Part shown: positions 1 to 64,000 of the stretch, piece by piece
Numbering within the stretch: position 1 is the first letter of the stretch
Layout: each line of letters starts with the position of its first letter
NCBI RefSeq assembly: GCF_009795715.1
Contig: NZ_WTCR01000010.1
Coordinates: 1 to 64,000 of the forward strand
DNA: 64,000 nt
DNA from: Labilibaculum euxinicum
Lineage (GTDB): Bacteria; Bacteroidota; Bacteroidia; Bacteroidales; Marinifilaceae
Reading direction: 5' to 3'
The notes under the pieces: generated by a model
The model's database searches: none
The model's input: the letters and a program-made list of their open reading frames with translations, nothing else
What the model was told of the DNA's origin: nothing
Program-made: the position numbers and the translations under genes

Positions 1-300
1 TTTTCTTGTACCGGGATAAAAACACCCCTCTGTCCTTCGTCCCGAATTTCGGGATCCCCTGAAAGGGAGAAACTTAAATTCATCATCCTATTCCAATTCT
101 GGAATCTTATTACTGAGAGTCTCACTTGAAGTGAGGCCCTCAGTTTTGCCTTAGTTGTTTTTTCTTGTATCGGAATAAAAACACCCCTCTGTCCTTCGTC
201 CCGAATTTCGGGATCCCCTGAAAGGGAGAGAAAATCACCGCATCTTGAATTGTAATCTTATTCCTTCTCCTTGAGAGAAGGCTAGGATGAGGTATATTTT
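1..300. repeat. Family A intergenic repeats downstream of porB
   Basis: Non-coding stretch after porB. It contains two copies of a repeat that reads ACCCCTCTGTCCTTCGTCCC, then GAATTTCGGGATCCCCTGAAAGGGAG (given in two parts: GAATTTCGGGATCC, CCTGAAAGGGAG), at about 25-75 and 180-230. A hairpin ACTGAGAGTCTCACTT / AAGTGAGGCCCTCAGT lies at about 111-147. The same modules recur at 2.48-2.65, 3.03-3.19, 3.21-3.38 and 3.40-3.45 kb, and the hairpin recurs once more at 43.22-43.26 kb. No gene is seen. Confidence 0.8.
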
Positions 301-1209
301 TTACAACCAATTCTTGCGCATGCGTGCCCATTTCTTGTCGCGGTTTTCTGTTACGCATTTAATATCGGCATCATTCATGTGCTTGAACCGGCCCTGCTTT
401 TTCAAATAATCTTTTACCGAGGCAAATTCTTTCGGGTTGCGGTTCAATTTGTACTCGCCATCCTCATATTCTGCTAAGAAAATCAGACCACAGTCTACAG
501 CTTCTTTTGCAATTTCGATAGATGTTTCGGTGGGTGTTCCCCAACCTGTAGGACATGATGCATACACGTGAATAAAAGTTGCCCCTTTAATGTGCTTGGC
601 TTTGTTCACCTTATTCAGAAAATCCTGAGGATAACCAATACTGGCTGTTGCTGCGTAAGCAATATCATGCGCAGCAATAATCTCAAATAGATTCTTTTTG
701 TGAGTAACAGTTCCCGGCAGGTTCTCACCGGCAGGCGTTGTAGTCGTTTTTGTTCCGTAAGGAGTCAGGCCGCTTTTCTGAATACCGGTGTTCATATAAG
801 CTTCGTTGTCGTAGCAGATGTACAAAACATCATCGTTCCGATCAATCATTCCTGAAAGAGCCTGAAATCCGATATCAGCAGTTCCGCCATCGCCGGCAAA
901 CACAACTGTTTTCACATCTTTTTGCCCCAAAGCCTTGGCTCCGGCAGCAATTCCTGATGCCATACTTGCAGCGCCCGGAAATGTGGTGATCAAGGCATTG
1001 GTATTGAATGCCATTTGCGGATAAATAAATCCTACCGCCGACATGCATCCGGCTGGTAATGCTGTATAGGTGCGTTCACCCAAAACTTTTAGTGCCAAAC
1101 GAACGGCAACACTTCCGCCACATCCGGCGCAAGCCTTATGACCATAGAAAAATTCCTTCTCGGTCATGTTTTTCGCATTCACTTTTGGGATATCTACTGG
1201 ATTAGTCAT
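301..1209 (-). CDS. porB: 2-oxoacid (pyruvate):ferredoxin oxidoreductase, beta subunit
   Basis: 302 residues. This is the thiamine-pyrophosphate subunit of a four-subunit 2-oxoacid:ferredoxin oxidoreductase, which converts pyruvate and CoA to acetyl-CoA, CO2 and reduced ferredoxin in the cytoplasm. The TPP/Mg motif starts at GDGGTADIGFQALSG (residues 106-120) and continues to NEAYMNTG near 135-142. Cys27, Cys30 (CAGC), Cys55 and Cys219 are the expected ligands of the proximal 4Fe-4S cluster. The start ATG lies inside the end of porA (8-bp overlap), so the two are translationally coupled. Substrate is inferred: a ketoisovalerate or 2-oxoglutarate enzyme would look similar, but the order gamma-delta-alpha-beta and the alpha sequence favour pyruvate. 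Confidence 0.9.
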   Translation of the reverse strand: MTNPVDIPKVNAKNMTEKEFFYGHKACAGCGGSVAVRLALKVLGERTYTALPAGCMSAVGFIYPQMAFNTNALITTFPGAASMASGIAAGAKALGQKDVKTVVFAGDGGTADIGFQALSGMIDRNDDVLYICYDNEAYMNTGIQKSGLTPYGTKTTTTPAGENLPGTVTHKKNLFEIIAAHDIAYAATASIGYPQDFLNKVNKAKHIKGATFIHVYASCPTGWGTPTETSIEIAKEAVDCGLIFLAEYEDGEYKLNRNPKEFASVKDYLKKQGRFKHMNDADIKCVTENRDKKWARMRKNWL

Positions 1210-2395
1210 TGGTTTCTACGTTTAGGCTAAAAAATTCTACTTTTTCTTCACTCTTATCGGCCACTCCGAAGAACAGCTTATCGAACATTTCTTCAATCTC
1301 ATCTTTGGTGATATCTCTTCCGCCGAGGCCTCCTACAAAATTGCTCTTGTACACGTACTTGTCGATTTTTGAAATTGCTGAGTTCACATTGGTATAAACA
1401 GTTCCCTCGTATCCGAATGAAATATCTTTATCGATGACTCCGATTGCATTTACGCGACGGGCCAAATCTTTCACCTCTGTTTCGGGAAACGGACGCATGT
1501 AACGAATCTTCAGCAAACCAACCTTTTTGCCTTCGGCACGCATCTTATCCACCACCACACGAATGGTTCCGCAAACACTTCCCAGGGCTACCAATACCAC
1601 TTCGGCATCTTCACAACGGTACTCTTCCACCATATCGTAGTACTTACGACCAAATTTTTCTGCAAATTCCTGATCTACATCGCGAATTACATCAATGGCC
1701 TTAAACATGGCTTCGTTTTGCTGATACTTGAATTCGGTATTGTCATCGGGCTTAGAGCTGAATCCTAAATTTTTAGGCTCTTCGAACGACATTTTGTTGG
1801 GTGTCTCGAAAGCAGGAAGAAATTCATCCACCATTTTTTGCTCAGGAATATCAACCAACTCGTAAGTGTGAGTCAGAATAAAACCATCCAAATTCACCAT
1901 CATCGGAGTCAATACATCTTTGTGCTCGGCAATTTTGTAAGCCTGAATCATCATGTCCAAAGCCTCCTGTGCATCTTCCACATAAACCTGAATCCATCCG
2001 CAATCCAACAATGACAATGAATCGCGCTGATCGCCGTAGATACTCCAGGGCAAAGCCACCGAACGGTTGGCATTCATCATTACCACCGGCCAACGACCAC
2101 CGCTGCAGTAGTGCAATCCTTCGGCCATGTACAACAAACCCTGCGATGATGATGCAGTAAATGTTCTGGCTCCAACAGCGCTGGCTCCCATGGTTGCTGA
2201 TATTGCCGAATGCTCCGACTCAACGTGCATGTAAATTCCTTCCATTTCGCCGGCTTCTACCATTTCTGACAGCCGCTCAACGGTGATGGTTTGCGGGGTG
2301 ATTGGGTAAGCAGCAATTACATGCGGACGGCATAACTTTACGCCCTGAGCCACTGCCTCATCACCTGATATGAAAATCTTATTATTTGTACTCAT
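1202..2395 (-). CDS. porA: 2-oxoacid (pyruvate):ferredoxin oxidoreductase, alpha subunit
   Basis: 397 residues, the usual length for a separate PorA chain. The N-terminus carries the pyrimidine-binding signature AAYPITPQT (about residues 29-37) and the HVESEHSAISATMGASAVG stretch typical of the family. The C-terminal third (VVLVALGSVCGTIRVVV onward) is the transketolase C-like domain that contacts CoA. It pairs with PorB in the catalytic core. It overlaps porB by 8 bp and lies 301 bp downstream of porD, a gap filled by a family A repeat and a family B palindrome. Function by family is firm; the exact 2-oxoacid is inferred. Confidence 0.9.
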   Translation of the reverse strand: MSTNNKIFISGDEAVAQGVKLCRPHVIAAYPITPQTITVERLSEMVEAGEMEGIYMHVESEHSAISATMGASAVGARTFTASSSQGLLYMAEGLHYCSGGRWPVVMMNANRSVALPWSIYGDQRDSLSLLDCGWIQVYVEDAQEALDMMIQAYKIAEHKDVLTPMMVNLDGFILTHTYELVDIPEQKMVDEFLPAFETPNKMSFEEPKNLGFSSKPDDNTEFKYQQNEAMFKAIDVIRDVDQEFAEKFGRKYYDMVEEYRCEDAEVVLVALGSVCGTIRVVVDKMRAEGKKVGLLKIRYMRPFPETEVKDLARRVNAIGVIDKDISFGYEGTVYTNVNSAISKIDKYVYKSNFVGGLGGRDITKDEIEEMFDKLFFGVADKSEEKVEFFSLNVETND

Positions 2396-2696
2396 CTTTC
2401 TTAAATTTCTTATCCAGTTTATTCTACTGTTGATATTTAATTGGAAAGCTGTTAGCTATTGGATAATAGTTGTTAGCTTTTAAATACCCCTCTGTCCTTC
2501 GCTCCCGAAAGCTTTCGGGATCCCCTGAAAGGGAGAATACGTAATTTCAAATTCTTTCCCTTTTAAGGGAATCGGAGCGAAGCAGAGATCGTGAACACAT
2601 TTGAAAATATAATTGAATGTGAACCAAGTGCCGACAGGCGAAAGGGTGCATTTTAACAAATCTTAATTTTTGTTTAGGACACGCCATGGCATGTCC
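2396..2696. repeat. Family A and B repeats between porD and porA
   Basis: No gene. A family A unit (CCTCTGTCCTTCGCTCCCGA ... GGGATCCCCTGAAAGGGAG) occupies about 2480-2540 and is followed by its usual tail ATACGTAATTTCAAATTC and by GTGCCGACAGGCGAAAGGGT near 2630-2647. At 2677-2699 a family B palindrome (GGACACGCCATGG / CATGTCCCTA) runs straight into the porD stop codon. Confidence 0.75.
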
Positions 2697-2990
2697 CTAC
2701 TCTTTCACCATTTTAATGGCATCTTTTGGGCACTCGTAGGCACAAACACCACAGCCTTTGCAATAATCCATGTCGAATTCAATTTTGCCGTTTTCTTTTA
2801 GGATGGTGCCATCCGGACAAAGCAGGTAGCAGCGCAGACAGAAAACACATGCTTCGTGATCGACAAGCGGACGGACTGATCTCCAGCCTGCATTCGTCTC
2901 CGGCAGGAAACCAGCCTTGTACTGCGGGCCGGTAGGATATTCATCTATATGTGTAGGAAATGTAAATTCCTGTTTTTTTGGACGGTTCAT
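2697..2990 (-). CDS. porD: 2-oxoacid:ferredoxin oxidoreductase, delta subunit (2x[4Fe-4S])
   Basis: 97 residues. Ferredoxin-like electron-transfer subunit with two complete CxxCxxCxxxC clusters: Cys48, 51, 54, 58 (CVFCLRCYLLC) and Cys77, 80, 83, 87 (CKGCGVCAYEC). It passes electrons from the PorB cluster to external ferredoxin. The N-terminal 40 residues (GPQYKAGFLPETNAGWRSVRP) match the extension typical of PorD rather than free ferredoxin. The stop codon TAG is part of a family B repeat (TAGGGACATGCC on the coding strand), so the repeat sits exactly at the gene end. Confidence 0.9.
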   Translation of the reverse strand: MNRPKKQEFTFPTHIDEYPTGPQYKAGFLPETNAGWRSVRPLVDHEACVFCLRCYLLCPDGTILKENGKIEFDMDYCKGCGVCAYECPKDAIKMVKE

Positions 2991-3462
2991 TGTTTCAATT
3001 ATGAATTAAAAATTATGAATTAACATTTTCAATAATACCCCTCTGTCCTTCGTCCCGAATTTCGGGATCCCCTGAAAGGGAGAATACGTAATTTCAAATT
3101 CTTTCCCTTTTAAGGAAAAGTGCCGACAGGCGAAAGGGTGAAAATTCAGCTTATTACTGAGAGTCTCACTTCAAGTGAGGCTCTCAGTTTTATTGTTAGT
3201 TGTTTTTGTTGTCGAAATAAAAACACCCCTCTGTCCTTCGTTCCGAATTTCGGAATCCCCTGAAAGGGAGAATACGTAATTTCAAATTCTTTCCTTTTTA
3301 AGGGGAAGTGCCGACAGGCGAAAGGGTGAAAATTCAGCTTATTACTGAGAGTCTCACTTTAAGTGAGGCCCTCAGTTGTATTGTTAGTTGTTTTTGTTGT
3401 CGAAATAAAAATACCCCTCTGTCCTTCGTCCCGAATTTCAGGATGGGGTAACCTTGTTTCAA
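2991..3462. repeat. Two and a half tandem family A units between porG and porD
   Basis: 471 bp without a gene. Two nearly identical units, about 3035-3195 and 3222-3380, each read TCCTTCG..CCGAATTTCGG, CCCCTGAAAGGGAG, ATACGTAATTTCAAATTC, GTGCCGACAGGCGAAAGGG, then the hairpin ACTGAGAGTCTCACTT/AAGTGAGGC..CTCAGT and TGTTAGTTGTTTTTGTTGTC. A third, truncated unit ends near 3447. The head-to-tail order shows local tandem duplication inside an operon. Confidence 0.8.
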
Positions 3463-4005
3463 TTAGTAATTATTAATTAGTTTGAAGGCCCGTTCTACAA
3501 TCTTCACATTCAATTCGGCCAGTTTTGGCTTCATCTCGGTTCGGATGCTGGCAAGGGCCGCTTCCAGACTTACCAATCCCGATGCAGCAGCCAATGCCCC
3601 GTACATAGCGGTGTTGGTAATGGGCCGGCCCAATATCTCCATGGCTAAACTTGATGCATCGATGCCAATTAGTTGGAAAGCCGGCAATGCCTTTTGGTAC
3701 ACTTCTATCTTTTCGGTATTCACCAAAATGGTGGCACCTGATCTGATTCCCTTTTCGAAACCGGGAGTGATTAATGTTTCATCCATGACCACCACGTAAT
3801 CGCTGTTCTGAACTTCGCTGCGGTCGTGAATTTTGGTATCGTCGATTTTGGTGAAAGCCAAAACCGGAGCACCTCTTCTTTCAGGACCGAAAGATGGAAA
3901 TGCCAAAGCATGCTTGCCTCCGTGAACACTGGCAGCAATGCCCAGCAAACGGGAAGCGGTAAAACCACCTTGTCCTCCTCTTCCATGCCATCTGATTTCT
4001 TTCAT
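3463..4005 (-). CDS. porG: 2-oxoacid:ferredoxin oxidoreductase, gamma subunit
   Basis: 180 residues, the normal size for PorG. The N-terminus has the hallmark WHGRGGQGG (residues 5-13), followed by LAFPSFGPERRGAPV near residues 34-49, both conserved in POR/VOR gamma chains. It is the first gene of the por set and is separated from porD by 472 bp of repeats, so the set may be transcribed as a long leader-rich operon or from internal starts. The last residues (LINNY) and the stop are encoded by an AT-rich palindromic element, CTAATTAATAATTACTAATT, that recurs at other gene ends in the window. Confidence 0.88.
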   Translation of the reverse strand: MKEIRWHGRGGQGGFTASRLLGIAASVHGGKHALAFPSFGPERRGAPVLAFTKIDDTKIHDRSEVQNSDYVVVMDETLITPGFEKGIRSGATILVNTEKIEVYQKALPAFQLIGIDASSLAMEILGRPITNTAMYGALAAASGLVSLEAALASIRTEMKPKLAELNVKIVERAFKLINNY

Positions 4006-4097
4006 GTTTTTTATAGTAATTAGTAGTTAGTCCCCGGCAGTAAGTAATCTGAGCATTAACCGCTTCGGCAAACTCTTTTTGTTGTTTGTAAGTCTTT

Positions 4098-4119
4098 GGC
4101 TCCGACGCAAATCGGAGCC
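4098..4119. promoter_or_regulatory. Hairpin/inverted repeat in the porG-lrp divergent region
   Basis: GGCTCCGA (4098-4105), loop CGCAAA, TCGGAGCC (4112-4119): a perfect 8-bp inverted repeat in the 321-bp divergent region, 93 bp from the porG start. It could be an operator or a leader hairpin of the por transcript. No run of T follows on either strand, so it is not a typical terminator. Confidence 0.45.
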
Positions 4120-4276
4120 ATATTGTGTTTGTTGTTGTGTGTTGTGATTTTTGTGAAAATCCGTATCTGTTTTCTGTTAAAATACTTTGTAAATGTATGG
4201 TTTGCAGGAAATATTTACTAGCACAGAGAATAAATACAGTAAACTGATCTACACAAACAGAATATGAAAGAATTTA

Positions 4277-4284
4277 TATCTTTG
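4277..4284 (+). promoter_or_regulatory. Bacteroidota -7 box for the Lrp-family gene
   Basis: TATCTTTG matches the Bacteroidota primary-sigma consensus TAnnTTTG and lies 42 bp before the regulator start. A -33 TTG element is not obvious. Confidence 0.55.
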
Positions 4285-4326
4285 CATCAGGCATTATACT
4301 GATATTAGTAGAAAATTTTTCTTCTC

Positions 4327-4785
4327 ATGGATAAACTGGACAGAACCGATCGTAAAATTTTACAACTGCTGCAACAGGATTGCCGCATCACCACCAAGGA
4401 GCTTGCAGAAAAACTGCATCTAAGCAACACTCCTGTGTACGAAAGGGTAAAAAAGCTGGAACGAAGCGGTATTATTAAAGGTTATGTAGCCCGTCTCGAC
4501 CCCGATAAAATAGACCGGAGCATGATGGTTTTCATCTCTATTTTACTCACCAAGCACACCCGCGATGTGGTGGATAAATTTGAGGCGGAAGTGCTGGCAC
4601 TGCCCGAAGTGATGGAGTTTTACTACACCTCGGGAAACTATGATGCCTTGCTTAAACTAATGGTGAAAGACATGAAGGCCTTCCAGTTTTTCATTCAGGA
4701 GAAACTATCGAAATTTGAACACATCAGCCGCTTCAACAGCACTTTCGTGATTTCTTCGGCCGATAAACTGGGCTACGATTTGTAG
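4327..4785 (+). CDS. Lrp/AsnC family transcriptional regulator
   Basis: 152 residues, standard for the family. Residues 1-60 form the winged-helix HTH (LDRTDRKILQLLQQDCR, then TTKELAEKLHLSNTPVYERV). Residues about 65-145 form the RAM ligand-binding/oligomerisation domain. Such proteins usually sense amino acids or related metabolites and act as octamers. It is divergent from porG with a 321-bp shared upstream region, so control of the por genes and of itself is a reasonable inference. The ligand is unknown. Confidence 0.88.
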   Translation: MDKLDRTDRKILQLLQQDCRITTKELAEKLHLSNTPVYERVKKLERSGIIKGYVARLDPDKIDRSMMVFISILLTKHTRDVVDKFEAEVLALPEVMEFYYTSGNYDALLKLMVKDMKAFQFFIQEKLSKFEHISRFNSTFVISSADKLGYDL

Positions 4786-4799
4786 GCTTTGTTCCCTCT

Positions 4800-4895
4800 T
4801 TCTCTTTACATTCTTTGGGTTGAAACCAAAGGCAATGAATAAATGAACATGGCTTGTAATGGAAGCATTTATCCCCTGTTTTAGCTTAGACCCAC
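4800..4895. repeat. Degenerate family C repeat
   Basis: CATTCTTTGGGTTGAAACC, AAAGGCAATGAATAAATG and ATTTATCCCCTGTTTTAGCT follow the order of the roughly 99-bp unit found next to the transposase at 12-13 kb, but with several substitutions. It is a diverged dispersed copy. Confidence 0.55.
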
Positions 4896-4923
4896 AAAAA
4901 CAAAGGATACAAACAAAGACAAT

Positions 4924-4953
4924 AAAAAAAAACCACATCATCATGTGGTTTTT
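4924..4953. terminator. Bidirectional terminator
   Basis: AACCACAT (4931-4938), loop CATC, ATGTGGTT (4943-4950), with seven A on the left and TTT on the right. It sits between the convergent Lrp-family gene and the gene ending at 4970 and can serve both. Confidence 0.75.
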
Positions 4954-4969
4954 CATCGCATCTTCCTTT

Positions 4970-5533
4970 TTAAATGGTTTGCCATTCAATTGCTCCCTGT
5001 AGTATTAATAAAAGCAAATAACAACAAAATTTAATGGTGAAAGGAATAGGGAGTTTATTAATCACATTTGTTCTTAACAGGCGCAATAATTCAGGAGCTA
5101 CTTCCTTTATAGCTTCTTTGCTTGGTTCATCGCAAAAGGCTTCAATTTTTGGATGATCTTTAAAATGAGGTTTCAGCTCTCTGAGTAACCAAAAAGAAAT
5201 GTTTCTGATTTTCTCACGTACATTTTCAAATTGAACAGGCAGAACGATGTGAGGAATCTTCCTGAGCTGCTGAAATTCCTGCTCTCTGCTCAATCGTCCC
5301 AAATCAAAACTATCCATATGATCCGGCATCACCCCCAAAGTAAAAGCAGATGATCCAAGCTTTGGCTGTAATAGGTTTTCAGGAAAAATAGCATTAAAAG
5401 ATGGGGTAATAAGAGATTCTTCTTCCACCGAAAACAAACTGCCTTCGGAAGAAATTTGTTCGAATTCATTGGCCAATTCGGTCTCTAGTTCGTCTAATGA
5501 CAAATTCTGATAATCAATGTCTTTTTCTTTCAT
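4970..5533 (-). CDS. Hypothetical protein, 187 residues
   Basis: Not recognised. The start chosen is the ATG giving MKEKDIDYQNLSLDELE; an in-frame ATG 57 bp upstream adds a Cys/Phe-rich stretch that looks like read-through of intergenic sequence. The protein has an acidic N-terminus (DELETELANEFEQ), a central charged segment, helical stretches such as VREKIRNISFWLLRELKPHF, and a hydrophobic C-terminus (FCCYLLLLILQGAIEW). There is no signal peptide. It is isolated between a bidirectional terminator and a repeat array, so the context gives no function. Confidence 0.65.
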   Translation of the reverse strand: MKEKDIDYQNLSLDELETELANEFEQISSEGSLFSVEEESLITPSFNAIFPENLLQPKLGSSAFTLGVMPDHMDSFDLGRLSREQEFQQLRKIPHIVLPVQFENVREKIRNISFWLLRELKPHFKDHPKIEAFCDEPSKEAIKEVAPELLRLLRTNVINKLPIPFTIKFCCYLLLLILQGAIEWQTI

Positions 5534-5611
5534 TGTTTGTATGTTTTTTTTGATAAACAAGAAGTTACAACAAATCTGCCAACAACGCAATAATCAAATT
5601 TAAAACCTCCT

Positions 5612-5676
5612 GCAAATGGAATTGCCATTGCCTGCAACAATTCCCGGATTAAAACCCGGGGCAATGAATGGGTTAT
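5612..5676. repeat. Family D repeat, left copy
   Basis: CAAATGGAATTGCCATTGC followed by TTAAAACCCGGGGCAATG and AATGGG. A second copy in the same orientation is at 8283-8341. The two bracket the whole family B array and its inserted lipoprotein segment. Internal GCCATTGC/GGCAATG give a hairpin. Confidence 0.6.
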
Positions 5677-5687
5677 TTCAACCAACA

Positions 5688-6839
5688 TTTGTTCACGGAA
5701 ACCGTAGGGGCACGACATGGTGTGGCCTTTTATTTTCAGGTGTCCCTGATTTTCAAATTCAATAAAATAATTGGTTGAGGATGACAACAATTTGCAGAAT
5801 GGCAGGGAATAATTGATGAAATAACGGCCACAAACATCAAATACAGATCCGCCATGGCGATGTCCCTGCCATGCACAATACAACATAAATCCACACAAAT
5901 AATTGGTTCACGGAAACCGTAGGGGCACGACATGTCATGGCCGTTTGTTTTCAGGTGCCTGTATTTTCAATATTCAATAAAATTGTTGTTTGATGACAAC
6001 AATATGCGGATTGTTTGGAAATAATTGATTGGGATTCGGTGAATGATCATTTAAACGGACACGCCATGGCGATGTCCCTGCCATACACAATACAACAAAC
6101 CCACACAAATAATTGGTTCACGAAAACCGTAGGGGCACGACATGTCGTGGCCTTTTATTTTCAGATTCAATAAAATGTTTGTTTGATGACGACAACAATT
6201 TGCGGATTGTTTGGAAATTATTGATTGGGATTCGGTGAATGGTCATTCAAACGGTCACGCCATGGCGATGTCCCTGCCATGAACAATACAACAAACCCAC
6301 ACAAATAATTGGTTCACGGAAACCGCAGGGGCACGACATGTCATGGCCTTTTATTTTCAGGTGTTCCTGATTTTCAAATTCAATAAAATGTTTGTTTGAT
6401 GACGACAACAATTTGCGGACTATTTGGGAATAATTGATGGGATAACGGCCACAAACATCAAATACGGACACGCCATGCACAATACAACAAACCCACACAA
6501 ATAATTGGTTCACGAAAACCGTAGGGGCACGACATGTCGTGGCCGTCTATTTTCAGGTGTCCCTGATTTTCAGATTCAATAAAATATTTGGCTGATGATG
6601 ACAACAATTTGCGGATTGTTTGGGATTCGGTGAATGGTCATTTAAACGGACATGCCATGGCGATGTCCCTACAATACACAATACAACATAAATTCACACA
6701 AATAATTGGTTCACGGAAACCGTAGGGGCACGACATGTCGCGGCCTTTTATTTTCAGGTGTCCCTGATTTTCAAATTCAATAAAATGTTTGATTGTTGAT
6801 GATTGCAACAATTTGCGGATTGTTTGGAAATTATTGATT
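5688..6839. repeat. Family B array: six units of about 200 bp
   Basis: Six head-to-tail units begin with GGTTCACGGAAACCGTAGGG at about 5690, 5905, 6115, 6311, 6508 and 6707 (spacing about 196-215 bp). Each continues with GCACGACATGTCGTGGCC, TTTTATTTTCAGGTGTCC, a spacer with ACAACAATTTGCGGATTG, then GGGATTCGGTGAATGGTCAT, ACACGCCATGGCGATGTCC and CACAATACAACAAACCCAC. The ACATG..CATGT and CCATGG cores are palindromic. The units vary by small deletions. Reading frames in this stretch repeat with the unit and are not genes. Confidence 0.8.
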
Positions 6840-6956
6840 TAAAAATGACACTTACAACAACTGCTCATTTAATAATCCTAAAAAACCAAAGAAGAATAAA
6901 TCTTATCTGTATAATTTATTTACCCCTTTTAGAAATTGGTTTGCTTCGCAATTATC

Positions 6957-6982
6957 TTAATTGGTGACTAGTCACCAATTAA
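6957..6982. promoter_or_regulatory. 26-bp perfect palindrome
   Basis: The half-site TTAATTGGTGACT is followed immediately by its exact reverse complement. It has no loop and lies 318 bp upstream of the lipoprotein gene, inside the inserted segment. It is plausible as a binding site for a dimeric regulator or recombinase, or as a cruciform/hairpin. Confidence 0.6.
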
Positions 6983-7240
6983 AATATTTCATACGAAATT
7001 AAAAAGAAACAAAGCAAGACTAAAACAGATGTAATTATCCAATTAATCAGGATTTACTGGATTAGTTTTGTTAGTCTATTAATTCTTCATTAATTGATTT
7101 ACATTGGGTGGATTTTTTAGCTTTCTAACTAAAAGAATGTTTTGTTAAATTATCCTATGGGAATAATATGTATTTTTTAATAAACTATAAAAAATTAAAT
7201 TAATCAACATGTAATTATTTTTATTTAAAATAAAAATAAT

Positions 7241-7248
7241 TAGTTTTG
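7241..7248 (+). promoter_or_regulatory. Possible -7 box for the lipoprotein gene
   Basis: TAGTTTTG fits TAnnTTTG, 52 bp before the start. The region is so AT-rich that chance matches are likely, and no clear -33 element is visible. Confidence 0.35.
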
Positions 7249-7300
7249 AAAGAAAATAATAATCTCTAGCGAAATTTCTCCTAGGATAAAAAAAAACATT

Positions 7301-8005
7301 ATGAATTTAATAAAAAAAAAAATTTTGTATCTATGTTGTCTTTCATTCATTTTTGCTTCTTGTTCAAAAGAGGATGATATTAAACTTTCTTCTACTAATC
7401 TAGAATCGACAACAGTTCCATTTTTTTATTTGGAAAAAGGTGATTTAATAGAAAAAGGAATATTTAGAGAAAAACCTGAATTTCCAATAGATGAAAAAGG
7501 AACAGTAATATTTACTACTGAAAGTAAAACAAAAGCTAGTGGGGCTAGTGGAAATGGTTTTTATTCGAGCTCATTTATATCAAATTTGTATATTTCAAAC
7601 AATATAATACCAAATGCAATTCCTGTAGATTTGAATGAAGGTGCTGGTGGAAAATATATTTATTTATGTTATGAAAAAAGTAATTATATTGGGATTAACA
7701 TGTTAAATTTTACGACATCCGGAAGTAATTTTGACATAGATTCCTACATGAATTCAAATTACTTTACTCGTTATATATCTGATGGTAATGGAATTTATGA
7801 TATGAATAAAGGTGCTGGGGGTGATTATGTTTATGGTTTTTTTAATTACACACCTATTCCATCGGACAGAATTACAGAAATTGCAATTGTTTCAGGCGAT
7901 TCCCAACGTATTATTTATGGTGAAGGATGGACAAGGATTAATGTGGATTTAAATTCTAGAGCAGGTGGAAAGTATATTTACGTATTTTTTAAAAAATCAA
8001 GATAG
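7301..8005 (+). CDS. Lipoprotein with three beta-prism-like (MABP-type) motifs
   Basis: 234 residues. A lipoprotein signal peptide ends in the lipobox FASC with Cys21, so the protein is probably anchored to a membrane facing the periplasm or cell surface. Three internal repeats, DLNEGAGGKYIYLCY (110-124), DMNKGAGGDYVYGFF (167-181) and DLNSRAGGKYIYVFF (216-230), share D-[LM]-N-x(2)-AGG-x-Y-[IV]-Y. Such GG-x-YIY strands are typical of MABP-like beta-prism modules seen in bacterial MACPF tails and eukaryotic MVB12/DENN proteins; this assignment is from memory of the motif and is inference. Codon use is strongly A/T biased. The gene is the only cargo of a segment inserted into a repeat array, which suggests horizontal origin. 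Confidence 0.75.
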   Translation: MNLIKKKILYLCCLSFIFASCSKEDDIKLSSTNLESTTVPFFYLEKGDLIEKGIFREKPEFPIDEKGTVIFTTESKTKASGASGNGFYSSSFISNLYISNNIIPNAIPVDLNEGAGGKYIYLCYEKSNYIGINMLNFTTSGSNFDIDSYMNSNYFTRYISDGNGIYDMNKGAGGDYVYGFFNYTPIPSDRITEIAIVSGDSQRIIYGEGWTRINVDLNSRAGGKYIYVFFKKSR

Positions 8006-8119
8006 TAAGTAGAGTGCATTAAAGAATATTTTGAGAATTAATTAGAATATAAATTTAAAAATTATCTTATAATTCAATGAAACAATCCTTTATGCAATAA
8101 AAAAATCATATCAAAACTT

Positions 8120-8215
8120 GGGATTCGGTGAATGGTCATTAAAACAGTAACACCATGGTGTTTTACGAACACGACATGTCATGTTGCGCACACACCATGG
8201 TGTGACCCTACCGCG
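8120..8215. repeat. Right remainder of the interrupted family B unit
   Basis: Starts GGGATTCGGTGAATGGTCAT and continues with three CCATGG/ACATGT palindromes (ACACCATGGTGT, ACACGACATGTCATGT, ACACCATGGTGTGACCC). It is the distal part of a family B unit separated from its left part by the 1.28-kb insert. Confidence 0.65.
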
Positions 8216-8282
8216 CAATGCATGCGATATTCATTTTTAAAACCTTTGGGCTAAAAAACTACACAAACAAAATGCACAAACA

Positions 8283-8341
8283 AATGGAATTGCCATTGCT
8301 TACAAAAATCACCGTTAAAACCCAGGGCAATGGATGGGAAA
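8283..8341. repeat. Family D repeat, right copy
   Basis: CAAATGGAATTGCCATTGC, GTTAAAACCCAGGGCAATG and GATGGG match the copy at 5612-5676 with few changes, in the same orientation. Confidence 0.6.
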
Positions 8342-8346
8342 GGAAA

Positions 8347-8365
8347 ACCCCGCTTGAGGCGGGGT
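8347..8365 (-). terminator. Terminator of the HpaII-type fragment gene
   Basis: ACCCCGC (8347-8353), loop TTGAG, GCGGGGT (8359-8365). It lies just after the stop at 8374 on the minus strand, with TTTT following in that direction. Confidence 0.65.
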
Positions 8366-8373
8366 ATTTACAA

Positions 8374-9015
8374 TTATTTTAAAAATCTAATTTGCAAATT
8401 CAATTTAAAAAATAACTCCTCTGATTCTTTATAAATAAGACCAAATCCATGTCTAGAAGAGCTAGCTGTATCAAGTTTCATATGATTTAACAAGTAATTC
8501 TCAAAGTCATTCCTATTATAAATATGATAACACAAAATATCCCCATTCTCTTTCACAACTAGATATCCTCCTGTCGCGTCATACTGCCCAGTCCATACTG
8601 TTGCCGGCATCATACCCAGTGCTATATCAGTTAAAAATCGTTTCATTTTATAGATATAAAACTGATGTTGTTGAGATTGGTCAAAATTTAATGAGTTATT
8701 CTCTTCAACCATTTCAATTAACTCTTTTAATGACTTTTGCCCATTTGAATAAAACAGAACAAGTATTTCTGAAACAATCCGTGGTAATAAACTATCAATT
8801 AATGTTAAGTTATTTGAAAAAATAGGGTTCTCTGTTTTCAAAAATTCCAATGAACCACCTAACTCTATAATTCGACTTATTCGATCTCTTATTTTACTAC
8901 TAGTTGCAATGAAATTAATCTTATAGATTAATTCATCTGGTAAGTCTAAATTCGAAATTTTATAAATGAAGACAGCATCTTGTCCCCCAAAAAACATCAT
9001 ATCATCTAAATACAT
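8374..9015 (-). pseudogene. HpaII-type restriction endonuclease, C-terminal part
   Basis: 213 residues. The C-terminal half (GGYLVVKENGDILCYHIYN, then RNDFENYLL, SSRHGFGLIYK and KLNLQIRF) resembles the C-terminus of HpaII-family type II endonucleases (CCGG-specific in the type member). Family members are about 350 residues, so roughly the first 140 are missing here. An in-frame TAG lies seven codons before the ATG and only 79 bp separate it from the next gene. It shares its orientation with HNH and vsr genes, which are common partners in such loci. Most likely it is a 5'-truncated, non-functional remnant. The family call is from motif memory. Confidence 0.65.
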
Positions 9016-9094
9016 TTTGCGTCCAATTAACTCGACCTAATTCATTCTATATTTCACCCTAAAAATAAACGAATAAGTCGTGCGAATCAACGGA

Positions 9095-9862
9095 CTATAA
9101 GTCACATTTGTTTCTATGCCACTCCAAAAACACCTCGCTTGGCAATCCTCTGTCAGGTAAAATCATCTCCTGTCCTTCGAGTTTGCCAAAGTGATTTTGA
9201 TAGTATGTTTTGGTGCAATGTTCTTTTAGATTTTTGGAGAGGATCATGCGGTAATCCTCATCGAAACTAATCAGGTGTTGGTCGAATGCCTTATCATATA
9301 GGGCAGAAAGGCAAATGCCGTTTTCGGGGTTTAATCTTTCCTTTTCGTTTTCGGCCCAAGGGATGATGTGGCTGGCTATAAGCAGTTGTGGCAAGTCGAT
9401 ACCCGTAACTGCACATTTGCTGTGGTAATTGGTGAGTATCATTTTGCGGAAAAAGTTTTGGTTCACTCTTGTTTTCACGTATCGCTCGCGGGTTTCGCCA
9501 AGCAAGTTACCTAGTTCGGGAAGTTGTTCCTGATATTTATTTTCGATGCTGCAGCCTTCGAATTGTGCAAGAATTCGTTCACTTTCAAATATCAGTGCTT
9601 CCCTGTCGTTCTGAAACTCCACAAAAATATCTTCAGTGGCTTTCCCTGCATTTGCATGTCCCTTTTTTCCGTTGCTTTTTACAACAGGATCGAGGCTGGC
9701 TAAATTCGAAAGTTTAAAACTAACTGCGCCGGGACTTCGGCCAATGCGTTCGGCCAATTGAATAATCTCAGGATTTGTTTGGGTAATCTTTCGATATTCG
9801 GTTTGCAGGTAAAGGTTAAAGGCAAGAACCAATTCTTCTCTTGTCCAATTCGGGTTTCGCAT
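9095..9862 (-). CDS. HNH endonuclease, restriction-locus type
   Basis: 255 residues. The N-terminus (NWTREELVLAFNLYLQ, followed by IGRSPGAVSFKLSNL around 40-54) is a helical DNA-binding-like segment common to this group. The C-terminal HNH module has Cys150, His165 (ASHIIPWA), Asn181 (NPENGICLS) and His196 (KAFDQHLISF), so it appears intact. Proteins of this architecture often sit beside C5-methyltransferase/Vsr loci as the nuclease of a restriction system. The neighbours are a HpaII-type remnant (79 bp) and vsr (143 bp). Methylation dependence and target are unknown. Confidence 0.8.
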   Translation of the reverse strand: MRNPNWTREELVLAFNLYLQTEYRKITQTNPEIIQLAERIGRSPGAVSFKLSNLASLDPVVKSNGKKGHANAGKATEDIFVEFQNDREALIFESERILAQFEGCSIENKYQEQLPELGNLLGETRERYVKTRVNQNFFRKMILTNYHSKCAVTGIDLPQLLIASHIIPWAENEKERLNPENGICLSALYDKAFDQHLISFDEDYRMILSKNLKEHCTKTYYQNHFGKLEGQEMILPDRGLPSEVFLEWHRNKCDL

Positions 9863-10005
9863 GCAATTTAAGTTAGCTTAGGTTATTTCAGGTTATGTAA
9901 AAATAGAAAAAATATCATAAGAAGAAAGCCTACTACTACTACCAATTCTTTTTCAATAATTAATACGCTTTTTAATAAACTTAAAATAAACACGATAAAC
10001 TTCCA

Positions 10006-10428
10006 CTATTTCATACTGAGCAAATATGATAAAAGGGCATTAAGCCTCTCCTCCACCTTTTTCGGTTTTAGTTCGCACTCCCAAATAGTGATTACGCGCC
10101 AGCCCAAGCTTTGGAGTTCGGTTTTGGCCTGCCTGTCGCGCTTTTGGGTGTTGGTGATTTTTTGCAGCCACCACTCGGTTCGTGTTTTGGGCGGTACAAA
10201 GTATTTACAGTTTTGGTGTCCGTGCCAAAAGCATCCGTTTACAAAGATTACCGTTTTGTATTTGGGCAGCACAATATCCGGCTTGCCCGGCAGGTTCTTT
10301 GCGTGCAGGCGGTAGCGAAATCCGTTGGCAAACAAAAACCTTCGTACCACCAACTCGGGTTTGGTGTTCTTCCCTTTTATTCGGGACATGTTGTAAGATC
10401 GTGTTTCTTTGGAATGTGTGTCGGTCAT
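10006..10428 (-). CDS. vsr: Very short patch repair (Vsr) endonuclease
   Basis: 140 residues from the chosen ATG (MTDTHSKETRSYNMSRIKGK). The open frame extends 53 codons upstream to 10587, but with this start the catalytic Asp51 (GKPDIVLP) and His69/His71 (NGCFWHGH), with Cys66 as zinc ligand, fall at the same numbers as in E. coli Vsr, which supports it. Vsr nicks 5' of T in T:G mismatches caused by deamination of 5-methylcytosine, so it normally accompanies a cytosine C5 methyltransferase. None is present within this window, so this looks like the surviving repair arm of a lost HpaII-like system. The upstream 53-codon extension is of unknown meaning. Confidence 0.88.
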   Translation of the reverse strand: MTDTHSKETRSYNMSRIKGKNTKPELVVRRFLFANGFRYRLHAKNLPGKPDIVLPKYKTVIFVNGCFWHGHQNCKYFVPPKTRTEWWLQKITNTQKRDRQAKTELQSLGWRVITIWECELKPKKVEERLNALLSYLLSMK

Positions 10429-10600
10429 AAAATTCTTATTGGCCCCTTCGCAATTTACAAAAATCCTGTCATCTGGTGGTAAATGTGTGTTGCTTGTGAG
10501 CACACCTTTTTGTTTCCTCCTCCCCACTTTCTTACTTGCCGTTTTAGGTTTATCTGTTTGAGGAATCAGTTTCGGATTGTCGGGCATCGCACAAGTATAA

Positions 10601-10768
10601 ACTTAGGGCGGAACGCTTCAAACTTAGGGCGGAACACTTCAGACTTATGCCGGAACACTTCAAACTTAGGGCGGAACGCTTCAGACTTACGGCGGAACGC
10701 TTCAAACTTAGGGCGGAACACTTCAGACTTATGCCGGAACACTTCAGACTTGTTCGATAATAATTCAA
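10601..10768. repeat. 21-bp tandem repeat, eight units
   Basis: Exactly 21-bp units starting at 10601, 10622, 10643, 10664, 10685, 10706, 10727 and 10748. The consensus is ACTTAGGGCGGAAC[GA]CTTCA[AG]; units 3 and 7 are ACTTATGCCGG variants and the last unit is degenerate. Variants recur in order (units 2-3 and 6-7), which implies duplication of larger blocks. Because 21 is a multiple of three, both strands show open frames with a heptapeptide repeat. Confidence 0.9.
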
Positions 10769-11172
10769 ACTAAATAACAATGAAACATAAATGATTTAAC
10801 ACAACCAAAACGACCATAGAAAACAACATAATCTATTGAACCAGAAGTGAAAACAGCTTTTAAAAGCAAACTGACTCACTGCCAAACCTGCTTTTGAATT
10901 CTTCAGGAATAATTTCGAAAAATATTTAAACATCCTTGCAAAATACCCTTTAAAAAAGTACATACAGAAGCTTTACATTTTTAAAGCGATGATTACTTAT
11001 GAAAATAAAATATTCATAAATAAAAACAATATGATTACTTTCTCTTTGTTTTAGGGCGTTTCACCTGTCTGCATGCATGTAAACTTAATTATTTAATTAT
11101 TTCCTCTTGCTTTTCGCATCAATATCTAGTAATTTTCATACTGTTTATTTTAAAATTTAAAAAACAATTGAT
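10769..11172. other. Intergenic region with no recognised gene
   Basis: About 400 bp of AT-rich sequence between the 21-bp repeat and the gene at 11173. No reading frame, clear hairpin or consensus -7 box stands out. It is where a methyltransferase might have been expected upstream of vsr, but no remnant is recognisable. Confidence 0.5.
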
Positions 11173-11886
11173 ATGACGCAATCAAGATCCTATTATGGCA
11201 CAGATGCCAATTTTATCAGTTTCTCGGGTCCGAGAATTAAACTAATCGAAGAAAAACACAATGATTTTATCAATTTTTCGCCCATTTTTACTCCTGAGGG
11301 GCTGACCGACCTAAAGGCTGTTTACGATGAAGCCTGCAACATCACTTCCGATAATGCTTATGTAGACATACAGGCAAAGGCAACCGAAAATGTAAAGCTC
11401 GATCTGGATGCTTGCTGTAAATTTTTTCAGCGATGCAAATTCGATATCCAAATGGCATTTCCCAACGATAAAAAAATGTGGGATCAGTTTGGCTTTAACG
11501 ACTACGAAGAGGCCCGGAAAAGCGGAAAGAACATGTATATGTTTTTAACCGATCTTCATATGGTTTCGGTCCGTAATGCGGAACCCTTACTAAAATTAGG
11601 ATGGACAGATGAAAGCTTTAGTAAGATATTGGCTCACCGCGACAGCCTTAAGGCGAATATGATTTTGCAATCGGACTGTATTATGGATCGTAGCCGTGCA
11701 ACCGACAACCGGATGCTTAAACTGAATAGTTTGTATGAGAAAATGGCTGTTTACTTTAAAGCGGCGCGCATTTTATACGAAGACAACGAGGAAACTTTAA
11801 AATGGTTCAAGTTTCCTGCTGCCAGCAACAGCAAACCTAACGAAGAGACTAAAGATGAACAGGAAATAATAGTGGCAGAAAACTAA
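11173..11886 (+). CDS. Hypothetical protein, 237 residues
   Basis: Not recognised. It is cytoplasmic by composition (no signal peptide or membrane segment) and mostly helical, with charged segments such as DLKAVYDEACNITSDNAYVD and CCKFFQRCKFDIQMAFPNDK; the tail PNEETKDEQEIIVAEN is acidic. Base composition matches the core genes rather than the AT-rich lipoprotein. It stands alone, followed by a strong terminator and then the 99-bp repeat array. Confidence 0.75.
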   Translation: MTQSRSYYGTDANFISFSGPRIKLIEEKHNDFINFSPIFTPEGLTDLKAVYDEACNITSDNAYVDIQAKATENVKLDLDACCKFFQRCKFDIQMAFPNDKKMWDQFGFNDYEEARKSGKNMYMFLTDLHMVSVRNAEPLLKLGWTDESFSKILAHRDSLKANMILQSDCIMDRSRATDNRMLKLNSLYEKMAVYFKAARILYEDNEETLKWFKFPAASNSKPNEETKDEQEIIVAEN

Positions 11887-11923
11887 AAATCATTTTTTTC
11901 AATCAATAAACATCTCATTTCTC

Positions 11924-11957
11924 ATCCCCCAGACCTTTGTGTTTGGGGGATTTTTTT
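11924..11957 (+). terminator. Rho-independent terminator
   Basis: ATCCCCCA and TGGGGGAT arms around a short loop, followed by seven T, 38 bp after the stop of the gene at 11173-11886. Confidence 0.85.
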
Positions 11958-11984
11958 GATCATGAACATTATTTCAATATCATT

Positions 11985-13135
11985 TAATGAAAACAAAGGA
12001 TGGGCTTCTTCAAAATCCTTTGGCTAAAGACAAAGACAAAAGGATGAATTTGCAGATGATCAGGATTTATCATTTGTCCCCTGCTTTAGCTGGGGCAAGC
12101 AAGCATGATTCAAAATCCTCTGGCTAAAGACAAAGGCAAAGGATGAATTTGCAGATGATCAGGATTTATCATTTGTCCCCTGCTTTAGCTGGGGCAAGCA
12201 AGCATGATTCAAAATCCTCTGGATGAAGCCAAAGGCAAAGGATGAATTTACTGATGATCAGGATTTATCATTTGTCCCCTGCTTTAGCTGGGGCAAGCAA
12301 GCATGATTCAAAATCCTCTGGCTAAAGACAAAGGCAAAGGATGAATTTGCAGATGATCAGGATTTATCATTTGTCCCCTGCTTTAGATGGGGCAAGCAAG
12401 CATGATTCAAAATCCTCTGGCTGAAGCCAAAGGCAAAGAATGAATTTACAGATGATCAGGATTCATCATTTGTCCCCTGCTTTAGCTGGGGCAATCAAAC
12501 ATGATTCAAAATCCTCTGGCTAAAGCCAAAGGCAAAGGATGAATTTACAGATGATCAGGATTCATCAATTATCCCCTGCTTTAGCTGGGGCAATTAAAAA
12601 TACATCATCCATTTAAATGCAATCAAAAATATCCTCTGGCTGAAGCCAAAGGCAAAGAATGAATTTACAAATGATCAGGATTCATCAATTATTCCCTGCT
12701 TTAGATGGGGTAAGCAAGCATGATTCAAAATCCTCTGGCTAAAGCCAAAGGCAAAGGATGAATTTACAAATGATCAGGATTCATCAATTATCCCCTGCTT
12801 TAGCTGGGGCAATTAAAAATACATCATCCATTTAAATGCAATCAAAAATATCCTCTGGCTAAAGACAAAGACAAAAGGATGAATTTACAAGATGATCTGA
12901 ATTCATCAATTGTCCCCTGCTTTAGCTGGGGTAAGCAAACATGATTCAAAATCCTCTGGATGAAGCCAAAGGCAAAGAATGAATTTACAAATGATCAGGA
13001 TTTATCATTTGTCCCCTGCTTTAGCTGGGGCAATCAAACATGATTCAAAATCCTCTGGCTAAAGCCAAAGGCAAAGGATGAATTTACAGATGATCAGGAT
13101 TTATCATTTGTCCCCTGCTTTAGCTGGCGAGACTA
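11985..13135. repeat. Family C array: 11 units, mostly 99 bp
   Basis: The landmark CCCCTGCTTTAG occurs at 12078, 12177, 12276, 12375, 12474, 12573, 12693, 12792, 12914, 13013 and 13112. Eight of ten intervals are exactly 99 bp; the others are 120 and 122 bp because of the same insertion containing ACATCATCCATTTAAATGC. Each unit runs GATTCAAAATCCTCTGGCTA, AAGCCAAAGGCAAAGGATG, AATTTACAGATGATCAGGAT, TCATCATTTGTCCCCTGC, TTTAGCTGGGGCAAGCAAGC. Within a unit GGCTAAAGC pairs with GCTTTAGCT and GATGAAT with ATTCATC, giving a long two-stem hairpin. Units are contiguous, all in one orientation, and end inside the transposase gene. Confidence 0.92.
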
Positions 13136-13562
13136 TTTTTATAAATCCATATTTCTCAATCATCTCCTCTTCTTCCTGTTCAAATGATTTATATTGATGA
13201 TGAGATTCTTGATTTTTGATGTAATTGCGGACTTGCTGCAGAGCCGATTTACTCACCGATACAGCATAATAATCGTTCTGCCATTCAAAATTATCTTGGC
13301 ACAATTTATTTTTATTGATCCAAAAAGAAGATTCGCCCTTAATCAGTTGCATCAGCTGACTTATGGTCTGGTTTGCCTGAAGTGCCACCAAACAATGGCA
13401 ATGATCATGATATCCATTTATAAAATCGATATGAATGCCTTTTTCTTCCGCATTTTCCTTCATGTGTTTCCAAATCTTTTTTCTTATCAAACTTGATTTT
13501 AGAAATGGTTCGCGATATTTTGTACTCCATACAAAATGAATATACACTCTGACGTGTGGCAT
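13104..13562 (-). CDS. Y1 HUH transposase, IS200/RAYT-like
   Basis: 152 residues from the ATG giving MPHVRVYIHFVWSTKYRE; an in-frame ATG 24 bp upstream is possible. It is a single-domain tyrosine transposase with the HUH pair His54 and His56 (HDHCHCLVAL) and probable nucleophile Tyr114 (VRNYIKNQ). Such enzymes cut and join single-stranded DNA at hairpins. There is no TnpB partner. The gene is bordered on its 3' side by 11 copies of a hairpin repeat and on its 5' side by one to two more, the arrangement expected of a REP-associated transposase. Its last eight residues (SPAKAGDK) and stop are read from the terminal repeat unit, so the array has fused to the gene. Confidence 0.85.
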   Translation of the reverse strand: MPHVRVYIHFVWSTKYREPFLKSSLIRKKIWKHMKENAEEKGIHIDFINGYHDHCHCLVALQANQTISQLMQLIKGESSFWINKNKLCQDNFEWQNDYYAVSVSKSALQQVRNYIKNQESHHQYKSFEQEEEEMIEKYGFIKIVSPAKAGDK

Positions 13563-13629
13563 AAATTTTATGTTTTTTTTGAACAAAAAAATTACACCTT
13601 TTTATTGAACAAAACAATTTTTCAAAATC

Positions 13630-13790
13630 TTTTGGATGAAATCAAATGATGGGCTTCTTCAAAATCCTCCTTTAGATGAAAACAAAGAATCCGATTCTTA
13701 CAAATCCTCTGGCTGAAGCCAAAGGCAAAGAATGAATTTACAAATGATCTGGATTCATCAATTATTCCCTGCTTTAGATGGGGCAATTAC
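13630..13790. repeat. Family C units upstream of the transposase
   Basis: A degenerate unit (CTTCTTCAAAATCCTCC near 13650) is followed by a well-preserved one (AAATCCTCTGGCTGAAGCC, ATTCCCTGCTTTAGATGGGG, about 13708-13786). The unit ends TTGCCCC on the minus strand directly after the stop codon of the GyrI-like gene. Confidence 0.8.
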
Positions 13791-14401
13791 AATTTCACAA
13801 TGGGCTGGCGAATGATTGTTTTTAGGTTTTCGGGGGCGGTTCTTCGGGGATCGTTCAGGTAAATTTCGCGGTGTTTTCCGTGTCGTTCGAAACCATTACC
13901 GGCAATGTATTTGTGCAGTTTATCAATGCTTGGAGCCTCATCGGCATAAGAACCTATGTGCATGATCTGCGCAGACAGGCCGTCGCAGAAATCGACCAAT
14001 TCGATCTTGTCCAAATAGGGCAGTTGCTTCTTTTTGCTGACCTCTTGGCAGGCAGCCTCCACAATTTCTTTGGTGATAAAATTGGGCTGCATAATCATGG
14101 CCGACCATTTCCATTCATCAATCCTGTCTCTCGAAAATTCGTTCATATCATCCATCCACCACAAACATTCCAGGGGCATTACCCCATAATCCACATCTTT
14201 ACTTTCCCGTATGGCAAATTTAATTTTGTACGATAAGGCATACAAAGCCTCAATTGCATTCTGATAATCAGCCGAAGTATTTGGATTTCCCTGTCCGCTG
14301 CATTGCAAGTACTTAAATTCCGGAACTTCAACTATCGACATACTGCCTTTCCTCTCGGAATAAAATGGCTTGTATTTTTTCTTTAAATCAACCTTTTTCA
14401 T
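13787..14401 (-). CDS. GyrI-like small-molecule-binding domain protein
   Basis: 204 residues from the ATG giving MKKVDLKKKYKPFYSERKG. The sequence pattern (EVPEFKYLQCSGQGNPNTS, later KSKDVDYGVMPLECLWWMDD-type segments) matches the stand-alone GyrI-like/SOUL-fold family (COG4832 type), which binds small, often cationic, hydrophobic molecules; some members hydrolyse them. There is no DNA-binding domain, so it is not an AraC-type regulator. It is a single gene whose stop codon abuts a family C repeat. The ligand is unknown. Confidence 0.75.
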   Translation of the reverse strand: MKKVDLKKKYKPFYSERKGSMSIVEVPEFKYLQCSGQGNPNTSADYQNAIEALYALSYKIKFAIRESKDVDYGVMPLECLWWMDDMNEFSRDRIDEWKWSAMIMQPNFITKEIVEAACQEVSKKKQLPYLDKIELVDFCDGLSAQIMHIGSYADEAPSIDKLHKYIAGNGFERHGKHREIYLNDPRRTAPENLKTIIRQPIVKL

Positions 14402-14428
14402 GTATCTAAATTTGTTTTTTATTGCCAC

Positions 14429-14908
14429 ATAGCCTGTCCCGAACTTGTTTCGGGAGAACTCGCCAACTTAGTCATCCTTGTGTGTGTGTGAAAAATCTTC
14501 TCATGGCTCGTTTCATATGAATCATTTTAGCTTAGAGATGCTCTTCGTTTTCGAAATGCACTTGCTCTGATGCAACAAGGTAGAAAATGTGAGGGAATGT
14601 ATAATTATCTATTGCTTAAAATATGCTTATTCATAATCCTCAGCTTGAAATATTTTTATTCCCTCTCCTTTTAGCTGAGGCAATCAAAGAAAATCTTCTG
14701 ACTAAAGACAAAGAATAAATAACTGCATAGAATAAGATCACTTATCCTCTGCTTTAACTGGGGTAAGCAAAACGCATCACTTGTCCTCTGCTTTAGCTGG
14801 GGCAGTATATTTTTTTTGTTTTTATCGTATTTCTCCTTAGGTTTATTAGTCAAGCAGTCAATCAATTATCAGGTTTTTCAATCTAATTTTAAATACAAAT
14901 CAACAGGC
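14429..14908. repeat. Intergenic region with a TCCCGAA hairpin and degenerate family C copies
   Basis: Near 14436-14454 GTCCCGAAC/GTTTCGGGA forms a hairpin. From about 14640 to 14810 three worn family C fragments occur (TTTTAGCTGAGGCAATC, ATCCTCTGCTTTAACTGGGG, GTCCTCTGCTTTAGCTGGGG). An open frame on the minus strand here is made of these repeats and is not called. Confidence 0.6.
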
Positions 14909-15658
14909 ATGTATAAAACAGCAATATCAATCCTTCTTGCTTTGTTATCCTTTTCGGGATTTACCCAGGAATTGGATGTGAAAAAATGGGTGCAGGAGGC
15001 CGATGAAAAAATGAGGGGTACATCGAGCAAAAGCATCTTTAGCATGACCATTGAAAGAAAATCGTGGTCGCGAACCATTACCATGAAAGCCTGGAGCATT
15101 GGAAATGACTATTCTCTAATGTACATCGTATCTCCTGCCAAGGAAAAAGGACAGGTGTTTCTGAAACGCGGCAATGAAATGTGGAACTGGATTCCCAGCA
15201 TTGAACGAATGGTAAAAATTCCACCTTCGATGATGATGCAATCGTGGATGGGATCGGACTTTACCAACGACGATTTGGTAAAAGAATCGTCGCTGGCAAA
15301 AGATTATACTCACAAACTGGTGGCCGAAGAGCAGCTGCAGGGATACGACTGTTATAAGATTGAATTGATTCCTACTGAAGATGCTCCGGTTGTTTGGGGT
15401 AAAATTTACATGTGGATCAGTAAAAAAGAGAAACACTGGCTGCGTGCCGAGTATTACGACGAAGATGATTATCTGATGAAATATGAGGTGTTGTCGGATA
15501 TCAAAATGGTTGACGACCGCGAAATGCCTACCCGTTTGGAGATGATTCCTGCCGATGAGGAGGATCAGAAAACCATTCTGATTTATGGCGAAACCGAATT
15601 CGATATTCCACTGAAGGAATCGTTTTTCTCCATTCAAAACATGAAACGAATCAGGTAG
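14909..15658 (+). CDS. LolA-like outer-membrane lipoprotein-sorting protein
   Basis: 249 residues from the ATG giving MYKTAISILLALLSFSGFTQ, a clear signal peptide; frame upstream of this lies in repeat debris. The mature part (EADEKMRGTSSKSIFSMTIE, LKRGNEMWNWIPSIERMVKI, MWISKKEKHWLRAEYY) is typical of the LolA_like/COG2834 group: an incomplete beta-barrel that carries lipid or lipoprotein across the periplasm. It heads an operon with two FtsX permeases, an ATPase and an outer-membrane protein. It is not the housekeeping LolA by context, but the cargo is unknown. Confidence 0.82.
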   Translation: MYKTAISILLALLSFSGFTQELDVKKWVQEADEKMRGTSSKSIFSMTIERKSWSRTITMKAWSIGNDYSLMYIVSPAKEKGQVFLKRGNEMWNWIPSIERMVKIPPSMMMQSWMGSDFTNDDLVKESSLAKDYTHKLVAEEQLQGYDCYKIELIPTEDAPVVWGKIYMWISKKEKHWLRAEYYDEDDYLMKYEVLSDIKMVDDREMPTRLEMIPADEEDQKTILIYGETEFDIPLKESFFSIQNMKRIR

Positions 15659-15683
15659 TTCCGAACTGTATATACATTTAAAT

Positions 15684-16904
15684 ATGAATACGAATATTAA
15701 ACTAGCCTGGCGAAATCTTTGGCGAAACAGAAGGAGAACCTTAATTACTGTAGCCTCTATCTTTTTCGGGGTTATGCTATCGGCCTATATGACCTCCATG
15801 CAAGAGGGTTCGTACACGAAAATGGTTGATATTGTGGTGAAATTTTACTCGGGATACATGCAGGTGCATCATGAGGATTATTGGGAAAACAAAAGCATTA
15901 ACAACTCCTTCGAATACAATCAGGAATTGGCAGACGAATTACTCGCCAACAAAGATGTTGAATTTGTTTTCCCACGTCTGGAATCATTTGGTCTGGCCTC
16001 ATCAAAAGAGTTAACCAAGGGGGCCATGATTTTTGGTATTGATCCCTTGGGCGAAAATCAGCTGACCAAAATTGCCGATAAGGTCAGGTCAGGAAAATAT
16101 CTGGAAGCAGAAGATGAGGGAGTATTGATGGGTGCTGGTTTGGCGAAATATTTACAGCTAGGTGTAAACGATACTTTGGTGATAATCAGTCAGGGATATC
16201 ACGGAGTGAGTGCCGCAGAAAAATTCCCGGTTCGAGGCATTATTAAACATGTATCGCCCGAGCTGAATAAAACCATTGTGTACATGAGTCTGGCGAAATG
16301 TCAGGAATTTTTTAGTGCTGAAAACCGCTTGACTTCGCTGGTAATTAATGTGGCCGACAATGATGTAATGAAACGTGCTTTTCATGATCTGAAAAAGAAA
16401 ATGAAAGCGCCCTACTCCATTATGAGTTGGGAAGAAATGCAGCCTGAAGTAGTACAACAAATTGAAAGTGATCGTGCCGGCGGTATCATCATGAAAGCCA
16501 TACTTTACATCGTTATTGCATTTGGAATATTGGGTACTATCATGATGATGATTATGGAAAGAAGACGCGAATTTGGTGTTATGGTTGCCATTGGCATGCG
16601 CAAAGGTAAATTGGCAAGTGTCATTTTTTTCGAGACTCTTTTTATTGGTCTGCTAGGTATACTCTCGGGTTTGCTGGTCAGCTATCCTTTGCTGCTCCTG
16701 CAAAGTGCCAACCCGATACCTCTTACCGGACAGGCAGCTCAACTAATGGAAGAGTTCGGTTTTGAGCCCTACATGTTTTTCTCCACCGCGTGGCAGGTAT
16801 TTAGTCAGCAGGCCATTAGTGTATCTGTTATTACTCTCATAATTGCCATTTACCCGGTAATTTCGATATTCCGGTTTAAAGTAATTAAAGCCTTAAAAGC
16901 TTAA
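15684..16904 (+). CDS. ABC transporter permease, FtsX/LolE type
   Basis: 406 residues. Typical MacB/LolC/E layout: N-terminal amphipathic NIKLAWRNLWRNRRRTLIT and TM1 (about 20-38), a periplasmic domain of about 230 residues, then three TM segments (about 270-292, 315-340, 375-398) with the coupling motif RRREFGVMVAIGMRKGK between the first two. It lies 25 bp after the LolA-like gene and 11 bp before a second, homologous permease, so a heterodimeric LolCE-like channel is likely. Confidence 0.88.
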   Translation: MNTNIKLAWRNLWRNRRRTLITVASIFFGVMLSAYMTSMQEGSYTKMVDIVVKFYSGYMQVHHEDYWENKSINNSFEYNQELADELLANKDVEFVFPRLESFGLASSKELTKGAMIFGIDPLGENQLTKIADKVRSGKYLEAEDEGVLMGAGLAKYLQLGVNDTLVIISQGYHGVSAAEKFPVRGIIKHVSPELNKTIVYMSLAKCQEFFSAENRLTSLVINVADNDVMKRAFHDLKKKMKAPYSIMSWEEMQPEVVQQIESDRAGGIIMKAILYIVIAFGILGTIMMMIMERRREFGVMVAIGMRKGKLASVIFFETLFIGLLGILSGLLVSYPLLLLQSANPIPLTGQAAQLMEEFGFEPYMFFSTAWQVFSQQAISVSVITLIIAIYPVISIFRFKVIKALKA

Positions 16905-16915
16905 AAGAAAAAGAT

Positions 16916-18133
16916 ATGATCAGATCAGTAGCATGGAGAAATATATGGCGCAGTCCGCTTCGTTCAGGAATTATTATTGCTGCAATAAGTGTTGGCATGT
17001 CGGCAGGTGTATTTACCACCACTTTTACCAAAGGGTGGATGAATCAGCGACTGGAAGCAGGGGTTGAAACCGAGGCTTCGCACATACGAATTCAACAACC
17101 AAAATTTGGAGAGAATTACGATTTGAAAGAGTCCATTCCGAACAGCGAATCGTTAGTGAATGAAATTTCCAAATTGGATCACATTAACGGAATCAGTCCA
17201 AGAATTGTGATTCAATCGATGCTTGCCTCGGCCGAAACAGGAACAGGTGTTAAAATCATTGGAATAAATCCGGAAAAGGAAAAAACCGTTACCAATTTGC
17301 ACTCTAAATTATCCGAAGGAAAATACTTCGAAGGGGTAAAGAGAAATCCGATTCTGATTGGAGCCAAACTAGCCAAAAAATTGAAGGTGAAAATGCGGTC
17401 GAAGGTGGTAATTACCGTTCAGGATGCATCGGGAAATATTACCGGTGGAGCTTTTAGAGTCTGCGGCATATTCGATATTACCAGCGGTATGTTCGAAGAA
17501 ACCAATGTGTTTGTGCGCAAAACCGACTTGGCCCGGCTCTTGGATCTTGAGAGTAGTGTGTCGCACGAAATACTGGTGCATTTGGATGATACGGAACTGA
17601 TCGATCAACAGAGCCTGCTGCTAAAGAACAAGCACAAAAATTTGTTGGTTCAGACCTGGAAAGAATCCATGCCCGAATTGGGTTATATCAATGAAATTGG
17701 GAATCTGTATACCTATATTTTTGTCATCATCATACTATTGGCTCTGGGATTTGGAATTGTAAACACCATGCTTATGGTAATTCTTGAACGCATAAAAGAA
17801 TTGGGAATGCTAATGGCAATAGGAATGAGTAAGGCCCGGATTTTTGGCATGCTGATGCTGGAAACCGTTCTGCTTACCTTTACAGGAGGCTTTACGGGCA
17901 TTCTTCTTGGCTTGGGGGCCACATACGCCACAATGGAAAAAGGAATTGATCTGTCGGATTATGCAGCCGGCCTCGAAGATATGGGGTACAGTTCACATAT
18001 ATATCCGGTGGTTGAATTGGAAACGCTGGTTACTATTGCCATACTGGTACTAATTACCGGAATTGCTGCCTCTGTTTATCCTGCACGAAAAGCTTTAAAA
18101 TACAATCCCGCTGAAGCGATAAGAACTGAGTAA
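16916..18133 (+). CDS. ABC transporter permease, FtsX/LolC type
   Basis: 405 residues, same four-TM FtsX architecture as its neighbour: TM1 after MIRSVAWRNIWRSPLRSG, a large periplasmic domain, then TM2 (YIFVIIILLALGFGIVNTML), the coupling helix ERIKELGMLMAIGMSKAR, TM3 and TM4. With the preceding permease it probably forms the membrane part of a lipoprotein or lipid extractor. Starts 11 bp after the previous gene and is followed by the ATPase after 33 bp. Confidence 0.88.
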   Translation: MIRSVAWRNIWRSPLRSGIIIAAISVGMSAGVFTTTFTKGWMNQRLEAGVETEASHIRIQQPKFGENYDLKESIPNSESLVNEISKLDHINGISPRIVIQSMLASAETGTGVKIIGINPEKEKTVTNLHSKLSEGKYFEGVKRNPILIGAKLAKKLKVKMRSKVVITVQDASGNITGGAFRVCGIFDITSGMFEETNVFVRKTDLARLLDLESSVSHEILVHLDDTELIDQQSLLLKNKHKNLLVQTWKESMPELGYINEIGNLYTYIFVIIILLALGFGIVNTMLMVILERIKELGMLMAIGMSKARIFGMLMLETVLLTFTGGFTGILLGLGATYATMEKGIDLSDYAAGLEDMGYSSHIYPVVELETLVTIAILVLITGIAASVYPARKALKYNPAEAIRTE

Positions 18134-18166
18134 CCGGGTTAATATCCACCTTAAAAGAACAAAAAA

Positions 18167-18871
18167 ATGAACATCATAGAAATTACAAACCTTCATAAAA
18201 TATACAACGAATCGGAAGTAAATGTGCATGCCGTAAACAACGTAAGTTTAAATTTTAAAGAGGGCGAATTTGCGGCCATTGTAGGACCTTCCGGCTCAGG
18301 GAAATCGACCTTGCTAAACATGCTGGGTGGTCTCGATGAACCTACCGATGGTAAAATACTGATCGACAATACCGATTTAAGTGAGTTAAAATCTTCTGAT
18401 TTGATTCAATTCAGGATGCAGAACATTGGTTTTGTTTTTCAATCGTACAACCTGATTCCGGTTTTAACGGCTAAGGAGAATGTGGAATTCATAATGCATT
18501 TGCAAAATCGACCAAAGAAAGAATGCGAAAAAAGAACCATGGAATTATTAGATGCCGTAGGACTAAAGGGTCGCGAAAACAGTCGCCCGAGTAAGCTTTC
18601 CGGCGGACAGCAGCAACGTGTGGCTGTGGCAAGAGCTTTGGCATCGAAACCCAAATTTGTTTTGGCTGATGAACCAACTGCAAACCTGGATTCAAAATCG
18701 ACCGAGAATCTATTGGAGATCATGGAAGACCTGAACAAAAAGGAGAACATCACCTTTATTTTTTCAACTCACGACCAAAGAGTTGTGAACAAGGCTCACC
18801 GGGTAATCACCCTTGAGGATGGAAAAATTATTAGTGACGAACGCAAAAAAGGAACAGGCTCTGATTCATAA
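18167..18871 (+). CDS. ABC transporter ATP-binding protein, LolD/MacB type
   Basis: 234 residues. Walker A GPSGSGKS (40-47), Q-loop VFQSYNL, signature [15 protein letters not shown] (144-158), Walker B FVLADEP (164-170) and H-loop STHD are all present, so the ATPase should be active. The sequence groups with LolD/MacB mechanotransmission ATPases. It energises the two upstream permeases; the next gene starts 17 bp later. Confidence 0.9.
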   Translation: MNIIEITNLHKIYNESEVNVHAVNNVSLNFKEGEFAAIVGPSGSGKSTLLNMLGGLDEPTDGKILIDNTDLSELKSSDLIQFRMQNIGFVFQSYNLIPVLTAKENVEFIMHLQNRPKKECEKRTMELLDAVGLKGRENSRPSKLSGGQQQRVAVARALASKPKFVLADEPTANLDSKSTENLLEIMEDLNKKENITFIFSTHDQRVVNKAHRVITLEDGKIISDERKKGTGSDS

Positions 18872-18888
18872 AAACACCACCCTTTGAA

Positions 18889-20052
18889 ATGAAAAAAACT
18901 GTCCTTATCCTACTTCTTTTTCTTCCTATTCTTTCCTATTCGCAGGAACGGAAGTGGAATCTAGATGGATATGTGAAAGATCTGTACATGTTTTATCACC
19001 CGGAACAGCCTCCTATTGGGCCTGAGTTGCCAAATTATCATTTGAACACCATTCACAACCGGTTAAATTTCAATTGGTACGCTAACGAGAAGATTAGCTT
19101 TTCAATGGGAATGCGAAATCGCTTGATCATGGGAAATATGGTAAGTGAAATTCCCAATTACCGGGCTACTGCAGATGTTGACAATGGATACATGGATTTA
19201 TCGTGGATAAGTGCTTATTCGGACAAATGGTTTTTGCATTCGATAGTAGACAGGGCTTATTTGGATTGCACCAAAGGCGATTGGCAGTTTCGTATTGGGC
19301 GTCAGAGAATCAATTGGGGAATCAGCAAGGTTTGGAATCCCAATGATGTTTTCAACAGCTTCTCTTATTTCGATTTTGACTATGAAGAACGTCCGGGCAG
19401 CGATGCCGTCAATATCAGACATTATACGGGCGTTACTTCTTCGATGGAACTGGTGTTTAAAATGGCAGACCATTCCAGTGAAATGGCCTTAGCCGCCATG
19501 TACCGATTCTCGAAATGGAATTACGATTTTCAATTGTTATCCGGTTGGGTTGGCGATGACTATATGGCAGGCGGCGGATGGTCAGGCGATATAATGGGTG
19601 GCGGTTTCAGAGGTGAAATATCTTACTTTCGCCCGCGTTCAACCAATAATAACTCCAAAGAAGCAACGGTTGCCTCATTATCCTACGATTATACCCTTAA
19701 AAATAGCCTTAGCCTATCAATTGAAGGTTTATTCAACAGCAACGGAAGCACAAAAAATGCGGTCGGTTCAAATGTTCTTTTTGATCAAAACTTGTCAGCG
19801 AAAATGCTTTCCCGGGCTAAATATTCGGTATTTGGACAACTGGCTTATCCAATTACTCCCTTATTCAATGCCAGCTTTTCAACAATTTTTAACCCTTCGG
19901 ATCATTCCTGTTACCTCAATCCTTCGTTTAGCTACTCTCTTAGCGAAAACATTGAACTAATGCTGACCACTCAATTGTTTTTTGGTAAGAATGGCAGTGA
20001 ATTTGGAGACATTGGTCAAGTATCTTTTGGAAGATTACGATGGAGTTTTTAA
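18889..20052 (+). CDS. Outer-membrane beta-barrel protein of the Lol-like operon
   Basis: 387 residues. Signal peptide MKKTVLILLLFLPILSYSQ, then alternating strands with aromatic-rich segments (RLNFNWYANEKISFSMGMRN, FRIGRQRINWGISKVWNPND) and a C-terminal aromatic strand ending RLRWSF, all signs of a barrel. The GRQRINWG segment resembles DUF1302/porin-like proteins found with LolA-like carriers in other phyla; this is inference. As the last gene of a tight five-gene operon it is the likely outer-membrane acceptor or exit point. Confidence 0.72.
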   Translation: MKKTVLILLLFLPILSYSQERKWNLDGYVKDLYMFYHPEQPPIGPELPNYHLNTIHNRLNFNWYANEKISFSMGMRNRLIMGNMVSEIPNYRATADVDNGYMDLSWISAYSDKWFLHSIVDRAYLDCTKGDWQFRIGRQRINWGISKVWNPNDVFNSFSYFDFDYEERPGSDAVNIRHYTGVTSSMELVFKMADHSSEMALAAMYRFSKWNYDFQLLSGWVGDDYMAGGGWSGDIMGGGFRGEISYFRPRSTNNNSKEATVASLSYDYTLKNSLSLSIEGLFNSNGSTKNAVGSNVLFDQNLSAKMLSRAKYSVFGQLAYPITPLFNASFSTIFNPSDHSCYLNPSFSYSLSENIELMLTTQLFFGKNGSEFGDIGQVSFGRLRWSF

Positions 20053-20061
20053 TGGGATTTG

Positions 20062-20577
20062 TTATTTCCAATCCTTCCATTCCGATTTCAGTACCGACAT
20101 TACCAATTTGTCATGGTATTCTCCATTTCGAAGTGCAGCTTCCCTGTAACGACCTTCCAAAATAAAACCTGCCCGCTCATAAGCTTTTACTCCCCCAACA
20201 TTAGGAACCGATACGCTTAACATGATGCGGTTCAATCCCAATTCTTCAAAGCCCATTTTCACAATCATTTGGGTGACTTGGGTACCAATTCCCTTTCCCC
20301 AATAATCCTTATCGCCTATGAAAATGAAATATTCTCCGGATTTATTAATCGTTGAAATGCCGCTGATGCCTGCGTAACCAACAAAAACACCATCCACAAA
20401 AATTCCGTGATTGCTGTTCCTTTTATCACTAATGGCCTGTGCATACCAATCTTCAATCTGTTGGTCGGTTTTCATTCCCTGAAATATTGACAAGGAGTAA
20501 ATGATTGCTTCCTCATCTTTAATCCATTTGTAGAATGACGGAAGGTTTTCGGGGGTAAGTGGTTTTAGTGTGATCAT
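20062..20577 (-). CDS. GNAT acetyltransferase, RimJ/RimL-like
   Basis: 171 residues, the full GNAT length. The acetyl-CoA loop is seen as DKDYWGKGIGTQVTQM (Q/RxxGxG/A pattern), followed by ELGLNRIMLSVSVPNVGGVK and the C-terminal YERAGFILEGRYREAA. Such enzymes acetylate protein N-termini, amino sugars or small amines; the substrate is not predictable. Its stop lies 9 bp from the stop of the convergent barrel gene. Confidence 0.8.
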   Translation of the reverse strand: MITLKPLTPENLPSFYKWIKDEEAIIYSLSIFQGMKTDQQIEDWYAQAISDKRNSNHGIFVDGVFVGYAGISGISTINKSGEYFIFIGDKDYWGKGIGTQVTQMIVKMGFEELGLNRIMLSVSVPNVGGVKAYERAGFILEGRYREAALRNGEYHDKLVMSVLKSEWKDWK

Positions 20578-20620
20578 TCTTTAGATTTAAATGTATTGTA
20601 AAAGGTAGAGTCAAGATATA

Positions 20621-20659
20621 AAAAAACTCCCTTTCGGTTGAAACAAAAAGGGAGCTTTT
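20621..20659 (-). terminator. Terminator of the DUF5362-like gene
   Basis: CTCCCTTT (20627-20634) pairs with AAAGGGAG (20647-20654). Six A on the left give a U-run for the minus-strand gene ending at 20680, and TTTT on the right lets it work in both directions. Confidence 0.75.
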
Positions 20660-20679
20660 ACAGGTATTGATATCTTTTT

Positions 20680-21129
20680 TTAGAAGCCCTGACTTGCAGC
20701 AACAATAATTGCAACAATCATTCCGATTGGGTATAAGGCAAGCATCACAATTGTGAAAATTCCCATAAACTTGTAGTGCGATTTCATGTACTTCATCGAC
20801 TCGGTAAGGCTTTGCGTGCTCTTACCTGCAAGTGCAAGCTTTGCTTTATTTGCAAATTGCAGCAGATAATAGATTGGAAAGAAGTACACTCCCGCCAGTA
20901 CCAAATATAAAACCCCGATTCCTCCAATAGGAAATGGCAGTATACTTGCCATTGATCCGGCCAAGGCAAATACTACAAATGATCCCAACACCATAAATCC
21001 CATAAAAATAAAGCCAACAATGGCTAAAAACTTGGCCCATTTTGCGGTTTCACGTAAATATACTTCTGCCTGAGTTTCCAACAACAACTCATTTTTAATT
21101 TCAGTTCCTTGTGTTTCTAAATTCTCCAT
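20680..21129 (-). CDS. DUF5362-like small membrane protein
   Basis: 149 residues with three clear membrane segments: WAKFLAIVGFIFMGFMVLGS (about 31-50, continuing into a long hydrophobic stretch), IGGIGVLYLVLAGVYFFPIY (about 68-87) and FMGIFTIVMLALYPIGMIVA (about 121-140). Between the second and third is a short amphipathic segment (LLQFANKAKLALAGKSTQSL) seen in DUF5362 proteins. Function unknown; common in Bacteroidota. Monocistronic. Confidence 0.72.
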   Translation of the reverse strand: MENLETQGTEIKNELLLETQAEVYLRETAKWAKFLAIVGFIFMGFMVLGSFVVFALAGSMASILPFPIGGIGVLYLVLAGVYFFPIYYLLQFANKAKLALAGKSTQSLTESMKYMKSHYKFMGIFTIVMLALYPIGMIVAIIVAASQGF

Positions 21130-21286
21130 GAATCAATAATTAGTTTTATGATTTTTATAAAGAGCGCTAAGTTATTATTTATTTAAAAATCTAAAAATTA
21201 AAATTCAAACTTTACACGTTCATACTGTTTACCGCAGAATTTTGGCAAAATATAATTATTTCCTTTTTCATTCCTTAATTAAAGCA

Positions 21287-22642
21287 CTACCACCTCACGG
21301 TAAAAACAGTCTCTCCCACTTTCGAACGGCAAAGAAGACTGCCGCCATGGGCACGCATAATCTGACGGGAATAACTCAAGCCAATGCCCGATCCGTTCTC
21401 TTTTGTGGTGAAAAAAGGAATGAAAATTTCATCTGCAATTTCCTCCGAAATACCATGACCGTTATCTGATACTCTTATCTCAGTGATTTCGCCCTTTTGA
21501 ATGGAAGTTACAGCAATAGCTGCATTGGAATCTGCTCCGGAAGGCTGTCCGTTGAAAGCTTCTGCCGCATTTTTCACCAGATTAATAATTACCTGAACCA
21601 TCATTTGTTCATCAGCCGTAAACCGAAAATTTTTAACGGGTGGTGTCAACTTTAAATTTCCGGAAAAACTCTCTTTTATGGGCGACAACAGAATATTCAA
21701 ACGCTCGAAAAAAGAATGAGTATCGATGATAGCTAATTTAGGTTCCGGTGCCTTGGACAACACCCGATACGATTGTACAAAACGAATCAATGCTTCGCTC
21801 ATCTCGGTAATCACGCCCAAACCGTTAATCGTTTTTTCTACATGAATATCTTCAGACACATCCGTTATGGCGCCCAATTTCTGCTCCCATATTCTTTTCA
21901 GGGACTGTGAAATTGAAGTAACCGGAGCCAATGAATTCATTATTTCGTGACTCAGTACTCTAATCAGTTTTACCCAGGCATCAATTTCCTTGCGTTCCAA
22001 TTCTCCCCGGATATCCTGTAAAGTTATCAGCTTCACTTCTTCATTCTCCAGACGAATTACCGAACATCTCGAAATCACCTGTATCCGTTCCTTTTTTAAA
22101 ATGAGATCCAATACTTTTTTCTGGCGGTTTTTTAGTTCTGTAAGACCTGATGTAAATTTTGAATCGACCTGATCGAGTTGCTTAATATGTGTGAAAGTCT
22201 TTAAGCTGAGTAGTTCCAAGGCCGCCGAATTCACATCAGTAACGTAACCATCTTCGGCAAGTACCACAACTCCGGTTGCAATATTTTGAAGAATTTCTCC
22301 GAAATATTTCTCCTTAATTTTACTTTTCACCTGCACTTGCTGCAAAATACCGTTCAGCTCGTTCAAACTTTGATGCAGTTCGTTAATAATGGCATTGCCT
22401 GTTTTAATGGGGAAACGCAAAGTGGTATCTTCATTTTTAATGGACTGAACAAAGTAGTTCATCTCCTTGTGCGTTTTGTTCAAAAAACGCACAAATTGAA
22501 ATACCAAAACAATTTCGGCGCAGAAAATTGGGAACGCGAAATAATAGGATGCCTGCGAAAGAAAACAGCCAATCAGCACTGCGAAAAAAATCACAAAACC
22601 AAGCCGTACGAATAAAGCTGAATTGTAGTGTCTATAAGCCAT
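21287..22642 (-). CDS. Sensor histidine kinase, NtrB-like
   Basis: 451 residues. Two N-terminal TM segments (about 9-29 and 32-53) with almost no periplasmic loop, a HAMP-like linker, a PAS-like domain (about 110-210), a HisKA helix with His232 (RVLSHEIMNSLAPV), and a HATPase domain with the N box (INLVKNAAEAF), G1 (DNGHGISEE) and G2 (GSGIGLSYSRQ). The lack of a periplasmic sensor suggests sensing of membrane or cytoplasmic signals. It overlaps the upstream response-regulator gene by 11 bp, so the two are co-translated. Confidence 0.9.
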   Translation of the reverse strand: MAYRHYNSALFVRLGFVIFFAVLIGCFLSQASYYFAFPIFCAEIVLVFQFVRFLNKTHKEMNYFVQSIKNEDTTLRFPIKTGNAIINELHQSLNELNGILQQVQVKSKIKEKYFGEILQNIATGVVVLAEDGYVTDVNSAALELLSLKTFTHIKQLDQVDSKFTSGLTELKNRQKKVLDLILKKERIQVISRCSVIRLENEEVKLITLQDIRGELERKEIDAWVKLIRVLSHEIMNSLAPVTSISQSLKRIWEQKLGAITDVSEDIHVEKTINGLGVITEMSEALIRFVQSYRVLSKAPEPKLAIIDTHSFFERLNILLSPIKESFSGNLKLTPPVKNFRFTADEQMMVQVIINLVKNAAEAFNGQPSGADSNAAIAVTSIQKGEITEIRVSDNGHGISEEIADEIFIPFFTTKENGSGIGLSYSRQIMRAHGGSLLCRSKVGETVFTVRW

Positions 22643-23996
22643 ACTTCTTAATTTTATTGTACAAAGTTTGTCGTGTTACTCCTAATTGCGCCGATACAGC
22701 AGAAAGATTCCCCATTTGCTTTTCGATTGCTCCCAAAATCAACTGCTTCTCCATATCTTCCAATGTGCCGCCAAAGGCTTCAGCAGCCGAGAATTCATCC
22801 ATTTTAAAAACAAAATCTTTTGCACTAATTAAGTGTGTATCGCTAAGGATTACAGCTTTTTCTATAGCATGCTGCAATTCACGAACATTACCGGGCCAAC
22901 GGTAAGTTTGTAATTTCGCGATGGCTTCCGGTGCAATAACAAGTCCGTTCTTATTGTATTTTTCAGCGTAAAGCTTCACAAAAAACTGCACCAATTCGGG
23001 AATGTCAGCAATACGGTCGCGCAAGGACGGCAATTCAATTTGTATGGTGTTGATCCGGTAAAGCAAATCTTCCCGAAAACGTCCTTCTCCAATCATTTTA
23101 ACCAGATTACAGTTGGTCGCACAAACCAATCGTACATCAATATCAACAGGCAAATTTTCGCCCAGTCGGGTTAGTGTCCTGTTCTGCAGTACCGATAGCA
23201 GCTTCGCCTGCATTGGCATGGATAAATTTCCAATTTCGTCGAGAAAGAGTGTGCCTTCGTTGGCCGCTTCAATTTTCCCCATTCTATCCATTCCGGCATC
23301 GGTAAATGCTCCTTTTTTGTGCCCGAACAATTCACTCTCAAACAAATTTTCGGCTATGGATCCCATATCAACGGTAACCATCACATTCTGGCTTCGGTTC
23401 GACAGCCGATGAATCTCTTTGGCAACCAATTCCTTTCCGGTTCCATTTTCTCCCGTAATCAGAATATTCGCATTGGTCATGGCCACTTTTCGAACCACAT
23501 CCATCACTTTCTCCCAAGCCGGCGAACTTCCAATAATGTGATTCTTATTTTTGTTGATTTCAGCAATCAATTCATTTTCCTTTAAGCGAAGATTCTTTAC
23601 CTCTTTTCTGGAATGGCTTAATTTCCAGGCCATCTCGATAGTCGTCAGCATCTTCTCATTCTCCCAAGGTTTCAGAACAAAATCGACAGCTCCCGAACGC
23701 ACTGCTTTCACAGCCAACTCTACATCTCCATAGGCAGTAATCATGACAACACTCAATCCCGAATTGTATTCTAAAATCTGATTCAACCAATAAATTCCTT
23801 CGTTTCCGGTATTAATTCCTGCTTTAAAATTCATATCCAAAAGCACAACATCGTAGCTGTCACTTTTCAATTCTGAAAGCAAGGCGTTTGGACTCGACAA
23901 ACATTTTACTTTTTTACAGCTTCCTGTCAGTAACAAATCCAAAGCGCTTAAAATGCTTTTATTGTCATCAACAATTAAAATTTTGGCTTCTTTCAT
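22632..23996 (-). CDS. Sigma-54-dependent response regulator, NtrC family
   Basis: 454 residues. Receiver domain (about 1-120, phospho-acceptor Asp54 in VVLLDMNFKAG, Lys109). AAA+ domain with Walker A GENGTGKE (182-189), the sigma-54 contact loop GAFTDA (229-234), Walker B LFLDE (250-254) and arginine fingers. C-terminal Fis-type HTH (MGNLSAVSAQLGVTRQTLYN). It activates sigma-54 promoters when phosphorylated by the overlapping kinase. The divergent 16-kb ABC cluster is the obvious target; a palindrome and a -24-like element lie between. Confidence 0.93.
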   Translation of the reverse strand: MKEAKILIVDDNKSILSALDLLLTGSCKKVKCLSSPNALLSELKSDSYDVVLLDMNFKAGINTGNEGIYWLNQILEYNSGLSVVMITAYGDVELAVKAVRSGAVDFVLKPWENEKMLTTIEMAWKLSHSRKEVKNLRLKENELIAEINKNKNHIIGSSPAWEKVMDVVRKVAMTNANILITGENGTGKELVAKEIHRLSNRSQNVMVTVDMGSIAENLFESELFGHKKGAFTDAGMDRMGKIEAANEGTLFLDEIGNLSMPMQAKLLSVLQNRTLTRLGENLPVDIDVRLVCATNCNLVKMIGEGRFREDLLYRINTIQIELPSLRDRIADIPELVQFFVKLYAEKYNKNGLVIAPEAIAKLQTYRWPGNVRELQHAIEKAVILSDTHLISAKDFVFKMDEFSAAEAFGGTLEDMEKQLILGAIEKQMGNLSAVSAQLGVTRQTLYNKIKKYGL

Positions 23997-24092
23997 TTTT
24001 AGTAAAGATATGAGATGTGAGAATTGAGATTTTAGATCCTCAATGGTACATTATCTAATTTTTATCTAAAGTAAAAAGCTTTTCAAAAAATT

Positions 24093-24107
24093 AGACAACG
24101 ATTGTCT
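24093..24107. promoter_or_regulatory. Candidate NtrC-type enhancer site
   Basis: AGACAA-CGA-TTGTCT is a perfect inverted repeat 65 bp upstream of the -24-like element, in the range used by bacterial enhancer-binding proteins. Assignment to the adjacent regulator is inference. Confidence 0.4.
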
Positions 24108-24172
24108 ATTTTTTTTACACTCCCATTTTACAACCACAACACAACCATCTGTTAATATGGAACTTACAAGCC

Positions 24173-24187
24173 TTGGCACAGGATTGG
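24173..24187 (+). promoter_or_regulatory. Candidate sigma-54 promoter of the ABC array
   Basis: TTGGCAC matches the -24 half of TTGGCACN5TTGCW perfectly. The -12 half reads TTGG instead of TTGC and is one base too close, so only half the element is convincing. It sits 180 bp before the membrane-fusion gene. Confidence 0.35.
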
Positions 24188-24357
24188 ATAAGCATTGGGT
24201 GAATGAATTGGAATAAACATGTATTTGAAATTGTTCAATCGAATTTATTCTTGATGATGCAGAAAAGAATAATCCACAGAGCACACTGAGAAGTGCACAG
24301 AGAAAAAATACAAACAAGGAATCAAATATTCCGCGATAAAACAAAAAGAGCTTACAT

Positions 24358-25611
24358 ATGTCAATGGATCGTAAAATTGAAGTGAAGAAGGGTTTTAAAA
24401 CCAAACATATTTATATCCTTATTGGGATCATATTTCTTGGATTTTTAGTGTGGTTGCTCTTGAGCAGTTCTACCTCTACCTATCGAACCGAACTCGATAA
24501 ACTCACCATATCAGACGTTTCGCAGGCAGAGTTTAAAGATTACATTTCGATTATCGGAACGGTTGAACCCAAAACAACCATCTATCTGGATGTTGAAGAA
24601 GGTGGTAAAGTTGTCGAAAAATTAATTGACGAAGGAGAATTGGTGAAAAAAGGCGATATTATTATCAGGCTGATTAACAACGATCTTAAATTGCAGATTC
24701 TCAATACCGAGTCGTCGCTTGCCTATCAGGCCAATGAGCTGCGCAATACTTTGATTAATATGGAACAGCAGAAAATCAGCAACAAACAGCAAATTCTTAG
24801 CATCGACAGTGATATCATCAGACAAAAAAGACAATACGAACAGAACCAACTTTTATTCGAAAAGGGATTTATCTCCAAAGAAGTCTACTTAAGATCGAAG
24901 GAAGATTATGACCTTTCCCTGCAAGACCGCCAGTTAAGATATCAACGAATGGTTCAGGACTCCATTTTTCGGGAGAATCAGAAAACACAAATGAACAGCA
25001 GTCTGAATAACATGAAACAAAACCTCGAAATGGTTCGGGAGCGCTTGGAGAATTTGAACATTAAAGCTCCGGCTGATGGTCAGCTGGGAAGTCTGGATAT
25101 TGAAATCGGTCAATCGATTAACCGGGGCGAAAGAATAGGCCAGCTTCATATTCTGAACAATTTTAAAGTGCTTGCCGAGGTCGACGAACATTATATTGAC
25201 CGTGTCCGCCGCGATTTAAGTGCTTCGCTGCAGCGAAACGATCAGGAGTTTATTTTGAAAACTAAAAAAGTATATCCGGAAGTTCGCGATGGCCGTTTTA
25301 AGGTGGATCTGATTTTTGATGGAAAATCGCCGGAGAATCTGCGCACCGGACAAACCTATCACATAAAACTGGAATTGGGACAAGCCGTTGAAGCTACACT
25401 GCTGTCCCGTGGTGGATTCTTTCAAAGCACGGGCGGACAATGGGTATTTGTTTTGGATGAATCGGGACGGTTTGCCACCAAACGAAACATCAAAATCGGC
25501 AGACAAAATTCTCAATATTTCGAGGTATTGGAAGGATTGCAGACAGGTGAGAAAGTGATTACATCCAGTTACGATACTTTCGGAGATAATGAACGGATTG
25601 ATTTTAAATAA
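24358..25611 (+). CDS. HlyD/MacA-type periplasmic adaptor (membrane-fusion protein)
   Basis: 417 residues. One N-terminal TM (IYILIGIIFLGFLVWLLLSS, about 16-36), then a lipoyl-like half-motif (GGKVVEKLIDEGELVKKGD), a long alpha-helical hairpin (about 120-230, Gln/Asn/Arg rich), the second lipoyl half (NIKAPADGQLGSLDIEIGQS) and beta-barrel/membrane-proximal domains. It links an inner-membrane ABC pump to an outer-membrane channel. It is the first gene of the ABC array. No TolC-like gene is in the cluster, so the outer-membrane partner must be encoded elsewhere. Confidence 0.87.
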   Translation: MSMDRKIEVKKGFKTKHIYILIGIIFLGFLVWLLLSSSTSTYRTELDKLTISDVSQAEFKDYISIIGTVEPKTTIYLDVEEGGKVVEKLIDEGELVKKGDIIIRLINNDLKLQILNTESSLAYQANELRNTLINMEQQKISNKQQILSIDSDIIRQKRQYEQNQLLFEKGFISKEVYLRSKEDYDLSLQDRQLRYQRMVQDSIFRENQKTQMNSSLNNMKQNLEMVRERLENLNIKAPADGQLGSLDIEIGQSINRGERIGQLHILNNFKVLAEVDEHYIDRVRRDLSASLQRNDQEFILKTKKVYPEVRDGRFKVDLIFDGKSPENLRTGQTYHIKLELGQAVEATLLSRGGFFQSTGGQWVFVLDESGRFATKRNIKIGRQNSQYFEVLEGLQTGEKVITSSYDTFGDNERIDFK

Positions 25612-25728
25612 CAACAACCATACTGATCGTAAAACATCATAATAAATAGAATTTAGTAATTTACCCGTAAATCCCCTGCAGGGACTTAAGTAATAACACT
25701 TTATTATTCAACAAAAAAATAAATAGCT

Positions 25729-26418
25729 ATGATTAACACAGTAAACCTAAGTAAGGTATTTAGAACCGATGAGATTGAAACTTTGGCTCTTAACAATGTA
25801 AATCTGAAAATCAACAAAGGCGAATTTGCTGCCATTATGGGTCCATCGGGTTGCGGTAAATCTACCCTGATGAATATTCTGGGTTTGCTCGATAATCCTT
25901 CGGAAGGACAATACACGTTTGATAGTACCGAAGTATCGGGTTTAAAAGAAGGTCAGCGCACCGATCTGCGAAAAGGTAACATTGGTTTTGTTTTTCAGAG
26001 TTTTAACCTGATTGATGAGTTGAATGTATTCGAAAATGTTGAAATGCCATTGGTTTATCAGCGAATCAGCAGTAAAACCAGAAAAGAGATGGTGAACAAA
26101 GTTCTGGATCGAATGAACATGAGTCATCGTGCACAACACTATCCTCAACAGCTGTCCGGTGGTCAGCAGCAGCGTGTGGCAATAGCCCGTGCGGTTGTTT
26201 CCAACCCAGGATTAATTCTTGCCGATGAGCCAACGGGTAATCTGGATTCGAAAAACGGACAAGAAGTAATGGAACTGCTTACCGAACTAAACCGCGAAGG
26301 AACAACAATCATCATGGTAACTCACTCCATACAAGATGCCGGCTATGCTCACCGAATCATCAATCTGTTTGATGGAAAAGTTGTGATGGAAGAAAGTCTG
26401 GTTGAGGAAGTAATGTAA
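25729..26418 (+). CDS. ABC transporter ATP-binding protein, MacB/LolD type
   Basis: 229 residues. Walker A GPSGCGKS (38-45), Q-loop VFQSFNL, signature [15 protein letters not shown] (142-156), Walker B LILADEP (162-168) and H-loop VTHS are complete. It is the only ATPase in the array and is followed by six permease genes, so one ATPase dimer probably serves several alternative permeases. 117 bp separate it from the adaptor gene and 45 bp from the first permease. Confidence 0.9.
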
Positions 26419-26463
26419 TTCTATTCTCTCAAAATTTATTGATAATTATTAAATGCGTAAATC

Positions 26464-28782
26464 ATGATATCTAATCATTTGAAATCTTTTGCTCTGCACC
26501 TTTGGAAAAATAAACTTTATAGTGTGATCACTATTTTGGGTTTTGCCATATCAATCATGTTTATTCTCCTTTTGAGTATTTATATAAAAAATGAATATTC
26601 GGCCGATCAATTTCATTTGAAAAAAGACAGGATTTTTCGTATGACTCATGGGGAAGAATCTGGTTTTGCACCCCCATCCGGACCATTGCTGGTGCAAAAA
26701 TTTCCGGAAGTAGAAAATTTTGCCAGAACCCGAAATATAGGAGTTTATGTAAAAGCTCCCGGCACTCCTAAATTGAAAAACCTGACACTATTTGCAGATT
26801 CATCCTTTCTTAGCATTTTCTCATTCAAGATGCTTAACGGCGATAATAAAACTGCATTAAGCAGGGGAAACGCAGTTGTTTTAACGAAATCTTTTGCTTA
26901 TAAACTGTTTGGTAAACTTCCGGAATTGGGAACGACTCTTACAATTAACGATGATTTTGACCTTGAAGTAACCGGCATTATGGAAGATGTACCTGACAAC
27001 ACGCACTTTCAGAAATTTGATATGCTTGTTAATTTCCCTACTCTGGGAAAAGTATTTGGGATGAGTGATTTTTTGGAATCGTATAACAGCAATTCTTACG
27101 GCTTGTATATTTTAACGAAACCCAATACCAATATTCAGGCTAAAGCTCCCGAAATATTAAAAATATTCAAGGAAGTTAATTGGATGTTTAAACGAGAATA
27201 TGCAACATCTATTGAATTAGAGCCAATTGTTGATTCGTACTTCAGTACGTCCATATCCTACGATACTAAGAATAAAAGCAAAGGTTTTCTTCAGATATTA
27301 TCGGGTATTGTATTTCTGATATTGGTGCTTTCCATTATCAACTACGTGAATCTTACGGTCGCTCAATCGTCGTTTCGAAGCCGTGAAATTGCAATCAAAA
27401 AATTAATTGGCGGAAAGAAAAAAGACTTGTTTTTGCAAAGTATGTCCGAATCGATTATCCTTAGCTTCTTCTCTTTACTCCTTGCAGTTATCTTGTGTTT
27501 TCAGGTAGTTCCGGTTTTCAATTATTTACTGGATGCAAAACTCAATTTTATTGATGAATTCACATGGATCAATATTTGCATTGCTCTTTTATTTATGGGT
27601 GCTATTGGCATTATTTCAGGAATAATCCCCGCCATTAAAATTGCAAGGTTTGATCCCATTGATGTTATGAAAGGTAAAATCAGAATGAAGGAGAAAAGTA
27701 TCTATTCCCGAATCATGGTTAGTTTTCAATACCTCATTATTATTACCTTAATCACAAGTGCTTTTTTCATCAATAAACAAACTAATTTTCTGCGGAATCA
27801 TCAACTGGGTTTCGAACAGGAAAACATGCTTTGTTTTGAGAGCGAAATACCTCGTGAGAAACAGCGTGTTTTGCAGGAAATACTGAAAAAAATCCCCGGA
27901 GTTGAAGATGTTTGTTTAAGTGCCGGCACACCCCTTGACGGAGGGAACAACTTATGTTTTACCTATAACGACAAAGAGCTAAGCTTTCAACATTTTATTG
28001 TAGATACCAGTTTTTTTAGATTGTTGAACATTCCGATTAGAAAAACAGGCATTGCCTTTTCTAAAGACATTTGCTTGCTGAATGAAGCCGCGGTAAAAGA
28101 ATTGGAATTGCCCGAAAATGAGAGCAATTTCAAACTACAAGGTACTGAATACCCCATTTACGGAATCGTCAAAAATTTCCATTTCAGGGATTTAAAAAGC
28201 AAATTAGGCCCTGCTTATTTTCACATTCTAAAACCCGGTCAGTATGCCTGGAGCTATGTAATAAAATTAAATGGTAAAAATAATTACGAAACCATTCAAA
28301 AAATTAAAAAAGCACACAGCGACTTTACTGATGGTACGCCATTACAATTGGAATTCTTTGACGAAACGGTTCACAACTGGTACGAAAAGGAAGACAAAAC
28401 CGGCAAAATTGTAATGTATTTTACTCTGCTAACTGTAATTATTTCGGTTATGGGATTGTTTGCCATGTCGCTTTATTACGTTCAGCAAAAAAGAAAAGAA
28501 ATCGGCATCCGCAAAGTTAACGGAGCCAAAACCAAAGAAATACTGGCTATGCTAAACAAAGATTTCCTGAAATGGGTAGTCATTGCCTTTGTATTTGCCT
28601 GCCCCATTGCCTGGTATGCCATGCACAAATGGCTCGAGAACTTTGCCTATAAAACAGAACTATCTTGGTGGATTTTTGCCTTGGCAGGACTCATTGCCCT
28701 GGGAATTGCATTGCTTACGGTTTCGTTTCAATCGTGGAGAGCCGCTACAAGGAATCCGGTGGAGAGTTTGAGGTATGAATAA
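26464..28782 (+). CDS. FtsX-family permease 1 of 6 (double MacB_PCD-FtsX module)
   Basis: 772 residues, about twice a standard permease. Two modules, each with a leading TM, a periplasmic MacB_PCD domain and an FtsX domain of three TM segments: TM1 near 20-42, FtsX block about 280-400, second leading TM about 420-440, final FtsX block about 660-770. The coupling motif KEIGIRKVNGAKTKEI lies before the last TM pair. The final 71 codons including the stop (28570-28782) are nearly identical to those of the next five genes: 5 of 213 bases differ from permease 2 by eye. Confidence 0.88.
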   Translation: MISNHLKSFALHLWKNKLYSVITILGFAISIMFILLLSIYIKNEYSADQFHLKKDRIFRMTHGEESGFAPPSGPLLVQKFPEVENFARTRNIGVYVKAPGTPKLKNLTLFADSSFLSIFSFKMLNGDNKTALSRGNAVVLTKSFAYKLFGKLPELGTTLTINDDFDLEVTGIMEDVPDNTHFQKFDMLVNFPTLGKVFGMSDFLESYNSNSYGLYILTKPNTNIQAKAPEILKIFKEVNWMFKREYATSIELEPIVDSYFSTSISYDTKNKSKGFLQILSGIVFLILVLSIINYVNLTVAQSSFRSREIAIKKLIGGKKKDLFLQSMSESIILSFFSLLLAVILCFQVVPVFNYLLDAKLNFIDEFTWINICIALLFMGAIGIISGIIPAIKIARFDPIDVMKGKIRMKEKSIYSRIMVSFQYLIIITLITSAFFINKQTNFLRNHQLGFEQENMLCFESEIPREKQRVLQEILKKIPGVEDVCLSAGTPLDGGNNLCFTYNDKELSFQHFIVDTSFFRLLNIPIRKTGIAFSKDICLLNEAAVKELELPENESNFKLQGTEYPIYGIVKNFHFRDLKSKLGPAYFHILKPGQYAWSYVIKLNGKNNYETIQKIKKAHSDFTDGTPLQLEFFDETVHNWYEKEDKTGKIVMYFTLLTVIISVMGLFAMSLYYVQQKRKEIGIRKVNGAKTKEILAMLNKDFLKWVVIAFVFACPIAWYAMHKWLENFAYKTELSWWIFALAGLIALGIALLTVSFQSWRAATRNPVESLRYE

Positions 28783-28797
28783 ATCTAAAATGACAAT

Positions 28798-31188
28798 ATG
28801 CTTTGGTACAATTTTAAATACGCAATAAGAAACATTCTTAGACAGAAAACCTATAGTATCACAAATATTATTGGCTTGTCCGTTTCGCTTGCTTCCGTTT
28901 TTTTAATTCTTTATTACATTCAATTTGAGACTGGCTTTGATCAATATTTTTCTAATAGTGATAGAGTTGTCCGTTTCACAATAGAATATCAAAAAAAAGA
29001 TTACAACAATCATTTTGCACGAGTAAAAAATCCTGTTATTCAATACTTGGCTGATGATTTTCCGGAGGTAGAATATATGGCTCGTCTTTCTCCATTTAAA
29101 CAGTGTGCTGTAAAAATTGGTGAAAACAAATTTTACAGCAAAGGAGCTTATGCCACCGATTCGAATTATTTCAAAGTTTTCAATGGCACATTGTTGTTGG
29201 GAAATCCCAATAAAATATTAAATTCTAAAGGTCAGGCTGTTATTTCAGAATCGCTTCGAAACAAATTCTTTGGCCCAGAAAATCCGATAGGCAAGCAAAT
29301 TTCTTTGGAGCATCTACACGATCCAAAATTTCATAATTATACTATTGTTGGAATCCTAAAAGATGTTCCCGCACAATCTCATTTTCATCCTGAAATTCTA
29401 ATCTCTCTCGAAAATCAAGCTGATTATTCAGCATGGAATTATACCTATTTACTCTTAGACAAAGCTGAGAGTATTAAAAGGGTGAGTAAACAGTTTAATC
29501 AATTTAAGAAAAAACATTTTAGTGAAAAAGATATAACCTCCAACATTCTTCATCTGCAAGCTATTCATGATATTCATCTTCATAGTAACAAGGACAGAGA
29601 AATTGAAATCAATGGAGATATAAAAAACATTCATTTCTTAATACTATTGACCATTCTTATCTTTCTTGTTGCTTTATTAAATTTCACAAATATTAATATC
29701 GTTTCTACAAAAGAACGATCTAGAAACATATTAATAAACCATTTATTGGGTGGAAAATTGCAGCACATTGCAATGGTTGCTTTGTGGCAAAACTTACTAA
29801 TTGTTGGGGTTTCGGTTGTTTTAGGAATTGGCTTGGCTCGAATTGCTTATTCGAGTTTTCAACAATTATTTTACTTACCAGATTTTATTATTACAAAGTC
29901 TACTCTCAAGCACTTCTTACAAATAATCTTTTTTCTTATTGTATGTGGTTCTTTAATAGGAACCTTACCATTACTAAAGCACAAATTAAAATCTAATTTA
30001 CTCAATAAGACTTCTCTAAGTTTACAAGCCAAATCTGGAAAAAAAACAAGAGGAGTGTTACTATCTCTTCAATTTGCAATTGTAGTCGGCTTATTAATTA
30101 CCACTTTCGTTATTCAAAGTCAAATTAATCTGTTAATGGAAAACCGACTGGGAGGAACGAACAAAAATATTATCAACATTACCGATGTATCGCCCTCTCT
30201 AACTTCTAAATATGATCTCTTTAAAAATAAATTATTAAAAATCTCAGGAATTGAAAACGTTACTGCTTCAATGGAGGAACCCAGTGGTGAAATAATGGAT
30301 GCTTTTCCCTATCATCTGGAAGGTGTTACCCAAGAAGAATTCTCCAGTAATCCGTTAAATGTATTTACATGTGATCACAATTTCCTTGATTTTTATCATG
30401 TACAAATATTGGCTGGAAACAACTTCACTTCAGATACTGTAAGCAAACAATATATTCTTAATAAAACAGCATTACAATACATTGATCCAAAACTACAAGC
30501 CGAAGATTTCCTAAACAGATCATTTGAGTTCAACTTTTTTTACAAGAAACTTTTACCCAAAGGACAAATCGTTGGAATTTGTGATGATCTGCATTTAACC
30601 AGCATGAATGAAAAGGAAAAACCATTGGCAATTCATTATCAAAACATGGTTAATTCGTGCATAAGCATACGCTTTACCCCAGAAGCCCTTCAAAGTGCTT
30701 TAAGTGGCATTCAAGATACATGGCAAGAATTATTCCCTGATTATGCACTAAGCTATCAATTCATTGATGATTTGTATTTACAACGATATCAACAATACAT
30801 CAACCAGCGGAATTTCCTCAGTGCTTTATCCTTACTGGCAATCCTAATTGCTTGTATCGGCCTAATTGCAATCTCTATTTCAATTATACAAGCAAGAAAA
30901 AGAGAAATAAGCATTAGAAAGGTGAATGGAGCCAAATCTTTTGAGATCATACACCTGCTTAATAAATATTTCCTGAAATGGGTAGTCATCGCCTTTGTAT
31001 TTGCCTGCCCCATTGCCTGGTATGCCATGCACAAATGGCTCGAAAACTTTGCCTACAAAACAGAACTATCTTGGTGGATTTTTGCCTTGGCAGGACTCAT
31101 TGCCCTGGGAATTGCATTGCTTACGGTTTCGTTTCAATCGTGGAGAGCCGCTACAAGAAATCCGGTGGAGAGTTTGAGGTATGAGTAA
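28798..31188 (+). CDS. FtsX-family permease 2 of 6
   Basis: 796 residues with the same double-module architecture. It begins MLWYNFKYAIRNILRQKTYS with TM1, and has a middle FtsX block around 275-400 (IHFLILLTILIFLVALLNFT) and a final block preceded by KREISIRKVNGAKSFEI. Starts 15 bp after permease 1; the spacer and first codons (CTAAAA..ATATGCTTTGGTA) are nearly repeated before permease 6, which also begins MLWY. Overall similarity to permease 1 is low except for the shared last 213 bp (30976-31188). Confidence 0.88.
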   Translation: MLWYNFKYAIRNILRQKTYSITNIIGLSVSLASVFLILYYIQFETGFDQYFSNSDRVVRFTIEYQKKDYNNHFARVKNPVIQYLADDFPEVEYMARLSPFKQCAVKIGENKFYSKGAYATDSNYFKVFNGTLLLGNPNKILNSKGQAVISESLRNKFFGPENPIGKQISLEHLHDPKFHNYTIVGILKDVPAQSHFHPEILISLENQADYSAWNYTYLLLDKAESIKRVSKQFNQFKKKHFSEKDITSNILHLQAIHDIHLHSNKDREIEINGDIKNIHFLILLTILIFLVALLNFTNINIVSTKERSRNILINHLLGGKLQHIAMVALWQNLLIVGVSVVLGIGLARIAYSSFQQLFYLPDFIITKSTLKHFLQIIFFLIVCGSLIGTLPLLKHKLKSNLLNKTSLSLQAKSGKKTRGVLLSLQFAIVVGLLITTFVIQSQINLLMENRLGGTNKNIINITDVSPSLTSKYDLFKNKLLKISGIENVTASMEEPSGEIMDAFPYHLEGVTQEEFSSNPLNVFTCDHNFLDFYHVQILAGNNFTSDTVSKQYILNKTALQYIDPKLQAEDFLNRSFEFNFFYKKLLPKGQIVGICDDLHLTSMNEKEKPLAIHYQNMVNSCISIRFTPEALQSALSGIQDTWQELFPDYALSYQFIDDLYLQRYQQYINQRNFLSALSLLAILIACIGLIAISISIIQARKREISIRKVNGAKSFEIIHLLNKYFLKWVVIAFVFACPIAWYAMHKWLENFAYKTELSWWIFALAGLIALGIALLTVSFQSWRAATRNPVESLRYE

Positions 31189-31249
31189 ATAATCGTTTCA
31201 AAAAACTCCTGAAGCAAAAAGAAAAACACCAACAGTAAAAACATATCCC

Positions 31250-33601
31250 ATGATCACATACGATATAAAATCAGCTCTAAAAAGTCTTTTCTCAGATAGA
31301 AAATTCACTTTGATCAATATAATTGGATTTGCTTTTGCAATATCTGTCTGTTTGGCTATCTCCTTATTTTTACTTCAAGAGTATTCCTACGATAGTTATC
31401 CTCAAAATGCTGATCGTATTGTTCGAATTATTGATTCGAATAAAAACTCAAGTAATATAGATTATCGAGTAAAAGATATCTTATTAGAAAACTATCCTGA
31501 ATTTGAAAATGCATGTTTGGTACAACGAGAAACGAATCCAACAAATATTAATATTGGCAGCAAAGCATTTAGCATTTCAGATATCATGTCCGTTGACGAT
31601 CAATTTTTTAAATTATTTTCGACTTCATTTTTATATGGAAATCCATCAAAACCATTTGAAAATATCAATTCGGCAATTCTTACAGAGAGTAAGGCCAAAC
31701 AATTATTTGGTTCGGAAAATCCCATTGGAAAGGAAGTTTTATTTGAAAGAACAAATCTTTTAACCATAACAGGAGTTATTAAAGATTTCCCATCCAATTC
31801 CAGTATATCGGCAGGTTTATTATTAAATGCTGAAAATGACGATTTTAAATTCTCATTTAGTTGCGAGAAATACTCAGATAAAAGTACTCATCGCTGGGAA
31901 TTTAGAATATATACTCTTATTGGTGAAGACATAGATCATCATGCTCTAAGTGAAAAAATCAATTCCAAGCTTGGTTCATTACAACCATATATTGATAAAA
32001 TTGGGTTTCTTCCTATTAAAAACATGTACTTAAATGACTCCACTATCGGGAGTCACTCAAAAAGAGGAAACCCGGAACTTCTAAAATTACTCGCAGCAAT
32101 TGCCTTCATTATATTAATCCTTGCCATGGTTAATTACATCAACCTAACACTGGCTCAACAAAATAAGCGAAATAAAACTACTGGCATCAAGAAAAGTTTT
32201 GGAGCATCCACTTCCGATTTATTTGTTCATTTTATTATTGAATCGGTAATCGTATCTGCAATTGCTTTCACTTTATCTATTGTTTTGGTCTATGCCTTAT
32301 CTCCTCTATATAATTCGGTATTTGGTTCTCCCATTTATATTGACAAATTGCTCGACACCTCTGTCCTGTTATGCTTGCTTGTGTGTATTTTAATCGTTGG
32401 TTGCATTAGTGGTATAGCTCCGGCTCTTGTTTTATCCAGATCGAATCCAAACGATATCATAAAAAAAACTGCCCGCCAAGGCAAAACTCAATCCTACTTT
32501 CGTAATGCACTTATCATTTTTCAGTTTACGGTTTCAATCGTCTTGATTATCTCCTTACTGGTTGTGCAAAAACAAATTTCATTTGTCAAAAACAAAAATC
32601 CCGGATTCTCAGAAGAACATCTGATCTGCCTTTCAATCCCCTATCTTCCAAAGGAAGAAAAATCAAAAACTCAATCATTGGTAAATGAACTAAGAAACTA
32701 TCCGTTTTTTCAAAATATATCTCTAACCAATGGTGTACCCGGCAAAATAAATTTTCAAATGGGATCTGGAATCGAAAATAAAGATCTTGCTATTCCTTGT
32801 TTAATTGTTGATACAGCTTTTATTTCCACTTTTCAACTTCAGATTGTAAAAGGTCGAAATTTAGAATCCGGAGATTACGGAAAAGTTTGTATGGTTAATG
32901 AATCATTCTATAATTACTTTGAATTTGCCAATTTAGAAAATAAAAAATATGATAATTACAGAGACGATGGTTTAGATATTATAGCCGTTGTGAATGATTT
33001 TCAATACGGATCTTCGCACAATAAAATAGCACCACTCTGTATTATATTTGCTGAGAATAATAATTATTATAATCTGAGCATAAGAATTGCAGCAAATAGT
33101 CTTCCCTCTGCAATGAAAACAATAAAAGAAAAATGGGGAGAAATAATGCCAGCCTATCCTCTTAAGTATCAATTCTTCGATGATTGGTTTGATCAGATGT
33201 ATGAGAAAGAAGAACATTTCGCCAAAACGATTGGGCTATTTGCTCTATTGGCTATTGCTATTTCTTGTTTTGGAATTTTAGGTCTCGCAATTTTCTCATC
33301 GGAACAACGCACAAAAGAAATAGGTGTTCGTAAAGTGAACGGAGCCAAAACCTACGAAATCATAAGCATGCTAAACAGAGGATTTTCTAAATGGATAGCC
33401 ATTGCCTTTGTAATTGCCTGCCCCATTGCCTGGTATGCCATGCACAAATGGCTCGAAAACTTTGCCTACAAAACAGAACTTAGCTGGTGGATTTTTGCCT
33501 TGGCAGGACTCATTTCCATGGGAATTGCATTGCTTACGGTTTCGTTTCAATCGTGGCGGGCAGCTACAAGGAATCCGGTGGAGAGTTTGAGGTATGAGTA
33601 A
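31250..33601 (+). CDS. FtsX-family permease 3 of 6
   Basis: 783 residues, same layout: TM1 (INIIGFAFAISVCLAISLFL), periplasmic domain, FtsX block with LKLLAAIAFIILILAMVNYI, second leading TM (LIIFQFTVSIVLIISLLVV), final block after KEIGVRKVNGAKTYEI. The periplasmic parts differ clearly from permeases 1 and 2, so binding specificity probably differs. The last 213 bp (33389-33601) belong to the shared 3' cassette, with WIAIAFVIACPIAWYAMHKW as its start. Confidence 0.88.
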   Translation: MITYDIKSALKSLFSDRKFTLINIIGFAFAISVCLAISLFLLQEYSYDSYPQNADRIVRIIDSNKNSSNIDYRVKDILLENYPEFENACLVQRETNPTNINIGSKAFSISDIMSVDDQFFKLFSTSFLYGNPSKPFENINSAILTESKAKQLFGSENPIGKEVLFERTNLLTITGVIKDFPSNSSISAGLLLNAENDDFKFSFSCEKYSDKSTHRWEFRIYTLIGEDIDHHALSEKINSKLGSLQPYIDKIGFLPIKNMYLNDSTIGSHSKRGNPELLKLLAAIAFIILILAMVNYINLTLAQQNKRNKTTGIKKSFGASTSDLFVHFIIESVIVSAIAFTLSIVLVYALSPLYNSVFGSPIYIDKLLDTSVLLCLLVCILIVGCISGIAPALVLSRSNPNDIIKKTARQGKTQSYFRNALIIFQFTVSIVLIISLLVVQKQISFVKNKNPGFSEEHLICLSIPYLPKEEKSKTQSLVNELRNYPFFQNISLTNGVPGKINFQMGSGIENKDLAIPCLIVDTAFISTFQLQIVKGRNLESGDYGKVCMVNESFYNYFEFANLENKKYDNYRDDGLDIIAVVNDFQYGSSHNKIAPLCIIFAENNNYYNLSIRIAANSLPSAMKTIKEKWGEIMPAYPLKYQFFDDWFDQMYEKEEHFAKTIGLFALLAIAISCFGILGLAIFSSEQRTKEIGVRKVNGAKTYEIISMLNRGFSKWIAIAFVIACPIAWYAMHKWLENFAYKTELSWWIFALAGLISMGIALLTVSFQSWRAATRNPVESLRYE

Positions 33602-33635
33602 ATCAATTAACGATTACAAATGAATAATTAATGCA

Positions 33636-36008
33636 ATGAATTTTTATAACATCAAATTATCTTTAAAGAGCTTACTAAAAAACAGAGTGGTAAGTGCAAT
33701 TAATATTGGTGGACTTGCACTTGGCATAAGTATTAGTTTATTGATTTTTGCTTTCGTAGACAAGGAAGAATCAATGGACAAATGTATTTCTAAGTCTGAC
33801 AATATATTTGTTCTGGAAAATGATCAAGATTCATATGTCTCTTCCAAAATGGTTGAATTGATCCGCATGAATATTCCTGAAATAAAGCACATTACATATG
33901 CTCAAAATGAATGGTCTCCACAAGTATTTGTTGAATACAACAATAAAAAAATAAAAATAAAGCATTTAATTGTTACAGATTCAGCTTTTTTTCGGGTTCT
34001 CCCAATGAAAGCTTTATATGGAAATCCATCAACTGCACTAACAACAGCAAACAAAATTGTACTTACTGAAACGCTCTCAAAAAAGATTTTTGGAAATGAA
34101 AATCCTATTGGTAAAACAATTACATACAATGCAACCAATTTGCAAAATGAATTAATTGTTGTAGGCGCTGTAATTAAAGATTTGTCTCACAACAGTTCTT
34201 TTAAATTTGATGCCGTTTTATCAGAAGATACAAATAACAAAATCGATTGGTATATTGGAAATAAAAATAGCTGGGGCACTCAAAACTATATCTCTTATTT
34301 TAGAATACCGACTAATGGCAATATAAACTTGATTAATCAGAAACTTAAAAATATTCCATTAACAGATGTTGAAGAAGATTTTAAAAGCAGCATTAAACTT
34401 AGCTCTCTCCCATTACAGAATTCTTATTTCGAAGCACCAGACATCGAAATACAAAGGCATGGAAATCATCTTACAATTATAATTATACGAATCACTGGCA
34501 TCTTAATCCTACTTTTGGCCTGTATCAACTACATTAATTTAGTGTCAACTCAAAAAATAAAAAGATTGCGCAATATCGGAATCTTAAAAGTTCTGGGAAG
34601 TAAAAAGAGGAAAATCATTCAATTGATTAGTACTGAATCTGGTTTAGTTCTATTAATTACATCTGCTCTGGTTATCACATTGCTTTATTTCTTAACAGAA
34701 GGTTTAAATCGTCTTACTCAATCTCAGTTTACCCTTGCTGAAATTCTTTCAGGATGGAATCTAGTTGTGTTCATCCTAATATTAATTGTTACACTGCTAA
34801 TTACAGGAATCATACCAGGCATTATTCTAAGTAGTAATGAAACGACTCAACTACTTAAAAATAAAATCTCCATAAATCATAAAAATTATCTTCGCAATAT
34901 TTTATTGGTTTTTCAATTTACAATTTCCATTATATTACTAACAAGTATTCTTTTCATTAAGAAGCAGAATAATTTCCTTATCAGCAAAGACCCTGGGTTT
35001 AAAAGAGAAAATATTATTTATACAACAACAAATGAAGAAATTTCAAACTTAGGAGATGCATTTCAAAATGAAATGAAAAAAATAGCAGGCGTAGAAGACA
35101 TCACCTTCTCATCATCAGTAATTGGGTATAATGAATCGAATTGGGGACGTGACTTACTAAATAAGACGGAACAATATAATATATGGTTTTCTAATTTTTA
35201 TGTTTCTCCTAACTTTTTCAAGTTTTTCGGAATTGAATTGGTTCGAGGAAAACAATTTAATGAATATTCGCCAAAAACAGGAGATTGGATTTTTAATCAA
35301 ACCGCAATTAAAAAGTTCAGAATTGAACAATTGGAAGATGCTAAACTTTTGAATTGGAATGGAACAAAACAAGAGCCTATTATTGCGGAAGTTAAAGATT
35401 TTAATTTCGAATCTATGCACGTTCCCATAAGACCTGTTGGTTTCAGATGTAGAAATAATGTGGATGAAGTAGCCTATTTTAAACTAATAACAACCAATGG
35501 CATGGCTTTTAAGCAATGCTTATCCGCTATTCAAAAAAAGTGGACTAAGCTCTCTCCTAAGTTCCCTTTAGAAATTAAGTTTATGAATAGCTCATGGGAG
35601 GCCTTATATACAAAAGAAAAACAGTTTCAGAAAATGCTAAATTATGCGACTGCAATTTCTATTTTACTTTCTTGTTTAGGTCTGATTAGTTTAACTTTTT
35701 TTATAGTTGAGACCCAAACCAAAGAAATTGGATTGAGGAAAGTAAATGGAGCCAAACCTTATGAAATTGTACAGATGCTAAACAAAGGATTTGCAAAATG
35801 GGTAGTCATCGCCTTTGTAATTGCCTGCCCAATTGCCTGGTATGCCATGCACAAATGGCTCGAGAACTTTGCCTACAAAACAGAACTTAGCTGGTGGATT
35901 TTTGCCTTGGCAGGACTCATTGCCATGGGAATTGCATTGCTTACCGTTTCGTTTCAATCGTGGCGGGCAGCTACGAGGAATCCGGTGGAGAGTTTGAGGT
36001 ACGAATAA
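33636..36008 (+). CDS. FtsX-family permease 4 of 6
   Basis: 790 residues. TM1 at about 20-40 (VSAINIGGLALGISISLLIF), central FtsX block with IIIRITGILILLLACINYIN, second leading TM NILLVFQFTISIILLTSILF, final block after KEIGLRKVNGAKPYEI. The body is A/T-rich in codon choice, but the 3' cassette (35796-36008) is not, a visible step in composition at the boundary. 34 bp after permease 3. Confidence 0.88.
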   Translation: MNFYNIKLSLKSLLKNRVVSAINIGGLALGISISLLIFAFVDKEESMDKCISKSDNIFVLENDQDSYVSSKMVELIRMNIPEIKHITYAQNEWSPQVFVEYNNKKIKIKHLIVTDSAFFRVLPMKALYGNPSTALTTANKIVLTETLSKKIFGNENPIGKTITYNATNLQNELIVVGAVIKDLSHNSSFKFDAVLSEDTNNKIDWYIGNKNSWGTQNYISYFRIPTNGNINLINQKLKNIPLTDVEEDFKSSIKLSSLPLQNSYFEAPDIEIQRHGNHLTIIIIRITGILILLLACINYINLVSTQKIKRLRNIGILKVLGSKKRKIIQLISTESGLVLLITSALVITLLYFLTEGLNRLTQSQFTLAEILSGWNLVVFILILIVTLLITGIIPGIILSSNETTQLLKNKISINHKNYLRNILLVFQFTISIILLTSILFIKKQNNFLISKDPGFKRENIIYTTTNEEISNLGDAFQNEMKKIAGVEDITFSSSVIGYNESNWGRDLLNKTEQYNIWFSNFYVSPNFFKFFGIELVRGKQFNEYSPKTGDWIFNQTAIKKFRIEQLEDAKLLNWNGTKQEPIIAEVKDFNFESMHVPIRPVGFRCRNNVDEVAYFKLITTNGMAFKQCLSAIQKKWTKLSPKFPLEIKFMNSSWEALYTKEKQFQKMLNYATAISILLSCLGLISLTFFIVETQTKEIGLRKVNGAKPYEIVQMLNKGFAKWVVIAFVIACPIAWYAMHKWLENFAYKTELSWWIFALAGLIAMGIALLTVSFQSWRAATRNPVESLRYE

Positions 36009-36081
36009 ACAAAATTGGGCAGATATCTGCTTACAAATAAAATGGAATAACAAGAGTAACGAAACTACATAAAAAACGAAT

Positions 36082-38448
36082 ATGAATCTTCCACTAAACC
36101 TGACGTTAGCAATCCGTAATATCTTCAAGAAGAAGACACAATCCATAATCAGTATTTTAGGATTGGGCATAGGTGTAGGCTGTGTTTTTCTTTTGATGTT
36201 GCTTTACATCCACGAAAATTCATTTAATGGTTCCTTCTCAAACAAACAATTACTCTACAGAGTTTTGCAAGGCAACGATTGTCGCACTTCATTTCCTTTG
36301 GCAAGCACAAGTAAAGATGAAATTCCTTTAATTGATAATTATTTCAGGTACTATCAAACTGCCGATGTTGAACTAAAAGATTCCCGCAATGAAATTGTAC
36401 AGGATCATCAGTTTGCATTTTCAGATGCCGGCATGTTTGATTGTCTTGGTATCCGTTTTATACAGGGAAAACCTGCCCAATCAAAATCTGAAGTTTGCAT
36501 TTCTGAAACTACTGCACAAAAATACTTTAACAGCCTCAACGTCTGCAATCAGCTTCTAAAAATCAAGCTGAATAATCAATTTATATCTTTACGGATTACA
36601 GGCGTTTACAAAAATTTTCCTACCAATTCTACTTTTAATGCCAATTTCATTGCTGATATTGAATTAACAAAAAAGGTTCTCAGTCACAACCAACAAATGT
36701 TCGGGCATTATGGCCAGCAAAACGAAGAGTTTAAAGACTGGAATCACTTTCCGTTTCATAGTTATTTGCTCCTGAATTCAAAAGCAAATCCAGAGAAGAT
36801 TGTTCGCAGCATCCAAACCTACAAAGAACGAACAAATCATGAGGAACGGAAAACAATGGATTTTAAATTGCAGGCAATTACCGATATCTATTTAAAGTCA
36901 AATGATGTTACCGGAGATACATTTACACCGTCGGGAAATTCGAAGCAATTAATCTATTTTTTGGCCATTGCCTTATTTATTTTACTCATCGCAATTGTCA
37001 ACTATATTTTTCTTACCAAAGCAAAAATAACCTCCCGCTTAAAAGAATTGGGAACTCAAAAAGCATTGGGAGCATCAGGCATTTCCATCAGAAAACAAAT
37101 CGTTCTTGAATCAAATTTAATTTCTTTCATTAGCCTTATTCCTGCTTTGTTCGTTGTTGTTATTGGCATTCCATTTCTAAATGCAACTTTGGATCGGAAC
37201 CTGAGTATGGAATTGTTCTCGATGTGGCAGGTGTGGTTCTTATTAATTATCATTGTTTTGCTTACCGGTTCCGTTGCCGGATTAGCAATCGGCATACATG
37301 TTTCCAAAGTTTCAACCGTACTGTTGCTTTTGGGTAAAGTATCTCAAAAACCCAAAACTAAATCCTGGAACAACTCCTTTCTTAGTTTGCATTTTGCCAT
37401 ATTTATTGTGTTGGTTGTTGGTGTTCTAACGGTAAAAAAACAACTCCATTATGCCCAAAACAATTCCCAAAACATCAATCCGAAAAATATTATTATCTGC
37501 GAATTAAACTCTCCGGAATTAAGAAATCAGTTCGATGTTATTCAAACCGAAGTTGAAAAAATTCCCGGGGTTATGTATTCCGCCGGATCTTCTTTTATTC
37601 CTCCTTTTAACAGCTTTCTTCCGGTTAATTTGCGATACGAAAATGAAAGTATTCAATTCGACGGACTAATTATGGGTAAGGGGATGGCAGAACTTCTGGA
37701 ACTTAAACTTATAGAAGGTGAAAATTTTGGAGCCTTTCGCACCGATCAAACGGAAATGATTTTTAACGAATCGGCTGCCAAACAGTATAATCTGAAAGCT
37801 GGTGAAATGTTTAATGGATGTTATGTAAAAGGAATCGTTAAAGATTTTAATGCTCATTCGTTACGAAGAATGATACAACCCTTGGTTATTCTTCAGCAAG
37901 CCCCTAGAAAAATGAGGCTGTTTGCCATAAAAACAAATGGGATAAATGATACTGCAATTACAGAGTCTGTTCAAAAATTATTTAAAGAGATTTCTCCCGA
38001 TAAAATGGTAAGAGTTTATTCCTTAACCGATCAGATCACTGAATTCTACCAGACAGAACAGCAGCAAGCAAAGCTAATCAGTGCCTTCTCCTTACTTGCC
38101 ATTGCGCTATCGATAATGGGATTATTGGGCATGGTACTCAATACAATCTCAAAAAAGACAAAGGAAATTGGTATCCGCAAAGTAAACGGAGCCAAAACCT
38201 ACGAGATTATTGCAATGCTTAACAAAGGTTTTGCAAAATGGGTAGCCATCGCCTTTGTATTGGCCTGTCCCATTGCCTGGTATGCCATGCACAAATGGCT
38301 CGAAAACTTTGCCTACAAAACAGAACTTAGCTGGTGGATTTTTGCCGTGGCAGGACTCATTGCCCTGGGAATTGCCCTATTTACCGTTTCAATTCAATCG
38401 TGGCGGGCAGCTACAAGGAATCCGGTGGAGAGTTTGAGGTATGAATAA
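36082..38448 (+). CDS. FtsX-family permease 5 of 6
   Basis: 788 residues, same double-module topology: TM1 (IISILGLGIGVGCVFLLMLL), central block near LIYFLAIALFILLIAIVNYI, second leading TM (FLSLHFAIFIVLVVGVLTVK), final block after KEIGIRKVNGAKTYEI. It has the widest upstream gap of the later genes (73 bp). The shared 3' cassette covers 38236-38448, slightly more diverged at its end (ALFTVSIQSW). Confidence 0.88.
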   Translation: MNLPLNLTLAIRNIFKKKTQSIISILGLGIGVGCVFLLMLLYIHENSFNGSFSNKQLLYRVLQGNDCRTSFPLASTSKDEIPLIDNYFRYYQTADVELKDSRNEIVQDHQFAFSDAGMFDCLGIRFIQGKPAQSKSEVCISETTAQKYFNSLNVCNQLLKIKLNNQFISLRITGVYKNFPTNSTFNANFIADIELTKKVLSHNQQMFGHYGQQNEEFKDWNHFPFHSYLLLNSKANPEKIVRSIQTYKERTNHEERKTMDFKLQAITDIYLKSNDVTGDTFTPSGNSKQLIYFLAIALFILLIAIVNYIFLTKAKITSRLKELGTQKALGASGISIRKQIVLESNLISFISLIPALFVVVIGIPFLNATLDRNLSMELFSMWQVWFLLIIIVLLTGSVAGLAIGIHVSKVSTVLLLLGKVSQKPKTKSWNNSFLSLHFAIFIVLVVGVLTVKKQLHYAQNNSQNINPKNIIICELNSPELRNQFDVIQTEVEKIPGVMYSAGSSFIPPFNSFLPVNLRYENESIQFDGLIMGKGMAELLELKLIEGENFGAFRTDQTEMIFNESAAKQYNLKAGEMFNGCYVKGIVKDFNAHSLRRMIQPLVILQQAPRKMRLFAIKTNGINDTAITESVQKLFKEISPDKMVRVYSLTDQITEFYQTEQQQAKLISAFSLLAIALSIMGLLGMVLNTISKKTKEIGIRKVNGAKTYEIIAMLNKGFAKWVAIAFVLACPIAWYAMHKWLENFAYKTELSWWIFAVAGLIALGIALFTVSIQSWRAATRNPVESLRYE

Positions 38449-38463
38449 ATCTAAAACGAAAAT

Positions 38464-40848
38464 ATGCTTTGGTATCATTTAAAATTATCGGTTTTACGAT
38501 TACTTAAGAACAGAGCCTTTTCTGTGACCAATATTCTTGGCCTAAGTTTTGGCATCGCTTCCTTCTTTGTCCTTTTCATTCATGTGCAAAACGAACGCAG
38601 CTATGACAGGCATATAAAAGATTATCAGGATATCTACAGAGTAGCATCAACTCCTTCGCATGTAGAAGATCCTTGGGCCAGAAGTTTAGGATTTATTAAG
38701 GAAACCTCAACAGATTTTCCGGAAGTAGAAGACGCAACACAATTTTCACATTGTCAGTCGGGAACTATTAAAATACACGAACAAAATGTATCGCAAGAAG
38801 ACATTTTATCAGTCGATACCAATTTTATGAACTTATTCGGTATTGAAAGTTTGATTGGCAATTTGTCTGACATTACAAAACCCAATGTTGCCTTCATTTC
38901 TGAACGATTTGCTGAAAAACATTTTAAAGACAGAAACCCAATTGGTGAATACATTGATGTTGAGGGGCTGCAATACAGAAGAGATCTTGGGAAATATGAA
39001 ATTGTTGGTATCGTTAAAAACACCCCCATCAAAACTCATTTCAATTGCGAAATCCTGCTTTCCCAAAAAGGTTCGCTCGATGCAGCCTATGCCTCTTTGT
39101 CTGAAAGAAAAACTCAATGGGTTTACAACTATCTAAAATTAAAAAAAGGAGTTTCTCCTTCGCTTGTTGAAGAGAAACTCCTCAATGCATTCAATAATTC
39201 AAGCTTAAGACAAACCCGTGGACCCAAAGACTACGAATTCAGTCTCACAAAACTTTCCGACATTCACTTAAAATCCAATTTCAGATTTGAATTAAAAGAA
39301 AGCAATACAAAAATAAATATCAATTTATTCACTTCAGTTGCCGTTATTATTTTGATGGTTTCATTAATCAACTTTGTTAGTTTAATCACAGTTAACCTTT
39401 TTAAAAGATCAAAAGAATTTGGATTGAAAACATCCGTTGGTGCTCACAAAAAACATTTGCTCACACAAGTTCTTATTGAAGTAATTCTGCTTTGTTCATT
39501 GTCAATCATTATCGCTCTAATTTTAATTGAGGCGCTAACCCCTTACATTAATAACTTCTATGAAGTTCAATTCGATATTTTCTATTCCGAACCAATCATT
39601 TATCTGGCAATATTAACTGTTCTGATATTCAGTGGTATTCTAAGCATCCTTTTTGTGCGCTTTTTTATTTTAAAAAACAATTCAACCAGCGATATCATTA
39701 AAGGTCATACATCTTTAACCGGAAGACGTATTTTACAACCATTAATGATCTTTCAAATCCTGATTGTAATTGTGCTCATTTCATCTGCTATTTTGGTCAA
39801 CAAACAAATTTCGTACCTACTGAATAAGCCTCTTGGCTTTACAAAAGACAATGTTGTTGTCCTCAACATTAAAGATTTTTCAAAAGACCCCAATGTGTTT
39901 GCCAATGAATTGAGAAAAAAATCATCCATCGAATCAATTGGCTTTACAATGCAGCATTTTGGATATCCCACACAAACCTTATCGCTTGATGGTTTTGGGA
40001 TTGAAGGAACCGCTGAAATGTCGATGGCCAATTATGATTTTCTGAAAACAATGAACATTCCATTTGTTCACAACTACATCAACACTTCATTGGATACCAT
40101 TGAAGGAATGGTTATCAACAAGCATTTGTTTAAAAGATTGATGGAAAAACACAAAACTCTTGAGGAACTGAATTTATTTCGATCCGGAATCCCATTGGAA
40201 GCAGATCAGAGAAGAGTTGATATCATTGGCGTTGTAGAAGATTTTAATTACAGTTCTGCACACAATCAAATTGGCGACTATGTTTTCCTCATCGATGAAT
40301 CCCAAAACAGAGCAAGGTTTATGCATGTTCGCATGTCTCCTGGGAATATAAGAAGCGCCATGACCAGCATTCAGGAAGAATGGCAAAAACATTACCCCAA
40401 CCAAAAAATGGACTACTTCTTTATTGACGATAAAATTGCACAGCAATACAAATCGGAGAACATCCTGAGACGGATATTGATGAGTTTCTCTGTTCTTGGA
40501 ATTATCATCAGCATACTCGGAATTAGTGCACTCTCCTATTTTACCTCCGAACAACGCACCAAAGAAATAGGTGTCCGCAAAGTAAACGGAGCCAAAACTT
40601 TTGAGGTAATTGCAATGCTTAACAAAGGTTTTGCAAAATGGGTAGTCATCGCCTTTGTAATTGCCTGTCCAATTGCCTGGTATGCCATGCACAAATGGCT
40701 CGAAAACTTTGCCTACAAAACAGAACTAAGCTGGTGGATTTTTGCCTTGGCAGGACTCATTGCCCTGGGAATTGCATTGCTTACGGTTTCTTTTCAATCG
40801 TGGAGGGCAGCTACAAGGAATCCGGTGGAGAGTTTACGTTACGAATAG
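38464..40848 (+). CDS. FtsX-family permease 6 of 6
   Basis: 794 residues. Starts MLWYHLKLSVLRLLKNRAFS, TM1 NILGLSFGIASFFVLFIHVQ, central block INLFTSVAVIILMVSLINFV, second leading TM LMIFQILIVIVLISSAILVN, final block after KEIGVRKVNGAKTFEV. It is the last gene of the array. Its 3' cassette (40636-40848) is recognisable but has extra silent changes in the last codons (LRYE encoded differently, TAG stop) compared with the others. 15 bp after permease 5. Confidence 0.88.
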   Translation: MLWYHLKLSVLRLLKNRAFSVTNILGLSFGIASFFVLFIHVQNERSYDRHIKDYQDIYRVASTPSHVEDPWARSLGFIKETSTDFPEVEDATQFSHCQSGTIKIHEQNVSQEDILSVDTNFMNLFGIESLIGNLSDITKPNVAFISERFAEKHFKDRNPIGEYIDVEGLQYRRDLGKYEIVGIVKNTPIKTHFNCEILLSQKGSLDAAYASLSERKTQWVYNYLKLKKGVSPSLVEEKLLNAFNNSSLRQTRGPKDYEFSLTKLSDIHLKSNFRFELKESNTKININLFTSVAVIILMVSLINFVSLITVNLFKRSKEFGLKTSVGAHKKHLLTQVLIEVILLCSLSIIIALILIEALTPYINNFYEVQFDIFYSEPIIYLAILTVLIFSGILSILFVRFFILKNNSTSDIIKGHTSLTGRRILQPLMIFQILIVIVLISSAILVNKQISYLLNKPLGFTKDNVVVLNIKDFSKDPNVFANELRKKSSIESIGFTMQHFGYPTQTLSLDGFGIEGTAEMSMANYDFLKTMNIPFVHNYINTSLDTIEGMVINKHLFKRLMEKHKTLEELNLFRSGIPLEADQRRVDIIGVVEDFNYSSAHNQIGDYVFLIDESQNRARFMHVRMSPGNIRSAMTSIQEEWQKHYPNQKMDYFFIDDKIAQQYKSENILRRILMSFSVLGIIISILGISALSYFTSEQRTKEIGVRKVNGAKTFEVIAMLNKGFAKWVVIAFVIACPIAWYAMHKWLENFAYKTELSWWIFALAGLIALGIALLTVSFQSWRAATRNPVESLRYE

Positions 40849-40854
40849 ATCTAA

Positions 40855-41035
40855 TAATCTGTTCACGAAAACCGTAGGGACATGCAATGGCGTGTCCTTT
40901 TTCGGAAAAACCAATTACCAAAAAACACCCCAACCCCCTAAAGGGGCTTTAAAAAATCCTCTGCCTAAAGCCAGAGGCAAAACATTAATTTTCAGATGAT
41001 GCGAATTCATCAGCTGTCCCCTGTATTTGGTAATC
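40855..41035. repeat. Family B palindrome plus family C copy after the ABC array
   Basis: GTTCACGAAAACCGTAGGGA, CATGCAATGGCGTGTCC (about 40860-40900) is a family B head. ATCCTCTGCCTAAAGCCAGA, GATGATGCGAATTCATCAGC and TGTCCCCTGTATTTGG (about 40957-41030) is a diverged family C unit. Two repeat families are thus side by side between the array and the GNAT gene. Confidence 0.65.
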
Positions 41036-41036
41036 A

Positions 41037-41558
41037 CTATTTATTTGTCAGTTTATACCAGGTAATATCATCCCCTTGAAACTTAAATTTATCTTCCAAC
41101 TGAAAGCCTAACTTGTTCAGCACCCGCTGCGATTTTAGATTACTAAGCAAGGTCATGCTGTAAATTTCGGGAATTTTAAGCTCGGTAAAAGCATAATGAA
41201 TAGCAGCCTTTGTTGCTTCAGTAATGTATCCTTTGCCCCAATACTTACGCAGCAATCTAAATTTCAGATTGTAAAAATCACTGTGCCCGTTCTGGTTTTC
41301 CTTTTCAAATTTAAAACCAGTCCAGCCAATAAAATTCCCCGATTCCTTTTCAACAATTGCCCAACGTCCAATACCAATCCGCTCATACTGATCCCGAATC
41401 GATTCAATCATTTTTTTACTCTCGTTGATATTCCGAATGGGTTTTCTTCCTAAAAATTTATATACCTCAGCATCCGAGTCCATCTCGAACATGCTTTCGG
41501 CATCAGTTGGCAGTATTTCCCGTAGATACAATCTTTCTGTTTCAAACAATATTTTCAT
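41037..41558 (-). CDS. GNAT acetyltransferase, RimJ/RimL-like
   Basis: 173 residues from the ATG giving MKILFETERLYLREILPTDA, the usual opening of this family; the frame stays open 20 codons upstream without sense. The acetyl-CoA loop appears as LRKYWGKGYITEATKAAIHY and the C-terminal NLKSQRVLNKLGFQLEDKFK is typical. Substrate unknown. It is a single gene between repeats and the pyrophosphatase. Confidence 0.8.
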   Translation of the reverse strand: MKILFETERLYLREILPTDAESMFEMDSDAEVYKFLGRKPIRNINESKKMIESIRDQYERIGIGRWAIVEKESGNFIGWTGFKFEKENQNGHSDFYNLKFRLLRKYWGKGYITEATKAAIHYAFTELKIPEIYSMTLLSNLKSQRVLNKLGFQLEDKFKFQGDDITWYKLTNK

Positions 41559-41763
41559 TCCCAGCTCTCCTTTGTTCGTTAAAAAATCAATTTTTTTAAT
41601 CTCGCACATATCTGCCAATTGTGCAAGTTTTTAGACAAATAGATTCTTATTTAGACCAAAATATAATATTCAAGTAAGTTTCAATTAATACTTCACACTC
41701 AACTTAAACACTAAGTATAATCACAAAGAACTCAAAGAATTATTTTCGGTGTGGAATTCCTAC

Positions 41764-41798
41764 AAAAAAAACGACAGCCCTTTCGAACCGTCGCTTTA
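41764..41798 (-). terminator. Possible terminator of ppa
   Basis: ACGAC and GTCGC arms around CCCTTTCGAACC, with a run of eight A on the left giving T on the minus strand. The stem is imperfect. It is followed at 41811-41840 by an AT-rich palindromic element that touches the ppa end. Confidence 0.4.
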
Positions 41799-41844
41799 TA
41801 TCGTTTTGTAATTTGTAATTACTAATTCGTAATCATTAATTGAT

Positions 41845-42516
41845 TTAAACGTGTTTTAAAATATCTTCCAGATTCTCAAATTTGGTTTTGTAATCGTTCA
41901 TCGAACGAATAATTACCTCTTTTGCCTCCTCAACCCCATAAATATGGGTAATTTCGGCTTCGCTGTCCAAACCCGGCATATCCTTGTAGGTCAAAAAATA
42001 ATGTTTCAAACGGCCCACAACCACATCCGAACAATCCGAAATATCAGTATAAGCACCATAAGTAGCATCATTCATCAAAACAGCAATAATCTTATCATCA
42101 GCCTCGTTTCCGTCAATCATTCGAAAACCACCAATCGGACGAACCTCTGCAATAATATCACCGTGCGATATCACTTTTTCAGTCAGCACACAAATATCCA
42201 AAGGATCCGAATCACCCTGAACATTCTCCTTGCCCGATTTTTCACTGCAATATTCACCAACAGATTCTCCACAATAAGTCTGAGGTAAAAATCCGTACAA
42301 AGCAGGAACAACATTCGAATATTTCTGAGGACGATCAATCTTCAAATAACCACTCGTTTTGTCTACTTCATATTTAACGGTGTCGGTAGGAACCATCTCA
42401 ATAAAAGCCATCACCGAATCCGGCGCATTGTCTCCAACATCCAGCCCATGCCAAGGATGAGACTTGTAACGCAATCCCATTAATCTTGCGATAGGATCAT
42501 TCAATTTGTTTCCCAT
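41845..42516 (-). CDS. ppa: Inorganic pyrophosphatase, family I
   Basis: 223 residues. Hydrolyses PPi to two phosphates in the cytoplasm. The signature DSDPLDICVL (aspartates that bind Mg) is present, with upstream VKYEVDKTSGYLKIDRP and VPALYGFLPQTYCG, matching the somewhat longer Bacteroidota form. Monocistronic; a -7 box is at 42577-42584. The stop codon adjoins an AT-rich palindrome. Confidence 0.92.
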   Translation of the reverse strand: MGNKLNDPIARLMGLRYKSHPWHGLDVGDNAPDSVMAFIEMVPTDTVKYEVDKTSGYLKIDRPQKYSNVVPALYGFLPQTYCGESVGEYCSEKSGKENVQGDSDPLDICVLTEKVISHGDIIAEVRPIGGFRMIDGNEADDKIIAVLMNDATYGAYTDISDCSDVVVGRLKHYFLTYKDMPGLDSEAEITHIYGVEEAKEVIIRSMNDYKTKFENLEDILKHV

Positions 42517-42576
42517 AGTAAGTATTTCTTTTTAAGCTTCGTTTTTTAGCACAACGATCTCATTATTTAAGTAAAA

Positions 42577-42584
42577 CAAATGTA
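42577..42584 (-). promoter_or_regulatory. -7 box of ppa
   Basis: On the minus strand this reads TACATTTG (TAnnTTTG), about 60 bp before the ATG. No clear -33 element at the expected distance. Confidence 0.45.
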
Positions 42585-42654
42585 AGAAAACAATATAAAA
42601 AACGAACCAATCGTCTTTTTCTTTTCCGTTAAATCTGATAATTGAGTGATTTCC

Positions 42655-43270
42655 GCCATGTAAATGTGGGGCTTACCTCCTTTTAGTCGGCCGGGCTTTT
42701 CGCTCCAAGTCCTCGCCACCTCACCCGCCAGCCGAATCTGCCTGCGGGCTTTCCTCTTCAATCCCTAAGCCATCCTGCCCCAAATTTCCTTTTACATTGT
42801 TTTTATTGCATCCACAATTCAGATCATCAAACAATTACAAATCTATTTGGTAACACCGTAGGGATACAACATGTCGTATCCACAATTCAGATCATCGCAT
42901 TCAAATAACATTAAAAACAAAACGGTCACGCCATGGCATGACCCTACAAATACCAATCAAAACACATTGTTCCAATGCAGAAACACATTCACCCCAATCC
43001 CAAATCATAAACCACGAAAAAAAGGTCGCGCCATGGCATGACCCTACAGTCAATCAATAATTAAATGCAAAATATCCCGAAGGGATTATCTATTTATAGA
43101 AAAATGATTGTGTGGACTGATTATTCTGCTATAAACATCTGAATCCGAAGGATTCAAAGTTCAGGATTCAGGGGTAAAACATCAATGGTTTCGGATTTTA
43201 ACCCCAGCCTTCAAACACAAACTGAGAGCCTCACTACAAGTGAGACCCTCAGTACGAAAATTTATAATTT
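42655..43270. repeat. GC-rich island and family B palindromes, no gene
   Basis: At 42655-42775 a G/C-rich block (TTTTAGTCGGCCGGGC, AAGTCCTCGCCACC, GCCGAATCTGCCTGCGGGC) contrasts with its surroundings. Family B heads follow at about 42851-42880 (AACACCGTAGGGATACAAC), 42925-42946 (GGTCACGCCATGGCATGACC) and 43026-43047 (GGTCGCGCCATGGCATGACC). The family A hairpin ACTGAGAGCCTCACT/AGTGAGACCCTCAGT is at 43222-43254. A short minus-strand open frame in the island is not convincing. Confidence 0.6.
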
Positions 43271-43774
43271 CTAATTCAAAATTAAAGGAGTTAAATCATT
43301 CTTAATAGTATCGTATTTCTCATGACTAATAACTTCAAGGTCTAAAAGTTCTTTTGCCTCTTTTAGCTTACTTATCGCTTCTTCTCTTGTTAATTTTGCC
43401 TTAGGATTTTTAACTTCTCCAGTTACTATAGCCGACTCATAATCTATAAATACAGACGATAAACCCGAACCTCTAATCTGAACGTAAATTTTAAAGCCCT
43501 TCCATCTTTCACCAAACGCTTTTAGCTTATTAATTACAACAGAAGTTCCGGATATATCCGGGCTAAGCTTTTCTCCATTTTCCAAAATAAAATTAAACCC
43601 GGTATATGCAGAGGGTAATCCCACAACCAATGTATCACCTACTTCAATTAAGTCTCCATTCTTACTAAGGTATTCAGTAAAACTACCTTGCTTACTTAAT
43701 TTGCCAAATTCTGCTTTTTGAGAGTAGCACATAAAGCACTGTGCTATCAATAAAAAGAATAAAAGTTGTCTCAT
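43271..43774 (-). CDS. Secreted protein with C-terminal SHOCT-like helices
   Basis: 167 residues. Signal peptide MRQLLFFLLIAQCFMCYSQ, so periplasmic or exported. The central part (DLIEVGDTLVVGLPSAYTGF) is beta-rich and not recognised. The C-terminal LTREEAISKLKEAKELLDLE, then VISHEKYDTIKNDLTPLIL resembles the short SHOCT-type two-helix oligomerisation motif. Function unknown. The last codons fall in an AT-rich palindromic element like those after porG and ppa. Confidence 0.7.
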   Translation of the reverse strand: MRQLLFFLLIAQCFMCYSQKAEFGKLSKQGSFTEYLSKNGDLIEVGDTLVVGLPSAYTGFNFILENGEKLSPDISGTSVVINKLKAFGERWKGFKIYVQIRGSGLSSVFIDYESAIVTGEVKNPKAKLTREEAISKLKEAKELLDLEVISHEKYDTIKNDLTPLILN

Positions 43775-43851
43775 TTATATTTCAATTTAGAATCATTTAT
43801 TTACTATTCGGTATAGCTTTAAACTCTTAATTTCCAATTCATAATTCTCAT

Positions 43852-45390
43852 CTATCCTCCCCAACCATCACGATCTAAACTGCGGTACTGAATGGCTTCC
43901 GCCAAATGATCGGTTTCGATGGTTTCAGAGCCTTCCAAATCGGCGATAGTGCGCGAAACTTTTAAAATCCGGTCGTAGGCACGGGCCGAAAGTCCCACCT
44001 TTTCCATGGCGGTTTTTAGTAGCTGGTTGCCGGCCTCGTTTGGCTGACAGTGTTTCCGCAACAATTTCGAACTCATTTGAGCATTGCAATGAACGCCATC
44101 GTGCTCTGCAAATCGTTTCTCCTGAACCTGTCTGGCTTTTTCAACCCGCAACCGAACCAATTCGCTTTTTTCCGACAAGCGCTGATCCGATATTTTATCG
44201 AAAGAAACAGGTACTACTTCAATGTGAATGTCAATGCGATCTAAAAGCGGACCGCTGATTTTACTCAGGTATTTTTGCACCATTCCCGGCCCGCACAGGC
44301 AATCTTTATCGGGATGGTTGTAGTAGCCGCACGGACAAGGATTCATGGAAGCAATCAGCATGGTGCTGGCAGGATATTCAATGGTACATTTAGCTCGTGA
44401 TATGGTAATGGTTCTATCCTCCAAAGGTTGCCTCATCACCTCCAGCACGGTTCGTCTGAATTCTGGCAGCTCATCTAAAAACAACACTCCATTGTGAGCC
44501 AAACTTATTTCACCAGGTTGTGGAAATGTGCCGCCACCCACTAAAGCTACATCAGAGATTGTGTGATGTGGCGATCGAAACGGCCTTTGTGTCATCAGGG
44601 CACTGTTCTTTTCCAAAGTACCGGCCACCGAGTGTATTTTTGTTGTTTCCAATGCTTCCTGAAGTGTTAAGGGAGGTAAAATTCCTGAAATTCGTTTGGC
44701 AAGCATGGTTTTCCCTGCTCCCGGAGGCCCAATCATAATAATATTGTGTCCGCCGGCGGCTGCAATCTCCAAAGCACGTTTCACATTCTCCTGTCCTTTT
44801 ACATCGGCAAAATCATGAGGGAAATTATTTAAGTGCGCGTAAAATTCAGCCCGGGTGTCCACTTCGGTGGGTGGAATCTCCAAATCACCTTTCAAAAATT
44901 CAATCACTTCCTTAATCGTATCGGCGCCAATTATTTTCAGCTTGTTAACAACAGCAGCCTCGCGTGCATTTGCTTTTGGCAAAATCAAACCTTCAAAACC
45001 TTCTTCGCGGGCCTGAATGGCCATAGGCAATACTCCTTTAATGGGAACCAAACTGCCATCGAGCGATAATTCGCCCATAATAATATATTTGCCAAGCACT
45101 TCGCAGTTAATTTGCTCGGTTGCTGTGAGTATTCCTATCGCCAGCGGCAAATCGTAAGCCGATCCTTCTTTTCGGATATCGGCAGGCGCCATATTTATAA
45201 TAATTTTTTTACCGGGAATTTTGTAGCCAACTTCGCGCAAGGCAGAATCTATTCGCTGCTGACTTTCCTTCACCGCATTATCGGGCAATCCAACCAAGGA
45301 AAAACGAACTCCGGGAAAAACATTTACTTCTATTGTTATTGTTGTGGCATGAATGCCATATACTGCACTTCCGTAGGTTTTAACAAGCAT
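43852..45390 (-). CDS. yifB: YifB/ComM family Mg-chelatase-like AAA+ ATPase
   Basis: 512 residues from the ATG giving [19 protein letters not shown], the canonical start; an ATG six codons earlier is possible. The N-terminal Lon-protease-like fold (about 1-170) precedes an AAA+ Mg-chelatase domain with Walker A GPPGAGKT and Walker [11 protein letters not shown], a zinc-like [15 protein letters not shown] insertion, and the C-terminal helical domain. ComM-type helicases promote branch migration during natural transformation. Monocistronic here. Confidence 0.92.
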
Positions 45391-45506
45391 ATTTATGAGT
45401 TTTACCAATAAACAAAATCAACCCGTGAATGTAACAATAATACACAAACTAACCAAAACATAATTCAAATTATAGAACAGCAATCCACATTCAAAAATTC
45501 AGACAT

Positions 45507-45536
45507 AAAAAAAGGATGTCATTCCAACATCCTTTT
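45507..45536 (-). terminator. Terminator of the SIS-domain gene
   Basis: AAGGATGT (45512-45519) pairs with ACATCCTT (45527-45534), with a run of A to the left, giving a U-run on the minus strand about 100 bp after the stop at 45639. Confidence 0.75.
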
Positions 45537-45638
45537 ATACATATACTCTGTTTCAGCAGCTATTTAATTTTTTATTACATTATCTCTGAAATAAATAAAA
45601 GCTCACTTCTCACATCTAAAAACTCACATCTTCCAGAA

Positions 45639-46214
45639 TTATTTCATTTTTGCTTCGATATACTGAATCAGGCAATGAATCACTTTAATGTGTATTTCCT
45701 GCACCCTATCGGAATACTTTTCCCATGGCACCCGAATTTCAACATCGCAAAGAGCAGCCATTTCACCACCCGTTTTCCCTGTTAAACCAACAACCACAAG
45801 TCCTTTTTCTTTGGCCGCCTTTACTGCATTAATAATATTCGCTGAATTTCCCGAAGTACTAATTCCTAAAAATACATCTCCCTTTTGACCCATTCCTTCC
45901 ACATATCTCGAGAAAATATAATCGAAACCATAATCGTTTGCCACACAAGTTATATGACTTGGATCTGAAATGGCTACGGCTGGCATCGAGGGTCTGTCTC
46001 CTCGAAAACGACCCGTTAATTCTTCGGCAAAATGCATGGCATCGCACATCGAACCACCATTACCGCAGGAAATAATTTTTCCGCCGTTTTTTATGGATTT
46101 TGCCATTGCGTCACCTGCCGCTTCAATTGCTGAAAAATTAGCCTCATCGGCAATAAATTCATTCAAAACTTTTTGTGCATCCAAAAAGCTTTCTTTTATG
46201 TCATTTATAATCAT
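45639..46214 (-). CDS. gmhA: Phosphoheptose isomerase-like SIS protein
   Basis: 191 residues from the second in-frame ATG ([20 protein letters not shown]), preferred because the -7 box at 46232-46239 would leave almost no leader for the ATG nine bases upstream. A single SIS domain with [20 protein letters not shown] and a later [20 protein letters not shown], both matching GmhA, which isomerises sedoheptulose 7-phosphate for ADP-heptose and LPS core synthesis. Other heptose genes are not adjacent, so the exact sugar is inferred. Confidence 0.83.
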
Positions 46215-46231
46215 CGTGTTCAAATTTTATT

Positions 46232-46239
46232 CAAAAGTA
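46232..46239 (-). promoter_or_regulatory. -7 box of the gmhA-like gene
   Basis: Minus-strand TACTTTTG fits TAnnTTTG. It is only 17 bp from the preferred ATG, implying a very short leader. Confidence 0.4.
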
Positions 46240-46405
46240 TAAAAAAAAGAGCAATGAGATTTACGTGATAAGGCGTCAGATTCATTCAACACGCAAGTTT
46301 TATATTATTTTAAGATTTCCCCGACCATTTGACAGTTCGACTTTTCAAGCTCTTTCCAGACTTTTTTAGTAAGTTTATGTTCTGAATCCCTAATCTCCTT
46401 CTTTC

Positions 46406-47233
46406 ATGAGTATTACAAAAGATCGTCTTTACGAAATAATATTTGAGGCTGACACCAAATCGGGGAAAATATTCGATATTTCACTGCTTATTGTTATTAT
46501 TCTAAGCATCCTTTTAGTTGTTTTGGAAAGTGTGCCTTCCATCGAAAGAGATTATCACGATGTATTGAAACTTTCGGAATGGTTGATTACCGGGATCTTC
46601 TCTTTGGAATACATGCTGCGAATATGGATCGTTCAAAAACCAAAAGCCTATATCTTCAGCTTTTACGGCATTATCGATTTACTCTCGGTTCTACCATCCT
46701 ACTTAGGCCTTGTAATAGTTGGAACTCACGGATTTATGGTAATCAGAGCTTTACGCTTGCTTCGGATTTTCCGGATTTTAAAACTCAACAGATATATTAA
46801 AGAGGGAGCTATTATTGTTCGAGCACTTCGACAAAGCAGAATAAAAATATCCGTCTTTCTTTTTGCTGTTCTAACCATGGTAATCATCATCGGAACCATC
46901 ATGTATTTGATTGAAGGCGGCGAAAATGGGTTCACCAGCATTCCCCGCGGCATTTATTGGGCAGTTGTTACGCTTACCACCGTTGGTTATGGCGATATCT
47001 CCCCGACTACATCTCTTGGTCAGTTTTTTGCCAGCTTCGTAATGATTATTGGTTATGCCATCATCGCAGTTCCAACAGGAATTGTAACTGTTGAACTGAG
47101 TAAACAAAATTCAAAAGATGCATCCACCCAGGTTTGCCCAAATTGTTTGGCCGACAATCATACCGAAGATGCTCTGTACTGCAATCTGTGTGGTAAAAAA
47201 CTTAACCAGACCCAGTTCTTACGAAAGAAATAA
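46406..47233 (+). CDS. Voltage-gated-type K+ channel with C-terminal zinc ribbon
   Basis: 275 residues. Six TM segments: S1 (about 23-42), S2 (about 58-76), S3 (about 83-103), an S4 with regularly spaced arginines (VIRALRLLRIFRILKLNR, 112-129), S5 (about 147-168), and S6 (about 205-228), with the filter TTVGYGD at 191-197. After S6 there is no coiled coil but a CPNC (244-247) ... CNLCGKK (259-265) zinc ribbon of the DUF/zf-ribbon_3 type. It should conduct K+ across the inner membrane. The zinc ribbon is an uncommon cytoplasmic tail and might gate or tether the channel. Confidence 0.88.
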   Translation: MSITKDRLYEIIFEADTKSGKIFDISLLIVIILSILLVVLESVPSIERDYHDVLKLSEWLITGIFSLEYMLRIWIVQKPKAYIFSFYGIIDLLSVLPSYLGLVIVGTHGFMVIRALRLLRIFRILKLNRYIKEGAIIVRALRQSRIKISVFLFAVLTMVIIIGTIMYLIEGGENGFTSIPRGIYWAVVTLTTVGYGDISPTTSLGQFFASFVMIIGYAIIAVPTGIVTVELSKQNSKDASTQVCPNCLADNHTEDALYCNLCGKKLNQTQFLRKK

Positions 47234-47325
47234 TTTTAAAACCCTACAAGTAAATCCTATTTTTTTTAGGATATATTAACTCATGGATGTGCAATTGGAG
47301 GAGAAATAAATTCAGAAAAAATCGG

Positions 47326-47333
47326 TATATTTG
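47326..47333 (+). promoter_or_regulatory. -7 box upstream of the small membrane protein
   Basis: TATATTTG fits TAnnTTTG, 135 bp before the start at 47469. AT-rich surroundings lower the confidence. Confidence 0.4.
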
Positions 47334-47468
47334 TATGTCTTTTTAGACGAAAAGTATTGCTTGTATTGAATCTTTTGCTTTGGATGGGCAATTTTCCAAA
47401 TTGAACAGCAGAAGCATTCAAATTATACCTACAACATTACACTTTTAACTGGTATAAAACATTTTATC

Positions 47469-47774
47469 ATGGGATTTACAAGTTTTTTTAAAAAACCTCA
47501 ATACAAAAGATTTAATATTCAACCCAGATATTGGGATCCTGCAAAAGAAGCAAGAGAAGATCGAGAAAGAAGAATACGAGGAGAACTGGGTTTGAAGGAT
47601 GAAAATGAACCATACATCCCCAATATAAAAGGACGAATGAAAAGTGAACTGCGTCATGGTCACTTCGATTCTAATGGCTCTAGAAACAAATCGAACATTA
47701 GATTGTTAATTATCTTTGTCTTGCTTGCACTGGCAACTTACATTTACCTTTACGGATGGAATGGAGTCATTTAA
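47469..47774 (+). CDS. Small tail-anchored-like membrane protein, 101 residues
   Basis: MGFTSFFKKPQYKRFNIQPR, then YWDPAKEAREDRERRIRGEL, is a very charged cytoplasmic N-terminus. One C-terminal TM (LLIIFVLLALATYIYLYGW, about 79-97) ends the protein. The FNIQPRYWDPAKE motif is seen in short Bacteroidota proteins encoded directly upstream of mutL; no function is known. It lies 115 bp before mutL in the same orientation. Confidence 0.8.
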   Translation: MGFTSFFKKPQYKRFNIQPRYWDPAKEAREDRERRIRGELGLKDENEPYIPNIKGRMKSELRHGHFDSNGSRNKSNIRLLIIFVLLALATYIYLYGWNGVI

Positions 47775-47889
47775 ATTTCTCCTTTTCTAAAATTTATTTT
47801 TGTCTCTTTTTCAGAATTCCTAAAATCAGACAATTTAAATTTCACCCAACACGTTACTAGAAAGTTAAACTTTAGAAGTAGAAATTTAT

Positions 47890-49872
47890 ATGTCGGATTT
47901 GATACAGATTCTGCCTGACAATGTAGCCAATCAAATTGCTGCAGGTGAGGTAGTTCAAAGACCAGCTTCAGTTGTAAAAGAGCTTGTGGAGAATGCCATT
48001 GATGCTGGAGGTAACTCTATAAAAATCAACTTAAAAGATGCTGGAAGAACATTAATTCAGGTAATTGATAATGGATGTGGTATGTCCGTTACCGATGCGC
48101 GTCTTGCTTTTGAACGGCATGCAACTTCTAAAATCCGAAAAGCGAAAGATCTGTTTGCCATTCGAACCATGGGTTTTCGCGGCGAAGCACTTGCCTCAAT
48201 TGCGGCAATTGCCAATGTTGAATTAAAAACCAAACGAACCGAAGACGAATTAGGTACTCACATTGTTATTAGTGGTTCCGAAGCAATTTCCCAGGAAGTT
48301 TCAGCTTGCAGCGATGGAAGTAATTTCATTGTTAAAAACCTCTTTTTTAATGTTCCAGCCCGTCGAAAATTCTTAAAGGCCAATTCTACCGAACTTCGCA
48401 ATATCATTACCGAATTTCATCGAATCGTGCTTTCACATCCCGAAATTGCCTTTCAACTTCTTCACAACGACTCTGAAATATACAACCTGCCTGCCAGTCA
48501 TATCCGCCAACGAATTATCAATGTTTTTGGCAAAGGTATGAACCAAAGGTTAATCAGTATAAATACAAGCACGAGCATTGTTAAATTGACCGGTTTTATC
48601 GGAAAACCGAAAAATGCAAAACGAAATTTAGGGGAACAATTCTTTTTTGTGAACAACCGCTACATGCGGCACCCTTATTTTCACAAAGCAATTATGCAGG
48701 CTTACGATAAAATATTGCCGCCTGAAACCATCCCGCCTTACTTTATCTTTTTTGAAGTCGATCCACAGATTATTGATATCAATATTCATCCGACCAAAAC
48801 AGAAATTAAGTTTGAAGACGAAAGAGCAATCTATCAAATTATTCAAGCATCTATCCGGGAGGCCTTGGGGAAATTTAATATTGTGCCTTCCATCGATTTT
48901 GATGAAGACAACAGTCTGGAAATTCCTGTAGCTGACAGCAATGCCGATATTGAGGCTCCAATGATTAAGGTGAATCCTGAATTCAACCCTTTCGAAGCAG
49001 ATTTGAACTACAACCCTTTTGATGGAGAAAAAAGCTACAATCCTTTTGACGAGGAACGAAGATCTTTTGAATCGAACCAATTCTATCAGGAATTTAAAGC
49101 GAAAACACCTCCTCAGCAAAGTGGCGGTACCAGAAAGCCTGTACCCGAAAAATGGGAAACTCTATACGAAGAACCTTCTAAAAGAGAGTCGGATGAGAAA
49201 TTAAATCAGGCGAAAATTGATCGGGAAAATATTCCGGATTATTTTCAGCCGCAAAAACCACCGGAAGAATTTGTGCAAAAGAAACTGCATCCGCAGGAAC
49301 AAATTCAGAAAGCAAAGAATTTTTTTCAGCTAAAAAACAAATACATATTAACACCGATTCGCTCCGGCTTGATGATCATCGATCAGCGTAAAGCACATGA
49401 GCGCATTTTATTTGAGAAATTCATCAATTCGTTGGAAAATCATCAAGGAATTGCTCAGCAAACTTTATTCCCGCAAACCATAGAACTCAATGCTTCGGAT
49501 TACACTCTTTTACAGGTAATTATTGAAGATGTAAGAGCCTTGGGGTTTGACATCAGGGAATTTGGGAAGAAAACCTTTGTGATTAATGGAACTCCGGCTG
49601 ATATCCACAATTGCGAACCAAAAGAACTGGTTGAAAACCTGCTGGCGAACTACAAATCGAACCAAATGGATGTAAAACTGAAAATTCGCGAAAATCTGGC
49701 AAAAGCATTGGCAAAAGCATCGGCTTTAAATTATGGAAAAACCCTCTCGAATGAGGAAATGAGTTCAATAATCGATCAACTTTTTGCCTGTTCAACTCCT
49801 AATTTCACCCCCGATGGAAAAGCAATTATTTCGGTTCTTGAATCTCAGGAATTGGAAAGCAGATTTAAATAG
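47890..49872 (+). CDS. mutL: DNA mismatch repair protein MutL
   Basis: 660 residues. GHKL ATPase motifs ENAIDAGG, DNGCGM and GFRGEAL are at the N-terminus (about 37-105), a transducer domain follows, then a Pro/Glu-rich linker (about 350-480) and a C-terminal dimerisation domain. The linker carries four variants of N-P-F-[ED] (FNPFEADLNYNPFDGEKSYN). In the C-terminal domain IIDQRKAHERILFEKF replaces the classic DQHAx2Ex4E, as in relatives, so nicking activity is plausible but uncertain. It acts with MutS in post-replicative repair. Confidence 0.95.
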   Translation: MSDLIQILPDNVANQIAAGEVVQRPASVVKELVENAIDAGGNSIKINLKDAGRTLIQVIDNGCGMSVTDARLAFERHATSKIRKAKDLFAIRTMGFRGEALASIAAIANVELKTKRTEDELGTHIVISGSEAISQEVSACSDGSNFIVKNLFFNVPARRKFLKANSTELRNIITEFHRIVLSHPEIAFQLLHNDSEIYNLPASHIRQRIINVFGKGMNQRLISINTSTSIVKLTGFIGKPKNAKRNLGEQFFFVNNRYMRHPYFHKAIMQAYDKILPPETIPPYFIFFEVDPQIIDINIHPTKTEIKFEDERAIYQIIQASIREALGKFNIVPSIDFDEDNSLEIPVADSNADIEAPMIKVNPEFNPFEADLNYNPFDGEKSYNPFDEERRSFESNQFYQEFKAKTPPQQSGGTRKPVPEKWETLYEEPSKRESDEKLNQAKIDRENIPDYFQPQKPPEEFVQKKLHPQEQIQKAKNFFQLKNKYILTPIRSGLMIIDQRKAHERILFEKFINSLENHQGIAQQTLFPQTIELNASDYTLLQVIIEDVRALGFDIREFGKKTFVINGTPADIHNCEPKELVENLLANYKSNQMDVKLKIRENLAKALAKASALNYGKTLSNEEMSSIIDQLFACSTPNFTPDGKAIISVLESQELESRFK

Positions 49873-49966
49873 GGTGACAATCTGTCTTAGATTTGTTAAT
49901 CACAAGCACAAATTATAAATTGGTCTGACTATTGTTAGCTAAAAGGAAATATTAAAATAAATTCGA

Positions 49967-50788
49967 ATGAGTCAATTCAGATCTTCTCTACTAAACCTCC
50001 CTCCGGTTGTAAAAAACCTGATAATTATAAATGTGCTAGTCCTGCTCGGAACCATGATAATCGGCGACCGGTTTGGCTTTAGTATGGATAATCTTTTTGC
50101 TCTGCACCAACCGGCATCAGAATATTTCAGACCGCATCAGTTCATTACGCATATGTTTATGCATGGAGGAATAGGTCATTTATTTTTTAATATGTTTGCC
50201 CTGTTCATGTTTGGCCGTGTGCTGGAAGAAGTTTGGGGACCAAAACGATTTTTACTGTACTACATGGTAACAGGACTTGGTGCCGCTGCACTTCACACTT
50301 TTGTAGGATGGCTTGACTATTCCTCAATGAAAGCTGCTGCAAATGCATTTAGCAATACGCCATCTCCTGATTTAATGTTACAGTTTATTCGTGAACACAT
50401 GGGACCGGTTAAACCTTGGGTTACCGATTTTGTAAACAGCTGGGCCGAACATCCTAATAATGTCTTCGATACTCAAAAGGCTGTTGCCATGGTAAACCAA
50501 ATGATTACTGAAAACATTAATGTTCCTACAATTGGAGCTTCAGGAGCAGTATTCGGAATTCTTTTGGCTTTTGGTATGCTATTCCCAAACACTGAGCTGA
50601 TGCTTTTATTCCCTCCCATTCCAATCAAAGCAAAGTATTTTGTAATTGGTTACGGTGCTGTTGAATTATTTATGGGCTTTCGTCATGTAAGCGGTGATAA
50701 CATTGCCCATTTCGCTCACTTAGGTGGAATGTTATTTGGATTTATCCTGATAAAGTATTGGCAGAAGAATTCAAAACGATTTTATTAA
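49967..50788 (+). CDS. Rhomboid intramembrane serine protease 1
   Basis: 273 residues with six TM segments. Catalytic Ser192 in GASGAVFGI and His251 in FAHLGGMLFGF, with the supporting HGGIGHLFFNMFALFMFG at TM2, so it should be active. Between TM3 and TM4 is an unusual soluble insertion of about 70 residues (115-185: WLDYSSMKAAANAFSNTPSP and on). Substrate unknown. It starts 94 bp after mutL and is followed 21 bp later by a second rhomboid, a Bacteroidota-conserved pairing. Confidence 0.9.
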   Translation: MSQFRSSLLNLPPVVKNLIIINVLVLLGTMIIGDRFGFSMDNLFALHQPASEYFRPHQFITHMFMHGGIGHLFFNMFALFMFGRVLEEVWGPKRFLLYYMVTGLGAAALHTFVGWLDYSSMKAAANAFSNTPSPDLMLQFIREHMGPVKPWVTDFVNSWAEHPNNVFDTQKAVAMVNQMITENINVPTIGASGAVFGILLAFGMLFPNTELMLLFPPIPIKAKYFVIGYGAVELFMGFRHVSGDNIAHFAHLGGMLFGFILIKYWQKNSKRFY

Positions 50789-50809
50789 TAGTTTAATGAT
50801 TGATATTTC

Positions 50810-51745
50810 ATGAGCATGAATTTCAACAATCCATATCAGTCTTATTCCCACCAGAGTATTTGGGACGGAATTAAAGACTCATTCAAAGAAGGAAGTAATT
50901 TAACAAGACTGATCTATATCAACTTTGGTGTTTTTCTGATTGTTAAAATTGTAGGCGTACTTACCTTTCTTTTTAATCTGGAACCTTCGCAAGTTCCATT
51001 CCTTGTTCAATGGCTATCGGTACCTGCCGAAACCAATGCATTGCTAAGCAGACCCTGGACAGTGTTTACCTACATGTTTTTGCATGAAGGATTTCTGCAC
51101 ATACTAATGAATATGCTTTGGTTATTCTGGTTTGGAAGAATTTTCCTAAGTTATCTTGATCAGAAAAAATTGGTAAGTATTTATTTGATTGGGGGTTTAA
51201 CCGGTGCTGCAACATATATATTTGCCTATAATCTCTTTCCTGTTTTCGAAAGTGTTCGATTTGGATCGTACGCTCTTGGAGCTTCGGCTTCGGTTATGGC
51301 GGTTGTTTTTGCTACGGTAATTTATACGCCAAACCATGTTGTTCATCTCATGTTTATTGGCCCCGTTAAAATTAAGCACATCGCCTTATTTTTTATTGCT
51401 ACAGATATACTGAGCATTCCAATGGGTAATGCAGGTGGTCATATTGCTCATTTAGGCGGTGCTTTTTATGGCTGGTTGTTCATTAATCAGCTTCGTAAGG
51501 GTAAAGATATTTCTTCTGGATTTAATTCACTTACGGATTCGTTTTTTGGTCTTTTTAAGAAAAGAAAAATGAAAGTAAGTTATAAGAACACCCAGAAAAT
51601 GGACGATAAAGAGTACAATAAAGCAAAAAAACAACATCAGGAACACTTAGATGCTATATTGGAGAAAATTGCAAAATCGGGATACGACAGCCTGAGTAAA
51701 GAAGAAAAAGAAATCCTTTTTAAATCCAGTAACCGGAAGCAATAA
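50810..51745 (+). CDS. Rhomboid intramembrane serine protease 2
   Basis: 311 residues. Six TM segments with Ser159 in GASASVMAV and His214 in HIAHLGGAFYGW, and TM2 HEGFLHILMNMLWLFWFGR. A basic, Lys-rich cytoplasmic tail of about 80 residues (KKRKMKVSYKNTQKMDDKEY then NKAKKQHQEHLDAILEKIAK) is longer than usual and may bind a partner. The stop is one base before the start of the next gene, so the three genes are one operon. Confidence 0.9.
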   Translation: MSMNFNNPYQSYSHQSIWDGIKDSFKEGSNLTRLIYINFGVFLIVKIVGVLTFLFNLEPSQVPFLVQWLSVPAETNALLSRPWTVFTYMFLHEGFLHILMNMLWLFWFGRIFLSYLDQKKLVSIYLIGGLTGAATYIFAYNLFPVFESVRFGSYALGASASVMAVVFATVIYTPNHVVHLMFIGPVKIKHIALFFIATDILSIPMGNAGGHIAHLGGAFYGWLFINQLRKGKDISSGFNSLTDSFFGLFKKRKMKVSYKNTQKMDDKEYNKAKKQHQEHLDAILEKIAKSGYDSLSKEEKEILFKSSNRKQ

Positions 51746-51746
51746 C

Positions 51747-52820
51747 TTGAAGAACTTTCTGCACAAATCACTTGTTATTTTTAGCCTGATATTTTCAGGC
51801 TCACTTCTGATTTCCTATCTGGCAGCTTACATTAACCCCGACAACTTTTGGCCGCCAGCCTTTTGGGGATTGGCCTATCCATATCTGCTGGCTATTAATG
51901 TTTTGTTTTCTATTTATTGGATGGTCAGAAGGCGCTGGAGTTTTTTAATTCCTCTTTTGGTCATTCTAATTGGTTATCAGTCTTTTTCCAATTTCATCCA
52001 ATTTAACTTCTCCGGCGAATCTAAAAACGATGAGAATGCCATTAAAGTTTTAAGTTACAATGTGCGCTCCTTTGATATTTACAAATGGACAAAAGATCCC
52101 AAAACCCCTTCGAATATCATTCAACTCTCTAAAGATCTAGGAGCTGGAATTATTTGTTTTCAAGAATTCAGGACTACAAAATCAGGTTTACTCTCGATTA
52201 GTAATTTAAAAAAAGAATTGAACGCGAAAAATTCAATCAGAAGCAAGCATGGAACTGGTGTCGCAATCTTCTCCCGATATCCAATTATACATCATGGAGA
52301 AATTAATTTTGAGAAGGGAAATTTATGCAGCGCTGTTTTTGCAGATTTACAAATTGGGAAAAAAATACTTCGTGTTTATAATCTTCACTTGGAGTCGAAC
52401 CGTTTTGCAGGTAAAAATTACGAATTCATCAACAAAAAAGAGTTCAAAGCTGATGAGCAGGAATTAAATGAACTTAAAGACATTTCCTTCCGATTGCGTT
52501 ATGCATTTATCCGCAGAGCCAAACAAGCCCAAATAATTCGGGCACATATCGATAAATCGCCTCATCCTACAATTGTTTGTGGTGATTTTAACGACACACC
52601 TCAATCATTTACTTATAAAACTTTGAGTGATCAGTTTAGCGACTGTTTTAAAGACAAAGGCAGTGGAATCAGCACAACTTATGCGGGAGATTTTCCATCG
52701 TTCAGAATTGATTATATTCTTCATGATGAGCATACGATCTGCAGCGAGTATCAGAGAATCAAAAAACAATTCTCCGATCATTTTCCTATTCTATCCAAAC
52801 TCTCCTTTGTTAAAGAATAA
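51747..52820 (+). CDS. Endonuclease/exonuclease/phosphatase-family membrane protein
   Basis: 357 residues. It starts with TTG, one base after the previous stop, so translation is probably coupled; no in-frame ATG gives a sensible N-terminus. Two N-terminal TM segments (about 5-25 and 37-60) plus a third hydrophobic helix anchor an EEP domain with SYNVRSFDIY, the catalytic Glu in CFQEFRTTKS, GDFNDTPQS and the final SDHFPIL. It could hydrolyse phosphodiesters, such as lipids or nucleic acids, at the membrane; the active site faces the periplasm if TM order is as predicted. Confidence 0.85.
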   Translation: MKNFLHKSLVIFSLIFSGSLLISYLAAYINPDNFWPPAFWGLAYPYLLAINVLFSIYWMVRRRWSFLIPLLVILIGYQSFSNFIQFNFSGESKNDENAIKVLSYNVRSFDIYKWTKDPKTPSNIIQLSKDLGAGIICFQEFRTTKSGLLSISNLKKELNAKNSIRSKHGTGVAIFSRYPIIHHGEINFEKGNLCSAVFADLQIGKKILRVYNLHLESNRFAGKNYEFINKKEFKADEQELNELKDISFRLRYAFIRRAKQAQIIRAHIDKSPHPTIVCGDFNDTPQSFTYKTLSDQFSDCFKDKGSGISTTYAGDFPSFRIDYILHDEHTICSEYQRIKKQFSDHFPILSKLSFVKE

Positions 52821-52825
52821 GCTTT

Positions 52826-53548
52826 TTATTTAATAATTACCTGGAATTTTCGCTGAGAAACGTTGATATTGTGATCCTGCGTTTGATATTTTGCAACAAT
52901 ATTCAATGTGGTATCAAGTCCTGCAACACGATTGTAAGGAATTTCGAACCGTGCTAATCCGCCTTTTGCATAAAGAGGCTTGGCTGCAAATGGAATGTAT
53001 TTGTCTTCCATTAAATCGGTAATGTAGAAAATCACATTCTTAGAGTAATTACTTAACGACAATGTTAAAACCACAACATCTTCCTTCACAAATTTCTGAA
53101 TCTCGATACCTGGAAAACCAGTCCGCAAACTTCCATCCTGCCTGTATTCTTTCAAACCAATACCTGGCTGGCCTTTCATATAAGGAGTTTCAGCCCAGAG
53201 ATTACCATTGGAATAGTATTTCTTCTGCACACCATTCTTTTCATCTTTGTAATAAGGAGTAAGGCTATACAATTTGCCGTTTTTATGGAATTTTTTGGCA
53301 ATGCCGCTCTTCTGGTCATCAACATACATAATTTCATCACTCAACTCACCTGAAGAATAATAAATTTTACAGACGCCATGACGCACACCATTTCGAAAAG
53401 TAATTTCTGCAGTTAATCTGTTCGCATCATCATACTGCTTAACAACTCCATTTTCCACATAAATCTCCTTCGAACTTACCGATTTCCCTCTCTTTTGCTC
53501 GCAGGCAAACAGCAAAACCAATCCGAATAGGCAAATCCAATTTTTCAT
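52826..53548 (-). CDS. Lipoprotein with MORN-like (YwqK-type) repeats
   Basis: 240 residues. Lipobox LLFAC (Cys16) after a short signal peptide. At least four repeats of about 22 residues of the form Y-x-x-G-x-L-x-x-x-x-x-Y, for example YYSSGELSDEIMY, FHKNGKLYSLTPYY and YYSNGNLWAETPY, the YwqK/MORN_2 pattern. The family is often annotated as toxin-antitoxin antitoxin, but no toxin is here and this secreted form is more likely structural. The last 70 residues form a separate beta domain. Confidence 0.78.
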   Translation of the reverse strand: MKNWICLFGLVLLFACEQKRGKSVSSKEIYVENGVVKQYDDANRLTAEITFRNGVRHGVCKIYYSSGELSDEIMYVDDQKSGIAKKFHKNGKLYSLTPYYKDEKNGVQKKYYSNGNLWAETPYMKGQPGIGLKEYRQDGSLRTGFPGIEIQKFVKEDVVVLTLSLSNYSKNVIFYITDLMEDKYIPFAAKPLYAKGGLARFEIPYNRVAGLDTTLNIVAKYQTQDHNINVSQRKFQVIIK

Positions 53549-53600
53549 TTGGGGAGTTCTCTACGTGTTAGAAATTATTGAGTGTCTCATAAAAATACTG

Positions 53601-53608
53601 CAAAGGTA
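53601..53608 (-). promoter_or_regulatory. -7 box of the MORN-like lipoprotein gene
   Basis: Minus-strand TACCTTTG fits TAnnTTTG, about 53 bp before the ATG. Confidence 0.45.
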
Positions 53609-53696
53609 TGGAAGATGAAAATTATTCATCAACAAATAAACAGTAAACAAATGGAAGGTAAGTCTTTGATCAATTTAGTAATGAGAAATGGCAGCT

Positions 53697-54617
53697 TTAC
53701 ATTATTTTCTTTCTTTTCAGTAAATAAGCCTTAAGAACGGTATGAAATTCTTTGCGGATGTCTGCTTCAACATAATCAATCGCAAATTGTCCGCACAAAA
53801 TCTCTAATTCTGTAAAGAACTCTTTCTGCTTTTTACTGTATAAACTTCTAATTTCCGAAGGATTTAATTTTATGCTTTCTCCTGTTTCCAAATCAATAAA
53901 CTGACTGGGGTGATTTGCAAAATTAAACTCGTTTTCGAATTCTTTATCCCGAATGGAAAAAAGTAAAACCTCATGCTTATTGAATCGTAAATGCTGCAAA
54001 GATTCCAGAATTTCCTTTGGGGTTTCATCACCCATGAAATCAGAAAAAACAATTACGAGTGAACGCTTATGCAATCCTTCGGCAAGCTTGTGTAATGTAT
54101 CCGAAATTTTAGTTTCCCGATTTTTATCAATTCCTACTTTGTTATAGAGCTTGCCTAAATGAGCATACAGCAAATGTGCATGAGTATTAGAAAGTTTTGC
54201 CGGAGTAAGAATATCTATTTTATCGGAGAAGGTACACAAACCAACTGCGTCTCGTTGTTTTCGCAATAAGTGAACCAAAGCGGCTGCACAAAGTACCGAA
54301 AATCCCAATTTGGTTTGGTGTTTTTGCTGATAAGGGAACAGCATTGAAGAAGAGGTGTCTACAACAATATGAGCCCTAAGGTTCGTTTCTTCCTCAAATT
54401 GTTTTACAAACAGCTTATCGCTTCGTGCGTATAGCTTCCAGTCGATGTGTTTGGTTGACTCCCCTTTATTGTAAAGTCGGTGTTCAGCAAACTCTACTGA
54501 AAATCCGTGATACGGACTTCGGTGTAAACCAATTAAAAATCCTTCAACAATCTGCTTGGCCAAAAGCTCCAGATTATCAAACTCTTCGAATTGTATCAGA
54601 TCTGAGAGTTGCTTCAA
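53697..54617 (-). CDS. DUF58 protein with vWA-like domain
   Basis: 306 residues. HGFSVEFAEHRLYNKGESTK, HIDWKLYARSDKLFVKQFEE is the DUF58 core, followed by a MIDAS-like DTSSSM with later Thr/Asp (CTFSDKIDI, VIVFSDFMGDE). Such proteins usually pair with a MoxR AAA+ ATPase and a BatA/BatB set; none lies in this window. It is on the minus strand 80 bp downstream of trxA, after a terminator. Function within the Bat system is inferred. Confidence 0.85.
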   Translation of the reverse strand: MKQLSDLIQFEEFDNLELLAKQIVEGFLIGLHRSPYHGFSVEFAEHRLYNKGESTKHIDWKLYARSDKLFVKQFEEETNLRAHIVVDTSSSMLFPYQQKHQTKLGFSVLCAAALVHLLRKQRDAVGLCTFSDKIDILTPAKLSNTHAHLLYAHLGKLYNKVGIDKNRETKISDTLHKLAEGLHKRSLVIVFSDFMGDETPKEILESLQHLRFNKHEVLLFSIRDKEFENEFNFANHPSQFIDLETGESIKLNPSEIRSLYSKKQKEFFTELEILCGQFAIDYVEADIRKEFHTVLKAYLLKRKKIM

Positions 54618-54643
54618 AAAAATCTATTTTGAATGTGAACAAA

Positions 54644-54676
54644 GAAAAAAAGGCATAGAAAGAATCTCTCTATGCC
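54644..54676 (-). terminator. Terminator of trxA
   Basis: GGCATAGA (54652-54659) pairs with TCTATGCC (54669-54676); seven A on the left give a U-run on the minus strand. It lies 22 bp after the trxA stop. Confidence 0.85.
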
Positions 54677-54697
54677 CAAATATTTTGCAATCAACAC

Positions 54698-55015
54698 CTA
54701 CAATAAAGCGTCAATTTTTTCAGCAAGACTTGATTTTGGAACAGCACCAACTTGTTTGTCCACAATTTCACCACCTTTAAAGAAAAGGATAGTAGGAATA
54801 TTACGGATTCCAAATTTTGCAGAAGTAGCAGGACTACTGTCAACATCCATTTTTGTAACTACAACTTTACCGTCGTAATCATTAGAAAGTTCGTCTACAA
54901 TTGGGCCAACCATTCTACAAGGGCCACACCATTCGGCCCAGAAATCAACCAATACAGGCTTATCTGATTTCAACACAACCTCTTCGAAATTAGCATCGTT
55001 TACTGCAATTGTCAT
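54698..55015 (-). CDS. trxA: Thioredoxin
   Basis: 105 residues, standard size. Active site WAEWCGPCRM near residues 26-35, cis-Pro in IRNIPTILFF, and the usual end. It is cytoplasmic (no signal peptide) and reduces disulfides of ribonucleotide reductase and other proteins. 47 bp after dnaE in the same orientation, so co-transcription is likely. Confidence 0.95.
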   Translation of the reverse strand: MTIAVNDANFEEVVLKSDKPVLVDFWAEWCGPCRMVGPIVDELSNDYDGKVVVTKMDVDSSPATSAKFGIRNIPTILFFKGGEIVDKQVGAVPKSSLAEKIDALL

Positions 55016-55062
55016 GGTAATCTATTTTTAATTGTTTTGAATTTTATATTTACCCGTGCAAG

Positions 55063-58000
55063 TTAATTAATTTTGAATTCAATATCAGAATTATTTTTAA
55101 AATATTCGATCAATTCATTGGAAAGGTTTACCCTACAAGTTCTTGAGAACATTTTCACCCTCACATTTCTATCATCAGTGATCACAAAATTCACCTTCAA
55201 ATTCCCTTTGCTCCCCTCCATACAACTTGCCATCTCAGTTACTAATTCATCTGAAAGACTGCTTACCGGAATCTCAATGGTAACCTCTTTCACCCGCTTC
55301 TCCATTACCTCGGAAAGCAGGTTTATCCCTTTAACTTTAAACTCCAATTCGGTCGAACCTCGTGGCCAGGATCGGGTTTGCACCCTCCCGTTTATAAATA
55401 CCGATAAACCTTCAATAAAATAATTGCTGTATTCCACAAAATCTTTAGCAAAGAAAGCCATTTCAAACGAGCCTGTGAAATCTTCAATGTTAACAATTGC
55501 AAAAGGATTGCCGTTTTTTGTAGTTCCCCGACGAATAGCAGTTACCATTCCTGCAATATTTACATCCTTATCCTTAAAATTGACAATATCCGCTGATAAC
55601 TGTGTTAAAGATGCATTACAAAAGGAATCGATTTCCAATCTGTAATCATCAAGTGGATGAGCTGACAGGTAAATTCCAATTAACTCTTTCTCCTTATTCA
55701 AGCGCTCCAGCTTATTCCACTCTGCACATTCAGGGATTTTTGGCGGTGTAACCACATAATCTTCTACATCGCCGAATAAGGTTTGCTGCGAATTGTCTTT
55801 TTCTGCCTGAAGTTTGTTCCCATACTTCACCAAATATTCCATAAAGGTAACATCGGTTTCATCTGGATGAAAGTATTGACTCCGCTTTAATCCAAAGCTA
55901 TCGAAACCTCCCGACATGGCAAGATTTTCAAGAGTTCTCTTATTTACCGATCTTAAGTTTACCCGCTCTATAAAATCAAAAATGTTTTTGAACGGACCAT
56001 TTTTTCTTTCTTTAATAATATCATCAACAGCTTGCTCTCCAACTCCTTTCACCCCAGCCATACCAAAACGAATTGCGCCTTCTTTGTTTACCGTAAACCG
56101 GGCATAGGATTCATTCACATCGGGTCCTAACACAGGCATTCCCATGCGCCTGCACTCATCCATAAAAATAGTCACTTTCGTGATATCAGATAAGTTACGG
56201 CTAAGCACCGCAGCCATAAATTCAGCTGGATAATGCGCCTTTAGGAAACCAGTTTGATAAGCGATATAAGCATAACAAACCGAGTGAGACTTATTAAAAG
56301 CATATTTTGCAAATGCCTCCCAATCGGACCAAATTTTTTCAATCAGTTTATCAGCCTTAACGTTATCGCCGCCAACGCCTTCCATAAACTTAGGATTGTC
56401 ATGACATCCATTAATAAACTCTACCTTAAGCTTATCCATCATGGCAATCTGTTTTTTACCCATCGCCTTACGCAAAGTATCCGACATGCCTCGGGTAAAT
56501 CCACCCAAAGCACGGGATTGAAGCATCACCTGCTCCTGATAAACCGTAATTCCATACGTATCCTTCAGGTAATCCTCCATTATTGGGTGATCGTAAGCAA
56601 TCTCCTCTTCTCCGTTCTTCCTTCGGGTAAACGAAGGTATGTATTCCATTGGCCCCGGACGATATAAGGCATTCATCGCAACCAAATCTTCAAAACGGTT
56701 CGGTTTTAGAGCCCGAAGGTGTTTCTTCATTCCCGGAGACTCGAACTGAAATATAGCAGTTGTTTCACCACGACTAAACATCTGGAAAGTCTCTTCGTTC
56801 TCAAGATCTACATTGTTGATATCAACATCAATACCTTTGGACAGCTTTACATTGGCCAGTACTTCTTTGATGATGGACAATGTTTTCAAGCCGAGGAAGT
56901 CCATCTTTAGCAGACCAATATCTTCCACAAAACGACCATCGTACTGCGTTGTCAACAGGTCCTCTCCTTTAGTAGGCATAACCGGCAAATGCTCGTCCAG
57001 AGGATTTTTCCCTATTAAAATACCGCAGGCATGCACTCCGGTTTGTCGTACCGATCCCTCCAGGGACTCTGCAAATTTGATTGTTTGGGCGATGAGCGGA
57101 TTCGGAGAATCTTTTTCATCCAAAAGAGCAGGCTCTTCTGCGTATGCTTTTTTAAAGCTCATCTTGGGTGCTTCGGGCACCAGTTTGGTCAGGCGGATGG
57201 CTTCAGATAATTCTAAACCCAATACACGCGCTACATCCTTAATAGAACTTTTGGTAGCCATTGTACCAAAGGTGCAGATATGAGCTACTTTATCGTGTCC
57301 ATATTTATCCGTTACATAATCCAACACTTCCTGTCGACCATCGTCATCAAAGTCAATATCCACATCGGGCATCGAGATACGGTCGGGATTTAGGAAACGC
57401 TCGAACAGCAAATCATATTTTATGGGATCAACATCAGTAATACCAATGCTGTAAGCTACCACAGCACCGGCCGCCGAACCACGCCCCGGACCTACGATCA
57501 CGCCGTTATTTTTTGCCCAATTAATAAAATCCTGCGTTATCAAGAAATATCCGGGGAAACCCATCGTTTTAATGGTGTTCAACTCAAAATTCAGGCGCTC
57601 AACTACATGATCTTCCAGAGTATCACCATAACGTTTTTTCGCACCTTCGAATGCAAGATGTTCCAGGTAGTCCGCCTCTAACTTAATCGGCAGCACCTTA
57701 TCATAACCTCCAAGCTTCTCATAACGCTCCTCTTCAAACTCCTTAATAAGTGTTGTTTCGTCGTATTTCTCCTTATAGTCTTCCAAAGTGCCGAATTCTT
57801 CAGGTATGTCAAACGAAGGCATTATGGGATTGGAGTTTAGCTCAAAAGCTTCCACTTTCTCAGCAATTTCCATGGTATTAGCAAGTGCATCCGGTACATC
57901 GGCAAAGAGCTCATTCATCTCTTCGCTTGTTTTAAACCACTCCTGCTTGGTGTAACGCATGCGTGTACTATCATCGTAATCACGCCCTGTATTTAGGCAC

Positions 58001-59439
58001 ACAAGTACATCGTGCGCTTCAGCGTCTTCGGGATTAACAAAATGGGAATCATTCGTGGCAATCACTTTAACACCAAGTTCTGCTCCCAATCTACGAATCA
58101 CTTTATTCACTCTCACCTGATTTTCCCAAACATCGCTTTTTAAGCGTGGGTCATTGTTGGGGTGACGCATAATCTCAAGGTAATAATCCTTATCAAAAAC
58201 ATCCTTAAACCAAAGGATCGTTTCTCTTGCCTTATCAATATTACCGCCCATGATGTGCTGCGCGACTTCACCACCCAGGCAAGCACTACTTACAATTAGT
58301 CCTTCGCTATATTCTTCAAGTAAATCCTTGTCGATACGTGGTTTGTAATACATACCGTCAATGTGGGCAATAGAAGTTAACTTTAAAAGATTCTGATACC
58401 CTTTATAGTTCTTAGCCAGTAAAATAATGTGATGACCTGACCCATCTCCTTTATTTTCTTTTATTAAATGTCCACGTCTTGCCATATAGGCTTCAACACC
58501 AATAATTGGTTTGATGCCTGCTCTGCCACAGGCTACGTGAAACTCTTTTACACCAAACATACTGCCATGATCGGTAATTGCAACAGCCGGCATACCATCT
58601 TCCTTAGCTTTTGCTGCAATATCAGCTGTTTTGGCAGCTCCGTCGAGTATGGAATACTGAGAATGAACATGCAAATGAACAAAAGCCTGTGGAATGATAT
58701 TCTTTGCAGCCTCCTGTCTCTTGCGCTCTTCTTCTTCAATGGAAATTTCGTCGAAAGCAGTATTAACCTTAAAAGATTCGTATTCGATACCTACCAACTC
58801 AATAGCGTCGGGATTGTTGAGTTTAAAGGCTTGAATCTGCTCCAAAGACATTTTCAGAAGTTCAGATCTTAGTCCGTCGACCCGAATCAACTCCAGAAAA
58901 CAACGTGAAGTAGCCTCCACATCGGCGGCCGCATTATGAGCTTCAGCAAAAGGAACACCAAACAGCTTCATATGAAGTTCGGTAAGAGTAGGATTTTTAA
59001 GCTGGCCTTTGCGTTTCAAATCACAATATTCCTTACTGCCGGTCATGGTATCAAGAGCAGGTGTTGTAATAAGCTCCTGTTCGTCCATCTCACAACGCAG
59101 CAGTTCACAGCCTGCTATATTTATATCGAAGGAAACATTGTGCCCAACAACATACTTCGATTTCCGGACATCCTCCATAAAGTCAAGCAGGGCTTCTTTG
59201 AGCGGAATTCCTTTTTCCTGAGCTATTTCAGTTGAAATACCATGCACCGCCACTACATCTTCTGGAATAGTAAAGCCTTCAGGTATGATAACATGATTTT
59301 TAGCAAAGAGAAATTTCCCCTCCATATCATGACATTGCCAAGCCAGCTGCACCATGCGCGGCCAGTTGTCAAAATCACTTAACGGTGCTTTCCATTTTTT
59401 GGGTAAGCCTGTAGTTTCTGTATCAAATATTAAAAACAT
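55063..59439 (-). CDS. dnaE: DNA polymerase III alpha with fused DnaQ-like exonuclease
   Basis: 1458 residues, about 300 longer than a plain DnaE. Residues 1-190 form a DEDD 3'-5' exonuclease (DTETTG at 6-11, GHNVSFDINIAG, HNAAADVEAT). A PHP domain follows (HLHVHSQYSILDGA, ITDHGSMFGV), then the C-family palm with catalytic aspartates in PDVDIDFDDDGR, fingers, a helix-hairpin-helix region, and an OB fold (VNIAGMVTAIRRGTTKNG). Fusing proofreading to the polymerase is known in Bacteroidota. It is the replicative polymerase; a -7 box is at 59515-59522. Confidence 0.95.
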   Translation of the reverse strand: MFLIFDTETTGLPKKWKAPLSDFDNWPRMVQLAWQCHDMEGKFLFAKNHVIIPEGFTIPEDVVAVHGISTEIAQEKGIPLKEALLDFMEDVRKSKYVVGHNVSFDINIAGCELLRCEMDEQELITTPALDTMTGSKEYCDLKRKGQLKNPTLTELHMKLFGVPFAEAHNAAADVEATSRCFLELIRVDGLRSELLKMSLEQIQAFKLNNPDAIELVGIEYESFKVNTAFDEISIEEEERKRQEAAKNIIPQAFVHLHVHSQYSILDGAAKTADIAAKAKEDGMPAVAITDHGSMFGVKEFHVACGRAGIKPIIGVEAYMARRGHLIKENKGDGSGHHIILLAKNYKGYQNLLKLTSIAHIDGMYYKPRIDKDLLEEYSEGLIVSSACLGGEVAQHIMGGNIDKARETILWFKDVFDKDYYLEIMRHPNNDPRLKSDVWENQVRVNKVIRRLGAELGVKVIATNDSHFVNPEDAEAHDVLVCLNTGRDYDDSTRMRYTKQEWFKTSEEMNELFADVPDALANTMEIAEKVEAFELNSNPIMPSFDIPEEFGTLEDYKEKYDETTLIKEFEEERYEKLGGYDKVLPIKLEADYLEHLAFEGAKKRYGDTLEDHVVERLNFELNTIKTMGFPGYFLITQDFINWAKNNGVIVGPGRGSAAGAVVAYSIGITDVDPIKYDLLFERFLNPDRISMPDVDIDFDDDGRQEVLDYVTDKYGHDKVAHICTFGTMATKSSIKDVARVLGLELSEAIRLTKLVPEAPKMSFKKAYAEEPALLDEKDSPNPLIAQTIKFAESLEGSVRQTGVHACGILIGKNPLDEHLPVMPTKGEDLLTTQYDGRFVEDIGLLKMDFLGLKTLSIIKEVLANVKLSKGIDVDINNVDLENEETFQMFSRGETTAIFQFESPGMKKHLRALKPNRFEDLVAMNALYRPGPMEYIPSFTRRKNGEEEIAYDHPIMEDYLKDTYGITVYQEQVMLQSRALGGFTRGMSDTLRKAMGKKQIAMMDKLKVEFINGCHDNPKFMEGVGGDNVKADKLIEKIWSDWEAFAKYAFNKSHSVCYAYIAYQTGFLKAHYPAEFMAAVLSRNLSDITKVTIFMDECRRMGMPVLGPDVNESYARFTVNKEGAIRFGMAGVKGVGEQAVDDIIKERKNGPFKNIFDFIERVNLRSVNKRTLENLAMSGGFDSFGLKRSQYFHPDETDVTFMEYLVKYGNKLQAEKDNSQQTLFGDVEDYVVTPPKIPECAEWNKLERLNKEKELIGIYLSAHPLDDYRLEIDSFCNASLTQLSADIVNFKDKDVNIAGMVTAIRRGTTKNGNPFAIVNIEDFTGSFEMAFFAKDFVEYSNYFIEGLSVFINGRVQTRSWPRGSTELEFKVKGINLLSEVMEKRVKEVTIEIPVSSLSDELVTEMASCMEGSKGNLKVNFVITDDRNVRVKMFSRTCRVNLSNELIEYFKNNSDIEFKIN

Positions 59440-59514
59440 CTCAGTATCAGAATTATTATAGTTATGCCTTTAAAATGAGTGGCGATTTGTGAAGATTTAA
59501 GGAATTCATCCAAA

Positions 59515-59522
59515 CAAAATTA
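59515..59522 (-). promoter_or_regulatory. -7 box of dnaE
   Basis: Minus-strand TAATTTTG fits TAnnTTTG, 76 bp before the ATG. Confidence 0.4.
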
Positions 59523-59664
59523 GTAAATATAGACATACTATTCTTTCTAAATTACCAACATCTGTATAATATGGTAAAGGGCTTGTATGCTACATTCTTA
59601 TATACATGAGTATTAGACTATGAAATAATCTTTTTAAGCGTTATTTTAATCAAAAATAAAATAG

Positions 59665-59672
59665 TATCTTTG
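59665..59672 (+). promoter_or_regulatory. -7 box of rpsP-rimM
   Basis: TATCTTTG matches TAnnTTTG and the frequent Bacteroidota form; transcription would start at about 59679, a few bases before the palindrome at 59688. Confidence 0.6.
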
Positions 59673-59687
59673 TCGCGCTTATAAATC

Positions 59688-59703
59688 GTGGTATGCATAC
59701 CAC
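59688..59703 (+). promoter_or_regulatory. 16-bp palindromic leader hairpin before rpsP
   Basis: GTGGTATGCATACCAC is a perfect palindrome. As RNA it gives a 6-bp stem with a UGCA loop within the first 25 bases of the predicted transcript, 27 bp before the rpsP ATG. It is a candidate r-protein autoregulatory leader or a 5'-stabilising hairpin. Confidence 0.5.
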
Positions 59704-59730
59704 AACTTATTCATTTATTAAAATAAAGTT

Positions 59731-60276
59731 ATGCCAGTAAAAATCAGACTAGCTAGACACGGTCGTAAAAGAAACGCATTCTACCACATTGTGGTAGCAG
59801 ATAGCAGATCACCACGTGATGGTAAATACATTGAGCGTATTGGATCTTACAATCCAAACACCAATCCTGCTACAATTAACTTGGATTTTGACAAAGCTGT
59901 TAACTGGCTTGGAAACGGTGCTCAGCCTACTGACACTGCAAGAGCAATTTTATCTTACGAAGGTGTAATGATGAAAAGACACTTGCTTGCCGGTGTGAAA
60001 AAAGGAGCTTTTGATGAAGCTGCTGCTGAAGTAAAATTCGAAGCTTGGAAAAAAGAGAAAGAAGCAAAAATCAACGCTAAGAAAGAAGGTCTTTCGAAAA
60101 ATGCTGATGATGCATCGAAAGCTCGTTTAGAAGCTGAAGCTAAAATTAGCGCAAACAGAGCAGAAGCTATCGCTAAGAGAGCTGCTGATGCTGAAGCTGC
60201 TGCCAAAGCTGAAGAAGCTGGAGCAACTAGCGAAGAGGCTGCAACTGAAGAAGGTTCGGAAGAAACTGAAGCTTAA
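59731..60276 (+). CDS. rpsP: 30S ribosomal protein S16 with long C-terminal extension
   Basis: 181 residues, whereas bS16 is usually 80-90. Residues 1-80 are the S16 core ([36 protein letters not shown]). Residues 100-181 form an Ala/Glu/Lys-rich, probably helical tail ending in an acidic run ([14 protein letters not shown]). Such tails occur in Bacteroidota bS16. The tail's low-complexity codons keep another frame open into rimM. Followed by rimM after 10 bp. Confidence 0.95.
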
Positions 60277-60286
60277 TATTGAATGC

Positions 60287-60829
60287 ATGCTTAAAATAGA
60301 AGATTGCTATCTTGCCGGAACATTTACTAAAACTCATGGAGTTAAAGGCGAATTAGTTGCCAAGAAAAACAGCAACCTTCTTGAAAAAAATAAATTGGAA
60401 TCAGTTTTTGTCGATATCGACGGAGGACTGGTTCCTTTTTTTATTCCTAAAAACGGAATTACTCCCCGAAATCACTCTACAGTTCGTATTGTTATAGAAG
60501 ATCTGGATTCGGAAGCAAAGGCTCAGCGATTTATTGGCTGTGATATTTACATTCCCATGAAGGATGCTCCGGAATTTATTGAAGAAGCGGATGATCTTGA
60601 TCCGAATTTGCTGATTGGTTTCCTGTACATTGATGAGGAAAAAGGTGAATTGGGAGAAATTGAAGATATTCAGGATTACTCCGGCAACATTGTACTTGTT
60701 ATTTCGGTTAATAACCAGGAAGTTTTGATTCCTTTTGCCGAAGAAAACTTCATTGAAATAAATGAGGAAAATAAAACCATCACCATGGAAACTCCTGATG
60801 GACTTATCGATATGTATCTTAGTGAATAA
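60287..60829 (+). CDS. rimM: 16S rRNA processing protein RimM
   Basis: 180 residues from the ATG giving MLKIEDCYLAGTFTKTHGVK, the typical RimM start; the frame extends upstream only because it runs through the rpsP tail. The N-terminal RimM beta-barrel (GTFTKTHGVKGELVAKK) is followed by a PRC-barrel (LIGFLYIDEEKGELGEIEDI, EVLIPFAEENFIEINEENKT). It assists 30S head maturation through uS19. Co-transcribed with rpsP as in most bacteria. Confidence 0.93.
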   Translation: MLKIEDCYLAGTFTKTHGVKGELVAKKNSNLLEKNKLESVFVDIDGGLVPFFIPKNGITPRNHSTVRIVIEDLDSEAKAQRFIGCDIYIPMKDAPEFIEEADDLDPNLLIGFLYIDEEKGELGEIEDIQDYSGNIVLVISVNNQEVLIPFAEENFIEINEENKTITMETPDGLIDMYLSE

Positions 60830-60903
60830 ATCACTTCCTGTTCTGCTGCATTACAAAACTTATTTTCTTGTACCTTACAAAATAAAAAGCTGTTATCTGT
60901 ATA

Positions 60904-61326
60904 TTATTTAATCAGCAGCTCTCCTTCGAACTCAAGAATTCTAATCTTTAAGATTTCCGGAACTTTTATGCTTTCTCCTAATTTTTGACTGTAGGCTACC
61001 ATTACCTGTGATGTTTTGGTTTTAATCTCGCCTGTTTTTAAATCGACAATATTCTGGTACATTCCTACACTTTTATTGCCAATCCGGAAAATTTTTGTTT
61101 GCACTTCAATTTTATCACTCAGGGTGATGGATGACAAATAATCTATCTCCAAATGAGCTACGATTAATGCAGATTCATTCCAATCAATTACTTCCCCATA
61201 TACTTGCTGAAAATAATCCATTCGGGCCAAATCGAGGTAGCTTAACTGAACTCCGTTATTCGCATGTCCTATTAAATCGATATCGCCAAAGCGGATTTGT
61301 ATTTTCTTTTTGTGCTTGAATTCCAT
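60904..61326 (-). CDS. Acyl-CoA thioesterase, hotdog fold (4HBT-like)
   Basis: 140 residues from the ATG giving MEFKHKKKIQIRFGDIDLIG; the upstream open 28 codons are hydrophobic and Ile-rich but unconvincing. FGDIDLIGHANNGVQLSYLD has the catalytic Asp region and the hotdog helix start (ANNGVQLSYLDLARMDYFQQ). Likely cleaves acyl-CoA or acyl-ACP thioesters; substrate unknown. Convergent with rimM. Confidence 0.82.
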   Translation of the reverse strand: MEFKHKKKIQIRFGDIDLIGHANNGVQLSYLDLARMDYFQQVYGEVIDWNESALIVAHLEIDYLSSITLSDKIEVQTKIFRIGNKSVGMYQNIVDLKTGEIKTKTSQVMVAYSQKLGESIKVPEILKIRILEFEGELLIK

Positions 61327-61564
61327 TTTGCTAATTTTTATGCGAATGTATATACAAATTGTGAAAAGAATCAATGAGATGCAGATTTTATGATTTTTTT
61401 TAAGGTGCACTACTGTTCCTAAGTATACTTAATGCACTGCAAAATTGTATGTTTTAAATTTAGTTACTCAAATATTTAAAGCTTTAAAATATTTTTTAGT
61501 GCAACTTTTCGCCGACTTGTTCGTCCTTTATTAGAACATGATTTTTTATCTAAAACTAATTTAT

Positions 61565-62284
61565 ATGAACACAAAACGTATTACTTCCCTGCTGGCCGTT
61601 TTTGCTCTTGTTTTGAGTGGTAGTTTGGCCTTTGCCCAAAAAACAGAAACCCGGAATGTTGGATCATTCGAATCAGTTAGTCTTGCCATTCATGCCAAGG
61701 TATTTATCACTCAGGAAAATTCTACTTCAGTAAAAATGAAAGGCGATGCTGATGATTTAGAAGAAATTATTACTGAAGTTGAAAATGGAACTCTGAAAAT
61801 TAAGCGCAAAAAAAATAAAAGCTGGGGCTGGAACAATTCATTCAAAAATATTGAAGTGTATATTTCTTCCTCGCAAATAAAAAATTTAAGCATTTCCGGA
61901 TCGGGTAATATTGTCGCCAAAAGCCCAATAGAAACTACCAATGCAAAATATGCAATCAGCGGCAGCGGCAATATTTTTATTGAAGATTTATCTGCCGAAA
62001 ATGTTGAATGTCATATTTCCGGATCGGGAGATATTAATCTAAAAGGTGATGGGTTACAAGAACTTGAAATTCACATTAGTGGTTCGGGTGATGTTGATGC
62101 AGGCTATTTGAAATCTGAAAATGTTGATGTGCATGTATCAGGATCGGGAGATTGTAAGGTATATGCCACAAAAAAACTGACGGCAAGAGTAGCTGGCAGC
62201 GGTGACATTTACTACCGCGGAAAACCGGATTACGTGGATTCAAAATCTGCAGGTTCGGGTCACATAAAGTCAATTGGAATGTAA
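61565..62284 (+). CDS. Secreted DUF2807 (head-GIN) repeat protein
   Basis: 239 residues from the ATG giving MNTKRITSLLAVFALVLSGS, a signal peptide ending FAQ; an upstream ATG nine codons earlier is weaker. DUF2807 pattern RNVGSFESVSLAIHAKVFIT at the start and six [IV]SGSG[DN]-like turns (SISGSGNI, AISGSGNI, HISGSGDI, HISGSGDV, HVSGSGDC, RVAGSGDI) spaced 17-22 residues apart, forming a parallel beta-helix on the periplasmic or cell-surface side. Function unknown; a structural or adhesive role is likely. Confidence 0.85.
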   Translation: MNTKRITSLLAVFALVLSGSLAFAQKTETRNVGSFESVSLAIHAKVFITQENSTSVKMKGDADDLEEIITEVENGTLKIKRKKNKSWGWNNSFKNIEVYISSSQIKNLSISGSGNIVAKSPIETTNAKYAISGSGNIFIEDLSAENVECHISGSGDINLKGDGLQELEIHISGSGDVDAGYLKSENVDVHVSGSGDCKVYATKKLTARVAGSGDIYYRGKPDYVDSKSAGSGHIKSIGM

Positions 62285-62292
62285 AAAATAAT

Positions 62293-62324
62293 CCGTAGGG
62301 AAACAGAACACTGTATCCCTACGG
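62293..62324. repeat. Family B-like hairpin covering the tsaC stop
   Basis: CCGTAGGG (62293-62300) and CCCTACGG (62317-62324) form an 8-bp stem around AAACAGAACACTGTAT. On the minus strand the tsaC stop TAG lies inside the CCGTAGGG copy. It could also end the transcripts of both convergent genes. Confidence 0.6.
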
Positions 62325-62882
62325 TCTTATAATTTGAATCTCGCCTCCCAATCCAATTTTAATGATACTGGAAGCTTTGCATTTTTCCATATCCTCTTGC
62401 CGGTATTCCACAATATAATCTACCGCTTCTTTTATTTCATCACCAATCTCGTAAAAGTTGGCAGGTGAAACGTCTCCACTTCTATTTGCTGAAGTAGAAA
62501 CAATGGGTTTCTTAAATCGTTGAATCAAATTTTGCGTAAACTCTTCATTGGTAATTCGAATACCAATGGTTCCATCTGAATTAATCAGATTTGGCGCCAG
62601 ATTTTTAGCCCCGGGATAAATCAGAGTCATCGGCTGATCATTCGTATCAATTAAATCCCAGGCAATTTCCGGAACCTCATCAACATATGAATTCAGGCGA
62701 TTAGGATTCTCCATTAAAACCAGCATGGCTTTGGAATCTTCCCTATTCTTAATTTCATAAACTCTTTTTACCGCTTCAGGATTTGTTGCATCGCAGCCTA
62801 TTCCCCAGATAGTATCGGTAGGATATAGAATAACTCCACCAGCGTGAAGTACTTCCAAAGCTTTTTTAATGTCGTTGTGCAT
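62319..62882 (-). CDS. tsaC: L-threonylcarbamoyladenylate synthase
   Basis: 187 residues, single YrdC/Sua5 domain. GVILYPTDTIWGIGCDATNP, YEIKNREDSKAMLVLMENPN, GTIGIRITNEEFTQNLIQRF and PIVSTSANRSGDVSPANFYE are all present. It makes threonylcarbamoyl-AMP for the t6A37 tRNA modification. The C-terminal Sua5 domain is absent, so this is the short TsaC form. Convergent with the DUF2807 gene. Confidence 0.92.
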   Translation of the reverse strand: MHNDIKKALEVLHAGGVILYPTDTIWGIGCDATNPEAVKRVYEIKNREDSKAMLVLMENPNRLNSYVDEVPEIAWDLIDTNDQPMTLIYPGAKNLAPNLINSDGTIGIRITNEEFTQNLIQRFKKPIVSTSANRSGDVSPANFYEIGDEIKEAVDYIVEYRQEDMEKCKASSIIKIGLGGEIQIIRP

Positions 62883-62920
62883 TTCTAATTTGTTAGTATT
62901 CTTTCAAATCATTAGAAACA

Positions 62921-62952
62921 AATGAGTAATCAATTTTCATTGATTACTCATT
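62921..62952 (-). terminator. 14-bp stem hairpin after dapD
   Basis: AATGAGTAATCAAT (62921-62934), loop TTTC, ATTGATTACTCATT (62939-62952): a perfect 14-bp stem 23 bp after the dapD stop on the minus strand. It lacks a strong U-run, so it may be a terminator or another palindromic intergenic element. Confidence 0.6.
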
Positions 62953-62974
62953 ATTACTTTAATTATTACCCAAA

Positions 62975-63793
62975 CTATACCGCTACATTGTATTCACGCA
63001 ATGCATCGTTCAGCGAAGTCTTTAAATCTGTTGATGGTTTTCTTTTTCCGATGATTAAAGCACAAGGAACCTGATAATCCCCTGCAGGAAACTTCTTGGT
63101 TCTTGTTCCTGGAATCACTACCGAACGAGCCGGGATGAATCCGCTGTACTCAACTGGTTCTTCGCCTGTTACATCTATAATTCTTGTTGATCCGGTAAGC
63201 ACTACATTAGCTCCCAAAACAACTTCTTTTTCTAAATGGACTCCTTCAACAACAATGCAGCGGGAGCCAATAAAACAATTGTCTTCGATGATTACCGGAG
63301 CGGCTTGAATCGGCTCTAAAACACCGCCAATACCAACACCGCCGCTAAGGTGAACATGTTTTCCAATCTGAGCACAAGATCCTACTGTTGCCCATGTGTC
63401 GACCATGGTTCCTTCGCCCACATATGCACCAATATTCACGTATGATGGCATCATTACCACATCTCTGGCGATAAAGGCTCCGTATCGTGCCACTGCATGA
63501 GGTACAACCCTAACTCCCAATTCAGCATAGTTGGTTTTCAATGCCATTTTATCATGGAATTCAAATGGACCGACTTCAATAGTTTCCATTTTACGAATCG
63601 GAAAATAAAGAATTACGGCTTTTTTCACCCATTCATTTACTTGCCATCCATCTGCCAGTGGTTCTGCAGTGCGAAGAACTCCTTTGTCCAACAATTCAAT
63701 TACTTCTTCTATGTTTTTTTGTACTGCAGGAGTACTCAAAAGTGACCGGTCATCCCATGCAGCTTCAATGCTTTCTCTCAATTTCTGGTACAT
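62975..63793 (-). CDS. dapD: Tetrahydrodipicolinate N-succinyltransferase
   Basis: 272 residues from the ATG giving MYQKLRESIEAAWDDRSLLS, the family start. An N-terminal helical domain precedes a left-handed beta-helix of hexapeptides (VGEGTMVDTWATVGSCAQIG, GGVGIGGVLEPIQAAPVIIE, GSRCIVVEGVHLEKEVVLGA). It makes N-succinyl-2-amino-6-ketopimelate in the succinylase branch of lysine/DAP synthesis. A -7 box is at 63833-63840. Monocistronic. Confidence 0.94.
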   Translation of the reverse strand: MYQKLRESIEAAWDDRSLLSTPAVQKNIEEVIELLDKGVLRTAEPLADGWQVNEWVKKAVILYFPIRKMETIEVGPFEFHDKMALKTNYAELGVRVVPHAVARYGAFIARDVVMMPSYVNIGAYVGEGTMVDTWATVGSCAQIGKHVHLSGGVGIGGVLEPIQAAPVIIEDNCFIGSRCIVVEGVHLEKEVVLGANVVLTGSTRIIDVTGEEPVEYSGFIPARSVVIPGTRTKKFPAGDYQVPCALIIGKRKPSTDLKTSLNDALREYNVAV

Positions 63794-63832
63794 AATCAGT
63801 TGTATCTTATCTATTTTGGTTAATGTAGGTAA

Positions 63833-63840
63833 CAAAACTA
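63833..63840 (-). promoter_or_regulatory. -7 box of dapD
   Basis: Minus-strand TAGTTTTG fits TAnnTTTG, 40 bp before the chosen ATG, which supports that start. No clear -33 element. Confidence 0.45.
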
Positions 63841-64000
63841 GTCAAAAAGAACAAAAGTAGAAAGGTCTGCAAGTGTCTAAAAAGTCGAAAAGTAAAACAG
63901 TCTAACCAATTGTAAAATTGACTGTTCCAAAAATGAATCAAAATAAGATCTAAATTTACGCAGGTACCTGAAAAACAGCCAATATTCCTGTTGATACAAT

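Follow-up and report, generated by a model that had tools for sequence, protein, structure and literature searches.

A tandem array of six ABC permease genes sharing a coding 3' segment in Labilibaculum euxinicum, probably a cassette array shaped by homologous recombination

Why do six neighbouring permease genes, whose bodies are only about 25-30% identical to one another, end in almost the same DNA? The question is raised by a stretch of 64,000 nucleotides (the window) from Labilibaculum euxinicum, whose genome (G000) is a 5.06 Mb draft of 39 contigs. A sequence-only reading of the window had proposed that gene conversion, or a recombination cassette, swaps periplasmic modules onto a fixed 3' end. 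The evidence presented below makes it very probable that homologous recombination has made the locus a cassette array, in which permease modules stand behind one ATPase and one adaptor.

The locus consists of a divergent kinase/regulator pair followed by an adaptor, an ATPase and six permeases of 772-796 residues. Its parts are as follows; shared tails 1 to 5 are delimited by DNA identity, the fall in pS and codon permutation, and candidate cassettes 3 to 6 by comparison of bodies and spacers among arrays.

21287-22642, minus strand: histidine kinase gene (context), divergent from the array; Pfam HATPase_c
22632-23996, minus strand: sigma-54 response regulator gene (context), divergent from the array; Pfam Response_reg, Sigma54_activat, HTH_8
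24358-25611, plus strand: HlyD-type periplasmic adaptor gene; Pfam HlyD_3, HlyD_D23; NCBIfam RND_mfp above cut-off
25729-26418, plus strand: ABC ATPase gene; Pfam ABC_tran
26464-28782, 28798-31188 and 31250-33601, plus strand: permease ORFs g1 to g3, each ending in the shared tail
33636-36008, 36082-38448 and 38464-40848, plus strand: permease ORFs g4 to g6, each ending in the shared tail
26464-28569, plus strand: permease g1 body; Pfam MacB_PCD, FtsX; structure model of g1
28570-28782, plus strand: shared tail 1
28783-30975, plus strand: candidate cassette 2, a 15-bp spacer and the g2 body; nearly identical body with other neighbours in G002
30976-31188, plus strand: shared tail 2
31189-33388, plus strand: candidate cassette 3, a 61-bp spacer and the g3 body
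33389-33601, plus strand: shared tail 3
33602-35795, plus strand: candidate cassette 4, a 34-bp spacer and the g4 body
35796-36008, plus strand: shared tail 4
36009-38235, plus strand: candidate cassette 5, a 73-bp spacer and the g5 body
38236-38448, plus strand: shared tail 5
38449-40635, plus strand: candidate cassette 6, a 15-bp spacer and the g6 body
40636-40848, plus strand: shared tail 6; stop TAG (the other five tails stop with TAA)

Genes for GNAT acetyltransferases flank the regulator and permease block on both sides (20062-20577 and 41037-41618, both on the minus strand). Upstream of the array, at 14816-18871, a LolA-like gene, two single-half FtsX/MacB_PCD permeases with unlike tails and an ABC ATPase lie in a row.

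Both MacB_PCD and FtsX score above the Pfam cut-off in all six array permeases. The AlphaFold2 model of g1 (mean pLDDT 85.4) has as its top Foldseek match YbbAP (9ge6_A, E 1.7e-18, TM 0.48 by query), followed by MacB (5gko_A, E 4.9e-12), with global TM values that are modest throughout (0.48 and lower). Since YbbAP and then MacB lead the structure matches, the model indicates that the six proteins are type VII ABC permeases (MacB/FtsX superfamily) with two halves per chain. They resemble E. coli YbbP and MacB in fold and in their MacB_PCD and FtsX domains; unlike those systems, the array has six permeases for one ATPase and one adaptor gene, and a common DNA tail. The best NCBIfam match of all six is ADOP (TIGR03434), covering most of four of the proteins and part of the other two, at scores of 169.2-258.4 that stay below the cut-off of 622.3. 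The adaptor, ATPase and permeases also match the models of the darobactin exporter DarBCD, again below the cut-offs (permeases 81-133 of 700, ATPase 293 of 375, adaptor 189 of 450). In the g1 model, residues 703-772, which form the shared tail, take in most of a helix at 690-724, a helix at 735-762 and a short C-terminal helix; the two longer helices are probably the last two membrane helices of the protein.

The six segments singled out by the sequence-only reading coincide exactly with the final 71 codons of the six ORFs, counting the stop, and its count of 5 differences in 213 bases between copies 1 and 2 is correct. Over all 15 tail pairs of the window, 5-21 of the 213 bases differ, and the longest exact matches measure 33-101 bp. 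The near-identity extends to silent positions, as had been claimed: where two permeases have the same residue (Met and Trp excluded), the codon is also identical in 756 of 892 columns of the tail, as against 1202 of 2594 elsewhere, and this excess is significant in each of the 15 pairs (p at most 3e-4; columns permuted within the pair, 20,000 permutations each). The predicted sharp drop in silent divergence at the 213-bp boundary is equally clear: mean pS, which is 0.692 in the body and 0.668 over the 30 codons that precede the tail, is 0.204 within the tail, while mean pN is 0.54, 0.22 and 0.03 in the same three segments. The 5' edge of the tail varies by pair, with common 3' runs of 210 to 297 nt without the stop. 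A tandem pair of small FtsX permeases elsewhere in the window (15684-16904 and 16916-18133), used as a control, has no common end, and the amino acid identity of its last 70 codons is 0.19. A recent duplication of whole genes was rejected as an origin of the likeness because the silent sites of the bodies are near saturation.

How much of this is a property of the family at large? When loci from different organisms are compared (29,903 pairs, a sample biased in that a tail peptide was among the search patterns), the last 70 residues have a mean ungapped identity of 0.51. Searching the whole genome with the tail DNA gave no copies beyond these six, and when the tails of six other permeases of at least 600 aa, from four loci of the same genome (L098-L101), are set against these six without gaps, nucleotide identity is 0.46-0.58. 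The likeness of the tails as protein is thus in part shared by the whole family, and what is special is the DNA identity. The earlier reading had named two findings that would count against it, uniform dS along the genes and equal conservation of the 213 bp in unlinked single-copy permeases of distant species. Here dS is not uniform, and other permeases of this genome lack the tail DNA; at the protein level, conservation of the tail across the family does hold.

Such conservation is what one would point to if the tails were kept alike without any recombination, by purifying selection on the protein together with a DNA or RNA constraint such as codon choice, RNA structure or a regulatory site. 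The array of Maribellus L064, like others of its kind, also speaks for this explanation as far as the protein is concerned, having tails that are alike as protein (aa 0.83) and not as DNA (silent-codon identity 0.47). However, a DNA constraint would conserve the silent sites of orthologous tails between species, and these sites diverge at least as much as those of the bodies: in 62 ortholog pairs (body identity of 80% or more; the same sequences recur in several pairs, which are therefore non-independent) mean pS is 0.276 in the body vs 0.361 in the tail, the tail exceeding the body in 49 pairs and not in 13. An example is g2 of G000 and G002, where pS is 0.014 in the body and 0.178 in the tail. 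We therefore reject silent-site selection as the cause of the tail identity and consider the whole constraint explanation highly improbable.

The tails behave rather as if they were overwritten within genomes. The tail closest to that of g2 in G002 belongs to g3, the gene immediately to the left of g2 in that array. Of 64 tails (two incomplete genes, G001b_4 and G006_3, being omitted), 19 have their nearest counterpart in their own genome, as compared to a mean of 4.9 and a maximum of 14 in 2000 shuffles of the genome labels. Homogenisation within genomes nevertheless seems patchy, because for 21 of the 64 tails the nearest relative is the ortholog in another genome. Linkage between the left and right parts of tails shows a weak trend (one-sided p 0.0125, from non-independent pairs; pairs with xA, xI or xH and pairs within a genome excluded). 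The picture is that of concerted evolution, in which tandem paralogs are homogenised by gene conversion and which is a general phenomenon: paralogous tails are, in patches, closer to each other than to their orthologs, unlike the rest of the gene, so tails are alike within genomes and diverged between orthologs here too. In contrast to the general case, it is confined here to a coding 3' segment, and the bodies travel as units. The fixed 3' end of the sequence-only reading should consequently be called a common end, as the tail itself is overwritten patchily within genomes.

The related arrays bear on how the bodies travel. Eight congeneric arrays have eight distinct gene orders, with 40 gene slots filled by 16 body labels (one of them, g4b, separated manually from g4 following clustering at 42% identity); G001, which is spread over many contigs, stands outside these counts, and two of its four contigs with tail matches were used. 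Modules have been reordered, gained and lost, as the earlier reading had predicted. The spacers in front of the genes go with the gene that follows: across the eight arrays, one G003 spacer of at least 120 bp being excluded, mean spacer identity is 0.80 where the downstream body is the same and the upstream gene another (30 pairs), and 0.36 where the upstream gene is the same and the downstream body another (26 pairs), the values with both neighbours the same and with neither being 0.86 (9 pairs) and 0.40 (349 pairs). For example, in four genomes the 71-bp spacer of g4b is found behind g1, g2, g4 and g5, and the 38-bp spacer of xA has the same sequence whether g2 or g4b precedes it. The exchangeable unit thus appears to be a spacer plus its downstream body. 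The swapping suggested by the sequence-only reading is borne out, but what is swapped is a spacer with nearly the whole protein, not a periplasmic module only.

Not every gene in these arrays carries the full tail. In xA and xI of G005 (L088) and xA of G003 (L086) the match is limited to about the last 30-33 bases, and xH is distant from the shared tail. If xA and xI entered by this short end match, it may represent the minimal joint. The xC gene of G003 (L086) is incomplete and interrupted, and the third gene of G006 (L089) is short and has a start that resembles xA, with 70% identity over 128 residues.

Between species, three cassettes show 98.8-99.5% identity, as compared to 84-94% in the flanking DNA. 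The g2 body differs at 12 of 2178 positions between G000 and G002 (aligned segments outside the permeases 90.1-93.0% identical), the xA body at 27 of 2187 between G003 and G005 (84.5%), and the g4b body at 14 of 2154 between G002 and G008 (87.1-94.3%). All three stand among different neighbours in the paired genomes, therefore the near-identical blocks run from joint to joint. The left edge of the g2 block lies within the upstream tail, whose last 71 bp have no differences and whose first 142 bp have 15; on the right, divergence resumes where the body ends and in its own tail. In the xA and g4b blocks the left edge is the upstream stop codon rather than a point inside the tail, and on the right their own tail turns unlike in its later part.

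One could argue that gene conversion alone has homogenised the tails, and that the arrays differ by ordinary gene gain and loss with breakpoints elsewhere. Conversion does suffice for the fall in pS and for the pairing of tails within genomes, and the weak linkage signal fits frequent conversion. Yet spacers would not be expected to go with the downstream body on this account, nor near-identical blocks to span tail to tail between different neighbours; these two observations place the joints at the tails or tail ends, and we regard conversion alone as unlikely.

A further trace of exchange at the tails may be found at the head of some arrays. Between the ATPase stop codon and the first permease, a partial tail lies outside any permease gene in G003 (L086), G004 (L087), G006 (L089) and G007 (L090), and shorter traces occur in G016 and Ancylomarina. 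Over tail positions 85-213, each of the four relics has an identity of 85-93% to the tail that it matches best (six tails were omitted from the comparison: two incomplete genes, xA twice, xI and xH). Stops lie inside the old frame in G003 and G006; in G004 and G007 the frame is open over positions 85-213. After the relic comes the spacer of the following body, i.e. that of g4 in G007 and g3 in G006. Of the 51 differences that separate the relics from these tails, 25 fall on third codon positions, the share being 69% for differences among working tails; this fits relaxed constraint, although the numbers are small. Each relic is probably the tail of a lost first gene and now serves as a left joint.

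The mechanism that we consider very probable can be outlined as follows. Most array genes end in the same coding segment, which is predicted to encode the C-terminus, the last membrane helix and the greater part of the helix before it. Where two tails cross over or one converts the other, the product would be an intact gene in frame. Such tail-to-tail events could delete, add, reorder or import one unit of spacer and body, and would at the same time keep the tails alike. Homologous recombination in E. coli needs roughly 25-30 bp, so the exact tail matches are long enough for general homologous recombination, and recombination of the RecA type is the plausible agent. The exchange may still be active, but neither strain-level nor experimental signs of present array activity were seen.

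Could the agent instead be a site-specific recombinase acting on the tail or the stop-codon region, as in integrons or shufflons? In favour of this, the units are discrete and two of the three transferred blocks have their left edge close to the stop codon. However, no integrase, invertase or transposase family was matched among the 30 window proteins scanned (of 61 listed ORFs of at least 120 aa), and the length of the common runs varies between pairs, unlike a fixed core site. Moreover, permease ORFs of at least 550 aa are all on one strand in each array read, so that modules on both strands, the mark of a shufflon or invertible array, are not found there. A recombinase of this kind is accordingly very unlikely. 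As the window belongs to a draft of 39 contigs, one may also ask whether repeats were collapsed or copied in assembly; G004 and G007, each assembled as a single contig, have the same architecture, and the tails, though similar, do differ from one another, which leaves an artefact a negligible chance.

A second tandem permease pair of the same genome (L098, G000:C3; 3230-5587 and 5716-8085 of the reverse complement) offers a comparison. Its DNA identity is 0.96 in the first 46 codons, 0.56 in the interior and 0.94 in the last 70 codons, and the counterpart pair of G006 gives 0.87, 0.56 and 0.87. Between G000 and G006 the orthologs are 0.86-0.88 identical in the interior and 0.80-0.82 in the tail. 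The two genes thus seem to be homogenised at both ends and unlike in the interior. There is a counter-sign, namely that the tails of single orthologs (G002, G007, G008) are 0.92-0.95 identical to the G000 tails, about as close as the G000 pair itself. Relatives have one or two copies at this locus (one gene each in G002, G004, G007 and G008); no strong match was found in G003 and G005, and in G001 there was a match at the 5' end only.

In a scan of public genomes, 17 of 46 tandem arrays of at least three genes have a tail silent-codon excess above 0.10, and it is negative in 7; the survey drops arrays of fewer than three genes and pairs with bodies more than 50% identical, and its sample is biased because one search pattern came from the tail. 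Five of the 17 belong to Labilibaculum or near relatives and the others include Draconibacterium L073 and Bacteroidales L034, hence the homogenising process may reach beyond the genus.

It is useful to compare the array with known systems. Integrons, Rhs/CDI tips and pilin silent cassettes combine a conserved end with a variable module, new modules being joined at the conserved part. The permease array likewise has a conserved end and a variable module. It differs from them in several respects. Firstly, it is the 5' nine tenths of an entire gene that vary. Secondly, the modules are complete genes standing in a row. Thirdly, no dedicated recombinase was found among the 30 window proteins scanned. 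Within the Bacteroidota, to which the present array also belongs, surface proteins of Porphyromonas gingivalis undergo allelic exchange and are diversified by homologous recombination and gene conversion, as reported in PMC5266723. That case concerns surface virulence proteins, and the terms "permease" and "ABC transporter" do not occur in that text. No description of the arrangement or its family was found in the titles and abstract openings of the open-licence literature, among the matches listed.

As to its meaning, the benefit may be that the transport or envelope modules served by one ATPase keep changing. More tentatively, and with the odds rather against it, we speculate that Bacteroidota use translated permease 3' ends as reusable joints, i.e. 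that such arrays are integrase-free cassette libraries exchanging modules between species, and that second-order selection keeps the tail recombinogenic. Because the joint falls within the coding sequence, an exchange still yields a full-length protein, and the array offers a readable record of module gain and loss in a multi-permease ABC system. Trees of such permeases mix two histories, and ortholog calls made from their C-termini can mislead.
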